Source: Rhodopirellula islandica (GTDB lineage: Bacteria > Planctomycetota > Planctomycetia > Pirellulales > Pirellulaceae). Taken from it: DNA of 64,000 nt. Where the stretch lies: positions 248,001 to 312,000 of the forward strand of contig NZ_LECT01000015.1 of assembly GCF_001027925.1 (NCBI RefSeq). The letters run 5' to 3'. Made by a program: the position numbers and the translations under genes. Shown here piece by piece: positions 1-64,000 of this stretch. Below the pieces are notes generated by a model. The model was not told the origin of the DNA, did not search any database, and saw only the letters and a program-made list of their open reading frames with translations. Within the stretch, counting starts at the first letter, position 1. Every line of letters begins with the position of its first letter.

Positions 1-432
1 TCACTGCTCTGCTTCGTCGATGCTTCCAGCCATGAACCCAAGGTTCAATCGATGAAGATGGAACTCGCCAGCGACCAGTCGCTGCGGACACCGATTGTCG
101 GCAAAGGCTCCGGCGGACGTCCGATCGCACTGTGCTTTGCGGAATCGAAAGAAGCTCCGGAAAGCGATCAGCTGTACGTGGTGGAACTGGATCCCGATGG
201 CAACGGTGATTTCTCCGACGCCAAAGCGGGTGAACCGATCGCGGTGGGACCGAGTCAGATGGAAGGCCACTTCGGACATCACGACGCGGTGTTCCTTCCG
301 CGAGGCCGTCAGATCGCGATCACCAACCCGGGCGATGCAAGCCTCTGGGTGATCTCATTGACCGATCAATCCGTCCAAGCAAAATTCGATTGCGAAGGCA
401 TGCCAACGAGCCTGGCTTCCATTTCTGACTGA
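1..432 (+). CDS. C-terminal fragment of a hypothetical, possibly propeller-like protein
   Basis: The reading frame is open from base 1 to the TGA at 430-432, so the gene starts upstream of the window and only its last 143 residues are seen. The visible part has alternating hydrophobic strands and a phrase LDPDGNGDFSDA that resembles a calcium-binding Dx[DN]xDG loop. Its end (ITNPGDASLWVISLTD) reads like a blade of a YVTN or WD-type beta-propeller. No catalytic motif is visible, so no function is assigned. The last 67 bases overlap the convergent gene on the other strand. Confidence 0.6.
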   Translation, partial: SLLCFVDASSHEPKVQSMKMELASDQSLRTPIVGKGSGGRPIALCFAESKEAPESDQLYVVELDPDGNGDFSDAKAGEPIAVGPSQMEGHFGHHDAVFLPRGRQIAITNPGDASLWVISLTDQSVQAKFDCEGMPTSLASISD

Positions 433-1463
433 GGCGAGTGCCAACGACCAAGCGACGCCGGACCTGGGGCAATTCCGAGGCTCCGGTCCGGCTCGCGGTC
501 GGACAGGGACACAAACGCCTGGCGTTGATCGACGATGGCCTGCAAGTAGACGCGACGAATCGCGTCGTAGCCGCGATCGTTGGGGTCTTCGATGTTGGTG
601 TAGAACCAATACGTGGGATCATCCCAGTCGTAGGTGCTTCGCCAAAATTGGCGACAATGCGATCCGTGCCCTAAGAACGTTTCATGAAGCGGCACGACAT
701 GAACATGCCCGAACTGATTTGCCACCCGGCGAATGACGCGGTTGTATTCCGCATGGATTGCCAAACCGTCGGGCCAATCGGGAAGAAAGATACTCGGTGC
801 ATCACCGACACCATCGGTCGGATCGTAGATGTCACCCAGAAAGACAATGCACCCTGCAGAGAAGCGGTCGCTGATCGACTGCAGCATTCCACCCAACCTT
901 GATTCAAACGATTCAATCCAAGGCTGGGCTTGTTCCAAGGTCGCACCGTACATGGCGCCTTCTTCTGGCGGGCGGCGACCGTAGCTGTGGATCAAATCAT
1001 TTCCACCGGTGGTCATCACGACCAATCCAAACACGTCCTCATCAAACGGCTCGATCTCCGTTTCGATGATGCGTTCATGGTCCAGCGAAGTGGAACCGGA
1101 CACGGCGACGTTGGACGCCGTCAGGTTGGGCAGGACCGCCGACAAATGCTTGCCTTGCATGCCCGGCCATTCATCCTTTGGATTTTGCTTCAAGCGTTCA
1201 AAGTACGAATGCGAACTGGATTTCGCGCCGAGACCTCGCGTGACACTGTCTCCCACCCCGAGCATGTGCACACGTCGCTGCGTCCAAACGGTCTCGAACG
1301 GTTCGATCGAGATCTGCAAACCGGCTGGTCCCTCACCGACGGGGCGTCGAAGTTTGAATTCCAAGTACGCTGGGACACCGATGAAAACGATGACCGCGAC
1401 GACAAACAGGAGTCGTCTGCGGAAGTTCGCTGGTCGACTCGAGGAGGGCAACTTGGCGTTCAT
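366..1463 (-). CDS. SGNH/GDSL-family hydrolase, membrane-anchored
   Basis: The 365-residue protein has one N-terminal membrane segment (about residues 18-34) followed by an SGNH hydrolase domain facing the periplasm. Block I is GDSVTRGLG with Ser73 as the expected nucleophile, and a GGND block III follows near residue 150. Family members are esterases or lipases acting on acyl or acetyl groups, and the substrate here is unknown. The C-terminal block V, normally DxxHPN, reads NIEDPNDRGY, so the usual Asp and His positions are Asn and Asp. Activity may be altered or may use another His such as those in GHGSH. It lies 89 bp downstream of the histidine kinase gene in the same direction. Confidence 0.8.
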   Translation of the reverse strand: MNAKLPSSSRPANFRRRLLFVVAVIVFIGVPAYLEFKLRRPVGEGPAGLQISIEPFETVWTQRRVHMLGVGDSVTRGLGAKSSSHSYFERLKQNPKDEWPGMQGKHLSAVLPNLTASNVAVSGSTSLDHERIIETEIEPFDEDVFGLVVMTTGGNDLIHSYGRRPPEEGAMYGATLEQAQPWIESFESRLGGMLQSISDRFSAGCIVFLGDIYDPTDGVGDAPSIFLPDWPDGLAIHAEYNRVIRRVANQFGHVHVVPLHETFLGHGSHCRQFWRSTYDWDDPTYWFYTNIEDPNDRGYDAIRRVYLQAIVDQRQAFVSLSDREPDRSLGIAPGPASLGRWHSPQSEMEARLVGMPSQSNFAWTD

Positions 1464-1552
1464 ATTCTCGCATCAAAAAAAGATGACCAGATAGCAGTGC
1501 AAGACGAAAATGGCCGCCGCAATTCGTTCGCTCCACTTTCATTTTAACGCGA

Positions 1553-2872
1553 TCAACGGTCTCCGGTTTGATCTGGCGCCGAGTGACGAGGCGGCATCGG
1601 CAGCAAACTTTGTGGCAGTTCGATTTGGAACGCGGCTCCACCCAGCGGGCTATCGTCCACCGTGACGGCGCCACCTAGTCTCCGGCAAATGCGTCGCACG
1701 AGGGCGAGACCTAGACCGGTACCAGGCTGAGAGTCGCCGGAAAGGCGATGAAAGGGTTCGAAGATAAACCGACGATCCGCAGCGGGGACTCCCGGCCCGT
1801 CGTCTTCGACCAGAAACCGAACGCGATTGGCTTGGTCGGTGATCGTGACGCGAACCTGCGAGTTGGCGTACTTGCCCGCGTTGCCGACCAAGTTGCCGAG
1901 GGCCCGAACCAACCCGGCTTCATACGTCACCAAATCGATCGTCTCCGAACCGGTGGGCGAGTCGAAGTGGATGTTGGGATGCAAGGGAGCGTGTTGTCCA
2001 ATCGCTTCCAAGGCGATTGCTTGAGCGGAAACCCGTTCGCGAGGCGCCACTTGAGATTGCTCGTCGGTGCGAGTGTAGTGGAGCAGCTCAGCGACCAAGT
2101 CATCGAGTTTGTCGGTCGCATCATCGATCGAATCCACTCGCTGATTGCGTTTCTCTTCGGTGTCCGCGGAACGCACCAATTCGGTTGCAAATTTGATGCG
2201 AGCGAGTGGCGTTCGAAACTCGTGCGAGACCGCTTGCAGCAATTCCTTTTGCGACTGCAGAAGTGATTCCACACGTTCGGCCATCGTGTTGAACGCCCCC
2301 ACGATCGGCAGGCTGCGACGACGCCCCGTGTCTTTGATCCGAGCGGAAAAGTCACCTTCCGCGATCGCCAACGCCGTTTGCTCGACACTGCGAAACTGCC
2401 GGGCAATGGGCCGCATCAAGATCGCAATGGCCATCGCGACCAGCCCAAAGACGCTGCCCAACCCCAGTAGGATGTCACTGCGGCGTGGACCAGCGAACCG
2501 AGGCAGCGGGCCCAACTCAAACAGCCATTCCGTTTCGGGAAGAGCCACTTCGATGCTGTCGCCATACAGCACCGCCTCACCCTCATCGAGTCGCTTCAAC
2601 AGAGTCGGTGACATTCTTCGCTCGGAGCGATCGACCACGTGAACCGGGTACGCGAAACGAGACTGAATGCTGGCGACGGTGTCATCCAAGTGCTCCATGC
2701 CACCGGCGACGATCTCATCGCGAGCCAGCAGCGCTCCACCACTGAGCGCACTTTCGATGACCGAGATGTTCTGCGATTCCGTCGTGCCGCGAAACACATA
2801 CGCTTGAATCACCCAAGCGATGAACAAGATCAGTAGCACCCCGCAATAGAACTGGATGAACAATCGAGTCAT
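1553..2872 (-). CDS. RstB-like sensor histidine kinase
   Basis: This is a transmembrane sensor histidine kinase of 439 residues, counting from the ATG that gives MTRLFIQFY. That start has a GGAG six bases upstream and matches the RstB N-terminus as I know it. An upstream in-frame start at 2935 would add 21 residues. Order of parts: TM1 (5-27), periplasmic sensor domain, TM2 (about 133-152), HAMP linker, dimerisation domain with phospho-acceptor His217 in SHEFRTPL, and an ATPase domain with N-box NLVGNAGKY, VEDDGPGVP and GTGLGLALV. No response regulator gene lies next to it. It sits between ribH and the SGNH hydrolase, both in the same direction. Confidence 0.88.
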   Translation of the reverse strand: MTRLFIQFYCGVLLILFIAWVIQAYVFRGTTESQNISVIESALSGGALLARDEIVAGGMEHLDDTVASIQSRFAYPVHVVDRSERRMSPTLLKRLDEGEAVLYGDSIEVALPETEWLFELGPLPRFAGPRRSDILLGLGSVFGLVAMAIAILMRPIARQFRSVEQTALAIAEGDFSARIKDTGRRRSLPIVGAFNTMAERVESLLQSQKELLQAVSHEFRTPLARIKFATELVRSADTEEKRNQRVDSIDDATDKLDDLVAELLHYTRTDEQSQVAPRERVSAQAIALEAIGQHAPLHPNIHFDSPTGSETIDLVTYEAGLVRALGNLVGNAGKYANSQVRVTITDQANRVRFLVEDDGPGVPAADRRFIFEPFHRLSGDSQPGTGLGLALVRRICRRLGGAVTVDDSPLGGAAFQIELPQSLLPMPPRHSAPDQTGDR

Positions 2873-2957
2873 GTGCGGCTCCGGTTGCGGCGGAAGAATT
2901 TCCTCTTTGCGAACGCCGTTTGGCCCCCTTCGCAAAGCGTCGACTCAGTCATGAACC

Positions 2958-3425
2958 CTAGCGCATTTTGGTTTGCAAACGCAGCATTTCCAACATCGCA
3001 TCCGCGGCTTCGTGCCCCTTGTTGCCGACCGTTCCACCGCTGCGCTGGATGGCTTGCTCGACCGTGTTGCAGGTCAGCAAACCAAACCCGATCGGGCGAC
3101 CGCTTCGCACCGATTGTTCCATCAGAGTGTCGCTGACCGCGCGGTTGATGTGTTCATCGTGAGTGGTCTCGCCTTTGATCACGCATCCCAGCGTGATGGC
3201 ACCGATCACGTCGGCATGCTGAAACGCTTGCTCCACCGCCCAGCACAACTCCCAAGCCCCCGGCACACGGATCAACCAATGTTTCTCCACCGGTATCCCA
3301 GCATCGGTGAGTGATTGCAGGGCTGCTTGAACCATCGAATCGCAGATGTTGGCGTTGTAGCGACTGGCGATGATCGCGACACGTCCGCTGGGCAGGTTTC
3401 CTGTGGTTCCATCAATGGAGGGCAT
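2958..3425 (-). CDS. ribH: 6,7-dimethyl-8-ribityllumazine synthase
   Basis: This enzyme joins 5-amino-6-ribitylaminouracil and 3,4-dihydroxy-2-butanone 4-phosphate in the penultimate step of riboflavin synthesis. The start at 3425 gives 155 residues, the normal family length. A longer frame reaches 3503 but would run into rho. Family features visible are the substrate-binding RYN near the N-terminus, VPGAWELCWAVE, the GCVIKGETTHDEHI loop with the conserved catalytic His, and the C-terminal GNKGHEAADAML helix. The gene lies 58 bp downstream of rho and is probably co-transcribed with it. No FMN riboswitch-like structure was seen. Confidence 0.95.
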   Translation of the reverse strand: MPSIDGTTGNLPSGRVAIIASRYNANICDSMVQAALQSLTDAGIPVEKHWLIRVPGAWELCWAVEQAFQHADVIGAITLGCVIKGETTHDEHINRAVSDTLMEQSVRSGRPIGFGLLTCNTVEQAIQRSGGTVGNKGHEAADAMLEMLRLQTKMR

Positions 3426-3483
3426 TCGAATTCTCGAAGAAGAATTGGAGGTGGGAAGGTTGGTCAGTAAGAGAGGGAAGCCA

Positions 3484-4959
3484 TCAATCCTGAGGCTGAA
3501 CACTCATCAGAAACTCCGCGTTGTTCTGCGTCTTCCGCATGCGTTTGGTGAGTTCCGTCATGGAGTCTACCGGTGAATGATCCGCTAATTCGCGTCGCAA
3601 CGTTTCGATCCGGCGGTGCTCTTCTTGATCCAACAACATTTCTTCGCGTCGCGTGCCGCTGCGTGTCAGATCAATGGCAGGCCAAACTCGCCGAGCGACC
3701 AAGTCCTGGTCCAAAACGATTTCCAAGTTGCCAGTGCCTTTGAATTCTTCAAAGATCACATCATCCATGCGACTGCCCGTGTCAACCAAGGCGGTCGCCA
3801 AGATCGTGAGCGAGCCACCTTCTTCGACTTTTCGAGCCGACCCGAAAAAGGACTTCGGTTTCTGCATGGCTCCCGCGTCCAGGCCACCCGTCAAGAGTTT
3901 GCCGGTCGCTGATTCACTGTCACTGTTGTATGCTCGCGCCAGACGCGTGATTGAATCGAGGAAGATGACCACATCGGTTCCCGACTCCACCATTCGCTTG
4001 GCTTTTTCGACGACCATCTGAGCGACTTGAATGTGCCGCGCCGGAGGCTCATCAAACGTGCTGCTGATCACTTCGCATTGGGGCGAAGTGATCTCGCGTT
4101 CCATGTCCGTGACTTCTTCGGGCCGCTCATCGATCAGCAGCACGACAACATACGCGTCCGGATAGTTGTTCAAAACACCGCGAGCCAAACTCTGCATCAA
4201 CATCGTCTTGCCTGCACGGGGCGGGCTGACGATCAATCCGCGTTGTCCAAATCCAATCGGCGTGAACAGGTCAACAACACGAGTGCTCAGTTCTTGTGCG
4301 TCATATTCAGTGACAATTCGCACTCGAGGGTGCAAGGGAGTCAAATCGTCAAAGGGTTTTTGACGCTGACGTTGCATCGGGTCGGCGTGGTTGATCGCTT
4401 CAATCCGAAGGAGCGCGAAGTAACGTTCGTTTTCCTTCGGCGGACGAATTTGGCCGGCAACGTGCGACCCCGTGTGCAGACCAAACCGTCGGATTTGGCT
4501 GGGCGAGACATAAATGTCATCGGGGCATGAAAGGTAGTGGTACTGCGCACTTCGCAAGAATCCGAACCCGTCGGGGAGGATTTCCAACGTGCCTTCGCCG
4601 TACATCAAACCGTTGGCGCTCATCCGCGCCTTCAGCAGGCGAAAGACAAGATCTTGCCGCGGCAAAGCTGCTATCTCTTGCAAGCCTTCCGTTTCGGCCA
4701 GAGCCAGCAACTCATCGTGATCAAGCTTCTGCAGGTCGTTGATATTCAACGCTTGCTTGGAGGATTGATCCTTCGCGGGAATGCCAACTCGACCGCCCGC
4801 GCGTGTCACTTCACTGACAATCTCTTCGGGCAACGAGAGCGGATCGCGTTCCGCATCAAGCTCGCGAACGCGTTTATCGACGTCTTTATCTGGGTGGCGC
4901 ATGCGTCGGTTGCTGCGGCGACCGTTGCGCGCCGGGCCCGGCGTGGAGGAAGGTTCCAT
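3484..4959 (-). CDS. rho: Transcription termination factor Rho
   Basis: Rho is the hexameric RNA helicase that ends transcription of untranslated RNA. The 491-residue protein has a basic N-terminal extension, a Rho-N helical region (about 72-112), and a cold-shock-like RNA-binding domain with [15 protein letters not shown] (122-136). The RecA-type motor has a Walker A SPPRAGKT (245-252), a Walker [16 protein letters not shown] and the Q-loop/R-loop region [12 protein letters not shown]. The C-terminus has [10 protein letters not shown]. All parts of a working Rho are present. It appears to be the first gene of a leftward group with ribH. No good Shine-Dalgarno sequence precedes the ATG at 4959. 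Confidence 0.97.
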
Positions 4960-5559
4960 GAGGAAAGAACCGATTCGGTGGGATGAAAAGATGAGGAGTA
5001 CGGACGAGATCCGTCCGGGTGGGGGAGTGATGCCAGATGACCGACATCACATCCAATAGCTTAAACGAATGCATGCCCCCTGTCAGGCGTAATTATGAGG
5101 GGACTGTGAAGACGGCGTCACAAACTCCGCTGAGATCGGGTGTCGGTTGCTTCTGCACCTTAGGCGGGCCGGTGCATGCCCCCCGACCCATTGCGCGCGT
5201 TGGCGTGCGAGTCATACAAGACGTTTGAAATGTCACTTCGGTTCAGGAGGCGGCGGTCGTCCAGGTTCAACGCCCACGCGAGCCAGGTGGCTATCGGACG
5301 ATGCGGACGCCAGCACTCGGCTCGCTCGACCACCGCCGGAAAGTCAGGAGGTCGTGCCCAGGAACCTTGCGTCAACAGAATATGCCCGGCGACCATGCGG
5401 TCCCCCGAAAGCTGGTGTTGAGCAGGTCGGCAGGATTCTTTCGGCGTTTGAAATGGTTTGGGCAAGCGTTGTTGATCCGACGTACAACCGGCGCTCACGC
5501 TGGACTGCTGAATGTTTTGCGTTGTGACACACTGTGGTTCCGCAAATTTTTGTCCCGGC

Positions 5560-5672
5560 AGGGATTTCAGATGGTAGCCGTCGGTAAGCGATCGCGCCAC
5601 CGACGGACATGTTTTCCGGGGGTACGCTGCTACGCAGCCCCGCCCGGCTACCATCTGGCATCGCTACCGGGA
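5560..5672. repeat. Inverted-repeat element (family E)
   Basis: GATGGTAGCCG at 5570-5580 is inversely repeated as CGGCTACCATC at 5645-5655. The interior holds two further perfect small stems, CCGTCGGT/ACCGACGG and GCTGC/GCAGC. The outer arms extend imperfectly through TCCCGG and CCGGGA. The layout of an inverted pair around inner hairpins resembles a REPIN-type non-autonomous element. A half copy of the right arm lies just after glnB at 8601-8630. Confidence 0.65.
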
Positions 5673-6155
5673 TGAAGGAAGACAGCAAGCTGGAAGAAAA
5701 GCTGCATCCGCTATCGGGGCGTCAACATCAAACATTTTGCGGTCCAGGCGAACACCCAAACCGCTCACGTGGTTCCGATCATTCCTGCCGAACTGCTTAG
5801 CGGCGTGTCTACCACGGCACCTGCCAGAACGGGTTTGAGCCTGTGACAGCGAACGCATTGCGATAGCGATGAGTGACCGGCATATCCGCCGCGGCCCTAA
5901 AAAGGTCGCCCAAGGGATCCACCCGACGCTGCCTGGGGTCCGTCTTCGCGAGAAACGATGGAGCTTCGAATTGCCCCCCCTCCGCCAGTGAACCCCGATG
6001 CCTCTTTTTTACGCGTCGACCAACAAAGCTGCCCATGCATTAGGCACCAAAACTTTCGGCACGCCGCCTCAATCGCAACCACCTTGCTTTCACAAACTTT
6101 TAAGTCCTTCCTGTCACGTACCTTACAAACCTTTCCAAAGAAACAACTTTGCCTT

Positions 6156-6170
6156 TGGCCCGAAGTGTGC
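6156..6170 (+). promoter_or_regulatory. Candidate sigma-54 (RpoN) promoter for the ammonium transporter
   Basis: TGGCCCGAAGTGTGC matches the sigma-54 consensus TGGCACG-N4-TTGC at all but two fixed positions and keeps the required ten bases between the GG and GC elements. It lies about 210 bp upstream of the amt start, in a non-coding stretch. Nitrogen-regulated sigma-54 promoters in front of amt and PII genes are well known in other bacteria. I saw no certain NtrC sites. Confidence 0.45.
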
Positions 6171-6379
6171 CAATAGCCATCCTCCGAAAAGAAGTGCTTC
6201 CCAAAAGGACAACGCACGACTCACGAGCGATTCAGGATGGCCCGGGCAGGAGTTGGACGGTGGACGGCGGTGCAGCACTTGGTTCGAAACGATTCGGCAT
6301 GGTGAATGATTCACTTTGGCAATGGGTGCCGAAGGCAACGTGTCGGGTCAACCAACTGTCTTACGAGAAGGAAGACCAC

Positions 6380-7873
6380 ATGAGTTCGATCTCAGCATTT
6401 ACAACACACGAGCTTGGCGGCGGACGGACAGGGTTCCGTTTTGCCTGGCTCACTATGGCTCTCCTTGTGGGGATGATGGGGATCGGCGGTTCACTCGCGT
6501 CGGTAGCTTCGGCTCAGGAAGAGCCCTCGGCTGCAATGGAAACTGCAGAGGTCGCCGACGCGGGTGACGCTGATCCAGAGGAACCCGCTGCGGATGCGGG
6601 AGTCGGGTACGCCTTCGACAATGGCTTCCTGTTTCTCTGTGCCGTCTTGGTTCTGTTCATGCAAGCTGGCTTCGCGATGGTCGAAGTTGGGCTGAACTCC
6701 TCCAAGAACACGATCAACATTCTTTCCAAGAACTTGATGGATTTGTCCGTTGGGGCACTTCTGTTCTTCTTCGTCGGCTTCGGGATCATGTACCCAGGAA
6801 GCTACGGCGATGTCACAAACGGATTCTTCGCCTTCGGTGGCACCGGAATCTACGACTCCAGTCCTGATCAAACATTCTCGCCACAAGTCGATTGGTTCTT
6901 CCAAGCCGTCTTCGCTGCAACCGCCGCAACGATCGTTTCCGGTGCAGTTGCTGGCCGTATGAAATTCAACGCTTACTTGGTTTACAGTGCCCTCCTGACC
7001 GGCCTGATCTACCCGATCAGCGGTTACTGGAAGTGGGGCGGCGGATGGTTGATGCAGTTCGGTGAACTGGTCGACGGCGAGTACGCCATGGGCTTCCAAG
7101 ACTTCGCTGGTTCAGCAGTGGTTCACGCAGTCGGCGGTTTCGCTGGCCTCGCTGGTGCAATTTTCCTCGGCCCTCGCCTGGGTCGCTACACCGCTGAAGG
7201 CAAGAGCGTTCCATTGCCAGGTCACAACGTTGCTTTCGCTGCTCTGGGTGTGTTCATCCTGTGGGTGGGGTGGTACGGATTCAACCCTGGCAGCCAACTG
7301 GCTTTCCAATCGTCGGCTGACATCGACGCAACTGTTTTCATCGCCGTGAACACAACCCTCGCCGCAGCTGCTGGCGTGATCGTTGCCACCGCTGTTTCCT
7401 GGGGCTTGTTCGGCAAACCTGACTTGACCATGGGCCTCAACGGTGCGTTGGGTGGATTGGTTGGCATCACGGCTTGCTGTGACGCAATGAGCAACTCAAT
7501 GTCGATCGTCGTTGGTGGCGTTGCCGGTGCCTTGGTCGTGCTGAGCATCATCGTGTTGGACAAAGTCAAGATCGACGATCCCGTCGGTGCTTTCCCAGTC
7601 CACGGCGTCTGCGGTGTTTGGGGCTGCATGGCTCTCGGCATCCTGCCAAACGCTCACCTCGAATCTGGCTCGACCACCTTCATGATTCAGCTGATCGGAA
7701 CCGCTTCGATCTGTGCTTGGGCCTTCATCACCATGTCGGTCGTCTTCGGAGTTCTCAAAGCAGTGGGCATGCTGCGAGTTTCGCCACAAGAAGAACAAGC
7801 TGGTTTGGATATCAGCGAACACGGTATGCACGCTTACCCATCGGACGCCGTCGCCGGCGGATCGGTGGTCTAG
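6380..7873 (+). CDS. amt: Ammonium transporter, Amt/MEP/Rh family
   Basis: This is a channel-like ammonium transporter of the inner membrane that supplies nitrogen to the cell. The ATG at 6380 has AAGGAAG just upstream, and longer in-frame starts lack one. The 497 residues begin with a signal sequence ending near ASAQ and an acidic Ala/Glu/Asp linker. The Amt core follows, with FMQAGFAMVEVGLNSSKN, the long run of membrane helices, and VHAVGGFAGLAGAIFLGPR and FPVHGVCGVWG near the two pore histidines. The short cytoplasmic tail ends at GGSVV. A PII gene follows downstream, the partner that normally blocks Amt when nitrogen is plentiful. Confidence 0.95.
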   Translation: MSSISAFTTHELGGGRTGFRFAWLTMALLVGMMGIGGSLASVASAQEEPSAAMETAEVADAGDADPEEPAADAGVGYAFDNGFLFLCAVLVLFMQAGFAMVEVGLNSSKNTINILSKNLMDLSVGALLFFFVGFGIMYPGSYGDVTNGFFAFGGTGIYDSSPDQTFSPQVDWFFQAVFAATAATIVSGAVAGRMKFNAYLVYSALLTGLIYPISGYWKWGGGWLMQFGELVDGEYAMGFQDFAGSAVVHAVGGFAGLAGAIFLGPRLGRYTAEGKSVPLPGHNVAFAALGVFILWVGWYGFNPGSQLAFQSSADIDATVFIAVNTTLAAAAGVIVATAVSWGLFGKPDLTMGLNGALGGLVGITACCDAMSNSMSIVVGGVAGALVVLSIIVLDKVKIDDPVGAFPVHGVCGVWGCMALGILPNAHLESGSTTFMIQLIGTASICAWAFITMSVVFGVLKAVGMLRVSPQEEQAGLDISEHGMHAYPSDAVAGGSVV

Positions 7874-7977
7874 TTCTACCCACCGCAGTGATGCCGCCGA
7901 ATGTGCCGTTACCACACTCGGCGGCGTCGCAGCGCGGTGCCTTTGAACTTCTCGGCTCTTGCCTGGGCCAGAAGAAG

Positions 7978-8036
7978 CCCCAATGATCCGTGACAGGTGT
8001 CCGCCTCACCTGTTACGGATCGGGGTCTTTTTTTTT
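7978..8036 (+). terminator. Strong intrinsic terminator after amt
   Basis: A long GC-rich stem pairs CCCCAATGATCCGTGACAGG with CCTGTTACGGATCGGGG around a short loop, followed directly by a run of nine T residues (8028-8036). It should stop most transcripts leaving amt, so the PII gene at 8253 probably has its own promoter or receives only read-through. Confidence 0.9.
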
Positions 8037-8252
8037 GCGCTGTCAGTGATTCATCGCCGCAAGCGAAGCAAACCGGCCATCACCGGGTCTACGCGAAAAA
8101 CTGGCGATCGACTAAATTCCTGGTTGGCCCTCGACGCCACCAGCTTTCGTTCAGCGATCAGGAGCGGACCTGAACGCCGAAAGGGCAGCCTCCTTGCCCG
8201 CTCGAATAGCTCGCTCGATTTGCCTGCTCGCAACTTCAGACTTGCACCGTCC

Positions 8253-8600
8253 ATGAAATTGATCATCGCAATCGTTCAACCCTCCAAATTGGATGCCATC
8301 AAAGAGGCATTGACCCGAGTGGAGGTGCACCGCTTGACGGTGGTGGATTGCCAAGGGTTTGGCCGCCAACGAGGCCAAACGGGCTCGATGCGAGGCCGTG
8401 ACTACGGCGTCAGCCTGCTCCGCAAAGTTCAGCTGCAGATCGGCGTGAACGAAGAATTCGTGCAGCCCACCATCGACGCCATCCTGGAAGGCGGCCGCAG
8501 CGGTGAGAGCGGCGAGATCGGCGATGGAAAGATCTTCGTCCTGCCAATGGACGACTGCGTCCGGATCCGAACGGGCGAACGCGGCGGAGAAGCGATCTAG
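8253..8600 (+). CDS. glnB: Nitrogen regulatory protein PII
   Basis: PII proteins are trimeric sensors of ATP/ADP and 2-oxoglutarate that control Amt and nitrogen enzymes. The start MKLIIAIVQPSKLD gives 115 residues, against about 112 in the family, and an open frame upstream has no family similarity. GFGRQRGQT (35-43) and IGDGKIFVLP are conserved, and Tyr51, the uridylylation site, is exactly in place. The T-loop reads GSMRGRDYG where E. coli has ELYRGAEYM, and the B-loop contains two or three extra residues (GRSGESGEIGDG). Its position after amt implies GlnK-like control of ammonium uptake. Confidence 0.93.
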   Translation: MKLIIAIVQPSKLDAIKEALTRVEVHRLTVVDCQGFGRQRGQTGSMRGRDYGVSLLRKVQLQIGVNEEFVQPTIDAILEGGRSGESGEIGDGKIFVLPMDDCVRIRTGERGGEAI

Positions 8601-8630
8601 CCCCGCCTCCAGCCGGCTACCGCCTGGCAA
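8601..8630. repeat. Half copy of the family E repeat arm
   Basis: Directly after the glnB stop, CCCCGCC and CGGCTACCGCCTGGCA resemble the right arm of the element at 5560-5672 (CCCGCCCGGCTACCATCTGGCA region). No partner arm is present nearby. Confidence 0.4.
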
Positions 8631-8691
8631 TCAATCAATCCACCTGCCACCAACGATGGTATCATTTCGTTTCCACCTGAAAGGAACTGAA

Positions 8692-9828
8692 ATGCACCCC
8701 ACCTGGCGGCACTCCGTCTTGGCAATGCTCTGCTTGCTTTGGATCACCGGAACGACCCACCTCAGCGTCGGGCGGGCCCAAGAACCTCTGCCGGCGATCC
8801 GAGTCAGCCCCGACGGGCACTCGTTCATTCAGGCTGGCTCAGAACAGCCCTTCGTGGCTTGGGGCGTGAATTACGATCACGATGAATCGGGACGCCTACT
8901 CGATGAGTACTGGACCGAAGAGTGGGACAAAGTCATCGAAGACTTTGGCGAAATTCAGCAACTCGGTGCCAACTGTGTTCGCATTCACTTGCAGATCGGC
9001 TTGTGGATGGAATCACCCGAGCAGGCGTCCCCGTCGCAGGTGAACCAACTCAAGCAGCTGATCAAACTGGCCGAGTCCAAACGCCTGTACCTCGATATCA
9101 CCGGGCTGGCCTGTTACCACAAAGCCAACATTCCTGCTTGGCTGAATGAACTCAACGAGGCAGAGCGATGGGCGGTGCAAGCCCGATTTTGGTCGTCGGT
9201 CGCGAAGGCCTGCGCTGGTAGCCCTGCCATCTTTTGCTACGACCTGATGAATGAACCGATCCTACCAGGCGAGTCCCCCGAGACGGACTGGCTGGCCGGT
9301 GAGCTTGGTGGCAAGTTCTTCGTGCAGCGACTGGCACTCGACCGAAAAGGAAGAAGTCGCGAAGAGATTGCGGAAGCCTGGGTCAACCAAATGGTCGATG
9401 CGATTCGCGAACAGGACCCAGAGACCATGGTGACCGTCGGTGTGATCCCCTGGGTGTTTGTCTTTGGTGGTGGAAAGCCGCTCTTCCACTCGCCCGACAT
9501 CGGCAAGCGACTGGACTTTGCCTCGGTTCATTTCTATCCCGAGAAAGGAAAGATTGACCACGCTTTGAAGTCACTGCAGGCCTACGAAGTCGGGAAGCCG
9601 CTGGTCGTCGAAGAGATGTTCCCAATGAAATGCGGGGTCGACGAACTGTCGACTTTCGTCCTGCAGTCTGAATCGCATGTCGATGGATGGATCAGCTTCT
9701 ACTGGGGCGCCACCGCGAATGAACTCCGGGCAAAAAAAGACGCGGGCATTGCGGAGGCGATCACCGCGAAATGGCTGGACGCGTTTCAAGAGCTGTCAGC
9801 GGAAATCGGAGTGGCCCCCAAACGTTGA
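8692..9828 (+). CDS. Secreted glycoside hydrolase, GH5-like (clan GH-A)
   Basis: The ATG at 8692 is preceded by AAGGAA and starts a signal peptide (about residues 1-29, cleavage near GRAQ) on a 378-residue protein. The rest is a TIM barrel of the GH5/clan A type. LGANCVRIH is the strand-3 motif, CYDLMNEPI carries the acid/base Glu188, and KPLVVEEMF carries the nucleophile, probably Glu308. Such enzymes hydrolyse beta-linked glycans such as mannan or cellulose. The true substrate cannot be told from sequence. A GH16-like gene 1.9 kb downstream suggests a shared role in polysaccharide breakdown. Confidence 0.82.
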   Translation: MHPTWRHSVLAMLCLLWITGTTHLSVGRAQEPLPAIRVSPDGHSFIQAGSEQPFVAWGVNYDHDESGRLLDEYWTEEWDKVIEDFGEIQQLGANCVRIHLQIGLWMESPEQASPSQVNQLKQLIKLAESKRLYLDITGLACYHKANIPAWLNELNEAERWAVQARFWSSVAKACAGSPAIFCYDLMNEPILPGESPETDWLAGELGGKFFVQRLALDRKGRSREEIAEAWVNQMVDAIREQDPETMVTVGVIPWVFVFGGGKPLFHSPDIGKRLDFASVHFYPEKGKIDHALKSLQAYEVGKPLVVEEMFPMKCGVDELSTFVLQSESHVDGWISFYWGATANELRAKKDAGIAEAITAKWLDAFQELSAEIGVAPKR

Positions 9829-10196
9829 CTCAAGCAACTGCAGACCCATCGGCCTGATCGCCCGGATAGGTAAGGTTGCGAAGCATTCATTTGTCGTGTT
9901 CGCAACGCCTCAATGCGCGAGCTTGAAGTTGCGTTTCGGGATAGGGCGTCCTGACAACCAGGATCCGGTCCCGCGGCGTTTGATACTCGGCACCTGAAAA
10001 TGCCGCAGAAAACACCTGCATGGCAACTTGAAGACACGCTCTTGCGCGTTGCGGGACCGCTAGCTGCCGCTTGACAAATGTTCATCTACGAGAGGGGTTT
10101 TCAGACCTCCGACACAAACTAGGATCGCTTGGCTTTCGAACGGCCCCCTCCCAGCGTTCTTCCCCAGCAGTTTCTAGCGTCACCGGACCACTGACC
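9829..10196. other. Intergenic region before the DUF1559 gene
   Basis: No gene is seen in these 368 bases. TTGACA occurs at 10071-10076, but no good -10 box follows at the usual distance, so a promoter is possible but not supported. No strong hairpin with a T-run marks the end of the glycosidase gene. Confidence 0.4.
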
Positions 10197-11393
10197 ATGC
10201 CGTCAAAGAAGAAACCGAAACAAGGCTTCACCCTCGTCGAACTGCTGGTGGTGATTGCAATCATCGGCGTGCTGGTGGGGTTGCTGTTGCCCGCAGTGCA
10301 AGCTGCCAGAGAAGCCGCTCGGCGAATGAGTTGCAGCAACAACTTCAAGCAGATTGGGTTGGCGATGCACAACTATCATTCGGCCTACAATCGACTGCCT
10401 GCACAGGGAGCCGGAACTTATGATTCACTCAACTCCGGCCCAGCGGCTTGGTGGTCCAGCAGCGAAGTAGCCAACAACCTCCGGCTCAGCATGCTCGTTG
10501 GCTTGCTGCCATTCATGGAACAGCAAGCAATGTGGGATGCCATCAGTCGCCCGAATGGTCTCAACGCTGACAAATCAACCCGGACACCGCCCTGGCCAGC
10601 GATGGGCCCTTCGCCAACGCGACTTGACTACGGCCCCTGGGTGACGGAGATGCCGACCTTCCGTTGCCCAAGCGATCCCGGTTCGGGACTCCCTGCGTTT
10701 GGGCGCACCAACTACGCGGCCTCTTTCGGCGACAGCGTTTACAACGTTCATGAGGGTGGACTGAACGACTACCTGCAACCGGATTCCGTTCGCTCGGAAG
10801 AAACCCGAGCTTCAGCTCGGGGCTTTTTCGTGATGCACAAAAACATGGCGTTCCGAGACATTCTGGACGGCCTGTCCAACACGATTGCGGCGGGTGAAAT
10901 CGCCACCGACCTGGGCGATGACGACAAGCGAACGATCGCGGTGGATCAAGCTTCATGGATTGCCGGCCCGTCCAAAAATCCTGCGTGGTGCGCGATCCAA
11001 TTGCCCAACTGGATCGATCCCGAACGGCCTCAGTTCTGGGGACCAGCAGCTGACCCACGCGTTCCAGTCACGGACGGTCGCGGATTCCGATGGGCCGATG
11101 CCTACCAGAACTTCAGTGCCTGCAACACGGCACTGGCGCCCAACCGAGAACTCTGCACGACCGACACAGCTTCACTGCTGACTTCGTTCCCGACTTCCAG
11201 CCGCCATCAAGGTGGGGTGCACGTGCTGATGGGAGACGGAGCGGTGAAATTCATCACCGATTCCATCGAAGCCGGAAACTCCGGTGCAGAACCAATCTGG
11301 CGATGGAACACACCAGGCGCCCAAAGCCCCTATGGATTGTGGGGTGCACTCGGCACGCGTTCGTCCAAAGAAGTGATCAACGGCGAGTTCTGA
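10197..11393 (+). CDS. DUF1559 family prepilin-like protein
   Basis: The 398-residue protein begins with a type IV prepilin-like leader: KQGFTLVELLVVIAIIGV, where processing would fall before the Phe after Gly and expose a hydrophobic helix. LLPAVQAAREAARRMSCSNN follows, the planctomycete DUF1559 signature. The C-terminus has HQGGVHVLMGDGAVKFI, also typical. These proteins occur in many copies per planctomycete genome, and their function, perhaps in surface filaments or attachment, is not established. It sits between two glycosidase genes in the same direction. Confidence 0.92.
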   Translation: MPSKKKPKQGFTLVELLVVIAIIGVLVGLLLPAVQAAREAARRMSCSNNFKQIGLAMHNYHSAYNRLPAQGAGTYDSLNSGPAAWWSSSEVANNLRLSMLVGLLPFMEQQAMWDAISRPNGLNADKSTRTPPWPAMGPSPTRLDYGPWVTEMPTFRCPSDPGSGLPAFGRTNYAASFGDSVYNVHEGGLNDYLQPDSVRSEETRASARGFFVMHKNMAFRDILDGLSNTIAAGEIATDLGDDDKRTIAVDQASWIAGPSKNPAWCAIQLPNWIDPERPQFWGPAADPRVPVTDGRGFRWADAYQNFSACNTALAPNRELCTTDTASLLTSFPTSSRHQGGVHVLMGDGAVKFITDSIEAGNSGAEPIWRWNTPGAQSPYGLWGALGTRSSKEVINGEF

Positions 11394-11472
11394 TGCCCTC
11401 GCAAACACGATTGGCATCGACCACCACCGCCCGATGAATTCACACCACTCTTCCCTTCATTCGATCGTCACG

Positions 11473-11682
11473 ATGAAAAAGCCCCGTCTTGTTGCCTTCA
11501 GCACCCTTCTGTTGTGCTCATGCATTCTGTGCCAGGTAGGTTGCGCCCCCGGCAATGCTCACAGCGTGATTGAAGACGCCAGCGACACGGAACTTGCCGA
11601 AATGCAAGCTATGATTGACCAAAGCGAGCAAACCACCCAACAGTCGTCCGCTGACGCTGCCAAACAACCTTCGAAAAGATAG
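11473..11682 (+). CDS. Small putative lipoprotein
   Basis: The start MKKPRLVAFSTLLL gives 69 residues; an alternative ATG at 11434 adds 13. The N-terminus is a lipoprotein-like signal ending in CQVGC, an imperfect lipobox because Gln is at -3. The mature part is short, acidic and Gln/Ser-rich, as in small lipoproteins found next to DUF1559 genes in planctomycetes. It lies 79 bp after the DUF1559 gene and 11 bp before the GH16-like gene, so it is probably in their operon. No function can be assigned. Confidence 0.65.
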   Translation: MKKPRLVAFSTLLLCSCILCQVGCAPGNAHSVIEDASDTELAEMQAMIDQSEQTTQQSSADAAKQPSKR

Positions 11683-11693
11683 AGAGCCACAAC

Positions 11694-12902
11694 ATGTGCA
11701 GTCGACCAACCGGCGTGATTGCCCTCGCCCTCTCACTTCTATCCCCGGTGATCGCGGAGGACCTTCCTTCCATCAATGATCAACGCGCGCACGAACGCTT
11801 TGAGTTCCAACTCACTTACGACTTGGACTTCTCCTCGCCCGAGACACTGGATCCCAAAACAGGCTTCCTCCGTCGCGAAGACATGGGTGTCAGCAACAAT
11901 GCCGGACAGCACCGCCAGGGACCGGGACGGCGGCACGCCGCCTGGTACGACAAACACCACGACCAAACGGCATCGATCGAAGACGGCGTGTTGATCCAAC
12001 GAGGCTTCGTCGCCGATTCAGACATCGAAGGTTTTGCAAGCCGCGACGCCGGCGAATCGCCTCGCAATTTTGCCTACCTTGACCCCGATCCGAACGACGC
12101 CGCCCGAGGCGAAGTCAACTTTGCCGACTTTGAAATCCACACGTCATGGTTCGATACCTTTGCACTGAAAAGCATGAACGGCCAACAAGTGCCGGTCGAA
12201 CGATCCGATCAACAGGTCCCCAAAGATCAATTCTGGGGACAACCCGGGAAGACCGACACGGCCTCACCCAACATCACCTTTGAGCCAGGGACATTCTTTG
12301 AAATCGAGGTGAACTTCGAGGGCATGGAAGCACTCGCTCACCGCCATTCGTTTTGGCTGATGCCAGCTTCGGAACAAAGCGGTGCGTATGACAATGATCC
12401 AGCCAACGGGCTTGAGATTGACATCTACGAACACGAGATGGTCGTCGAACAAGATTCGCCAGAGGCTGAATCCCGCAACAACATCCTGCTCATGAAGTGC
12501 ATCGGTGGAAAAACGAATCCACCATCCACCTTCAACGAACTTCGAGAAGACGGCAAGACATCGATCGATGTCCCGGGGATCAATCAAGGCTGGCACAAAA
12601 TCGGCCTGTTCTGGACCGAACAGGCTTTGATCTGGTTTGTCGACGGCAAAGCAGTTGTCCGCGACTCCAAACTGGTACCAACAGTACCGATGTACCTGAT
12701 CATCTCACGGGAAGCGAACACGGGGGCAGGCCAATCCAGCGATCACCAGAACCTTCGAGCCGATGGGGAACAAATCCCGGTCGACGCAGGACTGTACGGG
12801 AGGAACGTCGCCACGCCCAAAAATCGAGACCTTATCAAACAAGGCCGAGACGAGGTTCGGGTGAGAAGCGTCCGAGCATGGACCATCCAACCGCGGACCT
12901 GA
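11694..12902 (+). CDS. Secreted GH16-like glycoside hydrolase
   Basis: A signal peptide (about 1-21, ending VIAED) precedes a jelly-roll domain of the GH16 type in 402 residues. The active-site strand reads GLEIDIYEHE, giving the canonical ExDxxE with Glu241, Asp243 and Glu246. GWHKIGLFWTEQALIWFVDG is the usual later GH16 segment. GH16 enzymes cut beta-1,3/1,4 glucans or red-algal galactans (agar, carrageenan), which suits a marine organism. Which of these is the substrate cannot be read here. It follows the small lipoprotein gene by 11 bp. Confidence 0.85.
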   Translation: MCSRPTGVIALALSLLSPVIAEDLPSINDQRAHERFEFQLTYDLDFSSPETLDPKTGFLRREDMGVSNNAGQHRQGPGRRHAAWYDKHHDQTASIEDGVLIQRGFVADSDIEGFASRDAGESPRNFAYLDPDPNDAARGEVNFADFEIHTSWFDTFALKSMNGQQVPVERSDQQVPKDQFWGQPGKTDTASPNITFEPGTFFEIEVNFEGMEALAHRHSFWLMPASEQSGAYDNDPANGLEIDIYEHEMVVEQDSPEAESRNNILLMKCIGGKTNPPSTFNELREDGKTSIDVPGINQGWHKIGLFWTEQALIWFVDGKAVVRDSKLVPTVPMYLIISREANTGAGQSSDHQNLRADGEQIPVDAGLYGRNVATPKNRDLIKQGRDEVRVRSVRAWTIQPRT

Positions 12903-13056
12903 AATCGCTCGATCGCAATCGAACGCCACAGACCACCGCCCCAGTTTGCCACCTGAAGTCATCAAGCGGCACTCAACAACACGGCAACAAAACACGGCGT
13001 TGAACATGAAGTGCAACGCCCTGCGTGTCAGGTCATGAAATGACCTGCTGCTGGAT

Positions 13057-13593
13057 TCAGCCAGCCATCCGCGTGATGCGATTGTGAGGGGCAGCCAACT
13101 CTTCTGCCGTCGGCTGATAGCGAAACTGCATCAGGTAGGCATCTTCCGTCGCATCGTCATAGAAATCTCGCAGCACTGAAATGGCCTTGAAACCCAACGA
13201 CTTGAAGAACAACTGAGCTTCCAAGTTCGTCTCGCGAACTTCCAGCATGATGCGATTGCGACGTTCCTGAGACAACTTGCCCAGCAATTTTCGCATCATC
13301 GTGTTGCCGATGCCGTGACGTCGGTAATCACTGTGAACGGCGAAGTTCAGGATATGCAACCGATTCTTGTGCAGTTCATAGATCATGAAACCCGCCACAC
13401 GCTCGTCGCATTCTGCCACCATGCCAATGCAATTGCGTTGGCGAAGGCAGCGGATGAAGTCATCCTCCGACCAAGCGAACTCAAAGCAGTTGGATTCAAT
13501 CCCCAAGACATCCGGCATATCTCGTCGAATCATCCAACGGATATGCGCGGCTTGTCCGGTCAAAGCTGGGCCAATTTTCTGCGTGTTTTCCAC
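13057..13593 (-). CDS. rimI: GNAT N-acetyltransferase, RimI-like
   Basis: RimI acetylates the N-terminus of ribosomal protein S18, and close relatives modify other proteins. The GTG start at 13593 is chosen because GGAAGGGAG lies six bases upstream, giving 178 residues. The frame itself runs up to 13770. The GNAT core has the acetyl-CoA loop RRHGIGNTMMRKL and the later NLEAQLFFKSLGFK. A C-terminal extension of about 25 residues exceeds the E. coli length. No tsaB or tsaD gene, frequent rimI neighbours, is adjacent. Confidence 0.82.
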   Translation of the reverse strand: MENTQKIGPALTGQAAHIRWMIRRDMPDVLGIESNCFEFAWSEDDFIRCLRQRNCIGMVAECDERVAGFMIYELHKNRLHILNFAVHSDYRRHGIGNTMMRKLLGKLSQERRNRIMLEVRETNLEAQLFFKSLGFKAISVLRDFYDDATEDAYLMQFRYQPTAEELAAPHNRITRMAG

Positions 13594-13810
13594 GTCGGAC
13601 TCCCTTCCGGTTCTGTGAAGATCGCATCGCCGTTTGCGGGGGCCTTCCTGGCTCTCCGGCGATGAGAGGGAAATTAGCAGAACCCTTTGACCGCACCAAG
13701 ATGAAATCCCCATCCGAATTCTCCCTCCACGAACTGGCAACCCAGGGGCTTTGCGAAAGCGACCAGGCAAATTGGGCGACGTCGATTGAGGCCAAAAATT
13801 GACTTTCCGA

Positions 13811-14500
13811 TCAATCGGATGGTGGGTTGTTTCGTTGCCAGGAAACTCGATCCAGCGAATTCCGCACGCTGTCCAGTTTAAAATCTGGCAACGTCAATTT
13901 CGGATCATGTTCGATCACAAAACTGCGAACCGCGTGCGTTCGATGAGCCAATTGGCAATCGACTTCCTCCACCAATGGAACGAAACGTTCCAGGAAGGAT
14001 TGGTTGACGATGTAGCTGTACGTGCCAGCGACATGGTCCGCTGGGCACCGAACCAGATTGGGTGCGACAAGGTGCGTGGGGTTCCCTTGGCTTCCCACCA
14101 GAGGGTTGAAATACGACAGATGACAAAGGTCCCACTCGACTTCTTCCGGGAAATCCACTTTTTCTAGATAGCGAAAGAACTCCGGATGAATTGTGACATC
14201 GTCTTCCAAGACAATGACAGGCAGTTCCTCTTCGGGCCGATCATAGAACTGGATATGCGACAACGTGCATGCAGCAGACCCCCATAGATGCTGAAGGTCG
14301 GATCGCCATCTGCCCTGCAGGATCGCCGGCAATCCGAGGCGTTCAAAATCTTCGGTCTCGGGCGTCTTCGCTTGAATGATCTCCGCATTGCGAAAGCCTG
14401 CCCGGTGCAGTTGCCACTCGATTTGACCAACGCGTTCCTTTGATTGCTCGTCGAGCGTGCTGATCACGAAGGTCGGCGTGTCTTCATCGATGTGTTTCAT
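13811..14500 (-). CDS. Glycosyltransferase family 25-like protein
   Basis: GT25 enzymes add sugars to lipooligosaccharide or protein. The 229-residue protein has an early FVISTLDEQSKERV, the family ACTLSHIQFYD segment and VIVLEDDVTIHPEF, whose EDD is the metal/nucleotide-sugar site. A later AGTYSYIVNQSFLERF matches the family acceptor region. It starts seven bases after the stop of the two-domain glycosyltransferase gene, so the two are translated from one message. Donor and acceptor sugars are unknown. Confidence 0.82.
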   Translation of the reverse strand: MKHIDEDTPTFVISTLDEQSKERVGQIEWQLHRAGFRNAEIIQAKTPETEDFERLGLPAILQGRWRSDLQHLWGSAACTLSHIQFYDRPEEELPVIVLEDDVTIHPEFFRYLEKVDFPEEVEWDLCHLSYFNPLVGSQGNPTHLVAPNLVRCPADHVAGTYSYIVNQSFLERFVPLVEEVDCQLAHRTHAVRSFVIEHDPKLTLPDFKLDSVRNSLDRVSWQRNNPPSD

Positions 14501-14507
14501 GAAGGGC

Positions 14508-15881
14508 TCATCGAACGATCGCCAGCTGGGTCAACGAGCGAGCGTTCCCATGCACAACGGGCATGGCCGCGCCCTGACGATTCAACACCCGCCCATCGGG
14601 CAGGACACGAACATCGCCTCGTCGGCGATCATGGACACAAAAATTCCAACCCTCTGCGACTTCCACCCAACGACTTGCATCGCTGTGGCAATAAAAATTC
14701 AGTGCCGTCTGGTCGCCCCAATCGGTCGTTCCACGCAGTTCCCTGTTTCGCAATCGCATCGCTTCGGTGAAGTATCGGTTCAATGACTCAGCTGTTCCCG
14801 CACTGAAACCGCTGTTCAAGAATGGGTTGGATGCGAAGAGCTCAAACGCACGCCGACGCATCGACGCATCTTCGATCGTTCGCGTCCACCCACGAATCGC
14901 GTTGTTGTAGGGGAATCCGAGTGGTTCGCTGACCGCCAAAATCTTGCTGGGGTGTTGCTGCGTCTGCTGCCAAAGCGCATCGAGCCGACCTTGAAACAAC
15001 ACATCCCCCGCATCCCAGTAAGCCACTGAAGTTTCGCTTGGCAGCTGCGCGACGATGTCGCGAAAGTCGGCCAATCGCCTCACCGGTGGAAGCTGCCCGT
15101 TGTACGGTTGACGAATGAAACGGACGTTCGGCAACGCTTGCAGTTTCTGAATCTCGCTGGGATACAACCCGTACCCCACCACGATGACTTCCTGACGGTT
15201 TCCCGAAGCCCGCAACGTCCGCAAGAAGACGTCTTGGAATCGTCTGACATCACGACGATTGAACGCCACCAAAATTTTCGCGTTCTTCACGACCTCCGGG
15301 TTCACGCTGATTGGAGGCGGATCCACTGCCGCAACATTCCTAGTCGCACAATCGGTCGCCGAATGCCGAGGCGACAGATGCCATGCTTTGGCGCCGCTCA
15401 AATAACCGATGCGGGCTCCACTTCGGCGCACGTCTTCGCACTGGCACAAACATTCGCACTTGGAAGGTTCCCAACGAAACGCATTCCGTTCCAACACGGA
15501 TCGACGGAACAACGTTGCTCCCATCGCGACATGCCGGGAATCGCGATGAGACGATGACTCACCCAAGTAGTCCGCGGCAAACGCACCGTAGTTGGACCTC
15601 GCCATCAAGGCATGGTGCAACCGAGCGATGCAGTCTTTGCCAAGCACCACGTCGTCGTCCAAGAACATCAGGTGGTCCGAGCGCCCACGACGAACCGCTT
15701 CGTTTCGAGCCCGAACGATGGTCGCCATTCGGCTGGCGTCCGTCCGACCAGGTTGACCGATGACTCGGTGAACATTCAATCGGACATCGACTTGCGACTC
15801 AATCGCGTCCCGCACCGAATCCTGCAAGGGGCGATCGTCTCGAGTGAGCAGCGCCAGATCAATCGTTGGCATGAAATTCAT
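14508..15881 (-). CDS. Two-domain glycosyltransferase (GT2-like plus GT8-like)
   Basis: The first about 190 residues look like a GT2 A-fold: ARNEAVRRGRSDHLMFLDDDVVLG has the DxD metal site, and ATLFRRSVLER plus CQCEDVRRSG follow. From about residue 200 a second domain begins (AKILVAFNRRDVRRFQDVFL). It carries SVAYWDAGDVLFQG and GTTDWGDQTALNFY, which resemble a DxD site and the late motif of GT8-like or related A-fold transferases. The fusion suggests two sugar transfers in a row. An alternative ATG lies three codons in. It is the middle gene of a leftward three-gene operon. Confidence 0.75.
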   Translation of the reverse strand: MNFMPTIDLALLTRDDRPLQDSVRDAIESQVDVRLNVHRVIGQPGRTDASRMATIVRARNEAVRRGRSDHLMFLDDDVVLGKDCIARLHHALMARSNYGAFAADYLGESSSHRDSRHVAMGATLFRRSVLERNAFRWEPSKCECLCQCEDVRRSGARIGYLSGAKAWHLSPRHSATDCATRNVAAVDPPPISVNPEVVKNAKILVAFNRRDVRRFQDVFLRTLRASGNRQEVIVVGYGLYPSEIQKLQALPNVRFIRQPYNGQLPPVRRLADFRDIVAQLPSETSVAYWDAGDVLFQGRLDALWQQTQQHPSKILAVSEPLGFPYNNAIRGWTRTIEDASMRRRAFELFASNPFLNSGFSAGTAESLNRYFTEAMRLRNRELRGTTDWGDQTALNFYCHSDASRWVEVAEGWNFCVHDRRRGDVRVLPDGRVLNRQGAAMPVVHGNARSLTQLAIVR

Positions 15882-15890
15882 CGAACGACC

Positions 15891-16400
15891 TCAGTGGCAA
15901 CCGGCGGAAACCCCTGATGGCTCCATGTTGTAATGGTTGACCGAACGATCCTCCGGCAGCGGCGGGTAGAACTCCGCACTCTCCGCAGCCGTCATGCCGG
16001 CTTCCATTTCGAGCAACGACTGGGCCTGCTCTCGAACGTAAAGAATGCCAATCAACTTTTCCTTGTTCATCATCGCATACGCTTTCTGAGCCAGTTTCTC
16101 GCCCTCAAACCACTCGCCATCTTCCAGATCAACGTCGGCGGTGGAGTTGGGAACGAACAAACATTTCACGTCCATCGCGTAGAAACTGCGTTTGACCGCG
16201 AGCTTCGGCGACAACTGCTGACTCGCCACCACATAGGCGGGATCAGCGACGGCATCCCCCTTTTCGAAAGTGATGGTCGCCAATTCGGGGAAACGCGGTG
16301 GTATCGAGACGGTGCCCGACAATGCCATGGCACGAACTTGCTCTGGACTTTTACTCACGATGCTTGCCTCGGATAGAATGCTAGCGGCTGGTTTGTTCAC
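15891..16400 (-). CDS. Hypothetical protein at the head of the glycosyltransferase operon
   Basis: I do not recognise this 169-residue soluble protein. It has no signal peptide or membrane segment. It is rich in Glu and Ala, contains FEKGDAVADPAYVVA and AYAMMNKEKLIGILYVREQ, and ends in SGVSAGCH. The start at 16400 is the first ATG. Its stop lies nine bases before the next glycosyltransferase start, so it belongs to that operon. It is divergent from the protease gene at 16521. Confidence 0.6.
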   Translation of the reverse strand: MNKPAASILSEASIVSKSPEQVRAMALSGTVSIPPRFPELATITFEKGDAVADPAYVVASQQLSPKLAVKRSFYAMDVKCLFVPNSTADVDLEDGEWFEGEKLAQKAYAMMNKEKLIGILYVREQAQSLLEMEAGMTAAESAEFYPPLPEDRSVNHYNMEPSGVSAGCH

Positions 16401-16520
16401 CCCACGGAGAAGAAGGCTATTCCTTTTTCACGCCCCACGCAAGTTTGCCAACTGGAGCGAGCGACTCGGAACCAACCATTTCCAATTCCTTCCTTGAATC
16501 TTCCTTTTTGGCCGGACAGC

Positions 16521-18035
16521 ATGCGTTTGTGTTTCTTGACAGCTCTTGTCGGCGTCGCTTTGACTGCCATTTGCCAGAGCAAGGTGGCTGCTCAGTCCGC
16601 CGACAACCCCGGCGTCATTTTGATGCCGAAACAAATCTACGAACAGATTCCGACACGAACGAACCTTTCGCCATCCACCGCTGCGTCGGTTCCAAGTGCG
16701 GCGATTCCGGGCACCGCCACTCTGAATGGGGTTCCCGTTCCGGCAAGCGATCGAACTGCCGAGCCTGAGACTCATCTCGCCCCGCCGATGAGTGCCGCGT
16801 ACAGCATGGCCCCGGGAATTGATCAGAATTGGGGCCTGACAGACTCGGTCGTCCTGCCACAGCAAGTCGACCTGCGAGACCATTTGCCGACCCCCGGAAA
16901 ACAAGCCCAAAACGATTGCGTCGCTTGGGCGGTTGCCTACTCGACCTACTCATGCCAAATCAGCCAAGAACGTCGACGCAAACCGACCTTCGCTGGCGAC
17001 CACTTCAGTCCCGAATATGTCTACGATCAGATTTCCAGCAATGGAGAAGGGTTGACCGTTCAACGAGCGATCGATTTTTTGAAACTCAATGGGTGTGCAT
17101 CACGAGCAAACCTGGATCAAACGAACCGACAAGCCACACCACAAGCAGCGGTCGAGGCGAACACCTTCCGACTGCTCGAAAACACACGTGCTCGCAACCT
17201 GGATGAGATCAAGCTGTACTTGCACGAAGGGTACCCCGTCATCCTGGTTGTTCGCATGGAAACGGAGTTCCGCTCCGACGAAAACGACGGCTCCCCCTAC
17301 CTCTGGAGCAGCGATTCATCCTCCGAGGTGAACCATCATGCCGTCACCGCGGTTGGCTACGACGACCAAAAACGATCCCTTCGATTGATGAATTCATGGG
17401 GAACGCAATGGAAGGACCAAGGATTCTGCTGGGCGTCGTACGACAACTTTGATTCGATCGACGTCAGCCAGTGGTGTGCCGAAGCTCATGTGTTGCGAAT
17501 CAAAGAACACGCCCCCTACGAAGCATGGATGGTCAAAGTCGATTCAGCGGCCCCGGTGAATCCATTCGCCCCACCGCCGCCTCCTATCCGGAGGCACTTC
17601 CTGTTGAAGAATGACCGAAAAGTCTACGAGAACGGACAAGTCATCTCGCCATCCTCGTGGAAAGTGGATGACCTGGTTTGCAACAACAAAAACCTGTTTC
17701 TGCTGGCGCGCGATCAAACCGTTTACCAACTGGAGGACACCGGCGTAGGCGCCAGCTGGTCGCATCTCAGTCGCGCCCCGCTGGCGGGAAAAAAGGTTTG
17801 CATGATGGCAGCAGCGGACTCTCAACCACTTCACGCCCTCACCGAAGACCAAAACCTCTACCAGTTCCAAGCAGCTTCGGCGACTTGGTCCCTCGTTTCC
17901 CTCTCCCCCAATGCCAGCAAGCCGATCGACCTGCGGACAGTCAACCAAAAGCTCCGAGTGATCACGAACAAGGGAACGGTTTACCAACGAAATACGAACG
18001 GCCAATGGGAAGAACGGACACGGCTTGCCCCTTGA
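16521..18035 (+). CDS. Secreted papain-like (C1A) cysteine protease with repeat tail
   Basis: The ATG at 16521 starts a signal peptide (to about AAQ) on a 504-residue protein; a TTG at 16494 is an alternative. After a Pro/Ala-rich linker the C1A domain shows QAQNDCVAWAVAYS with catalytic Cys133, VNHHAVTAVGYDD with His273 and MNSWGTQW with Asn291, the full papain triad. After a poly-Pro linker (PFAPPPPPI) the last about 140 residues hold four repeats of roughly 40 residues with a pattern like LT.D..LYQ...W. They resemble short beta-propeller or tectonin blades and may bind sugars. The substrate is unknown. Confidence 0.8.
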   Translation: MRLCFLTALVGVALTAICQSKVAAQSADNPGVILMPKQIYEQIPTRTNLSPSTAASVPSAAIPGTATLNGVPVPASDRTAEPETHLAPPMSAAYSMAPGIDQNWGLTDSVVLPQQVDLRDHLPTPGKQAQNDCVAWAVAYSTYSCQISQERRRKPTFAGDHFSPEYVYDQISSNGEGLTVQRAIDFLKLNGCASRANLDQTNRQATPQAAVEANTFRLLENTRARNLDEIKLYLHEGYPVILVVRMETEFRSDENDGSPYLWSSDSSSEVNHHAVTAVGYDDQKRSLRLMNSWGTQWKDQGFCWASYDNFDSIDVSQWCAEAHVLRIKEHAPYEAWMVKVDSAAPVNPFAPPPPPIRRHFLLKNDRKVYENGQVISPSSWKVDDLVCNNKNLFLLARDQTVYQLEDTGVGASWSHLSRAPLAGKKVCMMAAADSQPLHALTEDQNLYQFQAASATWSLVSLSPNASKPIDLRTVNQKLRVITNKGTVYQRNTNGQWEERTRLAP

Positions 18036-18096
18036 TCATTGGCTGGGCTCGTTGTCAGGGCCAAAGCATTTTATCACGGCCCAAAACTCCCCCTCA

Positions 18097-18113
18097 CGGC
18101 TGAATCACAGCCG
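18097..18113. terminator. Weak hairpin between convergent genes
   Basis: CGGCTG and CAGCCG form a six-base stem around a five-base loop right after the kinase stop and 62 bases after the protease stop. No good T-run follows on either strand, so it is at best a weak bidirectional terminator. Confidence 0.3.
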
Positions 18114-18114
18114 C

Positions 18115-21100
18115 TCATTCCGCATTGGGTTCTTCCACCACCTGCAACGTGCGTGCGACGCGAAATCCAAGATAAGGGTGGTGCGTGTAAAGCTTTTCTT
18201 GTTCTCGTTTGGCCGAACGCATGGTGGTCGGAATGTAGAACACCGCGCTGCCTCGTGCGGCTCGAAAAGTCGACTGGTTGTCGATCAAGCCATTGGTCGT
18301 GTCGACAAGCATCGTTTTGTTTTCGCGGCGTGAGACTTCATGAGTTTCGCACCACTCCATCACGTTCCCGAGAGTGTCAAACAAACCGAACGGGTTGGGC
18401 ACCAACTGCCTGACCGGTCGAAACAGGATTCTCGAGCCCTGGGCAGCCCCTTCCGTTGTCCAGGCGTATTGAGGCAGCAACTCGGGCGAATTCCCATAGG
18501 AACGAGGCGTGTGGGTTCGTCCGCGGCAGGCATATTCCCATTCTGCTTCCGTTGGCAGTCGGTAACCCGTGCGTTCCAGAAAGTCCTTGGGACGCTTGAT
18601 CCCTTCGGGCAACTGGTAGGACTGTTCAATTTCTTGGATTGACGGGTAACACATTTGCGATTTAGGAATGCCTTCCTGTTCACTCAGCCAACGGCAGTAC
18701 TTGATCGCATCGAACCATCCAACGGAAGTCATCGGACAGTCGGGTTGAAGTGCGTACTGGGTCGCGTAAGTCGCATCGGGATCAAAACGCTGGAATTGCT
18801 CCAAGGTCACCTCCGCGTCACAAATCGCGAATGTCCGAGGGATCTGGGTGCGAATGGGAATCTCCAACGAGTGATCGCGAAAAGACTCATGGCCGGGAGA
18901 TCCCATCACAAAATCCACTGGTCCCTGAATGGTCACCATCGTTTGCCCTTGCCCGTTTCGGTCCCAAACGGGAGCCAATTCTTCCGAGCCTGAAACGGAA
19001 ACCGCTTCCGACACATGGTCAGCCGACGATGAAGGGCGATCGGATTGATCAATCTTCTCCACGACCTCTTCCCACTTCCAACGATTCGCCAAATACCGAC
19101 AGATCGAATGAATGGAAGCCTGAGGATGGTTCGTCCCCCAATCGCTCACCAGTGTTTCTAGCTCCCGAAGATCATCCGCGGGCAACTGCTCAGGACGATA
19201 TCGCGCCAGCGAAGCGAGCAATGCGAACCGACGAGATTCATTGTCCTCCACCCGCAACTGCTCCAGCAAAATGGAGGAGGGGACACTGAGCGACGCCAGC
19301 CGATCCATCAGAAACGATCGCAAACGAGGGTCAGGGGCGTCTTTCAAGGATTCCCAGAGGTGCTCCGCAGATCCCAGACGGGTCAATGCGATGATGGCAT
19401 TCGCTTGCCGACTCGCAACATGGTCCTTTTGTTCATCCGTCACAACGGGACGGATCCAAACCGATGCCGCAACGCTTTCGTCGTCTTCCACCAGAGACAG
19501 ACTGGCCAAGCGATAGCCTTCCGCGGCCAATCCCTTTGACGCTCGCCAATGGTCCTCGGCGGGAAGCCGTTCCAATGTTTTTGATTCGTACGCGCCACCG
19601 TTCCACCAAATCGCGGAATAGCTCACCGTGTCTTCGTCGAACTCGCCTGGAGGGTTCATACGGATGTCCGTTTGATATTTCCCCAACGTCACCCGCGTCT
19701 GAAAGCTGTAGGGGCTCTCGTTCCAAGCGTCCTCCGTCATCGGAGGTGAAACCAACCGATGACGCACCGAACTGTAGCGATCGCTCCCACTGGGATGGCG
19801 GCGTTTTAAATTCGATTTGGGAACGAACCCGCCGTGAAGAAGCGGCTCCCAGCCTTTCGATTGATGCTCCGAATCGGATAGTCCCAGGTAAATCCTGGAA
19901 TCAATGACACCATGAGGTCGTTCCGTCCAGAGCACGCCGTATTTCTGCAACATTTGCATCGGATCCGATTCCGCATCAACAACATCGTCCGGAACCGCCG
20001 TCACGTCACAGGGATAAAACCCATCGTCGCGCATCGCTTGTTGAATCTCGTCCACGGATTCGCGATCAACGTCACCTGTGAACCGCCAATCCAGCCCGTC
20101 CCTTTCGAAAACAGCCGCGACACACGAATCCAAGCCTTTCGCATAGACGCGAACACACTCGGGACGGAACCCAAACGGCTGCATCGATCGTGCAAGCGAT
20201 TCAAAGTCGTCCAAGGGACAACACTGAACCATTGCGAACGCCTCTCCGACCAAACCTTGCATTCCTCTGATTTCGTTTTTCAACTCAACGCTGATTTCCG
20301 GAAACCGCTCGAGGTCTTCGGTGTCCGTCCAAGTGGGCAGCGCTCGCTCACCCAATTCTTCGTTGAGGAATTGCGAGATCGACCGGGGATCCGTTTTCGC
20401 AACCGATAGCAGCAACTCAAACTGGTCCTTCTCCGCCGCGATCAACAAGTCCTTCAGGAGAGGGTCGGCAGGCGTCAGACAATGCGAGATCAGAAACGCA
20501 GCGTTCAATCGCACGTCGCTGCCTAAATCAAATTGATTCGCTTCTGATGTGGGTGCGAAGTACTCAACAGCGGGTTCAAGGATGTGTTCGGCGATCCGTG
20601 TGAAGCCCGGTGTCAACTCACCGACTCGTGTTGGATTCTGGTTCACGATGGCTTGCACTAGATGGGAAGCATGATGTTTCCAATCAGGATTCGCTGGATC
20701 AAGTTGTGCGAGCACCCAACCAAACCGAAGTCGCCGGTCTTCATCCAGAGTGTCGGATCTAAACCGGGACCAAAGCATTTGCGTTGCAAGTTCCGATTGC
20801 AGGGCGAGACGTTCCGCGATCACGCCCAGGGTGTCATGACTCGATTGCGGAATGGCATCAACCAGAGGTTCAATCTGACTGGGATCCTGATCCACCAAAG
20901 CCAACCTGGCCGCCAGGACCTCTCGAGGCGACTTGGTTGAATCCGCCACCACAAATTGCAATCGAGGTTCCGCCTCCTCTCGAATTGACTGCATGGTTTC
21001 GATCACCTGAGGCACCATTGCCACATCGGCGGCGAGCAACCGAGAAACCATCGACTCCGTTTCTTGCTTGGCCAGATGATTGGCAATGTTCTGGTTGACG

Positions 21101-23574
21101 GTGGCGACAGCGAGGCCCGCGAGAACCAGCAGAACTGCAGCGATGGCCCAACGTGTTCCGTGAAAACGAGTTGAGGCGGCCATCAGCTTGGCCTGATCTT
21201 CCGTGCGTTGTGCCGATGCGGTCAAAGCGAGAAAACGGAGGTATTCCAAACCACTTGGCAAAAACCGATTTTCGCGTTTCGGTTTCCAATACTCCGTCAA
21301 CTCATTCAAACGCAGTCGGGCTCGCCCACGAGCAGTCTGGCGATCACTTTGAGTCAACCAATCCCGAATGGGCTCCACCAAAAAGTCGTGCGTCAACTGA
21401 TAGCTGCGTTGGGACACATCGGATTCCACACCAATTAATGCTGCGGTGGGCGTGATCAAGCGAAGTTCTCCATCGAGCGCCTCAATCAGTTCCCCGAAGG
21501 TCGCGTCATCCAGACCGGCCACTTCTTGCAGACGATCCAGGTCTTTCATCTGCCCTTTGATTTTGGTCCCTCGCTCGGGCAGCAACTCGGCCAACACGGC
21601 TTTGGCAGGGTCGCGCAGCCTTCGGTGGTGCGGCGAAGCATTGGAGTCTTCAAAGGTTGACTGGAGGTAAACGATGTCGACCCCTTCGGCGCCACCAAAC
21701 TCGGCCAGCGTCTTCAGATCCCACGTGCGACTCTTCAACATTTGCGCCAACACAGCCAAATGAATCGAGATCACTCTGCCGTTTTCTTGAACAGCCTCGA
21801 TGATCCGCGAGATGAACTTGGTCTGTTCAGCCGTGATCTGCCCCAGGTCTTCCGGCAAGCATCCATAGGCCCGACCGAACTGCGTCAGAACATAGTGAGC
21901 GTGCCTGCGATCAAAGCGGTCCACCGCGATGCAGTTCACGTCTTGAACCAATCGCAAATCCAGCTCGTGAAAGAACTGAGTCGCAGGCATCCAGAAGTCG
22001 TCCCGAATCAACAACAAGCATTGCAGGTTCTTGCCGTCGCACTGGCGAATCGCGTCAACCAAGACTTCGTCTTGCATCCTCGAGTGAATGTGCAGCCATT
22101 GCTCAAATTGGTCCACAATGACCAGGACCTTTTTCCCCCCACCAACACCATTTTTTCGAATCGATGCCATCGCGCCGATCAGCGTGGACTCCGCAGCAAT
22201 GTTCGAGTCCAGTTTTTGCAGTGCCGCCAACAGGCAGGATTCCGTGTGCGTCGCGTTCGCTTCCAACGAAACGACTTCCACGGACGCATCCAACAACGGC
22301 ACCAAGCCCGCCTGCATCAACGATGACTTCCCGGAACCCGAAGGCCCGTAAATCAGCGCCACACGAAAAGCCTCGTCGATGTCTCGAGCGTCAATCCGGA
22401 TCTTCAGCTGACGCAGCACTTCAGGAATCCCGTGAGCGTCTCGTGCCCCCGGGACCAACTGCAAAAAGAAACTGCGATCATGCTGGTCAAAGGCCCGCAA
22501 TCCTTTCGGAATCACACGTGGCTCGGCGTCGGGGCGAAGCAAGTTTGCCAACTCGCCCGGCGAAGACAACGCATTGGCAGCGGGAACAAAGGTTGCCGAT
22601 AAATCCCCGCTGTAATCGACCGTGGACTCTTCGGTTTGGTAAGAACCAAGGTCCGCTGCCATGGCAGCGGCAGTGGGGTAGCGATCCGAAACTCGCTGGG
22701 CCAACGCCTTCAAACAGATGCGTTCCAGCTCCATCGGCAAATTCGGATCAAATTGCCGCAGCGGCTTCGGTTCGGCCCGCACAATGTCTTGCAGCAACTG
22801 TTGGCTGGAGCCACCGCTGAAGGGACGCCGTCCCACCAAGAGCTCGTACAACACGATCCCCAAGGCAAAAATATCTGCTCGACCGTCGACCAAGTGGCCC
22901 TCACCACGAGCTTGTTCGGGGCTCATGTAGGAATAGGTTCCGATCAGCAATCCCGCCCGGCTCGGACGAGGAGCATCGTCACTCATCGCCAATCCAAAAT
23001 CAGTCAACCAAGCTCGGTCTTGGGTGTCGATCAGAAGATTGCTTGGTTTGACGTCTCGGTGAACCAAGCCGTTGGAGTGCGCGTGATGCAGTGCTTCGGC
23101 GATCGAGCGAATCCACCCCAGCCCTTCGTCCAGGGAAGGTTTGGACGCCAGCAAACGTTCGCGAAGATCCACGCCCTCAATGAATCGCGAGACGACGAAG
23201 AAGGGAAACTGGTCCGAGTGGCCCACGTCATAAACAGGAACGATGTTGGGATGGTCCAGTTTGGCGACCATCCGGGCTTCCGACGTCCACTGAAATTCAT
23301 CGCTGACATCTTGCAGCGACCGAAGTGGAATCTTGATCGCGACGTCACGGTTGAGTGACTCGTCTTTGGCTTGAAACACCGAACCAAAGCCTCCGCTCCC
23401 GATCCGACGGATGACGCGATAGCGTCCAATCCAGTCCGGGGTTTCGATGCTTGGAACCGCCCGTCCAGACGCGATGGTCGCATCCACTTGCGATGTCTCG
23501 GACAGGCGATTGATGTAGCCCGGCTGAGTTTTACTCGACGGAGTTTCCCCCGGAAGGTCCGAATCGGAAGCCAA
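18115..23574 (-). CDS. Giant Ser/Thr protein kinase with STAND-type ATPase and FGE-sulfatase domains
   Basis: This single frame of 1819 residues has three recognisable parts. Residues 51-310 are a Hanks-type kinase with glycine loop GSGGFG, Lys81, HRDVKPSN (Asp174) and DFG (192-194), all intact. From about 360 a STAND-like P-loop ATPase has YGPSGSGKSS (409-418) and a Walker-B-like KVLVIVDQFEQW. A membrane helix lies near residue 800 (WAIAAVLLVLAGLAVATV). A long alpha-helical middle is followed by a C-terminal FGE/SUMF1-like domain (about 1560-1810) with VMGSPG, LPTEAEWEYACRG and GNVMEWCE. Such proteins are presumed to be signalling receptors. The target is unknown. Confidence 0.9.
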   Translation of the reverse strand: MASDSDLPGETPSSKTQPGYINRLSETSQVDATIASGRAVPSIETPDWIGRYRVIRRIGSGGFGSVFQAKDESLNRDVAIKIPLRSLQDVSDEFQWTSEARMVAKLDHPNIVPVYDVGHSDQFPFFVVSRFIEGVDLRERLLASKPSLDEGLGWIRSIAEALHHAHSNGLVHRDVKPSNLLIDTQDRAWLTDFGLAMSDDAPRPSRAGLLIGTYSYMSPEQARGEGHLVDGRADIFALGIVLYELLVGRRPFSGGSSQQLLQDIVRAEPKPLRQFDPNLPMELERICLKALAQRVSDRYPTAAAMAADLGSYQTEESTVDYSGDLSATFVPAANALSSPGELANLLRPDAEPRVIPKGLRAFDQHDRSFFLQLVPGARDAHGIPEVLRQLKIRIDARDIDEAFRVALIYGPSGSGKSSLMQAGLVPLLDASVEVVSLEANATHTESCLLAALQKLDSNIAAESTLIGAMASIRKNGVGGGKKVLVIVDQFEQWLHIHSRMQDEVLVDAIRQCDGKNLQCLLLIRDDFWMPATQFFHELDLRLVQDVNCIAVDRFDRRHAHYVLTQFGRAYGCLPEDLGQITAEQTKFISRIIEAVQENGRVISIHLAVLAQMLKSRTWDLKTLAEFGGAEGVDIVYLQSTFEDSNASPHHRRLRDPAKAVLAELLPERGTKIKGQMKDLDRLQEVAGLDDATFGELIEALDGELRLITPTAALIGVESDVSQRSYQLTHDFLVEPIRDWLTQSDRQTARGRARLRLNELTEYWKPKRENRFLPSGLEYLRFLALTASAQRTEDQAKLMAASTRFHGTRWAIAAVLLVLAGLAVATVNQNIANHLAKQETESMVSRLLAADVAMVPQVIETMQSIREEAEPRLQFVVADSTKSPREVLAARLALVDQDPSQIEPLVDAIPQSSHDTLGVIAERLALQSELATQMLWSRFRSDTLDEDRRLRFGWVLAQLDPANPDWKHHASHLVQAIVNQNPTRVGELTPGFTRIAEHILEPAVEYFAPTSEANQFDLGSDVRLNAAFLISHCLTPADPLLKDLLIAAEKDQFELLLSVAKTDPRSISQFLNEELGERALPTWTDTEDLERFPEISVELKNEIRGMQGLVGEAFAMVQCCPLDDFESLARSMQPFGFRPECVRVYAKGLDSCVAAVFERDGLDWRFTGDVDRESVDEIQQAMRDDGFYPCDVTAVPDDVVDAESDPMQMLQKYGVLWTERPHGVIDSRIYLGLSDSEHQSKGWEPLLHGGFVPKSNLKRRHPSGSDRYSSVRHRLVSPPMTEDAWNESPYSFQTRVTLGKYQTDIRMNPPGEFDEDTVSYSAIWWNGGAYESKTLERLPAEDHWRASKGLAAEGYRLASLSLVEDDESVAASVWIRPVVTDEQKDHVASRQANAIIALTRLGSAEHLWESLKDAPDPRLRSFLMDRLASLSVPSSILLEQLRVEDNESRRFALLASLARYRPEQLPADDLRELETLVSDWGTNHPQASIHSICRYLANRWKWEEVVEKIDQSDRPSSSADHVSEAVSVSGSEELAPVWDRNGQGQTMVTIQGPVDFVMGSPGHESFRDHSLEIPIRTQIPRTFAICDAEVTLEQFQRFDPDATYATQYALQPDCPMTSVGWFDAIKYCRWLSEQEGIPKSQMCYPSIQEIEQSYQLPEGIKRPKDFLERTGYRLPTEAEWEYACRGRTHTPRSYGNSPELLPQYAWTTEGAAQGSRILFRPVRQLVPNPFGLFDTLGNVMEWCETHEVSRRENKTMLVDTTNGLIDNQSTFRAARGSAVFYIPTTMRSAKREQEKLYTHHPYLGFRVARTLQVVEEPNAE

Positions 23575-23782
23575 ACCTTCATCCTCTTAAAAGGGACGGA
23601 ACAAACCTGTGGAGGACGTCGCCAACGACTTCCACAAGTGTCCACCTTACCCCATATCCATCGACGAAGTTGTGTCTTCAAACGAAATTGTCTGCCACCG
23701 AATCGCCGAGTTCCAAATCGAAACTCGCGACGATCTCATTCGTTGTCACATGGAATTGGCGGCATCCGTCGTGAGTTCGTTT

Positions 23783-24559
23783 TCAATCCAACGATTTGAA
23801 TCGAATGTCTTTGAATTCCGCCCACATCGATTTGCCGGCGTGGAGTTGCAAAGCCAACTTCCCATCCAACAACGCAAGTTCAGGTTGCTCATCCGTGAAG
23901 TCGAGAATCAATTTCCCATTCAAGAAGTGCTGGATGTGGTTGCCATTCCCGATGATGACGACTTCGTTCCAGTCATCCAACTTGAACAACTTTTGGAACT
24001 CAGCTTCGTCCATGAAGTTTTCCAAGACCTGTTTCTTGCCGTCCTTCCAGACCGCTTTCTCACCAACCATGCAAATGCGTCCACGACGGCCACCTTCGTC
24101 GTAGATGAAACCGGCGATGTTGGGGAACTTCATTTCGTTGCGAAGTTCGTGCTGGTAACCACGCACGACCCACTCGTTGCGAGCCGATTTGTTGGTGATG
24201 TGCTTGGACCGGTACTGAATGCCCGAGTTGTTGTCCGCATTGCAACGGAACGAAAGCCGGACTTCGAAGTTCTTCGTGCTTCCGTCTTGCCAGATCAGGA
24301 ACGTGTTTCCATTGGCTTTGTTTTCCTCGGTGGTTTCGCCATGAATGACACCATCACGCACGGACCACAATCGCTCATCACCGCTCCAACCTGCGAGGTC
24401 CTTGCCATTGAAAATCGAGGTCATGCCGCTCTCGGCAGGCAGCTTCACGGGGGAATCAGCAGAAACGACAAGCACGTTTGAAAAGACGACGGCCAAACCA
24501 AGGGCGAGCGTCGTTGACCAAGAAGTCTTCGAAGTGGTTGCAGTGAACAGTTTTGTCAT
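23783..24559 (-). CDS. Secreted DUF1080 (3-keto-disaccharide hydrolase-like) protein
   Basis: The start MTKLFTATTS at 24559 has AAGGA upstream and gives a signal peptide (to about VVSADS) and a 258-residue protein. The mature part is one DUF1080 domain: MTSIFNGKDLAGWSGD at the front, ADNNSGIQYRSK in the middle and WNEVVIIGNGNHIQHFLNG before the final FKDIRFKSL. The fold is a concanavalin-like jelly roll. Some members hydrolyse 3-keto-glucosides, and most planctomycete copies are uncharacterised. It is transcribed in the same direction as the kinase, about 210 bp upstream of it. Confidence 0.9.
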   Translation of the reverse strand: MTKLFTATTSKTSWSTTLALGLAVVFSNVLVVSADSPVKLPAESGMTSIFNGKDLAGWSGDERLWSVRDGVIHGETTEENKANGNTFLIWQDGSTKNFEVRLSFRCNADNNSGIQYRSKHITNKSARNEWVVRGYQHELRNEMKFPNIAGFIYDEGGRRGRICMVGEKAVWKDGKKQVLENFMDEAEFQKLFKLDDWNEVVIIGNGNHIQHFLNGKLILDFTDEQPELALLDGKLALQLHAGKSMWAEFKDIRFKSLD

Positions 24560-25066
24560 CGAGGTGGGATCCTTAGGAGGGAATTGCAAGCATCGATCAG
24601 ATTTGATCCACGCAGAGTATGGTTGAACGAATCGCCGACGCCAACCATTGGGGCAATCTGACAACCGAAAACTTCCGCGGCGGCCCCCTTCGGCAGCTCA
24701 AAACAGGGTTCCATGAAACGCAGACTGGATGGAAACAGGGATCGCGGTCGCCAATTCGTTTCAAACCCACCGAAAACACGTGTCATCGAATGGATTTCGC
24801 GGGGCAAATGAAGCCTGCACAGCTTACGTAATCGCCTCAGCCAGATTGTCTTTGCCTGGGATTGGCATATTCTATGCGAATGCCTGAACACGGAATTGCT
24901 TCCGCGATTTCTTTCGGCCAAAGTGCCGAGCAGGCGAACCATGGGTTCGACTCGCACGGTTGCGAGGCCGGAACGATCTTCATCGGCTGCTGCGATAGCA
25001 CAGTCAACCACGGGTTTTTCGACCCGAGCGGTTCACGATGAGGTGTTTTTACAAGGAGTGACGTGA
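24560..25066. other. Divergent intergenic region between DUF1080 and MaoC genes
   Basis: This 507-base stretch should hold the two divergent promoters. A 55-codon frame on the plus strand (24874-25041, beginning MRMPEHGIASAISFG) is open but has no Shine-Dalgarno sequence or recognisable motif, so I do not call it a gene. A minus-strand frame (24556-25011) looks like noise. Confidence 0.45.
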
Positions 25067-25633
25067 ATGTCCGATTCGATACCGACACATGACGCAATCA
25101 TTGCGTCCGAAAACGCGACTCGTCCAGAACCTGTTGTCATCACCAAGGGTGTTCCAGAGCCTACCGACACGCTGTACTGCGAGGACCTGCAAGTTGGCCA
25201 GCAATGGTTGAGTCCATGGCGGGTCATCTCTGCAAACGATGTTCGTACCTTCTCCCATTTGACGGGCGACTTCGACCCGTTGCACGGCGATGAAAGTGGC
25301 GTCGACAGCGACTTTCCCAAGTCCCCGTTTGGTCGACCGGTCGCCCACGGCTTGCTGGGGCTGAGCATCTTGGCGGGGCTGTCGACCGAGTTCCCGCGAG
25401 CAGCCACCTTGGCGTTGGTGTCCGTGGACAACTGGAGTTTTGACAACCCGGTCTTCTTTGATGAACGAGTTCGCGTGGTCACGTCGGTGGAATCAACCGA
25501 GGCCCACGGTCGTCGCGCCGCGAAAATCACTTGGCATCGCCAGCTGGTCAGCGACGATGGCCGGACGTTGCAACAAGGCAAATTCGTTACATTGGTGGCT
25601 TCCAACAAACGCTATCGCCGCCAGCCTCGTTGA
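25067..25633 (+). CDS. MaoC-like (R)-specific enoyl-CoA hydratase/dehydratase
   Basis: MaoC hot-dog proteins hydrate trans-2-enoyl-CoA or act in related acyl-CoA steps. The 188-residue protein is preceded by AAGGAG and has the hydratase 2 signature: VRTFSHLTGDFDPLHGD with the Asp/His pair, followed by FGRPVAHGLLGLSI. A C-terminal strand set ends at KFVTLVASNKR. The first about 35 residues are an unconserved extension. It is convergent with the GMC oxidoreductase gene, and no other fatty-acid gene is adjacent, so the pathway is open. Confidence 0.88.
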   Translation: MSDSIPTHDAIIASENATRPEPVVITKGVPEPTDTLYCEDLQVGQQWLSPWRVISANDVRTFSHLTGDFDPLHGDESGVDSDFPKSPFGRPVAHGLLGLSILAGLSTEFPRAATLALVSVDNWSFDNPVFFDERVRVVTSVESTEAHGRRAAKITWHRQLVSDDGRTLQQGKFVTLVASNKRYRRQPR

Positions 25634-25673
25634 GGCAAGCGGACTTGGTCTCGCTCCTGGAACGAAGACACGC

Positions 25674-27221
25674 TCATTCGCGGACCAACTGCTTCGCGGC
25701 GTAGCAAGCCAACATCGCCAGTGTCGCGGTCGGGTTGCCCGTGGTTGGTTCGGGCAACAAAGACGCGTCGACGACGCGCAAATTCGCGATGCCAGCAACG
25801 CGAAAGTTGGAATCCACGACGCTCCCCAACGCACACGTGCCGGCAGGGTGATACAGCGTTTGTGAATAGCGAGCCATTGCGGCGGTGATCGCAACATCGG
25901 TTTGTCGCTTGGCACCCGGAATCATTTCGGATCGCAACTGCCGATCGAATCCGGATTGCTTCACCAACTCCCGTACCCACCGGACTCCTTCGAGCAATCC
26001 AAGTCGGTCGCGATCGTCGTTCCAGTAGCCGGCGTCAATGAGCGTTTCATCCGACGTCCAATCGATTCGGCCGCGCGAAAGAGGACGCGTCAGGTTGACC
26101 CCGATGGTCATCGCGGGGCGCCGAGTGTCATTCGGGAACCGGAGGTAATCGGTGGGAGTCACATGCAACTGCCAGCAATGCGTTTCGTCCAGACCACCGC
26201 ACTCAGCGACGTTGCAGGCAATCGAACCCCCGCCTGCATGTTGCCACTGAGCCAAAGCGGTCATGTCAGGGGTTGAATCTGAAAACGCTTGGCCATCATG
26301 TGAATGGACAACCGGCATGATCAGATGGTCATGCAAATTCTCACCGATCTGTGGGTTGGTCAGTCCGCTGCGATGTAGCAAGGTGGGCGAGGCAATCGCC
26401 CCCAGTGACGATACAACTTCCGCATCGTTCGCAATCCGACTCGTTTGACCATCCGACCATCGGATACCGGTTACCACGCGGTCCTTGATTTCCAAAGAAG
26501 AAACCTCCGCACGAACGACGCGGATCCGATTGGCCGCCACCGCGTTGCTCTGACACAAATCCGCGATCGCGTCCACGGCCGTCCATCGCCGCCCATTTCG
26601 ATTGAGTCGATCGTAGGCAGCGAAGTTTCCACTCACGCGACCTGACACTGCCTTCAAAAACGCTTCGCTCGTGGGGCTGAGCCACCGGGTTTGCTCGGGA
26701 CGAATGATTTCCTGGGCTCGATCAAACGCTCGCTGAAGTTGCTGCTCGGCATCGGTCGGCGAGTCGCCGCTCAACCGGTTGTCATTGGACTGCGGCTTTG
26801 GCACAAGCGACGTTGCCAACGATCGGAGATCGGCAGCGGTCGGCGGGAACCAAATCATCGAATTGATTCGCCCGCTGCCACCCAAGCCTCTCCCGCGTGG
26901 CCAAGGAATGGATCTCCCCGCCAACGCTTCGGCAGGTTGCGTTCGGAATTGGTAGTCCGCTTCGCCACCCAACAACCTCAGCCAGCGAACAGGCCGCTGT
27001 TGGTCTCGCGCGGGAACTTCGCCACCAGGAGATTCAATCACCCAAATGCGAGGTGCGGCCGCGCCGAATCGGGTCCCGAGCAAGGACGCCAATTCATGAG
27101 CCAAGAGCAGGCCGCACAAACCACCTCCCAGAATCACCATTCCATTTGAGAATTCGTCGGGACGATCAACCTCCGTTGGGATTGAATCGGCAATCGACAC
27201 AGTGCGTTGGGAAGAGTTCAC
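25674..27221 (-). CDS. GMC-family FAD-dependent oxidoreductase
   Basis: GMC enzymes oxidise alcohols and sugars with FAD. The 515-residue protein has the FAD-binding loop VILGGGLCGLLLAHELA near residue 30, the GMC signature around PWPRGRGLGGSGRINSMIWF, and the C-terminal active-site segment YHPAGTCALG with the catalytic His. TTGNPTATLAML is the final family motif. There is no signal peptide, so it acts in the cytoplasm unless exported with a partner. Its substrate is unknown. The metallo-beta-lactamase-fold gene lies about 50 bp upstream in the same direction. Confidence 0.9.
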   Translation of the reverse strand: MNSSQRTVSIADSIPTEVDRPDEFSNGMVILGGGLCGLLLAHELASLLGTRFGAAAPRIWVIESPGGEVPARDQQRPVRWLRLLGGEADYQFRTQPAEALAGRSIPWPRGRGLGGSGRINSMIWFPPTAADLRSLATSLVPKPQSNDNRLSGDSPTDAEQQLQRAFDRAQEIIRPEQTRWLSPTSEAFLKAVSGRVSGNFAAYDRLNRNGRRWTAVDAIADLCQSNAVAANRIRVVRAEVSSLEIKDRVVTGIRWSDGQTSRIANDAEVVSSLGAIASPTLLHRSGLTNPQIGENLHDHLIMPVVHSHDGQAFSDSTPDMTALAQWQHAGGGSIACNVAECGGLDETHCWQLHVTPTDYLRFPNDTRRPAMTIGVNLTRPLSRGRIDWTSDETLIDAGYWNDDRDRLGLLEGVRWVRELVKQSGFDRQLRSEMIPGAKRQTDVAITAAMARYSQTLYHPAGTCALGSVVDSNFRVAGIANLRVVDASLLPEPTTGNPTATLAMLACYAAKQLVRE

Positions 27222-27272
27222 GTTGAGTTGGATTCACGATCGCCGAATCGAACGTCGATGGACACGAAACGA

Positions 27273-28076
27273 TCACTCCGTAGGAGCTTGCCATCCATCG
27301 GGCAAAATGCCTTGCTCGACTTCTTCGTCCCACTCATTCATCAACGGCCAATCTTCTGCGAGTGTTCCAAAGTCAGCCATGTGCAGGTAGCCACGGACTC
27401 GTTCGATGACTCGATCCAGCATCGCATTGTCTTTGGCGAAGATCGGACCGTGACTCGGGGCCAACCACTTCACATCACTTTCGCGGATGCGGGTGAGCGA
27501 TTGGACGAACGATCGAATGTCGCTGCCGTGGTGGGCGTCGATCGCACCGATGCAGCCGTCACGATAGAGGTTGTCACCCGACAACAGCACGTCGCCGATT
27601 CGGAACGCGAGTTGGCTGTCGGTGTGCCCGGGCGTGTGCCAGACTTCAATTTGTTTTTTGCCGACCGTGATGATGTCTCCGTCATTGATCTGGTTTTCGA
27701 TCTCAACGGGAGGCATCGCCATGTTCAAATTCTGTGCTTCGATGACCGCCAAGGTTTTCAGCGTGTCGCCCGTCGTCAGTGGTTCCACCGCGTTGGGATG
27801 AGCCGAAATCGTGGTCTTCAAAATCTGCTTGGCTTTGGCCAACCCCTGAATGTGGTCCACATCGGCGTGGGTGGCGACCAGGGTCTTGCAGCGTGAAAGT
27901 GGAAAGTCCAAGCCGCGAATGATTTCGATGAAGTCATCGACGGTCTCTTCATACCCAATGTCAATCAGGATCCACTCATTCGAATCGTGGATCAAATAGA
28001 CGTTGCACCCAAGCACTTCACCAGCTTGAAAGTTCAACTCGATCACGCCGGGAAACAGTGGTTTTCTTGCGAGCAT
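27273..28076 (-). CDS. Metallo-beta-lactamase-fold hydrolase with atypical metal motif
   Basis: The start MLARKPLFPGVIELNFQ at 28076 gives 267 residues. Frames reaching 28178 or 28529 are possible but overlap the divergent transporter. Family landmarks are LIDIGYEETVDDF, the metal loop THADVDHIQG, HTPGHTDSQ, LLSGDNLY and APSHGP. The normal HxHxDH reads HADVDH, so the second ligand His is Asp. Glyoxalase II-like or phosphorylase-type hydrolysis is possible. It is upstream of the GMC gene by about 50 bp and probably in one operon. Confidence 0.8.
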   Translation of the reverse strand: MLARKPLFPGVIELNFQAGEVLGCNVYLIHDSNEWILIDIGYEETVDDFIEIIRGLDFPLSRCKTLVATHADVDHIQGLAKAKQILKTTISAHPNAVEPLTTGDTLKTLAVIEAQNLNMAMPPVEIENQINDGDIITVGKKQIEVWHTPGHTDSQLAFRIGDVLLSGDNLYRDGCIGAIDAHHGSDIRSFVQSLTRIRESDVKWLAPSHGPIFAKDNAMLDRVIERVRGYLHMADFGTLAEDWPLMNEWDEEVEQGILPDGWQAPTE

Positions 28077-28336
28077 ATTGGGTTGCGAAAAGACGGAGGC
28101 TGACGGAGAAAAGCAGTCGCCGAGGCGGACTCCGGAGCGAATGTTGTAGGCTCCTTTTGGAACTTTGTCACTGCCCATCTCGCAGCCCCTGCCGGTTCGC
28201 GTCACCTTGCGTGGCTCCTGTGACCAGCGACACTGGGGGCACTCCTTCAGCGACATCCACGCTGGAAGGCCAGCAGCGCCCAAAAATGCTCGTGGCATCG
28301 GTGACCGCCGATCCCGAAACTTCCGGATCGAGGACC

Positions 28337-29839
28337 ATGCTTCACGCCATCGTTTTTGTTTGTGCTCTGTTGCTGCTTGGCGTTGGGTTGCGTCAACAAG
28401 TCGCATGGTTTCGAAAGGGGTTGATCCCTGCTTCGTTGATCGCAGGATTCCTGGGGCTGGCGGTGGTTCAGTGGTTTCGCTGGAACGGACGCGACACGCT
28501 GGAACCGATTGTGTCCGCCCTCGGTCCATGGCCGTCGACTTTGATCGCCGTCGTTTTCGCGGCCATGTTGTTGGGCAAAAGCAAACAAGATCGTTCTTCG
28601 TCGAGCCAGCATTTGGTCCGAGACGTCATGCAGCAGGGTCTGATGGTTTGGATCATCGTGCTGGGCCAAACCGTGGTTGGGCTCTGGGTCACGTGGTGGT
28701 GGATCGGACCGCAGTTCGAATTGCCTTCCTCGGCCGGAATGTTGATCGAAACCGGGTTTGCTGGCGGGCACGGAACCGCCGCGGCGATGGGAGACGTCTT
28801 CAAGCACGCTTCGATCGGCTGGGAAGAAGGCTTTGACCTGGGCGTCATGATGGCAACCGGTGGATTGGTTTACGGCCTGGTCTCCGGCATTCTCTGGATA
28901 CAGCTGGCGCTTCGGCGGAACTGGATTCAGGTCACTGAGTCCGCTGAGGATCCGGCGTCCGATCAGCCTGAACCGACCCCAACGAAATCAGCAGCGAAAC
29001 CGGAACGAAATTTCAATGCGGCCTCCCTCGGCAGCGCACGCATGGACGGAAGCGTGCTCGATCCGTTGTTGTTGCAAGCGATCTGGTTGGCGCTCGCGAT
29101 GGGCATCGGCGTCGCCATGCAAGGCGGCGTGGGCTGGGTCGCGGAAGCCATGGGAACAAACGCCAGCGCCGAATCCGTTGAAGTGGCTGCGGTGGGGCCC
29201 AGCCAAACGTCCGATGATGCTGGATCCCCCGACGCCGGTGAATCCCAACTGCAATCGCGATTGACGCTGGCCAGCATCGTTGGATCGTTCCCGTTGTTCA
29301 TTTACACGCTTTTCGGTGGCGCAATCGTGCGAATGCTGCTGCGAGCGATTGGCCAGGTCCACTTGATCGACGAGCAAACCATCCATCGACTTTCGGGAAC
29401 CTCGATGGATTTGCTGGTCGTTGCCGCGGTCGCGACCCTAAATTTGGCGGCGGTGGCGTCTTTGTGGGTGCCTTTGGCCATTCTCCTGTTGGCCGGATCG
29501 ATCTGGTCCACATTTTGTCTGCTGTTTTTATCTCGCAGGATTTTGCCGCCTGAAAAATGGTTCCCGCTGGGTTTGATCAATTTTGGGATGTCAACTGGCA
29601 CCACGGCGACGGGGTTTGTATTGCTACGGGTCGTCGACCCGGAACTGAAGTCGGGGGCGGCAGAGGATTACGCGTTGGCGGCTCCCCTGTCAGCACCGTT
29701 CATTGGGGGTGGCATGATCACCGTTGCGATGCCTTTGGTCGTGCTTTCACGAGTTTCGATTGCTTGGCCAGCCCTGTTGCTGGCGACTTTGCTGATGGTG
29801 TTGATCGTGCTGGGGGTTCGATCGAGACGATCCCATTGA
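28337..29839 (+). CDS. GltS-like sodium/glutamate symporter family protein
   Basis: The protein starts at MLHAIVFVCALLLLG (28337); the frame is open further upstream but would overlap the hydrolase gene. It has about ten to twelve membrane helices in 500 residues. FAGGHGTAAAMGD matches the GltS pore-loop motif, and a second pore-like segment GMSTGTTATGFVLLRVVD lies in the second half, as expected for the inverted-repeat fold. A hydrophilic insert of about 90 residues, Pro/Glu- and Ser/Asp-rich, separates the halves and makes it longer than E. coli GltS (about 400). The substrate may be glutamate or another acid. Confidence 0.82.
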   Translation: MLHAIVFVCALLLLGVGLRQQVAWFRKGLIPASLIAGFLGLAVVQWFRWNGRDTLEPIVSALGPWPSTLIAVVFAAMLLGKSKQDRSSSSQHLVRDVMQQGLMVWIIVLGQTVVGLWVTWWWIGPQFELPSSAGMLIETGFAGGHGTAAAMGDVFKHASIGWEEGFDLGVMMATGGLVYGLVSGILWIQLALRRNWIQVTESAEDPASDQPEPTPTKSAAKPERNFNAASLGSARMDGSVLDPLLLQAIWLALAMGIGVAMQGGVGWVAEAMGTNASAESVEVAAVGPSQTSDDAGSPDAGESQLQSRLTLASIVGSFPLFIYTLFGGAIVRMLLRAIGQVHLIDEQTIHRLSGTSMDLLVVAAVATLNLAAVASLWVPLAILLLAGSIWSTFCLLFLSRRILPPEKWFPLGLINFGMSTGTTATGFVLLRVVDPELKSGAAEDYALAAPLSAPFIGGGMITVAMPLVVLSRVSIAWPALLLATLLMVLIVLGVRSRRSH

Positions 29840-29906
29840 CCCTTCGAAACCGTCCTTTTCCCCGCCCGAATGGCGGTGGGTTTGGCAAACCAGGTAGTTC
29901 AGCGAA

Positions 29907-29934
29907 TTGCGTTATTGCCTGGCATCGGTAGACT
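29907..29934 (+). promoter_or_regulatory. Candidate sigma-70-type promoter for purF
   Basis: TTGCGT (29907-29912) and TAGACT (29929-29934) are separated by 16 bases and lie about 40 bases before the purF ATG. The same TAGACTG-AGCT string occurs before the DUF1592 gene, which supports a real promoter element. Confidence 0.35.
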
Positions 29935-29974
29935 GTAGCTTCCTCGCCCCAGCGATCACCTCATTGCAGATTTC

Positions 29975-31588
29975 ATGGCTGAATTGAATCACGAATGCGG
30001 CGTTGCCGCGATTTACCATCTCTCTGGTCGCGGGCGCAGCCCCGTGTGCACGGACGACGGGCCGCGACAAATTTCGCGTCTGTTGCCCCGCATGTTGCTC
30101 GACATTCAAAATCGAGGGCAACTTGCCGCTGGGATGACGACCTTTGACCCCGATCGTCCTGCGCTCTTGAAAACGCGACGAGACGTTGGAACGGTGACGG
30201 AAGTCTTCCGTCTGAATCACCGTGCCAAGGCCGAATCGCTGATGAAGTCATTGGCCGGGCGAGCCGCAATCGGGCACGTTCGCTACGCCACCTGCGGGGC
30301 CGACGACCGGAATTACGCTCAACCGTTCGAGCGTCGTCACATCCACAAACGCAAATGGTTCAGTTTCTGCTTCAACGGCCAATTGGCTAATTACACGCTG
30401 CTGAAACAACGCTTGCTCGCCGATGGTGACCACCACTTGGCGCTCGACACCGACACAGAAATCTTTCTTCACGAGATCGCTCGACTGCTGTCGCAGTCGC
30501 AGGAACGACTCGACTGGATCGATGTTTTGAGGCAAGTCACGGCTGGTTTCGACGGTGCCTACTCGATGGCATTGCTGACCGCGGAAGGCGAAATGTTGGT
30601 CGCTCGCGACCCGCTGGGTATCAAACCCATGTGCTACATCCACGAGGGCCCATTGTTTGCCTGTGCCAGCGAGAGTGTGGCGTTGTTGAACCTTGGGTTT
30701 GAACCGGACCAAATTCATTCGTTGCCACCTGGCCATGCGATTCTGATCGATCCCGAGGAAGGTTTTCGGATGGAGCGGTTCGCTGAACCGGAAGCTCCCA
30801 AGCATTGCTTCTTCGAGTGGATTTATTTCGCCAACGTCGCCAGCACGCTGGACGATCGCAGCGTCTACCTTTCCCGCACGAACCTGGGTCGTGAACTGGC
30901 GGATGCTGAGCGAGAGTTCGGTCGTGTCCCATTGGACGACCCCGACACGATCATCGTCCCGGTTCCGGACACCAGCAAAGCCGCCGCGGATTCGATGGCG
31001 TATGAGCTGTCAATTCCCTGCCGCGAAGGTTTGATCCGCAACCGATACGCGGGACGCACGTTCATCGAAGGCGGACGAGCTCGAAAGGCCAAAGCGGCCG
31101 CCAAGTACACGCCACTGCGGGAAGTCCTGCAGGGCAAACGTGTCATCCTGGTGGAAGATTCGATTGTTCGAAGCACGACCATGAATGCCTTGCTCGACCG
31201 AATTCGTGATGTTGGCGGTGCCAAGGAAATTCACGTTCGGGTGGCCTGCCCACCGATCGTTGCACCGTGTTTCTATGGCATCGACATGAGCACCATCGAT
31301 CAATTGATCGCGCCCAAGTACTTTTCGCTAACCGGCGAGTTGGACGAAGAGTCCCAGCAACGGATGGCAGATGATCTTGGCGCGGACTCGCTGCGGTACC
31401 TGCCCGTTTCGGCCATCGCCCGGGCGATCGACTTGCCCGAAGATCACCTCTGCCAGGCCTGCGTGACGGGCAAGTACCCGACTCCGATCGGCCAGCACCT
31501 GTACCAAATCGCTTGCGATAATCGTGGGAGTCGAATCAACAACCAACGCACCTACGAGCAACTCGCAGCGGCCGTTGCGGGTGAATGA
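29975..31588 (+). CDS. purF: Amidophosphoribosyltransferase
   Basis: PurF makes phosphoribosylamine from PRPP and glutamine, the first step of purine synthesis. The 537-residue protein has a seven-residue propeptide before the nucleophile Cys8 (ECGVAAIY), the glutaminase RYATCG and FNGQLANY motifs, and the PRPP loop [19 protein letters not shown] and [11 protein letters not shown] cysteines follow, as in the iron-sulfur (B. subtilis) type. Compared with that type, the N-terminal domain has an insertion after Tyr12 and an altered NRGQLAAGM where HRGQEGAG is usual. Another, more canonical PurF could exist elsewhere. Confidence 0.9.
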
Positions 31589-31669
31589 GCGAGGTCGATT
31601 GCCGAACGGTATCTGAACTGCCCCGGAACACCAAGCGTCCCGAAAGTGCATGAGTTTTCTCGAGAGTGA

Positions 31670-32818
31670 TCAGCTCTCGGGATTCATCTCGATCTGACGC
31701 GTGAGTGCTTCTGCGGGAGTTCCGCCAGGCTTGATTCCCGGGGTGGATTGCCCGTCTTCATCGGACAACGACCGTCCCATTCCGTTTTCCAGCAGGTGCT
31801 GGGTGATTTTCGTTGCGTGCACGTGGCAGTTCTCCAAGAACACTTGGTACTTGCTGCTTTGAGTTCCACCCACGGCCGTTCCCGCGAGGTAAATCCCAGG
31901 CAGCTTGGTTTCCATCGTGGCTTCGTCGTACACAGGCTTTTGGCCCGGGTCTTCCATCGGAATGCCGAGTTGCTTGAACAGCGTTTTGTCCTGGTCGTAG
32001 CCAATCAACGTCAACACGTCATCGAAATGCATGTGCAAGGTGTGATGGCGACCATCCGGTAGCGTTTGCTCCAAGTCAACTCGTTCCGGCGTGATCGCAG
32101 TCACGCGACTTTGGAACAACGCCTCGACCGCTTTGCTGCGAATCAGCCCATCGATCTCAGGACGCAGCCAGTACTTGATGCTGGTCGATGGCAATTCGTC
32201 TCGGTGATAACTCAACGTGACCTTCGCACCAACTCGGTGCAGGCGAATTGCGGCTTCGACCGCGCTGTTACGACCACCCACGATCAAAACTCGACGACCG
32301 TGGTAATGGTGAGCCTCACGCAGGTAACCGTCGACATGCGGCAGGTCTTCACCGGGAACGTTCAGTCGATTGGGATGATCCGTTCCACCAATTGCCAAGA
32401 CAACCGCCGACGCTTCGATGCACTTCGAACCGACTTGCACCTGCCAACGACGAGGCTGGTCCGGACAAGCTTTGATGTTGTCGACCTTTGAAAACGTTTC
32501 CACGGGAACGCAAAACTGGTCCACAACGCAACGCAAATAATTGAGGTACTCTTCGCGACTCGCTTTGGATTGATCGACCGTGTTCAACGGCACCCCCGCG
32601 ATTGAGATTCGATCGTTGCTGCTGAACCATCGCGTTTGGGGGGCCCACCATGAAATGGTATGCCCGAGTGGACCGGCTTCGAACACGATCGCGTCGATGC
32701 CATTTCGTCGCAGTTCAATTGCTGTTTCAATCCCAATGGGCCCGCCACCGACCACCACCACGTCGCAAACGCGATTGGGCTCATGAGACACGGCGAGGCT
32801 GGATTCAGTTGGTTTCAC
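31670..32818 (-). CDS. YpdA-like FAD/NAD(P)-dependent oxidoreductase
   Basis: The 382-residue flavoprotein resembles the YpdA family (putative bacillithiol disulfide reductase), which has the thioredoxin reductase fold without the CxxC redox pair. Visible are the FAD loop VVVVGGGPIGIETA, VLAIGGTDHPNRL, the NADPH loop VLIVGGRNSAVEAAIRL and the late IYLAGTAVGGTQSSKYQ. No CxxC is found in the sequence, in line with the family. It is convergent with purF across 81 bases and divergent from the isomerase gene. Confidence 0.83.
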   Translation of the reverse strand: MKPTESSLAVSHEPNRVCDVVVVGGGPIGIETAIELRRNGIDAIVFEAGPLGHTISWWAPQTRWFSSNDRISIAGVPLNTVDQSKASREEYLNYLRCVVDQFCVPVETFSKVDNIKACPDQPRRWQVQVGSKCIEASAVVLAIGGTDHPNRLNVPGEDLPHVDGYLREAHHYHGRRVLIVGGRNSAVEAAIRLHRVGAKVTLSYHRDELPSTSIKYWLRPEIDGLIRSKAVEALFQSRVTAITPERVDLEQTLPDGRHHTLHMHFDDVLTLIGYDQDKTLFKQLGIPMEDPGQKPVYDEATMETKLPGIYLAGTAVGGTQSSKYQVFLENCHVHATKITQHLLENGMGRSLSDEDGQSTPGIKPGGTPAEALTRQIEMNPES

Positions 32819-33025
32819 GAGTCAGTCTGTGGTGGAACGATTGAAATGGGATCAAGTGGATCGGATCCGCGAACTCAGCCATCTTTGCGAGGTGGCAACC
32901 GACTGAATTGCGACTGATCCAGCGACCTACAAACACGCTATAGTCTAGCAAAATTCGGGTTGGTTCGAATCATTTTTCGGATTCCCGCTTGTTTCAACCG
33001 TCAGCCACCTGCGAGAGCAAATTTC

Positions 33026-33949
33026 ATGATGCAACTAGGTTTTGTCAGTGCCATCTTGCCAGAGTACAACCTGGAAGAAGTCTTTGCCGTCGCTGGCCAG
33101 TGTGGCTATGAATGCGTGGAAGTCATGTGCTGGCCGCCGGGGAAAGCCGAACGTCGCTACGCCGGCACGACTCACATCGATGTCACGGACCTGTCCGATG
33201 AACGCATCGACCAGATTCAATCGCTGTGCCAACGATACGACGTCGCGATCAGCTCCCTCGGCTACTACCCCAATCCACTTTCACCGGACGAGGCCGAATC
33301 CAAGCTGGCATCGGAACACCTGATTCAATTGATCAATGCGTCTTCCAAGCTTGGCATCGGCCGAGTCACCACGTTTGTGGGACGCGACTGGAACAAAACC
33401 GTTGACGACAACTGGCCTCGCTTCGAAACCGTGTGGGGCCCGATCATCGAGGCCGCAGAGAAAGCCGATGTTCGAATCGGCATCGAAAACTGCCCCATGC
33501 TTTTCACGGACGACGAATGGCCGGGCGGAAAGAACCTGGCGACCAGCCCCGCGATCTGGCGGCGGATGTTCGAAACGTTTCCGAGCGAACACTTTGGACT
33601 GAACTACGACCCGTCCCATCCGGTGTTCATGCACATGGATTACCTGACACCGATGCGTGCGTTTGCAGATCGATTGGTGCACATTCACGCGAAAGACGTT
33701 CGTGTGGATCAAGTGATGCTGGATCAGGTCGGCGTGTTTGCCAACCCAAACGAATGGCACACCCCCAAATTGCCCGGACTCGGGCAAGTCGACTGGGGCC
33801 AGTTCTTTTCGATCCTGACTGACACGGGATACAGCGGACCGGTTTGCGTGGAAGTCGAAGACCGGGCTTACGAAGGCTCGATCGAGAACCGCATCCGCGC
33901 CCTCAAACAAAGCCATGACTACCTGCGGATGTTCCTGCCACGGATGTAA
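33026..33949 (+). CDS. Sugar phosphate isomerase/epimerase (xylose isomerase-like TIM barrel)
   Basis: The protein has 307 residues counted from [15 protein letters not shown] at 33026; the frame upstream has no family similarity. The AP-endonuclease-2-like barrel carries the metal and catalytic residues in GIENCPM (Glu), [10 protein letters not shown] (Asp/His), [12 protein letters not shown] (His) and [12 protein letters not shown] (Glu). These are typical of cytoplasmic sugar isomerases and epimerases of the IolE/hydroxypyruvate isomerase type. TATAGT at 32939-32944 may be a -10 box. The exact sugar cannot be deduced. Confidence 0.85.
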
Positions 33950-33950
33950 C

Positions 33951-34380
33951 GCGTCGCCCCGGATGGGGCCGTCGTTCGTAGCTCGGGGCGGAAACCCCGA
34001 GACCGATCGCGAAAAACAAAAGGTCGCCCCGGATGGGGCCGTCGTGGGCAATGCCGCGTTGTGGAGCCGCCTGAAACGAACGCTTGGAACTGGACTCGGT
34101 TGCGATGAGGCCCGGCGGTTGAACGCTGCCCGACGGAACAGTTGGGGACAACTGTTCTACTCTGACGGCCCTCATTTCCGCGTGCAAATTAAACAATGCA
34201 AATTGCAATCGCCCCGTCTCACTTCGCGATCACGTCACATCGCCCCGGAGGGGGCCGTCGTGGGCAATGCCGCGTTGTGGAGCCGCCTGAAACGAACGCT
34301 TGGAACTGGACTCGGTCGCGATGTGGCCCGGCGGTTGAGCGTGGCCGGCGGAACAGTTGGGGACAACTGTTCTACTCTGA
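33951..34380. repeat. Two family D hairpin repeat units
   Basis: Unit 1 (33951-34164) and unit 2 (34237-34380) share a block starting GCCCCGGATGGGGC or its variant, then CAATGCCGCGTTGTGGAGCC, and ending in the perfect stem AACAGTTGGGGACAACTGTT plus CTACTCTG. Unit 1 also has a CTCGGGG/CCCCGAG stem. They lie between convergent genes. The same end block makes up the tandem array at 54241-55596. Confidence 0.85.
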
Positions 34381-34410
34381 TACTGCCCCGCTCGGAGGAT
34401 TCGCAGGAAC

Positions 34411-36288
34411 TCAGTGAGCTTCGAGAGCTTCCCAGCGTTTGTAGGACTCGGCGAGCTCCGTTTCCTTGGCCTTCAGTTCATCGCTTTTGATCGCGATTTT
34501 GTCGCCGCCGGATTGGTAGAATTCTGGCGCGGCCATCTCTTCGTGGATGGCCGCGATTTCCATTTCGAGCTTTTCAATCTTCCCTGGCAACAGCTTCAAC
34601 TCGCGTTGTTCGTTGTAGGAAAGCTTGACTGCTTTCACAGAGGGATCCGCAGCAACACTGTTGCTGGCCGGGGGCTTCGACGTGGCCTTCTTGCCACTCG
34701 TTTTGGTTGTCCCCTGTTCAGCGCGTCTCCGCTTGGCGACCGCCTCCCATTCGTCGTAGCCACCCACGTATTCGTTGACGATCCCAGGATCCGAGTCGTC
34801 ATCGAACACCAATGTGCTGGTCACCACATTGTTCAAGAACGTTCGGTCGTGACTGACCATCAACAACGTGCCATCAAAGCCAACCAGTTGCTCTTCGAGC
34901 AGTTCCAACGTCTCGGCATCCAAGTCATTCGTCGGTTCGTCCAGCACGATGACGTTGGCAGGCTGGGTCATCAGCTTGGCCAACAAGGCACGGTTGCGTT
35001 CACCGCCGGAGAGAAACTTGACCTGCGTTCGGGCTCGTTCGGGAGTGAACAAGTAGTCCTGCAAGTACCCCATGATGTGCTTGGTGGCATTGCCGACCTG
35101 GATCTTGTCGCTTCCTTCGCCAACGTTTTCTTGGACCGTGAGTTCTGGATCCAATGTGTCACGCAATTGATCGAAGTAAGCGATCTTGAGATTGGTTCCC
35201 AGTCGAACCGTCCCGGAGGTTGGTTGCAGTTTGCCCAAAATCAACTTCAGCAACGTGGACTTCCCGGCTCCGTTGGGACCAATGATTCCGATCTTGTCAC
35301 CACGCATGATCAGCGACGTGAAGTCGCGAATGATGACGCGGTCGGTTCCCGGGTAGGCGAACGAAACGTTGTCGAGTTTTGTGATCAAGGCCCCACCACG
35401 TTCAGCGACTTGCAGATTCAGCTTGGCCTTGCCCTCGAGACTGCGTCGTTGGTTGGCTTCGTTGCGCATCGTCTTGAGGGCTCGCACACGGCCTTCATTC
35501 CGTGTCCGCCGCGCCTTGATGCCCTGTCGAATCCAGACCTCTTCCTCCGCCAGCCGCTTGTCAAACAACGCGTTCTGCTTTTCCTCGGCATCCAATGCCG
35601 CGGCCTTGCGTTTGAGAAACGTTTGGTAGTCGCAGGTCCAATCGAAGAGTCGACCGCGGTCGATTTCCCAAATCCGATTCGCGAGCGACTGCAGAAACGA
35701 ACGATCGTGAGTGATGAACATCAACGTGCCCGACCAACGACTCAGGAAATCCTCCAGCCACAAGATCGACTGAATGTCCAGGTGGTTCGTTGGCTCGTCG
35801 AGGAGCAACATGTCCGGTTCGCTGGCGATGGCCCGGGCCAACAACACACGACGTCGCATCCCACTGGAAAGACTCTCGAACTCCGTCTCCGGGTCGAGGT
35901 TCATTCGGGTGAGCGTCTCCTCGATCTTTTGCTCGATCTCCCACTCTTCCCAGGTCCCATGATCGGTGGGCCCAAGGGCAGTCCCCAAGCCGGCGGTGGT
36001 CCCCATCTTGGAGAACTCCGCGGCGGGAAGCGTGATGATGTCGCGGACCGTGCCGCTCACGTTCTGGGGCACATCCTGAGTCAGCCGTGCCAAACGCACA
36101 TTCGGGTCCAAGATCACTTGGCCGTTGTCCGGTGTGACATCGCCTGACAACATTTTGAGCAACGTTGTTTTGCCCGCTCCATTGCGACCGAGCAACCCGA
36201 TGCGTTGCCCGCGTTCGATGCGTGCCGAGACCCCGTCCAGCAAAGCTGGCCCGCGAAAACCGATGGTCAAATCATCCAGTGAAATCAT
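34411..36288 (-). CDS. uup: ABC-F family ATPase (Uup/EttA type)
   Basis: ABC-F proteins are soluble twin ATPases that act on the ribosome or on DNA repair (Uup) and not in transport. The 625-residue protein has two nucleotide-binding domains: Walker A GRNGAGKTTLL and GPNGAGKSTLL, signatures LSSGMRRR and LSGGERNR, and Walker B MLLLDEPTNHLD and VIVLDEPTNDLD. A charged linker lies between them (about 230-320). After residue 540 a Lys/Ala linker and a C-terminal coiled-coil (LPGKIEKLEMEIAAIHEEM) match the Uup DNA-binding tail. Its start overlaps the stop of the next gene by ATGA. Confidence 0.93.
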   Translation of the reverse strand: MISLDDLTIGFRGPALLDGVSARIERGQRIGLLGRNGAGKTTLLKMLSGDVTPDNGQVILDPNVRLARLTQDVPQNVSGTVRDIITLPAAEFSKMGTTAGLGTALGPTDHGTWEEWEIEQKIEETLTRMNLDPETEFESLSSGMRRRVLLARAIASEPDMLLLDEPTNHLDIQSILWLEDFLSRWSGTLMFITHDRSFLQSLANRIWEIDRGRLFDWTCDYQTFLKRKAAALDAEEKQNALFDKRLAEEEVWIRQGIKARRTRNEGRVRALKTMRNEANQRRSLEGKAKLNLQVAERGGALITKLDNVSFAYPGTDRVIIRDFTSLIMRGDKIGIIGPNGAGKSTLLKLILGKLQPTSGTVRLGTNLKIAYFDQLRDTLDPELTVQENVGEGSDKIQVGNATKHIMGYLQDYLFTPERARTQVKFLSGGERNRALLAKLMTQPANVIVLDEPTNDLDAETLELLEEQLVGFDGTLLMVSHDRTFLNNVVTSTLVFDDDSDPGIVNEYVGGYDEWEAVAKRRRAEQGTTKTSGKKATSKPPASNSVAADPSVKAVKLSYNEQRELKLLPGKIEKLEMEIAAIHEEMAAPEFYQSGGDKIAIKSDELKAKETELAESYKRWEALEAH

Positions 36289-37304
36289 ACTGTCGCGGTG
36301 CTTTCGGATACGTCGTTGGTGGATTCGGTCATGGACTCACGGAACAGGTCAGCGATCACGTCTTCGAGAGGTGGGTCTTCCACGACCACATCCTCGATCA
36401 CGTGGTCACGCAAGGTTTCAGCCAACAATCGGGGCACGTCGGCGCGTGGCACACGGTACGTCAACTTCGGCCAATTTTCATCCACGACATCGCCGAGTCG
36501 CTCGGGCCGCGTCAGGTTCTCCGATGCGGCAAACTGCAACGTGACCAATTTGTAGCCACTGAATTTGTCGACAATGCCCGACAGCGAACCGTCGTACTGA
36601 ATGGTGCCCTGAGCGATCACGACCACACGCCGGCAAAGTGCGGCGACGTCCTTCATGTAGTGGCTGGTCAGAAGGATCGTGATCTTGCGTTTTTCTTGGT
36701 AGTAACGAAGGAACTGCTGAATGTTGTGCTGAGCGATCACGTCCAGACCTATCGTCGGCTCGTCCAGAAACAACACCTCGGGGCTGTGTAGCAACGCCGC
36801 AATCAATTCCATCTTCATCCGTTCCCCCAGCGAGAGTTCACGAACGGGTTGATCGAGCAGACGGGTCACGTCGAGCAAATCGCTGATCTCGTCCAAGCGC
36901 GCTTTGAATTCGCCTTCGGGGATCCCATAAATGTGTTGATGCAAGAGATACGATTCGCGGGCGGGCAGATCCCACCAAAGCTGATTCTTTTGCCCCATCA
37001 CCAGAGCGAACCGGCGACGGTACCCATCCTTGCGTTCCCAGGGGACATACCCCATCACACTGGCCGTGCCGGAAGTCGGTTGAATGACCCCACTCAATAA
37101 TTTCAGCGTCGTCGTTTTGCCGGCCCCATTGGGGCCGAGGAAGGCAACAAACTCCCCTTGCTCGACTTGCAAATCGATTCCACGGACAGCGTTGACCTCG
37201 CGAAATTCACGGTGAAACAAGCCGCGGATGCTGCCGCCGATCCCCTCGCGTTTTTGATAAACGCGGTAGTTCTTTGTCAAATCGCGGACTTCGATGATCG
37301 ACAT
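36285..37304 (-). CDS. ABC-2 type transporter ATP-binding protein
   Basis: Counting from MSIIEVRDLTKNY at 37304 gives 339 residues. Walker A is GPNGAGKTTTLK, the signature is LSLGERMKMEL and Walker B is EVLFLDEPTIGLD, with switch region TSHYMKD. The form resembles the large ATPases of uncharacterised ABC-2 exporters (COG4586-like), and a C-terminal extension of about 100 residues follows the ATPase. No permease gene is adjacent, which is unusual. The gene shares an ATGA overlap with the ABC-F gene, so the two are translationally coupled. Confidence 0.88.
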   Translation of the reverse strand: MSIIEVRDLTKNYRVYQKREGIGGSIRGLFHREFREVNAVRGIDLQVEQGEFVAFLGPNGAGKTTTLKLLSGVIQPTSGTASVMGYVPWERKDGYRRRFALVMGQKNQLWWDLPARESYLLHQHIYGIPEGEFKARLDEISDLLDVTRLLDQPVRELSLGERMKMELIAALLHSPEVLFLDEPTIGLDVIAQHNIQQFLRYYQEKRKITILLTSHYMKDVAALCRRVVVIAQGTIQYDGSLSGIVDKFSGYKLVTLQFAASENLTRPERLGDVVDENWPKLTYRVPRADVPRLLAETLRDHVIEDVVVEDPPLEDVIADLFRESMTESTNDVSESTATV

Positions 37305-37435
37305 GGGTTGGACTTGCAGGAAGACGAGCGATTTCGGTCGTAAAAAGCGTCCATTGTAAGGACAGTTTGGAATCCCGCGAGGCGGCACCCACCCTGATCG
37401 GACACGCTTTCAACAATCGATTTCAAATCCTCGAT

Positions 37436-39064
37436 TCAATCCCAAACCATCTCGATTCCCGACGTTTTGCTGGCCAAGCGATCAAACAGCTCGCTGGCAA
37501 CAGGTCGGGACAGCATCGGCAGCCGATAGGTGTGATCGGCGGGGCCCGCCGCGGCGGTGTCAATTCGCAACGTCTGCATGTTCCAACGACGATCAAAGGG
37601 ACTCTCCGAACAGCTCACCGATTGAATCCGGTCGTAGAAGGTGCAACTGACCTTTCGGTTCCAAAATCCCTCGCGAATGACGACCCCCTCGCCCGAAGGC
37701 AATTCCGCGAATCCAAAGTGGTGATGCCAGCGATGCGAGGCCCAAATGTTGCATGGGATCAAAACCAATGCAGCCAGCAATCCCAGAGCCAAGGAATACG
37801 GAGAATCCGATACCAGGAAAGCCGCTCCAGCGACGAGGAGACCGATGCCCTGGGCTCGCATCACAGCCTTTCGTCGCATCCGCTTGCGCGCCCGATTGTC
37901 CAGAGACTGCCAAGGCAACGCCGATTCCGACCAATCCAGACCCGGCCGAAGATGTTCGACCAATTCTTCCAAACGTGACTCGGGAATGATCGGAACGAAC
38001 CAACGACGCGTGACCGTCGTCGCGGCGTCCTCGTTTTGTTTGCCAGCCCCACCAGCGGTTTCGATTCGAATCGACGCCAGCTTCATCCACCGCTGCATCG
38101 GTGAGCGATGAATGCTGATCCATTGAATGCGGCGTCGCGGAACCGTGGCCGACACGCGAGTGAGCAAGCCACAGGAAAGCTGCAGGTTTTGGTCACGCAG
38201 TTCCAACCGGTACCCGTAAAACCGCAGCACGTACCAGGCGATCCCGAGCAAACGAATCACCACCAACACGAGCACCAGTGCCCCGATCCAAACCAGCCAT
38301 GATTCCCACCAACTGGACTGCGAGCTTCGGACACTCAGATCACCCGTTGAAATCAGACTCTTTGTGATCCGGCGAGCCAACTCATCGCCACGGCCAAGGA
38401 GTTGCGAAAGAATCCCAATGACAATCCCGACCATCACAAAACCGCGATTGCTGGCCAAACCCGCTAACACCAACCACTTCAAAGGAATGTCCAGCAACGT
38501 CGTGGTCGCCGAAACCGGGGCAGCATCCACGAACGATGGCGTCTCACCCCGTGTGGCCTCCATGGATTCCGATCCTGCCGCCACAGGGTTGCGAGTCGCC
38601 CCGAGGGAAGGCTCCTGCTGCCGAGCTGATTCTATTTGCTCACGCAGCGATTCGACTTCCCCCAGCGAGAGCACTTTGAGGATCGCTTCGGGTTCCGTGC
38701 CGCTAGCCGTTTCGACGCGAACTTCTGCAACCCCCAGCATCCGGTGGAACAAATTCTGAACCAAGTCCACATTCTGAATTCGCGCGACAGGAACGTTTCG
38801 CCGGGACTTGAAGATCACGCCGGACGTCACGATCAATTCACCGTCCGCCAGTTGGTAGCGATAAAACCAATAGCGAACCAATCCGATCATCGCGAACCCT
38901 GCGACCATCACCGCAAAAAAACCAAACGCGCCCCAGCCCCCCAGCCAACTCGATCGGGCGGCGTTCCAAGCCACCAGGACGACTGGAAGGATCGTGCGTT
39001 TCAAAACCGCAAAGGCTTGGAAGACGATCGAAATCGGATGCAGCGGTTTCGGTTCCGAGTTCAT
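37436..39064 (-). CDS. Multi-domain bacterial PH-domain membrane protein (YdbT-like)
   Basis: The 542-residue membrane protein has several hydrophobic pairs (about 20-65, 195-225, 255-285, 410-440), each followed by a bPH2 (DUF304) domain. Each domain is recognised by phrases such as YQLADGELIVTSGVIFKSRRNVPVARIQNVD, YRLELRDQNLQLSCGLL with RRRIQWISIHRSPMQRW, and EGVVIREGFWNRKVSCTFYDRIQSV, read here in parts. This is the YdbT layout. In Bacillus, YdbS/YdbT protect against amylocyclicin-type peptides. Its ATG overlaps the stop of the YdbS-like gene by four bases. Confidence 0.87.
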   Translation of the reverse strand: MNSEPKPLHPISIVFQAFAVLKRTILPVVLVAWNAARSSWLGGWGAFGFFAVMVAGFAMIGLVRYWFYRYQLADGELIVTSGVIFKSRRNVPVARIQNVDLVQNLFHRMLGVAEVRVETASGTEPEAILKVLSLGEVESLREQIESARQQEPSLGATRNPVAAGSESMEATRGETPSFVDAAPVSATTTLLDIPLKWLVLAGLASNRGFVMVGIVIGILSQLLGRGDELARRITKSLISTGDLSVRSSQSSWWESWLVWIGALVLVLVVIRLLGIAWYVLRFYGYRLELRDQNLQLSCGLLTRVSATVPRRRIQWISIHRSPMQRWMKLASIRIETAGGAGKQNEDAATTVTRRWFVPIIPESRLEELVEHLRPGLDWSESALPWQSLDNRARKRMRRKAVMRAQGIGLLVAGAAFLVSDSPYSLALGLLAALVLIPCNIWASHRWHHHFGFAELPSGEGVVIREGFWNRKVSCTFYDRIQSVSCSESPFDRRWNMQTLRIDTAAAGPADHTYRLPMLSRPVASELFDRLASKTSGIEMVWD

Positions 39065-39690
39065 GCCGTCACCGATCGTTCAGACGCGACACTCATTTCC
39101 CCGCGACCACTCGTCAAGGCATCTCGCAATTGTTCGGCGGTTTCGAAGTTCAAATTCTCAAGCTGAATCGATGAGTCCTTGGTCCCCGCAGTGTGAATGA
39201 CCAGCGTCGCCAACGAATACATCCTCTGCAGAGGCCCCTGCTCGATGTCGCTGTGCTGCATTCGCGAATGTGGGATCACGATTCGATGTCGCCACCAAAC
39301 GCCTCGGCGAATTTCCAAACCATGTTCGTTGATCCGCCAAGATGCACACTGGTGAGCCGCTTGGGGATAGAACCAACCGCCGTAGACGACCGCACCTAAA
39401 AGCAGCAGACAACCAGCCGCAGCCCATCCCAAAACTTCCAGCGTTGCCTCGGCGACGAACAAAGGAAAAACCATCCCGATGAGACAAACCACCACAACAA
39501 TCGCAATGAAAATGCCTCCCACGAATCGATCCAAACGCAATGCCTCGATGGGCAACGATTGAAACCCCCGTTCATCGCCTGATCGCAACTCGGGTTCGCT
39601 GGCAGGCTGATGATCCGCGGTTGGAATCAGCACAGGTTCGACCTCCCCGATCGCCTCTTCATTCTCATTCGGTGCGGGCTCGGTGTTCAT
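39061..39690 (-). CDS. Bacterial PH-domain membrane protein (YdbS-like)
   Basis: Start MNTEPAPNENEE at 39690 gives 209 residues. The upstream TTG- or ATG-like starts to 39723 are less likely. An acidic, Pro-rich N-terminus of about 65 residues is followed by two membrane helices and one bPH2 domain (INEHGLEIRRGVWWRH, HSRMQHSDIEQGPLQR). Partner of the YdbT-like gene with an ATGA overlap. Both belong to a short leftward operon divergent from the DUF1592 gene. Confidence 0.86.
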   Translation of the reverse strand: MNTEPAPNENEEAIGEVEPVLIPTADHQPASEPELRSGDERGFQSLPIEALRLDRFVGGIFIAIVVVVCLIGMVFPLFVAEATLEVLGWAAAGCLLLLGAVVYGGWFYPQAAHQCASWRINEHGLEIRRGVWWRHRIVIPHSRMQHSDIEQGPLQRMYSLATLVIHTAGTKDSSIQLENLNFETAEQLRDALTSGRGEMSVASERSVTA

Positions 39691-39808
39691 CAATCTATTC
39701 ACTTTCGGGGGGGTGCGACACATTCAAAGCGATGCGAGGCATTGATTTCGTGGCCTGCAGTCGAAGCGAACGTTCAGCGGTTTCTCGCGGGTTCCGGCTT
39801 GATTCAAG

Positions 39809-39837
39809 TTGGAGGATGGGACCAAATTGGGTAGACT
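39809..39837 (+). promoter_or_regulatory. Candidate sigma-70-type promoter for the DUF1592/DUF1552 pair
   Basis: TTGGAG (39809-39814) and TAGACT (39832-39837) are 17 bases apart, about 73 bases before the ATG. TAGACTGAAGCTCCC closely matches TAGACTGTAGCTTCC before purF. Confidence 0.4.
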
Positions 39838-39909
39838 GAAGCTCCCACCTGCGGACAATTCCACTTTGCCTGCGCAATTCCCCACCTCAAGCCGTTCGAG
39901 CATCCTTTG

Positions 39910-41856
39910 ATGTTCCCAGCGATCTCGCTTCTCCGTACTCCACTGTGCTGCGCCGTTTTTCTCGCGGTCGTCTCGGTGCCAACGCTCTCGTTCTCGGACG
40001 ATGATCCGTTCGCCAAATGGCGAAAACACTACCAAGAGGCAATCTATCCGATTTTGGATCAGGCCTGTTCCGAGTGCCATCGGGGCGCAGACTCGGAAGG
40101 TTTTGACATGGATCAATTCGGTGCAGCAAAAGATCTGCAGAAGAACGCGACGGTTTGGGAAGAAGTCGCCAAGCGAGTTCGGCTGAATGAGATGCCGCCC
40201 GAAGGCAGCCCGCAACTCAACGACCAGCAAAAGGCACTTGTTCACCGCTGGTTTGATTCGCGACCGGATGACAACGAGTGTGCCAAGTTGGCCAACGAAG
40301 AAACTCAGGCTTGGTACCGCGGCGTCGTGATGAGCCGTCGTTTGACGCGAACCGAATATCTCAACGCAATCCGTGACTTGGTCAGAATGCCAGTCGATGA
40401 GTCGTTGGAGGTTCCTTCGGATGGTTCGGGCGGCGAAGGGTTTGACACCGCCGGCGATGCGCTCTTCACATCAGCTTTGCACATCGAACAGTACCTCGCC
40501 GTTTCCAACCAAGTCATCCAAGACGCCATGCAATCGGGCGGCGACACTTCGCTGGCCAGCCGTCTGCTGAACACCGTTTCGAACGAAGGTGACGCTCGGG
40601 AAGCAATGGAGCAGTTCGCCCGGCGAGCATGGCGACGGCCCGTCGAGACTTCGGAGGTCGATCGATTGACGACGCTGATGAATGCCTCCCAGCAATCTGG
40701 GCTCTCGATTCGCGAAGCCACGGCGGATGCTTTCAAAGCCATCCTCGTATCACCCAACTTTTTGTTCGTGGTCGAAACGGAATCCGAAGCCGGTGGCGTG
40801 CAACCGTTGACGCCGCATCAACTGGCCACGCGGTTGGCTTTGTTTTTGTGGTCGTCTGTCCCCGATGAAACATTGATGAAGGCTGCGGACGCCAATGAAC
40901 TGGCAACGGACGAACAGATCCTCACTCAGATGCACCGGATGCTCGCCGATGGACGCTCGCGAGCCCTGGGCGAAAACTTTGGTTTGCAATGGTTGGGGCT
41001 TTCGCAATTCGAAGGCGAATCCAAACCGGACGCGAACTTGTTCCCGGACTTCGACGAACGCTTGGCCGCCGCGATGCGAGAAGAAGCCGTGCGAACGGTC
41101 TGGAATGTGTTTCGTGATGATCGGCCGCTGATGGAATTGATTGACGCAGACTCCATTCATGCCAATGCAACCCTCGCGTCCTACTACGGACTGGATGTTT
41201 CCGATCCAGAGCTGAAGCAGACCGATGACTCAGAGACCTGGCAACGCATCCCACTGACCGATCGTCGGCGAGGCGGCGTGATCACGCTTGCCGCTGTGCT
41301 GACCCGATCGTCCTACGGTCATCGCACCAGCCCCGTGCTGCGTGGTCGCTGGGTTCTGGAAGAGGTGTTGGGCGGGCGCGTGCCACCTCCGCCACCAGGC
41401 GTGCCAGCACTGGAAGAAGCAGAAGCGGACCACGCCGCGACGCTTCGAGAACAACTGGAAATCCACCGCAAGAACCCTCAATGCGCGGCGTGTCACAACC
41501 GCATGGATCCGATTGGTTTTGGGTTGGAAAACTTCGATGCCATCGGGCGTTGGCGGACCGAGCAAGACGGTCTCGCCATCGACTCCAGTGGGAAACTGCC
41601 ATCGGGGGAAACGTTCTCCGGCCCCGAGGAACTGAAGCAACTGCTGCTGCGGCGAAGCGGAGAATTCAAGAAGCACTTTGTCAAAAAGCTGTATGGCTTC
41701 GCTCTCGGACGATCCCTCAACAAATTTGACAACTGCGTGGTCGATGAATGCTTGGAAGCACTCGACGAAAACGATCAACGCGCCACCGTGGTGCTGGAAA
41801 CGATTGTGACCAGCTACCCATTCCGAAACCGTTATTTCAAACCCGCCACCCCTTGA
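39910..41856 (+). CDS. DUF1592/DUF1588-type secreted cytochrome
   Basis: The ATG at 39910 starts a signal peptide (to about LSFSDD) on a 648-residue protein. A first c-type heme site CSECH (53-57) lies in the N-terminal PSD1-like part. The DUF1587/1592/1588/1585 series follows: [34 protein letters not shown]-like text and [27 protein letters not shown] in parts. A second heme site is [19 protein letters not shown]. These proteins are abundant in planctomycetes and always pair with DUF1552. Their role, presumably periplasmic oxidation, is unknown. Confidence 0.92.
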
Positions 41857-41873
41857 GCCCTTTTAGGTTGATC

Positions 41874-43268
41874 ATGCAAACGCCTATTCCTCGTCGTCGC
41901 TTTTTGCGTGGCAGCGGAGCCGTGCTGGGTTTGCCTTGGATGGCATCCATGGCAAAAACCATGGCTGGTCCTCGGCCCCAAGATTCGAGTTCAGCCGGCC
42001 GTTCCGGTGACGAACCGCAACCGCCGCTTCGCACTGCATTTCTGTACTTCCCCAACGGTGTTTGGGAAAAGGACTGGGTGCCTGGAACCGAAGGAGCCGA
42101 CTACGAGTTGTCACCGTCACTTGAACCGCTGGCGGACTTGAAAGATGACTTCCTGGTGTTGTCAGGGCTCGACAAAAAACACTCGCACGGCGGCGATGGG
42201 CACTACGCCAAAACGGCCAATTACCTGACTGGCATGCCGGTTGCCAAAACGACCGGAAAAGACATCAGCAGCGGTGGTGTTTCCATCGACCAATTGATCG
42301 CTGCCAAAGTCGGCAATCAGACACCGTTGCCCTCATTGGAATTAGGCATCGACCCGGTGATCAGCGGTATCGACAGCAACGTTGGCTACACCCGTTTGTA
42401 TGGCTCGCACATTTCGTGGCAGTCACCGACTCGCCCCGTCGCGAAAGCCATCAACCCGCGAGTCGTCTACGAACGTTTGTTTGGCAAGCGAATGAAGACG
42501 AGCACCCCCGAGGCTCGTTCCTACCAGAACCTGCTGGACTACGTTTTGGAGGACGCCCACCGCGTCCGTAGCAAACTCAGCCGTGACGACCAATTCAAGA
42601 TGGACGAGTACCTCGACTCCGTCCGCGAAGTGGAAAAGCGAATTGAATTTGCCACGCGTGACCAAAGTCATCGCGAACGTTACGAAGCCGAACGAGATCG
42701 CATCGCTGACGGGCACGCAATGGAGATTCCCGAAACGGGAACGCCGGGTGACTTCCGCGAGCACATCGATCTGATGCTGGACATGATGGTGCTCGCTTTC
42801 CAAACCGATTCGACTCGCGTCGCGTCGTTCATGTTCGCCAACGACGTGTCAGGCCGTTCGTTCAGCTTCCTCGACGGAGTCAATGGCGGGCACCATGAGC
42901 TTTCGCACCACGAGAACAAAGAGGAAAAGATCGCTCAGTACCAACTCATCAACCGTTGGCACACGGAGCAATTCGGCCGCATGCTGCGAAAAATGAAAGC
43001 AATCCAGGAAGGCGATTCGACGCTGCTCGACAACAGCATGATCCTGTTCGGCAGCAGCTTCTCCGACGGCAACCGCCATGACCCTGACAACCTGCCATTG
43101 TTGCTGGCCGGTCGCGGCGGCGGCACGATCCAGCCCGGTCGTCACATCGCTGCCAAAGGCCAAGTCCCCGTCTGCAACTTGTATCTGTCGATGGCCAAAC
43201 GCTACGGATTGGACCTCGAACGATTCGGCGACAGCGAACACGAACTGACCGAACTGGCAGGCGCCTGA
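41874..43268 (+). CDS. DUF1552 family Tat-exported protein
   Basis: The start at 41874 lies 17 bases after the DUF1592 stop and gives 464 residues. The N-terminus PRRRFLRGSGAVLGLPW is a Tat signal, implying export in folded form, perhaps with a cofactor. The rest is one DUF1552 domain with LYFPNGVWEKDWVP, SGLDKKHSHGGDGHY and NNSMILFGSSFSDGN-like segments (DNSMILFGSSFSDGN). It resembles sulfatase/DUF1501-type folds. It is the fixed partner of the upstream cytochrome, and the two are surely co-transcribed. Confidence 0.92.
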   Translation: MQTPIPRRRFLRGSGAVLGLPWMASMAKTMAGPRPQDSSSAGRSGDEPQPPLRTAFLYFPNGVWEKDWVPGTEGADYELSPSLEPLADLKDDFLVLSGLDKKHSHGGDGHYAKTANYLTGMPVAKTTGKDISSGGVSIDQLIAAKVGNQTPLPSLELGIDPVISGIDSNVGYTRLYGSHISWQSPTRPVAKAINPRVVYERLFGKRMKTSTPEARSYQNLLDYVLEDAHRVRSKLSRDDQFKMDEYLDSVREVEKRIEFATRDQSHRERYEAERDRIADGHAMEIPETGTPGDFREHIDLMLDMMVLAFQTDSTRVASFMFANDVSGRSFSFLDGVNGGHHELSHHENKEEKIAQYQLINRWHTEQFGRMLRKMKAIQEGDSTLLDNSMILFGSSFSDGNRHDPDNLPLLLAGRGGGTIQPGRHIAAKGQVPVCNLYLSMAKRYGLDLERFGDSEHELTELAGA

Positions 43269-43283
43269 TTCACCCCCAGCACC

Positions 43284-43891
43284 GTAGCCGGATTCGCCAA
43301 GAATTCGGATGCGTCCCAACTGAAACATCTGAATCCAGCCGAAACCAGCCACATACACTTCCGTAGGCCAGGTCTCACCTGGCAACCAAGCCGATGCTTT
43401 GGAACAAAGCGAGGCGATTTGTCATTCATCCGCGAGTTCGCGAGGCCCCGTCCGATCACCCAGCCAGGTGGAACCTGGCCTACGTCGACTCACCGTCGCC
43501 GCAGTCGCCAAGAATGCGGACGCGTTCCAACAGAAACTGGCGAATCCAGCCACATGCATTCGCGTAGGCCAGGTCTCACCTGGCAACCAAGCCGATGCTT
43601 TGGAACAAAGCGAGACGATTTGCCATTCATCCGCGAGTTCGTGAGGCTCCGTCCGATCACCCAGCCAGGTGGAACCTGGCCTACGTCGACTCACCGTCGC
43701 CGCAGTCGCCAAGAATGCGGACGCGTTCCAACAGAAACAGCCGAAACCAGCCACATACACTTCCGTAGGCCAGGTCTCACCTGGCAACCAAGCCGATGCT
43801 TTGGAACAAAGCGAGGCGATTTGTCATTCATCCGCGAGTTCGCGGAGCTCCGTCCAGTCACCCAGCCAGGTGGAACCTGGCCTACGTCGAC
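43284..43891. repeat. Array A: three tandem 201-bp hairpin repeat units (family A)
   Basis: GTAGGCCAGG begins at 43363, 43564 and 43765, an exact 201-base period. Each unit has a linker (GCCGGATTCGCCAAGAATTC region) and a core of about 128 bases with four small perfect stems: CCAGGTctcACCTGG, GCTTTGgaaCAAAGC, a TCCGCGAgtTCGCGGA-type stem, and CCAGGTggaACCTGG. The two outer stems, GTAGGCCAGGTCTCACCTGG and CCAGGTGGAACCTGGCCTAC, are inverted copies of each other. The array fills the space between two convergent genes. Confidence 0.92.
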
Positions 43892-43901
43892 CAATCTCGA
43901 A

Positions 43902-44810
43902 TCAGGGGGCTCCGTCTTTGGGATCGATCAGACTGCGGAACAACTCGCCATCGACGCTGGACGTGAGGAACTCCGTCGATCCATCCAACCGAGAAAACAG
44001 GGCGCCGCCTGGGTGAGCTGATCCCCAGTTGTCCATGTAACGCGCGCCGGGGCCATCTCGTTCGATCAACAAACCACTTCGAACGGTTCCGTTGCTACCG
44101 CCACTGAAGATCGGTTCGTCGTAATACCAACTCGTTTCCGTTTGAACGGTCGGGTCAAACGCTTTCTCCCCCGTCCCCAACGTGTTGCTCAGTCCGTCTG
44201 CAATCGCACTGAGGCGCTGAGCGTCAGGGAAGTTCAACATCACCCGACGGTTGCCAGCGTAATCTGTCTTGGCCCACGCCCGACCGCCCGCGGAATACCT
44301 GCCATACGAATCATCTCGCGGGACCAGTGGTTCTCCTCGCGAGCGACTGGGGCAACGGAAGAGCGGCCCAGCGGATTCGACCTGAACGTTCTGGTACGCT
44401 TCCCCTTGTTCCAGCGATGGCAGGATCGCATAGGCCCAGCACCCCGTTTGCTGTGTCGGCGAGGCTCCCGGTTGGCCGACTCCCCACCAAAATTGGCGGT
44501 CAACCGCAAAGGTATAGGTGCCAATCCGAATCGGTTTGCCCGACGCTGACACGACGGTGCACTTGCCATCATCACCGCCATTGCTGGGAAGGTACTCATG
44601 CTTGGCAGCGTGCATTTGAATGCCGAGTGCAAGTTGCCGTTGTTGATTCATGCACTGAGTCCGCCGGGCTGACTCACGTGCGTTCTGAACCGCCCCCGTG
44701 AACAACGACACCAGCAACCCTATGATCGCCAATACGATCAACAGTTCGATCAAGGTAAAGCCGCGGCGAACGTTCGTGATGCGTCCCGGTTCGAAATAAG
44801 ATTGGTTCAT
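43902..44810 (-). CDS. DUF1559 family prepilin-like protein
   Basis: The 302-residue protein has a prepilin leader VRRGFTLIELLIVLAIIGLL, then VQNARESARRTQCMNQQRQLALG, the DUF1559 start. It ends with WGSAHPGGALFSRLDGSTEFL in place of the usual HPGG...DGS segment. It is shorter than the copy at 10197. It is the last gene of a leftward cluster, 29 bases after the GT39-like gene, and its stop lies ten bases from repeat array A. Confidence 0.88.
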   Translation of the reverse strand: MNQSYFEPGRITNVRRGFTLIELLIVLAIIGLLVSLFTGAVQNARESARRTQCMNQQRQLALGIQMHAAKHEYLPSNGGDDGKCTVVSASGKPIRIGTYTFAVDRQFWWGVGQPGASPTQQTGCWAYAILPSLEQGEAYQNVQVESAGPLFRCPSRSRGEPLVPRDDSYGRYSAGGRAWAKTDYAGNRRVMLNFPDAQRLSAIADGLSNTLGTGEKAFDPTVQTETSWYYDEPIFSGGSNGTVRSGLLIERDGPGARYMDNWGSAHPGGALFSRLDGSTEFLTSSVDGELFRSLIDPKDGAP

Positions 44811-44839
44811 GGCAAGTCCTATCGGATTGGCGGAACGGA

Positions 44840-46642
44840 TCAGTGGTCGATTCGGAAAAGAAGGTGGCTTGCGCCGATGGATTCAATGGGCTCCGCTGGG
44901 AGCGAGTTCAGAAGACTTGGATTGCGAGAAAGATCTGATTGACTGACGATCAGCCACGGTTGATCATCGTCGTTGTACCGGGCCAACGCTGCAAATTCTG
45001 GATAGGCTTCTCGAACCCCCATGCCGAGCCCTGTGCTGGAAATCAACTTCAGTGGGCGATGCTGTGGATGGGTCGCGACCCAATGAGCGACCAAATCATT
45101 GTCCTGGCCCCAATCGGTGGCGTCATTGAATAGATGCAAGTGCCCCCTGTCGGTCCCACCCGAAACCACATTGAAGGCGCCGAGCCAGTGTGGTGCGATG
45201 CAAATGGATGCAACGCTTGTCGCCATGAGTCCCAGCAGGATCGCAGCGTTGACGCTGCGACCTGTGTTTGAATCATGACAACGTGCCAGCGGTGCCACCA
45301 TCAACAGAAACAGGAAGGGATACAATCGCAGAATGTATCGGTGCTGCTGTGCGAACCCACTTTTGTAGGCGGTGATCTCAACCATTGCGAAAGCGATGCA
45401 GGCGATCACAACCTGATCCAACGAAACGAACCAGCGATGTTGACGATCGAGCGCCCGGCCGACCAGGTAGAGAAGACTGGCGGTGATCGCAACCAGAGTT
45501 CCTGTTGGCAATTTCACCAACATGGAATACAAGTAGAACCACCACCATCCGTGTGTCGTGTTCATCCCTGCGGCGTAGCTAGTGTTTCCTTCACGAAAGT
45601 CACTTTGTTGGCGATCCATGCCGTTGAGATACTGCTCCGGAACAGGACAAGGAATTCGTTCGAACCATGTGTTCGCAAATCGGGGTGCGATTTCACCTTT
45701 GGATTGGCCATACAAGGCATCTTCAGAGAACTTCAATTCTCCAAGCGGCTTTCCGATTCCATCAAAGCCATAGGGCACTGCGATGGTTAGCAGAGCGAGC
45801 ACCACGGCGAAAGACGCCTGACCTACGATGCGAGGTTGCCGAGCATTCCAACATCTCCAAATCACAAACGCGAGATAGATCGGGCACAACAACAATGCAG
45901 TGAATTTACAAGATAGAGCCAGACCAAAAGTCACACCGCCCAACGCTGCATCTTGCCACCGGAGCGATCTGATCCAACGACAGAAGCACAAACTACTCAC
46001 CAGCATCGCTGACGCCACCGCAATGTCATTGGTAATCAGCGAGCCATGAGCCAAGACCTGGGGCTGGAACACCCAGAAACCTGCCGCAACCAGTCCGATG
46101 GCGGGTCCGTATGGCATTGGATTGCTTCGGCTCGACTCATGTGATCTTATCCGGTAAAGGGACCGGCCCCAAAGAAACAGCGCTACCGTTGCAGCAACCG
46201 TGAACAGACCGACAAGAAGTCGTCCCCAAAGGAGGTGTTGCTGAAATTGTCTGGGAGAAGACGCATACAGCTCACGTCCATAGGGAAACTCGCTCCGGAC
46301 AGATGCGCCGCTCAATGCGCCTGACTTCAAGCTGTCGGTCATGTCAAAGGACGGCTCAAAATGCTCCAGTTCTACCCAACACAAGAAGGCTGGCAGAGTT
46401 CCGAGAGCCCGAACCAAAGGTGGATTGACGTTGAACGAGCGCAAATCCCCGTGCAACCAGTACTGAACTCCCGCATAGAAATGCCCATATTCGTCACTGA
46501 CAGGGGAAGACCGACAGGCGTGCCACCCCAATAACGTTGACTGGACCGCTATCAAAGCCACCAGGATTTTCACCTGGTTGTCGCTTACGAACGCTATCGT
46601 GGCAGACCACGACATCCAACAAAGCGGCGTCCTATTCCACAA
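44840..46642 (-). CDS. GT39/PMT-like integral membrane glycosyltransferase
   Basis: The 600-residue protein has about eleven to twelve membrane helices and the GT-C layout: an early periplasmic loop with VSDEYGHFYAG (Asp-Glu acidic pair after TM1) and NPPLVRALGTLPAFL, as in polyprenyl-phosphate-dependent glycosyltransferases of the PMT/ArnT group. A second loop contains GWWWFYLYSMLVKLPTGTL, and the soluble C-terminal part follows. The donor is probably a lipid-linked sugar and the acceptor unknown. The start overlaps the possible 71-aa gene by 11 bases. Confidence 0.75.
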   Translation of the reverse strand: MWNRTPLCWMSWSATIAFVSDNQVKILVALIAVQSTLLGWHACRSSPVSDEYGHFYAGVQYWLHGDLRSFNVNPPLVRALGTLPAFLCWVELEHFEPSFDMTDSLKSGALSGASVRSEFPYGRELYASSPRQFQQHLLWGRLLVGLFTVAATVALFLWGRSLYRIRSHESSRSNPMPYGPAIGLVAAGFWVFQPQVLAHGSLITNDIAVASAMLVSSLCFCRWIRSLRWQDAALGGVTFGLALSCKFTALLLCPIYLAFVIWRCWNARQPRIVGQASFAVVLALLTIAVPYGFDGIGKPLGELKFSEDALYGQSKGEIAPRFANTWFERIPCPVPEQYLNGMDRQQSDFREGNTSYAAGMNTTHGWWWFYLYSMLVKLPTGTLVAITASLLYLVGRALDRQHRWFVSLDQVVIACIAFAMVEITAYKSGFAQQHRYILRLYPFLFLLMVAPLARCHDSNTGRSVNAAILLGLMATSVASICIAPHWLGAFNVVSGGTDRGHLHLFNDATDWGQDNDLVAHWVATHPQHRPLKLISSTGLGMGVREAYPEFAALARYNDDDQPWLIVSQSDLSRNPSLLNSLPAEPIESIGASHLLFRIDH

Positions 46643-46847
46643 AGTCCGCTCCTACCTTCAAGGCTGCCGTCACCGTTTCAGTCTCCAATTTGATTTCTAA
46701 AGGAATTTGCTGAAAGACAAACCCTCTCCGTCGAACGTTGTCGTTGAGTCGGACGCGAAGTGCGAAGTCCGCAATCCCGGAATTCGTCTCCACGTCAACC
46801 AACAGCAAGAAACACCTAGCAAGGAATCTATTTTCCAAAACCGCCAT
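46632..46847 (-). CDS. Possible 71-residue protein between paralogue and GT39-like gene
   Basis: An ATG at 46847 shares its A with the TGA of the upstream gene (TGATG), and the frame runs 71 codons into the next gene's start. The product MAVLENRFLARCFLLLVDVE... has protein-like composition (Leu, Val, Glu, Arg) and no motif. The tight overlaps at both ends favour a real coupled gene, but it has no ribosome-binding site of its own and no known homologue. It could be chance. Confidence 0.35.
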   Translation of the reverse strand: MAVLENRFLARCFLLLVDVETNSGIADFALRVRLNDNVRRRGFVFQQIPLEIKLETETVTAALKVGADFVE

Positions 46848-47947
46848 CAAAATGTCTCCGATCGTGGCCAAAATCGGTAAACGGCCATGCCAATGATAAG
46901 ACTCATTAGTCCTAGGTTGAGAAAGAGAAACCACGACGTTGTTGACTGTGGCGAATTGGCGCGAGCATTGGCCAAAGCATGCTGCTGAATCATTGCCAGT
47001 TGCATATCCGAATAGGGAACATGAAAGCGTTTCCCATCTTTGATACGCGCCCACTCAGTACCAGCCGGCCAGGGCGGAATCCACTCAAAGCTGTCAACGT
47101 CGATCTCACTAATGTCGAGCATTTCGATCGAGCAGATGTAACCCGATTTTCCATCGGGAGTGACAGCCCGGTACGTTGCCTTCTTGGGGTATCGAAAACC
47201 ATCGAACGTCATCAACTCTGAGATGTCGACCTGCAGTGGACCATCGGGATAGCTTTCCCGTCTCTCAAGGAGCAGGAGTTCCGGTTGCGAAGTGAACACG
47301 ACGTAGGATTGATCCCCTGGGTCGGTTGCTGACATTCGAATTGCTTTTGGATCGGCCTCGTGTTCGAACCATTCGGTTTGAAGCTTGTCGCCCATTGGAA
47401 CGAACTCAACGTCATTCGTTCGTTCAGTTCCATTGATCAAAGCAACATCGTTAACAAGAAGGCTGACGAGTGGGTCTTGATGAAAAGCAGGTAAGAGATG
47501 GCCAACGGAAGCATTGCCAAAAGAAGTCACTGCTTTCCTGCCTTCAAAGTCGAATAGCAACTTCCGAAGAAAACTGTGGCTGGCCCGTCCGTCGGTGCCC
47601 TCAAAATAGGTCAGCAACGGATCGTCATCGATGTGAGGTTCGCCCTGGTTCTTCTGATAGTGCATCAAACGAACCGGAATGTAGGAGCGATCTGGACTTG
47701 GCTTGCCAATGGCGAGCGTCCGCACGCCATTGGCAGCGATGTCCAAGTGCCCTGAGAAAAACGTCGCGCCACCGTGCTCGGTGCGGCTTTCAGTTTCGAT
47801 CGTGTACCGAAACTCTTTGCTGTAGAAACAAGTGCGAGGCACCGCCTTCGCACGACGCAGTTCGTCAGCACTCAATAGCCGGTCATCTGCGTTAGACGAC
47901 TGAGCCTGCGAGCGAGCCGGTGAAAGGCAAAGAAGAGTCAATAGCAT
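46847..47947 (-). CDS. Membrane-anchored hypothetical protein, paralogue 1
   Basis: I do not recognise the family. The start MLLTLLCLSPARSQAQ at 47947 begins directly in a signal sequence. The frame is open to 48286, but the extra N-terminus is read through a DNA repeat and is unlikely. A mature part of about 320 residues is rich in beta-strand-like text, and a single C-terminal helix (LFLNLGLMSLIIGMAVYRFW) ends in a basic tail. The product should be a periplasmic domain held by a C-terminal anchor. It is a tandem duplicate of the gene at 48302: a stretch of 75 residues (KEFRYTIETE to LTYFEGT) is identical, while other patches differ strongly. Confidence 0.75.
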   Translation of the reverse strand: MLLTLLCLSPARSQAQSSNADDRLLSADELRRAKAVPRTCFYSKEFRYTIETESRTEHGGATFFSGHLDIAANGVRTLAIGKPSPDRSYIPVRLMHYQKNQGEPHIDDDPLLTYFEGTDGRASHSFLRKLLFDFEGRKAVTSFGNASVGHLLPAFHQDPLVSLLVNDVALINGTERTNDVEFVPMGDKLQTEWFEHEADPKAIRMSATDPGDQSYVVFTSQPELLLLERRESYPDGPLQVDISELMTFDGFRYPKKATYRAVTPDGKSGYICSIEMLDISEIDVDSFEWIPPWPAGTEWARIKDGKRFHVPYSDMQLAMIQQHALANARANSPQSTTSWFLFLNLGLMSLIIGMAVYRFWPRSETF

Positions 47948-48086
47948 CAGACTCGCTCGGAGGCGTCTGGCGTACGGGAGCGTCTCGGGACTCCTGCGTC
48001 GAGCTTGCGATGACGGCCTCGTCCCGGGCGAATTTGCACCCAAGTTTCCGCAGAAGTTCTGTTGAGCAGTTTGGGGGCAGAACCAC

Positions 48087-48210
48087 GTAGGCCGGGTTTC
48101 ACCTGGCTCCCCCGCCGATGCTTTGGAACAAAGCGAGGCGGTTTGACCTGCGTTCTCGAGTTCGCATGGCTTCGTCCAGTCACCTCGCCAGGTAGAACCT
48201 GGCCTACGTC
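48087..48210. repeat. Diverged single family A hairpin element
   Basis: This copy begins GTAGGCCGGGTTTCACCTGG and ends CCAGGTAGAACCTGGCCTAC. It keeps the GCTTTGgaaCAAAGC stem, but the inner TCCGCGA stem is decayed. It lies in the 354-base gap between the two paralogues and is in the same orientation as arrays A and B. Nothing else is seen in that gap. Confidence 0.85.
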
Positions 48211-48301
48211 GGCTGGCGTACGACACCCAAGTCACCAAGCCACCCTGGACTTGGGCGTTGCGAGGAATCAATGGTTGGGTGCGCATGGTTGAATTACCCT
48301 T

Positions 48302-49435
48302 CTAATTGGATCGTGGCCAGAATCGATAGGCGACCAACCCGAGGATCACGACCACCAACCCGGCATTGAGATAGAAAAACTTGGGTGACTCTGGCGAAGG
48401 CGCATCCGCACGAGCATTGGCCAAACCGTGCTGCTGAATCATTGCCAATTGCACATCCGAATAGGGAACATGAAAGCGTTTTCTGTCCTTTTTCCGCATC
48501 CACTCCGTACCAGCAGGCCAAGCCGGAATCCATTCAAAGTGGTCAACATCGATCTCGCGAATGTCGAGCAATTCGACCGAGCAGATGTATCCGAATGTCC
48601 CATCCGGTGTGACCTCTCGATAGGTTGCCTTCTTGGGATATCGAAAACCATCGAACGTCATCAGTTCCGAGACATCGATTTGCAGTGGACCATCACGAGG
48701 CCTTCCTAGCACCTCCAGAGGCAAATACTCGGGTTCTGAGGTGCACACCGAATAGAACGGATCATCCGGATCAGTGGATGACATCCGAATTGCTTTTGGA
48801 TCCGCCTTGTGCTCGAACCATTCGGTTTGAAGTTTGTCGCCCATTGGAACGAACTCGAATTCTTCAGGTGGTTCACCCCCGATGATTGCGGAGAGATCGT
48901 TGACCAGAAGGCTGACGAGTGGGTCGTATACAAAAGCGGGGAGCTTGTACCCAACTGATTGGTTGCCATGCGAGGTTACTGCTTTCCTGCCTTCAAAGTC
49001 GTATAGCAACTTCCGAAGAAAACTTTGGCTGGCCCGTCCGTTGGTGCCCTCAAAATAGGTCAGCAACGGATCGTCATCGATGTGAGGTTCGCCTTGGTTC
49101 TTCTGATAGTGCATCAGTCGAACTGGAATGTAGGAGCGATCCGGACTTGGCTTGCCAATGGCGAGCGTCCGCACGCCATTGGCAGCGATGTCCAAGTGCC
49201 CTGAGAAAAACGTCGCGCCGCCGTGCTCGGTGCGGCTCTCGGTTTCGATCGTGTACCGAAACTCTTTGCCGTAGAAATAGGTGCGAGGCTCCCCCTTCGC
49301 ACGACGCAGTTCGTCAGCACTCAATAGCCGGTCAACTGCATTGGACGACTGAGCCTGCGAGCGAGCCGGTGAAAGGCAAAGCAACGCGAGCAACACCAGG
49401 CTCGCTTGGAGGCCACTGACGCACGATCGAACCAC
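48302..49435 (-). CDS. Membrane-anchored hypothetical protein, paralogue 2
   Basis: This is the tandem paralogue of the gene at 46847-47947. A GTG at 49435 is taken as start because it gives a normal signal peptide (VVRSCVSGLQASLVLLALLC); the frame is open to 49594 with other GTG/ATG choices. The protein ends in a helix LNAGLVVVILGLVAYRFW plus PRSN, as does its partner. Long blocks are identical to paralogue 1, whereas residues around VGYKLPAFVYD, EPPEEFEF and EYLPLEVLGRPRDG differ. No function is known. Confidence 0.75.
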   Translation of the reverse strand: MVRSCVSGLQASLVLLALLCLSPARSQAQSSNAVDRLLSADELRRAKGEPRTYFYGKEFRYTIETESRTEHGGATFFSGHLDIAANGVRTLAIGKPSPDRSYIPVRLMHYQKNQGEPHIDDDPLLTYFEGTNGRASQSFLRKLLYDFEGRKAVTSHGNQSVGYKLPAFVYDPLVSLLVNDLSAIIGGEPPEEFEFVPMGDKLQTEWFEHKADPKAIRMSSTDPDDPFYSVCTSEPEYLPLEVLGRPRDGPLQIDVSELMTFDGFRYPKKATYREVTPDGTFGYICSVELLDIREIDVDHFEWIPAWPAGTEWMRKKDRKRFHVPYSDVQLAMIQQHGLANARADAPSPESPKFFYLNAGLVVVILGLVAYRFWPRSN

Positions 49436-49784
49436 TCGACGATTCGGTCTTGTCACCTCGCCATTGGCCGGCAAGGACGATGGAAAATTCCCATTGCGAT
49501 CCGGCGCGATCGCACCATCAACCAGGAACAGACATCTCGCTGCGGGCATTCCGCCACCCTTTTTCGCGTCGACAGGAAGACAAGACTCCACCAAAGTCTA
49601 GAGAGGGGTGCACTCAACATGCAACCTGATGGCTGCAGATTTATCCGCAAGTTGGGTGGCTGGCCAGATTTAACAACACTCGCCACATCTCGCAGCGTCC
49701 CCCGCGACAGTCCCATCCGTGGCGAATGTGCATTGAAGTTCTGGAGGAGCACCAAGCAGGCCCGGAAAAGCGCACCGTCGCCGG
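49436..49784. other. Non-coding stretch upstream of paralogue 2
   Basis: These 349 bases precede the paralogue 2 start and reach repeat array B. The upstream part (49436-49594) is open in the paralogue frame and may contain its real start. The rest shows no gene, hairpin or clear promoter. Confidence 0.4.
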
Positions 49785-50612
49785 ATTCGCCAAGAATTCG
49801 GACGCGTTCCAACTGAAACATCTGAATTCCGGCGAATTCAGCTACATGCATTCACGTAGGCCAGGTCTCACCTGGCAACCAAGCCGATGCTTTGGAACAA
49901 AGCGAGGCGAGTTGTCATTCATCCGCGAGTTCGCGAGGCCCCGTCCGGTCACCCAGCCAGGTGGAACCTGGCCTACGTTTCCTGCCGACCATGCCAGGCC
50001 CGGATGGGCCGACACAGCCATTGCCGGGGTCGTCAGGCCCCGGAAAAGCGTCCCCACAATCAAAGCCAAAACCCCGAAGGGGTGACACAGGATGTCCAAC
50101 TGTGCCGCCCCTCTCGGGGCTTGTTGCATTGGCCAACTCCTGCACCGGGGCCTGACGACCCCGGCAGTCATTCTGCCGACCCTCCGGGCCTCTCACGCAC
50201 CGTCGCCGGATTCGCAAAGAATTCGGACGCGACGCAACTGGAACACCTTAATTCCGGCGAATCCAGCCACATGCATTCACGTAGGCCAGGTCTCACCTGG
50301 CAACCAAGCCGATGCTTTGGAACAAAGCGAGGCGATTTGCCATTCATCCGCGAGTTCGCGGAGCTCCGTCCGGTCACCCAGCCAGGTGGAACCTGGCCTA
50401 CATTGACAGAAAACCGCCACGCAACAGGCCCGGATGGCCAACCGGAACATCTGAATTCTGGCAAATGCAGCTACATGCATTCGCGTAGGCCAGGTCTCAC
50501 CTGGCAACCAAGCCGATGCTTTGGAACAAAGCGAGGCGATTTGTCATTCATCCGCGAGTTCGCGGAGCTCCGTCCAGTCACCCAGCCAGGTGGAACCTGG
50601 CCTACGTCGACG
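49785..50612. repeat. Array B: three family A repeat units interrupted by another element
   Basis: Family A cores start at 49856, 50281 and 50485, each with the same linker (GCCGGATTCG...AATTC...ATGCATTC) as in array A. Units 2 and 3 are 204 bases apart; units 1 and 2 are 425 apart because about 220 bases, holding the family C element, lie between them. The array fills the space between paralogue 2 and nth and has the same orientation as array A. Confidence 0.9.
50022..50166. repeat. Family C inverted-repeat element inside array B
   Basis: TGCCGGGGTCGTCAGGCCCC (50022 on) is repeated inverted, 22 of 22 bases, ending at 50166. Between the arms are two more small stems, CCCCGAAGGGG and CCCCTCTCGGGG. 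CTGCCGACC occurs as a direct repeat outside the arms at 49982 and 50173. Confidence 0.85.
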
Positions 50613-50660
50613 TCTGCTGAATGCCGTCACGTATCGTCGATGAATGGGACGTGGGACAGG

Positions 50661-51314
50661 TCAGGGTTTGATCCAGGTCACTGGCTTGCGTCGGTTGGGA
50701 TACAGCTCGCGGCAGAGGTCACACACGCGTCCATCACAGCCTCTCGCGGTGCAGAATTCGCGACCGTAGAAAATGATCTGCAGATGCAACTTGTTCCAAG
50801 AGGACTCGGGGAACAAACTCTTCAGGTCTCGCTCGGTTTGCACAACGCTTTTGCCGCTGGACAAGCCCCATCGTTGGGCCAAACGATGGATGTGCGTGTC
50901 GACCGGAAACGCAGGAAAACCAAACGCTTGGGACATCACAACGCTGGCCGTTTTGTGACCGACGCCAGGCAACGCTTCCAGCTCTTCAAATGTGCTGGGG
51001 ACCTGACCTTCGTGCAGATCGATCAGCATCCCAGACAACTTCGCGAGGGCCTTGGCCTTTTGCTTGGACAATCCCAGCGGCCGGATGATCTCGAGGATTC
51101 CCTCTTCGCCAAGCTCACGCATCGCCGCAGGGGTTCCCGCGACCGAGAACAACTCTGGCGTGATCTCATTCACCTTTTTGTCGGTGCACTGAGCGCTCAG
51201 CAGAACGGCGACCAACAAGGTGAACTCGTCGGTGTGGTCCAGAGGAATTGGCGGGTCCGGGTAGAGCGTGTTGAGACGCTCCAGGACGATGGCGGCACGT
51301 TCTTTTTTCAACAT
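50661..51314 (-). CDS. nth: Endonuclease III (DNA glycosylase/AP lyase)
   Basis: Nth removes oxidised pyrimidines and nicks abasic sites. The ATG at 51314 gives 217 residues; a GTG two codons upstream is the alternative. The helix-hairpin-helix LPGVGHKTASVV carries the catalytic Lys (123 from the GTG), and FPVDTHIHRL carries the catalytic Asp141. The C-terminal cysteines read C-x4-C-x4-C-x2-C (CTARGCDGRVCDLC) in place of the family C-x6-C-x2-C-x5-C. The iron-sulfur cluster is therefore bound differently or is lost. It is convergent with nothing: array B lies downstream and cysE just upstream. Confidence 0.94.
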   Translation of the reverse strand: MLKKERAAIVLERLNTLYPDPPIPLDHTDEFTLLVAVLLSAQCTDKKVNEITPELFSVAGTPAAMRELGEEGILEIIRPLGLSKQKAKALAKLSGMLIDLHEGQVPSTFEELEALPGVGHKTASVVMSQAFGFPAFPVDTHIHRLAQRWGLSSGKSVVQTERDLKSLFPESSWNKLHLQIIFYGREFCTARGCDGRVCDLCRELYPNRRKPVTWIKP

Positions 51315-51320
51315 CGCCAC

Positions 51321-51326
51321 ACTATA
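51321..51326 (-). promoter_or_regulatory. TATAGT -10 box placed for a leaderless nth message
   Basis: On the minus strand TATAGT ends six bases before the ATG at 51314, which places the expected start of transcription at or next to that ATG. No clear -35 box is seen. Confidence 0.3.
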
Positions 51327-51352
51327 CCGAATCGTCTGGGAATACCCAGTGA

Positions 51353-52327
51353 TCAGATTTGGTAGTTCACTTCGGGACGCAACTCATCGGCGGGTTCGTC
51401 GGATCCGCGGACTTTCAATTGCGGCTTTTCAAGCACCACGGTAGTGCCGGGCGAAACGCTGCGAGTGATCCAAACGCTGGACCCGATCACCGATTCGCGA
51501 CCGATCACCGTGCGACCACCGAGGATCGTGGCGTTGGCATACACCACCACATCATCTTCGATCGTTGGGTGTCGTTTCTGACCACGGATCAATTGTCCAT
51601 CGGCATCCGTTGGGAAGCTCAATGCTCCTAGCGTCACACCTTGATACAGCTTGACGTGCTTTCCGATATGGCACGTCTCACCGATCACCACGCCGGTTCC
51701 GTGATCGATGAAGAAGTAATCACCGATCGTGGCACCAGGGTGAATGTCGATGCCCGTTTCTTTGTGCGCCCATTCCGTCATCATTCGAGGAATGAAGGGC
51801 ACGTTGAGCTGCACCAGCTCATGAGCGATTCGGTAAACCGTGATCGCTTCAAAACCGGGGTAGCAAAAGACAACTTCATCGGTTGTCTGGCAGGCTGGAT
51901 CGCCGTCATGTGCGGCTTGCACATCCGTGGCGAGCACATGCCGAAGCTTGACGATGCGTTTGAGCATCTCGATCGCCATGGCTTGGCCTTTGGCTTCGAA
52001 GTCAATGTCCGTCTCACAATCCTTGTGATTCTGAAGCACCCGGTGCTCGTGCCGCAAAGCGCGAGCGATCTGGGTTGTCAGTTGATCGTGCAAGGAATCA
52101 ATCAAACCGCCAACGTGATAGCGGATGTTGCCGGCGTGCAAATTCGTGTGCCGCTTGTACCCCGGGTACAAGATGTCCTTGAAATCGAGCAGGATGTCAA
52201 CGACGGCGGTGTAGCTAGGCAAGGGGCAGTGCCCCAGATGATTGATCGAATCATCGGAGGTGTAGGTGCTGACGATTTGCTCGGTCAGCTCAGGTAACTG
52301 CTCTTTCAGCCGAAAATCGGATGCCAC
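51353..52327 (-). CDS. cysE: Serine O-acetyltransferase (EpsC-type)
   Basis: The enzyme acetylates serine with acetyl-CoA, the first step of cysteine synthesis. The 324-residue protein has an N-terminal helical domain and a left-handed beta-helix of hexapeptide repeats. [23 protein letters not shown] read in parts holds the catalytic Asp/His pair, followed by [22 protein letters not shown] and [21 protein letters not shown], also in parts. It is longer than E. coli CysE (273) and matches the EpsC-like form. It lies just upstream of nth in the same direction. No cysteine synthase gene is adjacent. Confidence 0.94.
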
Positions 52328-52442
52328 GCCTATACTCCCTCGGGCGACTGCGAAACACTCTTCACCGGCGGAACCGACTCGAGAGACTCAGGCACAATGG
52401 CCTGAGCGTCCTCGATTTCGTTTCCTCCAACTTCCAGGACGA

Positions 52443-52904
52443 TCAGGGACCGATGCTGGGCGGGTTGTCCAGCAGGAAGTCGCGAGGACCGCGGTGCGTG
52501 TAGTAAGGGTACGCGACCTGGGCAGACGGCGCACCTGCTGTGAATGGCTGGCCTTGCATTTGAGCCGCCGCTCCGTGACCCAGCACGCCTGGGTTCATAT
52601 GCGAACTGTAGTCCAATCCGCCTTGTTGCCAACCGAGAGGACCGGCTTCACAGCCCGTCCGGCAACCGGTTTTGCAACCCATCAGCCGGCCGCGAGTTTT
52701 GCCCAGCAATCCGCCACTGCCATTGCGACCGCACGAGCCATTGCTGCAGGCACCGTTGCCACACGAGGAGTCACCACAACCGCAATCGCTTGAGGCGACG
52801 CCGCAGTTGCCAGTCGAACATCCGCCACGTGTATTGTGGTGGAGGCATCCGGTGCTGATCATCAGCATTCCGGCCATCGATCCGAGTAAGAGCCAACGAT
52901 TCAT
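52443..52904 (-). CDS. Cys/Gly-rich lipoprotein with GPRDFL motif
   Basis: Start MNRWLLLGSMAGMLMISTGC at 52904 gives a lipoprotein signal with lipobox STGC and a 153-residue protein. The mature N-terminus has about ten cysteines in Gly/Ser/Asn-rich text (SDCGCGDSSCGNGACSNGSC), then a basic GKTRGRLMGCKTGCRTGCEAG part. The C-terminus is YPYYTHRGPRDFLLDNPPSI, a tail I associate with planctomycete envelope lipoproteins. The role is unknown; structural or metal-binding functions are possible. It lies 115 bases upstream of cysE's far end, transcribed the same way. Confidence 0.75.
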   Translation of the reverse strand: MNRWLLLGSMAGMLMISTGCLHHNTRGGCSTGNCGVASSDCGCGDSSCGNGACSNGSCGRNGSGGLLGKTRGRLMGCKTGCRTGCEAGPLGWQQGGLDYSSHMNPGVLGHGAAAQMQGQPFTAGAPSAQVAYPYYTHRGPRDFLLDNPPSIGP

Positions 52905-53307
52905 TCCGAACCCTTCCATCCAATATGAATTGGGTGCCGAGCACAAAGGTCTCGACACGTGATACGAGTCTTTCTTTCACCTTTCGTTTCGGCCGTTGAC
53001 ACCGATTCGATGCACACAATCGCACCAACCGCGCCAGAAGTCGGAAGGGGTGGGCGGCAAGGTTTACCTAAACTAACAATTGGGGCTTCCTTTGCAGTTT
53101 CAGACCAAGCCGTTCCTGACAAGGTTCGCGGGCCCCGATGCCAAGCCCACCGCAAACGCCCCGGTTTAAGCGATTTCCAACTTGAATCAGCGTGCAAAAA
53201 CCGCGGGTCCGCGTTAGGCTGAGAGGTCCGGAGCATGGTCGCGGCTTTCATTTTGGCGACGACCGACGCATCCTCCGGACGCGAACCAACTCCAGCAGGC
53301 GAGGAAA
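52905..53307. other. Divergent intergenic region
   Basis: About 400 bases lie between the divergent lipoprotein and membrane-protein genes. No gene or strong hairpin is seen. GAGGAAA directly before 53308 is the ribosome-binding site of the rightward gene. Confidence 0.45.
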
Positions 53308-54198
53308 ATGAAGACCGAGGCGCCCGACGCACCGCCAACCGAATTCTCCGGCAATGAATTGGTTTCGAACCACTTCGCGTCGATCCAAGCGTTCGGAACG
53401 GATCTCGCGGAAGAACGCCCTGGCCGGGTGCTGAACTGGTTCCGGCAAGTGGTCACGCTACTCGGCATCGCCGCGTTTCATGGTTCGCTCAGTTTCATTG
53501 CCTGCCTGTGCGTTCTGCTGACCGTCCGGTTTGTGTTCTTCACCCAGCAAGTCGACGTGGTCGGAATCCTTTGGTTCGTTGCGGCCATCGCAGTCGGCGG
53601 TCTCATCGGCCTCCTGCAGCTAACGATTGTCTCGCGCTACGAAGAGTACCCGTTCCACCTGCTGTTGGCCCGCCGACTTCGCCGTGTCATCCAAGGACGC
53701 CAAAACCCGGTGGTCTCTCCCAGCGACGAGGGAGCCCGATTCTGCGAAATCGTCCCTCAAGAAAGATGGAAGCTTCTGCGCCTGGAAACCGCATCTGACC
53801 TCGCTTGGGTACGCATCGACCACAACGGCGTGTGGATGGAAGGCGATCGCAATCGATATCACTTTCCCCCCAGTTCGATCTTGGGGGCGATCCCTCAGTC
53901 GTTCACTCCGGCCGGAGGTTGGGCCCAACTGCACGCCGCGATGATCTACGTTCGCACCGAAAACGGTCCGGAAGAAATCCCCGTGGTCTACCGCGACTTT
54001 CGTTTTGCGGAAATGAACTCGGCTGAGCGCTGCCGTCAACGAGATGCAATGGTCGAAGCGATCTGCGAAATCGCTCGAGGCAGCGAGTACGAACCGATCT
54101 GCGTGCCAATGGACACCAACCCATCGCAAGCGTCCGACACACCAGCCAGCAACAATCCCTACGCTCCACCGCCGATGACGTCGCATACCGGAGCGTGA
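53308..54198 (+). CDS. Hypothetical two-helix membrane protein with NPYAPP tail
   Basis: I do not recognise this 296-residue protein. After a cytoplasmic N-terminus of about 45 residues come two membrane helices (about 46-75 and 83-108), then a soluble domain of about 170 residues with VRIDHNGVWMEGDRNRYHF and IYVRTENGPEEIPVVYRDF, a beta-rich pattern reminiscent of PH-like domains. The extreme C-terminus is Pro-rich with NNPYAPPPM. The start is preceded by GAGG. A tandem DNA repeat array follows its stop. Confidence 0.7.
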   Translation: MKTEAPDAPPTEFSGNELVSNHFASIQAFGTDLAEERPGRVLNWFRQVVTLLGIAAFHGSLSFIACLCVLLTVRFVFFTQQVDVVGILWFVAAIAVGGLIGLLQLTIVSRYEEYPFHLLLARRLRRVIQGRQNPVVSPSDEGARFCEIVPQERWKLLRLETASDLAWVRIDHNGVWMEGDRNRYHFPPSSILGAIPQSFTPAGGWAQLHAAMIYVRTENGPEEIPVVYRDFRFAEMNSAERCRQRDAMVEAICEIARGSEYEPICVPMDTNPSQASDTPASNNPYAPPPMTSHTGA

Positions 54199-54240
54199 AA
54201 GCAGTCATCGACGCTGGAAGAATCGAGACGTCGTCGAGAC

Positions 54241-55596
54241 TCACCGACATCGCCCCGGAGGGGCCGACGTTCTTAGCTCGGGGCGGAAGCCCCGAGAACG
54301 AGTGTGAAAATCAAACGGTCGCCCCGGATGGGGCCGGCGTGGAAGATGCCGAGTTGTTGTGCCGCGTGACGCCAGCGGTTGGAATTGGACAGGGTCGCGA
54401 TGAGGCTTGGCATTTGAGGGCTGCCCGACGGAACAGTTGGGGACAACTGTTCTACTCTGGTGCAATGCATTTCTACGCGTACGAGACTCACCGACATCGC
54501 CCCGGACGGGGCCGGCGTTCTTAGCTCGGGGTGGAAGCCCCGAGAACGAGTGTGAAAAACAAACGGTCGCCCCGGACGGGGCCGGCGTGGAAGATGCCGC
54601 GTTGTTGTGCCGCGTGACGCCAGCGGATGGAATTGGACTGGGTCGCGATGAGGCTTGGCATTTGAGGGCCGCCCGACGGAACAGTTGGGGACAACTGTTC
54701 TACTCTGGTGCACTGCATTTCAACGCGTTCGAGACTCACCGACATCGCCCCGGAGGGGCCGCCGTTCTTAGCTCGGGGCGGAAGCCCCGAGAACGAGTGT
54801 GAAAAACAAACGGTCGCCCCGGATGGGGCCGGCGTGGAAGATGCCGCGTTGTTGTGCCGCGTGACGCCAGCGGATGGAATTGGACTGGGTCGCGATGAGG
54901 CTTGGCATTTGAGGGCTGCCCGACGGAACAGTTGGGGACAACTGTTCTACTCTGGTGCAATGCATTTCTACGCGTTCGAAGTTCACCGACATCGCTCCGG
55001 AGGGGCCGGCGTTCTTAGCTCGGGGTGGAAGCCCCGAGAACGAGTGTGAAAAACAAACGGTCGCCCCGGATGGGGCCGGCGTGGAAGATGCCGAGTTGTT
55101 GCGCCGCGTGACGTCAGCGGATGGAATTGGACTGGGTCGCGATGAGGCTTGGCATTTGAGGGCCGCCCGACAGAACAGTTGAGGACAACTGTTCTACTCT
55201 GGTGCACTGAATTTCTACGCGTTCGAAGTTTACCGACATCGCCCCGGAGGGGCCGACGTTCTTAGCTCGGGGTGGAAGCCCCGAGAACGATCGTGAAAAT
55301 CAAACGGTCGCCCCGGATGGGGCCGGCGTGGAAGATGCCGAGTTGTTGTGCCGCGTGACGCCAGCGGATGGAAATGAACCGGGTCGCGATGAGGCTTGGC
55401 ATTTGAGGGCTGCCCGACGGAACAGTTGGGGACAACTGTTCTACTCTGGTGCAATGCATTTCTACGCGTACGAGACTCACCGACATCGCCCCGGACGGGG
55501 CCGCCGTTCTTAGCTCGGGGTGGAAGCCCCGAGAACGAGTGTGAAAATCAAACGGTCGCCCCGGATGGGGCCGGCGTGGAAGATGCCGCGTTGTTG
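54241..55596. repeat. 5.5-copy tandem array of a 247-bp hairpin unit (family D)
   Basis: The phrase TCACCGACAT, or a one-base variant, recurs at 54241, 54488, 54736, 54983, 55230 and 55477, a period of 247-248 bases. Each unit carries four perfect or near-perfect stems: GCCCCGGAGGGGC, CTCGGGGCGGAAGCCCCGAG, GCCCCGGATGGGGC and AACAGTTGGGGACAACTGTT. Units differ at few positions, and the sixth stops after GCGTTGTTG. Open frames across the array are products of the repeat and not genes. Confidence 0.95.
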
Positions 55597-55658
55597 ACCC
55601 TGATCGTCGTGCCAGTGTTGTATTCCTTCGGAAGGCGATGGCGGCCTTCCTGACGCCA

Positions 55659-56039
55659 TCAGTGATCGTCCGTTTCGATTCGGTCGTCATCCGGAGTGGC
55701 GAATAATCCCCAGCAATACGCGGGGACGAGTCGGCCGGCAAACTTGTCATGCACAGACAACACCACGAACCAAATCAGCATCATCGTGCCAATCGGCGGT
55801 GTGAAATCAATGTACTTGTTTGCCCGCAGCCAAATCGGAATGACAATGCTAACGATCAAGACAACCGTCCATCTCCATGACTCTCTGCCCCAATGGCGAA
55901 TGGCGAGGTAGTTCCCGCAATGCTGGCAATGCCCTAGCGGGAACGCGAACCGCCAAAATCCAACCGGCCCCTCGCAAACCGGGCAATTGTGCGTCAGGTT
56001 CGCTGGCGCGGATTCAGGTGATTGATACGGATTGATCAT
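55659..56039 (-). CDS. Small zinc-ribbon membrane protein with NPYQSP start
   Basis: The start MINPYQSPESAP at 56039 gives 126 residues. Two CxxC pairs (CPVC and CQHC) form a zinc-ribbon-like module near the N-terminus, followed by two membrane helices (about 59-75 and 83-100) and an acidic tail ending ETDDH. The family is unknown to me. The N-terminal NPYQSP string also appears in many planctomycete membrane proteins. It lies just right of the family D array. Confidence 0.7.
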   Translation of the reverse strand: MINPYQSPESAPANLTHNCPVCEGPVGFWRFAFPLGHCQHCGNYLAIRHWGRESWRWTVVLIVSIVIPIWLRANKYIDFTPPIGTMMLIWFVVLSVHDKFAGRLVPAYCWGLFATPDDDRIETDDH

Positions 56040-56122
56040 GGCAGCTTGAGATGGCAAAGCACGAATCGTGGTTTGCAATCATAGCAGGCTGCACTGCAAG
56101 GCGGCGTTTCCGCTGACCGCCC

Positions 56123-59100
56123 TCACTCTTCGCTCTTGGGGGCAGGCAAACGGAGCGAATCCGAGGTCATGTAGGTGGCCCAGAACAGCGGTTGGTTCCC
56201 GTTGATGTTCTTGGATTCCTCATCCGCCTTTCCGAGCAGCGGTTCTCCAGCGACGGAAAGCTCCGCTTGCCGCAGCAGCGAAACGCCTCGACGCGTGGCG
56301 GATGCCAGTGATGTGTGAGGCGCTTCGTTGATCAGTTCACCGATCACGGTGGCCGCGGACTGGCCACCGGTGACCCAGCGACTGAGCGTGATCTCCTTGA
56401 CTCCGCTGCAGCGAAGGGCAGCGAGCGGAAAGAAAACCTCGGAACCATCCCCAAGCTTCGCAGCCCCGGCGGCGGTTCGATAGCCAGGCAACGCCACTGT
56501 CCGCGGGCCACTGGCGGGCAATCGAACCCATCCGGACAATCGATCCCATGGGCCGCTGGCGTCCGAACGTGGCGTCGAGGTGCTGACGGGGATGGTTGTG
56601 GTTGCCATGGGTGCCACCACGTTGGGAGTCAGCGGCGAAGCGACCACCAAGTGCGCCACGCCCAAACCGACTCGATCGGTTGGTGGCGCGGATCCAAGCG
56701 TCCATTGCAGTGGATCCTCTGCCGCCGCCAGCATCTCGTCGATCATTTGATCGTTGAGCTCCTTTTGCCGAGGTGCGAAGAACGTTCCCGCCATCACCGC
56801 AACTCGGTTGCCATCACTCGCGGCTCCGACATCCCGAAGGGCCAAGCCTGGCGTCGGGGCGTAGCTGATCTTCATCACGTCCGCCCAAAGTTGAGCTGGT
56901 GCCGCGGGATCGTCTTCCGCCGCATCCTCCAAGCCTTCCGCGGCATTGTCTTCGGCTGTGACATCCGGCCCATCGCTGGCTGGCAACAGTTCAAACGGCA
57001 GGTACCACAACGGCCCATCAGGAACGATCACCAACTTTTCCAGCCCCGATTCATTCCAAGCCGACTTCGAGGGAAACAACATTTCTTTCAGCGCAGCGGC
57101 TGTGTCACGCCATGATTCGTCATCAGGGAGCCGCTTGCCTCGACTTCGGTTGGCACCGATCTCGGCCAACAACTTCGAAATCATCATGGGGATACGCCGC
57201 CCGGCAGGCGAGATCCAGCCTGTCGTGGTGCCGTCTCTTGTAAGGGTCGCGACCAAACGAGGACCATCCACTACAAAGGTCAACAATCCCGTTCCCGGAG
57301 GCAGAGCACCAGCGTCTTCCGTTGCGATTGGCGGAGGGCAAACGGCGGGGATCCTCAAACGCTGGAGTGCAATCTGAGTGACCACCGACTCCTGAAGATT
57401 TGCCAACGCTGCGTCGCGTGGTGCGGTGTCTTCCAGGCCTTCGCGAAGAGAGACTTGGACTTTCTGCCGTAGGTCGGCAAGCATCGGTGGAGGCTGCACG
57501 ACCAATTCCTTGGCCGCCGGCCAAAACGAGTCCGCAGGGTCCGTGACCAGAGATCGAACGTCCATCAAACGGCCTCGAAGTGGCAGCGCCGAGGCCAAGC
57601 GAGCCGCATGAATTCGGTCAGTGGACTTGAGCACATCGATGTCGTTGTTTTCGGCCACCGCCAGTTCCAAGCGGCCACGGTGCAAGGGCGTCGAATCAAG
57701 TCCGATCAAAGCAATCGCATCCACCGGATCGCGCCGCCATGTCGGCATTGAGACAGGCGACGTGAAGTAAGCCAGCAAACTCTTGGTGGATTGGTTGCCG
57801 ATCGATCGGCCCATCAACGCTTGCACCAAACTCAATTGATAGTGCGAGGGCATGGAGATCACCGGCCGATTGCGGTCGCGTCGATTGTTGATGAACTCGT
57901 TCAGCGATCCCATCGCGTTGGAGAGCTTTCCGTCGGGGCCACCGAGTGATTCACCGCGAGACGCAGCAATGCGTGCCGCGACATAGGCTCCGTACGCTTC
58001 CAAGCGAGGGAAGTCCACATCTCGACGGGAAGCGATTTCGATGGCCAGCGTCATCGCTTCCGTGGCGGCGTCGACTCGGCCCGCACTGATCGCGGCGTCC
58101 GCCGCAACCAGGTAGCAATGCAGCGACGCCAATCGCGATTCACGGATCAGCGTGCGTCCGGCCAACAAAGAGGTCTGCTCCACCGTCCCGTATTGCTGGG
58201 GGCCTGCCGCACCAACAGCCAACTGCAGGGCTTCCCCGATGAATTCGTACTGTTCCAAGGCCGCCGCGGAATTGACGGCTCGTTGGCTGGTCGCGACCAA
58301 ACCAGCGGCCACGTTGGGTTCCAACTTTCCGTTTGCGTCCCCCGCGACACCGACCGTCATCCCGGCCAGAAACATCAGCGGTGTGAGCGGATGCACCGAG
58401 CCACCCAGGGTGGCGTACTTGCCCACGCGATCGACCACCGTTGAATCTTCGCCCACGGCAATTTGCCCCACGCCTCGCATCGCGCCGATCAACGAACGGC
58501 CACCGGGTGAATTCAACCCGGCGGGATACTTGGTCGATTCCATCAACTCGGATGCCAGCGGTTCTTGTGCGGACAGTTCCCCCATCACGACGCGTCGTCG
58601 ATACATCATCAGTGCGATCGATCGCATGATCTCAATCGCATCGACTCGCCTGAGATTCTGGCTTTCAATTCGCCCGCCTTGTTGGAGACGTTGTTCAGTC
58701 ATCACCTCGCCGCTTTGAAGCATCAATCCATCTGGGATCGGAGCGAGCCGAACCGCATTGGCTTCGGGCCACAAATTTGTCGCCCCGGCTTTGATCGCGT
58801 TGCCTTGATTCAGACTCGACCAATCAATCGCGCCCAACCATCCGCGATTGCGAACGGTGATCTGCATGCCGGCGTCCAAGTGCGTGCGACAAAGCGGCAA
58901 GTGGCCCAGATGCCAGTAACACTCCGCCAACATTGCATGCATAGGAATCGCATCGATCCACTTGCCGTTGACGTCCGTTCGCGAACTTCGGAGCGCGGAC
59001 TCGAACGCGTTCACCGCGTTCTTCATATCGCCGTCACGATAGATTTTGAGCCCGGTGTAGTAGTTTTGGGGCGGGTACTGGCTGCCAGAACTCGCGGTAC

Positions 59101-59251
59101 CACCGAAACCTTGCCCGACAGCGAGCCCCGTCGGAGCAACGACCGACGCCGCGATGACCACGAGGGAGAAGAACGCCCCAAATCGAGGTGGAGTGGATGT
59201 TGGTTGCACAGTCATGCCAGCGATGCGATGGGAATGGAACATGGTTTCCAT
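56123..59251 (-). CDS. Secreted TPR/CHAT-like protein lacking the catalytic dyad
   Basis: Start METMFHSHRIAG at 59251 gives 1042 residues; 59242 and 59215 are alternatives. A signal segment (SLVVIAASVVAPTGLAVGQ) is followed by helical TPR-like repeats (YYTGLKIYRDGDMKNAVNAF) and, from about residue 690, a CHAT-type caspase-like domain with VIVPDGPLWYLPFELLP and a final PLFWATYMTSDS. Where active CHAT proteases have HLATHG and LSACET, this one reads AHLVVAS and ALPGYRT, so both His and Cys are missing. It is probably a non-catalytic binding protein in the periplasm. Confidence 0.75.
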   Translation of the reverse strand: METMFHSHRIAGMTVQPTSTPPRFGAFFSLVVIAASVVAPTGLAVGQGFGGTASSGSQYPPQNYYTGLKIYRDGDMKNAVNAFESALRSSRTDVNGKWIDAIPMHAMLAECYWHLGHLPLCRTHLDAGMQITVRNRGWLGAIDWSSLNQGNAIKAGATNLWPEANAVRLAPIPDGLMLQSGEVMTEQRLQQGGRIESQNLRRVDAIEIMRSIALMMYRRRVVMGELSAQEPLASELMESTKYPAGLNSPGGRSLIGAMRGVGQIAVGEDSTVVDRVGKYATLGGSVHPLTPLMFLAGMTVGVAGDANGKLEPNVAAGLVATSQRAVNSAAALEQYEFIGEALQLAVGAAGPQQYGTVEQTSLLAGRTLIRESRLASLHCYLVAADAAISAGRVDAATEAMTLAIEIASRRDVDFPRLEAYGAYVAARIAASRGESLGGPDGKLSNAMGSLNEFINNRRDRNRPVISMPSHYQLSLVQALMGRSIGNQSTKSLLAYFTSPVSMPTWRRDPVDAIALIGLDSTPLHRGRLELAVAENNDIDVLKSTDRIHAARLASALPLRGRLMDVRSLVTDPADSFWPAAKELVVQPPPMLADLRQKVQVSLREGLEDTAPRDAALANLQESVVTQIALQRLRIPAVCPPPIATEDAGALPPGTGLLTFVVDGPRLVATLTRDGTTTGWISPAGRRIPMMISKLLAEIGANRSRGKRLPDDESWRDTAAALKEMLFPSKSAWNESGLEKLVIVPDGPLWYLPFELLPASDGPDVTAEDNAAEGLEDAAEDDPAAPAQLWADVMKISYAPTPGLALRDVGAASDGNRVAVMAGTFFAPRQKELNDQMIDEMLAAAEDPLQWTLGSAPPTDRVGLGVAHLVVASPLTPNVVAPMATTTIPVSTSTPRSDASGPWDRLSGWVRLPASGPRTVALPGYRTAAGAAKLGDGSEVFFPLAALRCSGVKEITLSRWVTGGQSAATVIGELINEAPHTSLASATRRGVSLLRQAELSVAGEPLLGKADEESKNINGNQPLFWATYMTSDSLRLPAPKSEE

Positions 59252-59342
59252 TCTATCCGCGACCTTTGACCGAGACGAATGAATCGGTTGATGGTGGAGG
59301 GGAGAATCAGCGATCCCTTCCGTGTGCAGCAACCGAACTGGT

Positions 59343-59348
59343 TATGCT
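59343..59348 (+). promoter_or_regulatory. TATGCT -10 box placed for a leaderless message
   Basis: TATGCT ends six bases before the ATG at 59355, the same spacing as the TATAGT before nth. No clear -35 box is seen. Confidence 0.25.
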
Positions 59349-59354
59349 GATTGC

Positions 59355-60065
59355 ATGAATTCCGACGATGACAACGCCGTTTTGCCGAACCCCTATGCAA
59401 CGGGGCCTCCGACAGAGGGAGACGACGAAGACCGAGCATTGCTGTTGGAAATTCTGCCGGACGAAGACACTTTCCCGACGATCCCTCGCACGATCCTGCG
59501 TTGGACGCTGGTCTGCAGCATTGCAGCGATCCCCAGTTTCGTGATCGGGTTCACGGTCACTCAGGGGCAATTCTGGGGGATGGTGACCGGAATTGTGATC
59601 TTCATCGTCGGCTATGTCTGGGCCGACTTGGTCACACGTTCTCAATCTTGGCGTCATTCGCGACAAATCGCGGCCACCTTGCGCACCGTCTATGTGTTGC
59701 GATTGGTGGCCTCGGTGATCCTTCCTGCCGGCATGATCGTCGACATGTTTTCAGGCATGCTGGCGGTCATGATTGTCGCCGGTGTCCGCCAATTCGAAAC
59801 CGAATCCGAATTCGGATTCCTTTCCGCGGTCTGCACGACGCTTGTCCAAGGAGTCCTGCTGAACGTGGTGCTCTTGATCGTCGCATTCTGCGTCTTCCCA
59901 ATCGTGCGAATGGTCGGACGAGCACGCAAAAAGCGAAAGCAAAAGAAGATGTCAAACGACGATCAGACGCCGCTGGAATCGCCCTCGGACTCACTCTCGG
60001 AATCCGTTGCGAATCCTTTGCTGTCTTCGTCCGACTCGGACCCGCCCGAGCCTTCGTTGCGGTAG
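59355..60065 (+). CDS. Hypothetical membrane protein with NPYATGPP motif and acidic tail
   Basis: Start MNSDDDNAVLPNPYATGPP at 59355 gives 236 residues. An acidic N-terminus is followed by four membrane helices (about 50-75, 79-97, 118-150, 170-195), a basic stretch (RARKKRKQKK) that should face the cytoplasm, and a Ser/Asp/Pro-rich acidic tail. I do not recognise the family. The last 103 bases overlap the convergent FlgI-like gene, and the tail is encoded there. Confidence 0.72.
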   Translation: MNSDDDNAVLPNPYATGPPTEGDDEDRALLLEILPDEDTFPTIPRTILRWTLVCSIAAIPSFVIGFTVTQGQFWGMVTGIVIFIVGYVWADLVTRSQSWRHSRQIAATLRTVYVLRLVASVILPAGMIVDMFSGMLAVMIVAGVRQFETESEFGFLSAVCTTLVQGVLLNVVLLIVAFCVFPIVRMVGRARKKRKQKKMSNDDQTPLESPSDSLSESVANPLLSSSDSDPPEPSLR

Positions 60066-61705
60066 TAGGTCCGCAAGTTCTTCGGCAGTGGATCGAACGC
60101 CAATTGGTCAGGCAAGATGCCTTTCGTTTTCGCCATTCTCAACAACGACACCGCGTCGCCATAGCCACCGCCCACTTCGGTCAGGCCTTCGAGGACTGCA
60201 GCGAGCGAGTTGTTGACTTCGGCAAAGGCATCGTCCTTGCCAGCTTGGAAGCGGCTGATGCGAAGTTGCCCCGTTTCAGGCACAGACCGAATCATGATGC
60301 CCGATGGGCCTAAGAAGAACGATTCAATTTGCAGTGGTTGAACATCGCCGAACAACACGATTTCTGGTTTGCGACGCAGCGAAACCACCACGGAAGGCTT
60401 CACTGAAGACGGGACTTGGTACAGCCGGTAGGTGCCACGCAAGTTTTGTCCCGCCAGCTTCTGTTTTCCATCTTCGCGATTCCTGAGCTTGCAGAATGCT
60501 CCGTAGCGGGTTTCCAAGCTGGGTGAGTCCATCAATCGCTGCAGACCTTCGACCACGTTGTGATGTTCCATGTCTTCCAGTGCCTTCAAAGCAGGAGCAC
60601 GGAAGGCGGGCTCCGCTCGAATGGCGGCGATCAAAGGATCGATGGCTTCGTCCCGATCCAAGTAGGCCAGAGCTTCGGCGGCATAGAACCGCAACTCGGG
60701 ATTGGATGACTGGACCGCTTCCAACAAAGTTGGAATCGCGGGTTCCCCCAATCCTTCCAACTGCAACGCAGCGTCCGCGGCTTTGGAAGGCTGCTTCATC
60801 CGCTCGCCCAGTTTGGTCAGGCGAACCTGCGTGTTGGAAGACTCCGGCGCCACACCAATGGCACGAACCACGGCCATCAAACGGGCCACGTTGTTTCGAT
60901 AGCGCGGGTGAACATCCAATTGAATGAAGTCGTCTTCGATCGGTTCCGCAATCCCACGCCGAGTTGAGCCGTCGAAAAAGTAAAATCGTTTGTTGATGGC
61001 CTGGGCAATTGCCGCGGACATTTTGACGTGTTGAAAATCGGGACGAAGCACCAACCCGATCTTGCGATCGTTCTGCACGACTCCGCCGGACAAGATCGAA
61101 CCTTGCACTTGCAGGGCTTCGTCTTTTTCGCCTTCATGATCGGCACGTGTCAGAATGGGCCCGGTCGCGACCGCCAACACTTCACTGCTTCGAACCGAAC
61201 TGTCGAGCACCTTTTGGTGCCGCATGCGGGTGTCAAGCAACCAACCGCCGTGCAAGTCCGTCGCTTCGGTTTTGGGTGGGGTCAAAACCTGCAAATCCAA
61301 CACATCGCCTCGGCGCGCACCAGGAGGAATGCTGCCACGAACTTGGACCAACGCAGTGTCGTTGCGTTCCAAGAACTCGTTTGGATTCGGAATCTCTTTG
61401 CGTTTCATTTCCTCGAGCAGCATGTCGCGGAAACCCGAAGGCAGTGCGGGACCGCCTGTATCGGGCAACGCATTGACGATTGCAACTCCCGTGACCGGGA
61501 CGCTCTGCATGCCGTGAGGGATGGCCGCTTCTCGGACCAAATCCGGCGGTTCAGGGACCCTCAGCAATTTGGCCAACTGAGGGTTGTCGGGCTCATCCTG
61601 CTTGCCAAGTTTCCAAAACGAAGTGCACCCGCCAGCGGCGGTCAAAGACAACGTGATCCACACCAACCCGAATCGGCAGCGATGGAGAGCGGTAGTTGCG
61701 TTCAT
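59963..61705 (-). CDS. FlgI-like lipoprotein with HEAT-like repeats
   Basis: Start MNATTALHRCRFG at 61705 gives a lipoprotein signal with LTAAGGC and 580 residues. Residues about 60-290 resemble the flagellar P-ring protein FlgI: IPPGARRGDVLDLQV, ATDLHGGWLL, VLAVATGPIL, IGLVLRPDFQHVKMSAAIAQAIN. The next about 100 residues are HEAT-like repeats (ALQLEGLGEPAIPTLLEAV, AAEALAYLDRDEAIDPLIAAI). A beta-rich part and an acidic Ser/Glu/Asp tail follow. No flagellar gene is nearby, so it is probably an envelope ring or secretion-related protein. Its end overlaps the convergent gene. Confidence 0.78.
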   Translation of the reverse strand: MNATTALHRCRFGLVWITLSLTAAGGCTSFWKLGKQDEPDNPQLAKLLRVPEPPDLVREAAIPHGMQSVPVTGVAIVNALPDTGGPALPSGFRDMLLEEMKRKEIPNPNEFLERNDTALVQVRGSIPPGARRGDVLDLQVLTPPKTEATDLHGGWLLDTRMRHQKVLDSSVRSSEVLAVATGPILTRADHEGEKDEALQVQGSILSGGVVQNDRKIGLVLRPDFQHVKMSAAIAQAINKRFYFFDGSTRRGIAEPIEDDFIQLDVHPRYRNNVARLMAVVRAIGVAPESSNTQVRLTKLGERMKQPSKAADAALQLEGLGEPAIPTLLEAVQSSNPELRFYAAEALAYLDRDEAIDPLIAAIRAEPAFRAPALKALEDMEHHNVVEGLQRLMDSPSLETRYGAFCKLRNREDGKQKLAGQNLRGTYRLYQVPSSVKPSVVVSLRRKPEIVLFGDVQPLQIESFFLGPSGIMIRSVPETGQLRISRFQAGKDDAFAEVNNSLAAVLEGLTEVGGGYGDAVSLLRMAKTKGILPDQLAFDPLPKNLRTYYRNEGSGGSESDEDSKGFATDSESESEGDSSGV

Positions 61706-61992
61706 GAGCGTACGAATGCGTTCGTCGTAAGTTGATTGGCCACGATTACTCCAGGAAGTAGTCAATCGGAGGAACGTGACACAAGAGCAGACGCCCAGCC
61801 AACACAATCTGTCCCATCTGTTTGGACCGATTGGCGGGTTGCTCCGCCTTCGCCCCTGGACGCAGTGTTAAACTGCGATGGTCGAGACGGTCATTGAACC
61901 GAGACGCCAACGGACGCCAAACCAGTCGGCAACTGCCTCCTCGGAACCGATTGTCTTCCACCCCGCATTCATCCTTCCCGTGATTTGCACAG

Positions 61993-63519
61993 ATGATTCG
62001 TTGCTACTTTCCCGCCGGAGACCGTTTGCCAGTCAAAATATTCGGGGCACTCGGTGCCTGCCTTCTCGCGTTCGCCTGCCAGACTTCCAGTCCAGACGCC
62101 ATGGCCACCGAATTCGCGAATGGGCCGTCCGCGGCAACCAAGTCCGCTGCCACCGAAGTGGAACAGTCGTCGAACAACCGGGCCGCTGAACTGGGCTGGG
62201 AAGTGCTGACAAAAAAAGCATTGCTGCCCAGCGATTTCTCTCAGACTGTGATTGACGACATCTGGCGAAGCTGGCCAGAAGAGGCTCGCGTGAAGGCCGA
62301 GAACGCGTCGCCCGAAGACCGCCTGCGATTGATTTACCATCGCTATGGATTGTCCGAGCGACCTGAACTGCTGGTGGGCAAAGACGGTACCGCGGCCTTC
62401 GTTTCCCCGCAGCAAGAGGACTCGGTGGGACCGCCGATGCAGTACGTGGTGAGCGAAAAGGGCGACTGGACGATGAATTGTCTGTCCTGCCATGGCGGCT
62501 CGGTGTACGGGGTCCCGACGCCCGGCGCACCGAACAATCGCTACGCGTTGCAGACGCTCACCGAAGAAGTCCGCAGCACCAAGTTTCGTCTCGGCAAACC
62601 GCTGGGGCGAATGGAGTTGGGATCCTTGGTCATTCCACTTGGAACCACCAATGGCACCACCAACGCCGTGGTCTTTGGCATGGGATTGATGAACTACCGT
62701 GATTCGGAATTGAACGTCGTCCAGCGCGCACCGCAGACGTTCGTTCATCACGACATGGACGCTCCTCCCTGGTGGCATTTTTACAAACGGCCGTACCTGT
62801 ACATCGATGGCTTCGCTCAGAAGGGACATCGAGGTTTGATGCAATTCACGCTGGTCCCTGAAAACGGACCGGAGTTTTATCGCGAACACGAAGACGATTT
62901 CCGAAACGTTTTCGCGTTTCTGTCGTCACTCCGAGCGCCCCAGTACGACGGCCCAATCGACCAGCCCCTCGCCGAGAGAGGGCGTCATCTGTTCGAGCAA
63001 ACCTGTGCGAGATGCCACGGAACGTACGGCCCGGACGGCGGCACTTACCCCAACGAGATGGTTCCGATCGATGAACTTGGCACCGATCCTGTTCGGTTCC
63101 AGGCTTTGACCAGCGAAGGGCGTCAGCGGTACGCCGATTCATGGTTCGCACAACTGAAACAGGGTGAGTCGCAGGAGACACGGGTCAATCCCGAAGGATA
63201 CGTCGCCCCACCACTGGACGGTGTTTGGGCCAGCCCACCGTACTTCCACAACGGCAGCGTGCCGACCCTCTGGCACGTGCTGCATCCCCAAGAACGCCCT
63301 GTTTTATGGAAGCGTGCCGCGGAGGCAATCGATCCTGAACGAATGGGTTTTCAGATCGAATTGGCTGACAAGGTGCCGTTGTCACAACCCGACGTGCTGA
63401 TTCGACGCAGTTACTTTGACACCCGTCGCTTCGGCAAAAGCGCGGCTGGGCATGACTATCCCGACGAGCTCAACGAACAAGAAAAGCGTGCCGTGCTGGA
63501 ATATCTCAAAACGCTTTGA
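61993..63519 (+). CDS. Secreted di-heme c-type cytochrome
   Basis: The 508-residue protein starts with a signal that may be lipoprotein-type (LLAFAC). Two c-heme sites are CLSCH (163-167) and CARCH (338-342), the second in a cytochrome-c-like domain with GRHLFEQTCARCHG and VAPPLDGVWASPPYFHNGSVP. The latter is also typical of di-heme peroxidase (MauG/CcpA)-like proteins and of the rubber-oxygenase-like cytochromes. The reaction is unknown. It should work in the periplasm in electron transfer. The next gene begins 84 bases downstream. Confidence 0.85.
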   Translation: MIRCYFPAGDRLPVKIFGALGACLLAFACQTSSPDAMATEFANGPSAATKSAATEVEQSSNNRAAELGWEVLTKKALLPSDFSQTVIDDIWRSWPEEARVKAENASPEDRLRLIYHRYGLSERPELLVGKDGTAAFVSPQQEDSVGPPMQYVVSEKGDWTMNCLSCHGGSVYGVPTPGAPNNRYALQTLTEEVRSTKFRLGKPLGRMELGSLVIPLGTTNGTTNAVVFGMGLMNYRDSELNVVQRAPQTFVHHDMDAPPWWHFYKRPYLYIDGFAQKGHRGLMQFTLVPENGPEFYREHEDDFRNVFAFLSSLRAPQYDGPIDQPLAERGRHLFEQTCARCHGTYGPDGGTYPNEMVPIDELGTDPVRFQALTSEGRQRYADSWFAQLKQGESQETRVNPEGYVAPPLDGVWASPPYFHNGSVPTLWHVLHPQERPVLWKRAAEAIDPERMGFQIELADKVPLSQPDVLIRRSYFDTRRFGKSAAGHDYPDELNEQEKRAVLEYLKTL

Positions 63520-63602
63520 TTCTCTTGCCGCCAATCCATCGAATCTGCTAATGACGAGTCAAACAACTCGCTCGTATCGTTTCGATTCAGGATTTGGTTC
63601 CG

Positions 63603-64000
63603 ATGAACAGTTCGCTTCGCCTCGGATTGATCGCAATCCTCGCCGTCGTCGCCTCCGGCTTCGTGTCGCCGACACCCGCCGCCGCTCAAACCTCTCCGTT
63701 TTTGCGGATGTTCAAACGCGGGACCAAAGTCGAAGTCGACACAACCAAGACCTATGAACTGACAGAGGAAGACGGGCCTTGGCTGATTCTGGCTCACACG
63801 TTTGTGGGTGCTGGTTCGAAAGAACGCGCCGAGCGTTTGGCACTGGAAATCCGCCAGGAATTGAGTTTGCCGTCTTACGTCTACGAGGAAAAGTTTGACT
63901 TCTCTGGCGAAGTCGAAACACCAACCTCCACTATCCAAGTCGCAGGTGGTTCGACGCGTACCCACCAACGTCGAATGCGTTACGCCAACAGCATTCAGTA
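63603..64000 (+). CDS. Secreted hypothetical protein, truncated by the window end
   Basis: The ATG at 63603 starts a signal peptide (MNSSLRLGLIAILAVVASGF to about AAAQ), and the frame is open to the last base, so at least 132 residues are seen. The text EEDGPWLILAHTFVGAGSKERAERLALEIRQEL suggests an SPOR-like or peptidoglycan-related module, because SPOR repeats have a similar alternation. This is a weak guess. It follows the cytochrome gene in the same direction. Confidence 0.65.
   Translation, partial: MNSSLRLGLIAILAVVASGFVSPTPAAAQTSPFLRMFKRGTKVEVDTTKTYELTEEDGPWLILAHTFVGAGSKERAERLALEIRQELSLPSYVYEEKFDFSGEVETPTSTIQVAGGSTRTHQRRMRYANSIQ

Follow-up and report, generated by a model that had tools for sequence, protein, structure and literature searches.

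GTAG repeats and RAYTs have previously been reported for Rhodopirellula baltica, in which several REP families and numerous tyrosine transposases flanked by repeats are described; the same source describes gene clusters of Thauera flanked by GTAG-1 arrays (PMC3733652). Tandem organization has been reported both for GTAG repeats and for REPINs (PMC3733652, PMC8049555) and is not unusual.

The repeats considered here lie in a 64,000-nucleotide stretch of the Rhodopirellula islandica genome (the window; the genome is G000, and other G-numbers denote congeners). They resemble the GTAG REPs and REPtrons of R. baltica in the tag, the stems of 6-9 bp, the head-to-head dimers 20-100 bases apart, the structured spacers and the tandem clusters that include flanking DNA, the likeness of our families A and L to the R. 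baltica families being one of general description (PMC3733652). An alternating two-family array, exchange between arrays and a junction at a REPIN edge go beyond the descriptions in the part of that source considered here. Tandem units of two opposed REPs with an inter-REP part are also known as BIME-2 of E. coli; unlike BIME-2 as presented in PMC2817692, unrelated families L and A alternate here, and a third element replaces A in G002. The repeats share with Pseudomonas fluorescens REPINs the character of REP doublets acting as miniature mobile DNA, and differ from them, as far as PMC3116915 describes them, in forming many tandem arrays with array-specific periods. The stem of E. coli REPs is bulged (PMC8266576), whereas in the A arms a perfect stem of 7 bp closes a 3-base loop.

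We consider it very likely that both arrays, A and B, belong to a REPIN family built from GTAG-tagged REPs, with a cognate RAYT on another contig (C53). This is a well-supported case of a known REPIN type at a locus of gene turnover, and both the REPIN family and its RAYT come from a marine planctomycete.

Arrays and compound units at the DUF1552-nth locus

All seven A-family units in the window have the same orientation (Table 1), in agreement with the preliminary description of two arrays of one family and direction with a decayed copy between them; the decayed copy has 82% identity. TRF reports array A at 43336-43891 (period 201, 2.8 copies, 93% matches, score 1012). Array B is an uneven tandem with core starts spaced by 425 and then 204 bases because a different element of about 205 bases sits between B1 and B2. 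This element (family B) has four relatives at the locus in G002.

Table 1. Features of the DUF1552-nth locus (window positions; A-REPIN units start at the core start)
Feature	Position	Strand	Comment
DUF1552 gene	41748..43268	+	left neighbour of the locus
L-REPIN ahead of A1	43284..43352	+	second GTAG-type REP family, head-to-head dimer
A-REPIN unit A1	43363..43483	+	head-to-head pair of GTAG REPs enclosing the inner hairpin
L-REPIN, A1-A2 interval	43495..43553	+	
A-REPIN unit A2	43564..43684	+	
L-REPIN, A2-A3 interval	43696..43754	+	degenerate
A-REPIN unit A3	43765..43885	+	same as B3 across 128 bases
DUF1559 gene	43902..44810	-	variable cluster
PMT-like membrane glycosyltransferase gene	44840..46642	-	G005 keeps only the 3' end here
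Paralogue A	46847..47950	-	start approximate
Lone A-REPIN, decayed	48087..48207	+	the G005 and G004 junctions lie at its left, outer edge
Paralogue B	48302..49450	-	start approximate
L-REPIN ahead of B1	49777..49845	+	
A-REPIN unit B1	49856..49976	+	
Family B nested-palindrome element, B1-B2 interval	49990..50196	.	nesting judged by eye
L-REPIN ahead of B2	50202..50270	+	
A-REPIN unit B2	50281..50401	+	
Single L arm ahead of B3	50451..50474	-	degenerate, by eye
A-REPIN unit B3	50485..50605	+	
nth (endonuclease III)	50661..51320	-	right neighbour of the locus

The "spacer" of about 77 bases in the tandem units itself holds a second head-to-head REP pair, of the REPIN-like family L, and the tandem unit is therefore compound, consisting of L and A and measuring about 200 bases. 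REPs in a mosaic with other motifs, often in tandem, which is characteristic of BIMEs, are thus present here, and each A-family array has its own period. None of the 11 Y1 loci of G000 is flanked by L-REPs, and among 31 Y1 loci tested of 49 found in six congeners, a single L-REP lies in range at two.

Structure and genome-wide copies of the A family

The core consists of two 21-base REPs head to head, each formed by GTAG and a 7-bp palindrome (arm pattern GTAG-GCCAGGT-NNN-ACCTGGC). The family thus has the features of a REPIN: a GT[AG]G tag at the palindrome foot, and pairs of inverted REPs, a short spacer apart, at many places in the genome. Arms with at most two mismatches number 164 in the genome and are spread over many contigs, versus 2 for the reversed-pattern control; the core search that had been proposed gave 80 matches, part of them arm-only, and shows that the core also occurs outside this locus.

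From stretches of G000, 50 two-armed units were extracted and 49 retained; the complete set comprises 71 of 72 extracted units, the right end of the excluded one (C6:24410) not being an arm. Among these units, which were picked by loose arm patterns and the inner hairpin, so that conservation of these parts is inflated, the left arm begins with GTAG in 70 of 71, the right arm ends with CTAC in 58 and with CGAC in 10, all seven stem pairs are present in 70 left and 68 right arms, and conservation is highest in the inner hairpin (mean column identity 0.97). The preliminary description had given the core 20-base arms around two perfect inner stems: the first, GCTTTG-GAA-CAAAGC, occurs family-wide and is exact in 59 of 71 units, while the second is not shared by the whole family, since that part of the core forms a perfect stem of at least 5 bp in 9 of 17 units at the locus (5 of 7 in the window) and in 7 of 54 elsewhere.

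At stem pair 5 of the left arm, T-A replaces G-C in 27 of 71 units. With 16 of them in the C41/C12 arrays, the 27 are not independent, yet they are spread over at least two parts of the unit tree, itself built on few columns and with 23 of its 66 inner branches left open. In all 27 units G-C is retained in the right arm, and compensation therefore acts inside one arm and not arm against arm. Arm-arm pairing in a long cruciform is accordingly disfavoured as the selected form.

The strong conservation of the inner hairpin, together with the position of array A between two convergent genes and the 18 terminator-like sites in 43200-50700 (8.3 expected; the inner hairpin provides four), would fit hairpins that are retained because they act in RNA at the ends of genes, in transcription termination or protection of mRNA 3' ends, with mobility lying in the past. 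We regard this as unlikely, since the T-rich tail is weak (ATTTGTCATT), the way in which units were selected raises the conservation values, the almost invariant GTAG of the left arms is needless for a terminator, and seven congeners lack the family. A search of the window against Rfam at gathering thresholds gave no matches, and a structured RNA family was rejected; no tRNA or tmRNA was found in the window, and tRNA-linked integration was likewise rejected.

A probable cognate RAYT outside the window

A REPIN family usually has one RAYT. The absence of such a gene from the window, noted in the preliminary description, is no longer limiting, as the same genome has a RAYT on C53, adjoining dnaB and flanked on both sides by A-REPIN copies. 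E. coli TnpA_REP likewise has REP pairs at its gene (PMC6006769). The C53 protein is homologous to TnpA_REP (4ER8; E 1.2e-40) over residues 1-87 and 107-175 of 177 and scores 170.8 bits with the NCBIfam RAYT model NF047646 (cut-off 80). It contains the motifs NHLH (HuH), WQPRFWEH..R (GTAG recognition) and YVHWNP (catalytic Tyr; YIYINP in TnpA_REP). The GTAG-recognition block is kept: W94, Q95, E100, H101 and R104, discussed as GTAG-recognition residues in PMC6006769, are identical in the alignment. An IS200/IS605 insertion sequence was considered and rejected; the gene is single-copy in G000, and the two other matches have 23-24% identity.

At least two same-family GTRG hairpins within 1 kb were found at 40 of 80 RAYT relatives, whereas 400 shuffles of the same loci gave none. 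Two observations weigh on the other side. With the strict hairpin script, 40 of the 80 have a score of 0 or 1, including N. pilleata, whose RAYT has flanking REPs visible by eye despite the low score. Such hairpins are also frequent in G000 in general: when the window is cut into 25 stretches of 2.5 kb each, six hold at least two of one family and no RAYT, the arrays discussed here being three of these six.

With GTAG palindromes in head-to-head pairs, genome-wide copies and a RAYT flanked by the same arms, the proposed identification of the arrays as REPINs is upheld, and the sequences suggest that the C53 RAYT probably spreads the A-REPINs. The RAYT, a HuH single-strand nuclease, would recognize the folded arms by structure and GTAG tag together, and may have spread a unit of about 117-129 bases to tens of sites. 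The units would then have multiplied locally in tandem together with adjoining DNA, as comparison supports, which would explain why the period differs from array to array; in the case of the DUF1552-nth locus, the shorter L pair would be what was co-amplified, yielding the compound units.

Variation among congeners and gene turnover

A-family arms were found in six of 13 genus members and in none of the other seven, and the A-REPINs differ among relatives both in copy number and in site, as the preliminary description had required of a mobile element. Five sites were looked up in relatives and two of them aligned; neither gave a clean empty site from which the exact point of insertion could be read, the REPIN flanks being changed as well. 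The RAYT is intact in G000, G005 and G007, split between frames in G011 and missing in G002 and G004, where no RAYT of the C53 clade was found. These last two genomes retain 106 and 168 A arms, respectively; the persistence of many arms without the RAYT of this clade counts against RAYT-driven spread. REP sequence and RAYT differ together across species: G011 has the REP GTAGGTCAGG..CCTGAC with a RAYT at 70%, and G008 has GTAGGGCCGG..CCGGCC with a RAYT at 48%. This series of intact, split and missing RAYTs with co-differing arms is natural material for studying REPIN persistence after RAYT loss, and it also allows one to ask whether REPIN edges cause deletions.

Array A has three units in G000, two in G004, one in G005 and none in G002, where L and family B units stand instead. 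This gradation, the inclusion of the L pair in the repeated unit and the grouping of the G000 A and B units in one clade all suit an origin of the arrays here by local duplication and gene conversion only, the RAYT being uninvolved in making them. We give this somewhat less than an even chance: it leaves unexplained the arms on many contigs and the RAYT with the same arms, and the identity of A3 and B3 reaches only 1 base ahead of the REPIN core and 6 bases past it. It is compatible with RAYT-driven spread of the family. In G000 the units of these two arrays form one subfamily within which sequence has been exchanged.

The gene content between the arrays differs among G000, G004, G005, G002 and G011; the locus is a site of gene turnover between species. 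G005 lacks a 3.2-kb segment, one breakpoint falling at the outer edge of the single middle REPIN. Of the recombination between arrays suggested earlier, the gene variation and a junction at a REPIN edge are seen, while an end-to-end deletion or duplication from array A to array B is seen in none of the relatives readable across the locus (G004, G002 and G011; in G005 and G007 the locus is interrupted by the end of a contig). Inversion of the cluster is not expected, as simple crossover of same-orientation arrays yields deletion or duplication. Unequal crossover that deletes or amplifies the 6-kb cluster could draw on co-oriented units of 94-100% identity and on the differing segment content; it is nevertheless improbable, given that the predicted product, a single hybrid array with DUF1552 on one side and nth on the other, occurs in none of G000, G004, G002 and G011, that the units of G002 at this place include no A unit, and that the paralogue pair inside the cluster also exists in G006. 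The junctions may have been made by RAYT, replication slippage or homologous recombination. A more speculative reading, to which we give still less credence, takes REPIN edges as active breakpoints, at which RAYT nicking or fork stalling would lead to one-ended deletions and gene exchange between arrays, REPIN-bounded intervals such as DUF1552-nth and the one adjoining dnaB being exchangeable slots; in both intervals, the genes enclosed by A-family REP clusters vary by species.

The tandem paralogues had been taken as a trace of array recombination. We reject them as such evidence because G006 carries two tandem paralogues and zero A-REP arms; when the coding alignment is divided into 11 blocks, each 100 columns long, its copies are closer to each other than to either window copy in 7. 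The neighbouring nth gene is found in all 13 genus members, and the open frame of paralogue A continues through the decayed REPIN to 48286.

Structure and distribution of the A-REPIN family

Tandem-repeat finding and a core search in the genome of R. islandica (G000; 7.43 Mb in 55 contigs), of which the window covers C15:248001-312000, showed that both arrays and the decayed copy between them are real. Array A has three cores with a period of 201 bases, while the three cores of array B are spaced by 425 and then 204 bases, since its first and second cores are separated by an unrelated-looking insert of another repeat type. The genome contains 80 matches to the core, arm-only ones among them, and 164 arms (77 + 87) at no more than two mismatches, against two for the reversed-pattern control. 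Elsewhere in G000 the period of A arrays is 142 bases on contig C53, 147 on C26, 166-167 on C50 and 172-174 on C41 and C12, and pairs of A-REPINs are spaced by 313 (C54) and 367 bases (C23). The periods in G004, which is probably R. baltica SH1 (single contig, 7,145,576 bases), are 152 and 235.

The A arm consists of GTAG and a hairpin whose stem has 7 bp and whose loop has 3 bases. We compared 71 units (49 from G000, 10 from G004, six from G007, five from G005 and one from G002; one of 72 was dropped). All seven stem pairs are formed in 70 of the left arms and 68 of the right arms. Stem pair 5 of the left arm is G-C in 44 units; the other 27 have T-A there, and all of them have G-C in the right arm. 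Hence the single-arm hairpin is kept and the long arm-to-arm hairpin is not, which disfavours the latter as the selected form. None of these counts is independent, many units being near copies of each other. The inner hairpin adjoining the left arm has a mean column identity of 0.97 versus 0.62 in the middle of the unit, a difference partly inflated by the choice of units by presence of this hairpin. The assignment of the A arrays to REPINs, proposed in the preliminary description, is well supported.

The A-arm pattern was scanned in 13 genomes of the genus and 47 outside it. Besides G000, arms were found in G004 (168), G007 (Rhodopirellula europaea 6C; 111), G002 (106), G005 (95) and G011 (58), and none in the seven other genus genomes at the same pattern; reversed-pattern controls in the genus gave 0-5. 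Outside the genus, 19 of the 47 genomes had matches: 18 had 1-3, which is close to what the reversed controls gave, and one genome (G032) had 10, of the GTAGGTCAGG type.

Candidate cognate transposase

A PF01797 profile search identified 11 Y1 transposase genes in G000. Same-family GTRG hairpins lie within 1.2 kb of three of them, and none were found at this distance from the other eight, one of which is at a contig start. One of the three, on C53, adjoins dnaB and sits between A-REPIN copies. Its product matches E. coli TnpA_REP (4ER8; E 1.2e-40) and NCBIfam NF047646 (170.8 bits, cut-off 80), and residues W94, Q95, E100, H101 and R104 of the E. coli protein, discussed for GTAG recognition (PMC6006769), are all identical in the alignment. 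The same paper sorts RAYTs into classes; no row of its table exactly matches the C53 motifs NHLH, WQ and YVHWNP. We infer that this RAYT spreads the A-REPIN.

Within the genus, same-clade RAYTs are present in G000, G007 (81%), G005 (75%), G011 (two frames), Neorhodopirellula pilleata Pla100 (G010; 59%) and G008 (49%). GTAG repeats flank all six, five as found by script and that of G010 by eye (the script found none there). The flanking repeat varies together with the protein, being GTAGGTCAGG..CCTGAC in G011 and GTAGGGCCGG..CCGGCC in G008. Beside dnaB, where G000 has the RAYT, G004 has REP clusters separated by a response-regulator/HD gene, and G002 has a single REP left. In G005, dnaB is without REPs; the RAYT is found at another place, flanked by two REPINs of nearly the same sequence, as though gene and REPINs had moved together. 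G011 has, between REP clusters beside dnaB, an additional ORF of 550 aa that carries a HEFGH motif (by eye).

Among the best 80 of 105 RAYT relatives from the collection scan, at least two same-family hairpins occur within 1 kb at 40 loci and at least three at 23, while shuffling the middle 2.5 kb yielded at least two in 0 of 400 cases. In the RAYT-free window, however, six of 25 stretches likewise had at least two, three of them being array A, array B and the decayed copy. In six congeners, at least two same-family hairpins were seen at eight of 28 Y1 loci tested (49 found).

The DUF1552-nth locus in related genomes

Gene order at the DUF1552-nth locus and coordinates of further features
Genome	Gene order or feature	Coordinates
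G000	DUF1552, array A (3), DUF1559, glycosyltransferase, paralogue A, single REPIN, paralogue B, array B (3), nth	
G004	array A (2), DUF1559, REPIN, one paralogue, REPIN, 7-kb module, array B (2), nth	
G005, contig 1 of 2	array A (1), DUF1559, REPIN, one paralogue, contig end	
G005, contig 2 of 2	REPIN, 7-kb module, array B (1), nth	
G011	DUF1552, 7-kb module, nth; no A unit between; four REP arms beyond nth	
G002	L units and family B elements; no A unit or cluster gene found	
G007	one unit adjoining nth, contig end	
G006, G008	DUF1559-glycosyltransferase-paralogue cluster on contigs other than nth's; no A arms	
G000	paralogue A open frame	window 46847-48286
G000	family B element	window 49990-50196
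G000	further tandem array	window 54234-55596
G000	additional GTAG palindrome family	window 32500-35000, 52500-57500
G004	response-regulator/HD gene between REP clusters	L201 3673-4845
G005	REPINs around RAYT	L103 7923-8045, 8756-8878
G011	extra ORF beside dnaB	L105 4962-6649
G002	three Y1 genes (L206)	C1:6437942, 6438942, 6439936

In the remaining five congeners nth is present, and the cluster was not found in the stretches examined around it.

Eleven of 13 array units (six from G000, four from G004, two from G005, one from G007) fall into one clade (91/86, not starred); outside it are both G004 array A units, one unplaced and one with another G004 REPIN. In G000 the third units of arrays A and B show no difference over 128 bases, made up of the REPIN with 1 and 6 bases outside it, while array units of other species have at most 95% identity to those of G000, which points to sequence exchange between the arrays in the G000 line. 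Local tandem amplification and such exchange are readings supported by sequence comparison. PMC8049555 describes tandem REPINs that are amplified and deleted locally.

G005 matches the window up to 44903 and then continues straight into the REPIN at 48085-48087, lacking paralogue A and the glycosyltransferase apart from its 3' end. The junction in G004 has the same right-hand end, at this REPIN edge, but a different left-hand one (about 44820). The G000 and G005 REPINs at this site cluster together in the unit tree (98/83). Insertion in the G000 line could also produce these junctions, but deletion in G004 and G005 is the simpler reading, because G006, with two paralogues, and G008 have the cluster genes still joined. 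The one paralogue that G004 and G005 retain has a mosaic structure: its 3' end and downstream flank resemble paralogue B, about 600 middle bases are 97-100% like paralogue A, and the 5' flank is weakly like B. Therefore, gene conversion between the paralogues probably occurred. Two loci suggest that REPIN edges may play a role in gene turnover. The open frame of paralogue A continues across the decayed REPIN, so that use of the upstream ATG would include this repeat in the protein.

The flanks of five isolated REPINs were sought in five relatives, and two of the sites were aligned. At C26:93.1k an A-REPIN, whole or partial, is present in G000, G004, G005 and G007 and absent from G002 and G011; C31:163.2k has one in G000, G002 and G005, two in G007, two partial ones in G004 and none in G011. 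No exact insertion target was readable at these two sites. Among the matches listed by our literature search, with most subscription papers outside it, there was no paper on the DUF1552-nth locus or on Rhodopirellula REPIN-edge deletions.

Companion repeats

The tandem-unit spacer consists of two arms placed head to head, each GTNG-C[CT]GGATTC-GCCA(A)-GAATTC[AG]G (the L family); the pair mostly takes up about 69 bases. Fifteen L dimers, some degenerate, occur in 37 G000 stretches examined, five of them at the DUF1552-nth locus. Stem pair 2 is C-G in 33 of 41 arms, T-A in six and unlike in two. There are 196 L heads in G000 (control 6) and 273 in G002 (control 4); L matches occur in each of the 13 genus members, the fewest being in G008 (20 versus control 10). 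No L-flanked RAYT was found at the 11 Y1 loci of G000 and 31 of 49 in six congeners. In the G002 interval, five L units (by eye) alternate with four family B elements; L is therefore common to the locus in both genomes and the partner differs. The nested palindromic family B element within array B has these four as relatives.

PMC3733652 reports GTAG repeats in Planctomycetes, with R. baltica mentioned by name, as well as structured spacers, tandem clusters that include flanking DNA, and many tyrosine transposases of R. baltica with flanking repeats. The further tandem array in the window (period 247, 5.5 copies) contains TTAGCTCGGGG..CCCCGAG palindromes resembling the REP (GTAGCTCGGGGCGGAAGCCCCGAG) that flanks a RAYT on contig C7 of G000. 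Two copies of the REP of the additional GTAG family (GTAGAACAGTTGTCCCCAACTGTT) lie close to a Y1 gene of G007 (L185). Three equal-scoring Y1 genes spaced by ~1 kb in G002 form a tandem-triplicated RAYT; four REPs of the GTAGCCATTGGC type lie near the first of these genes.
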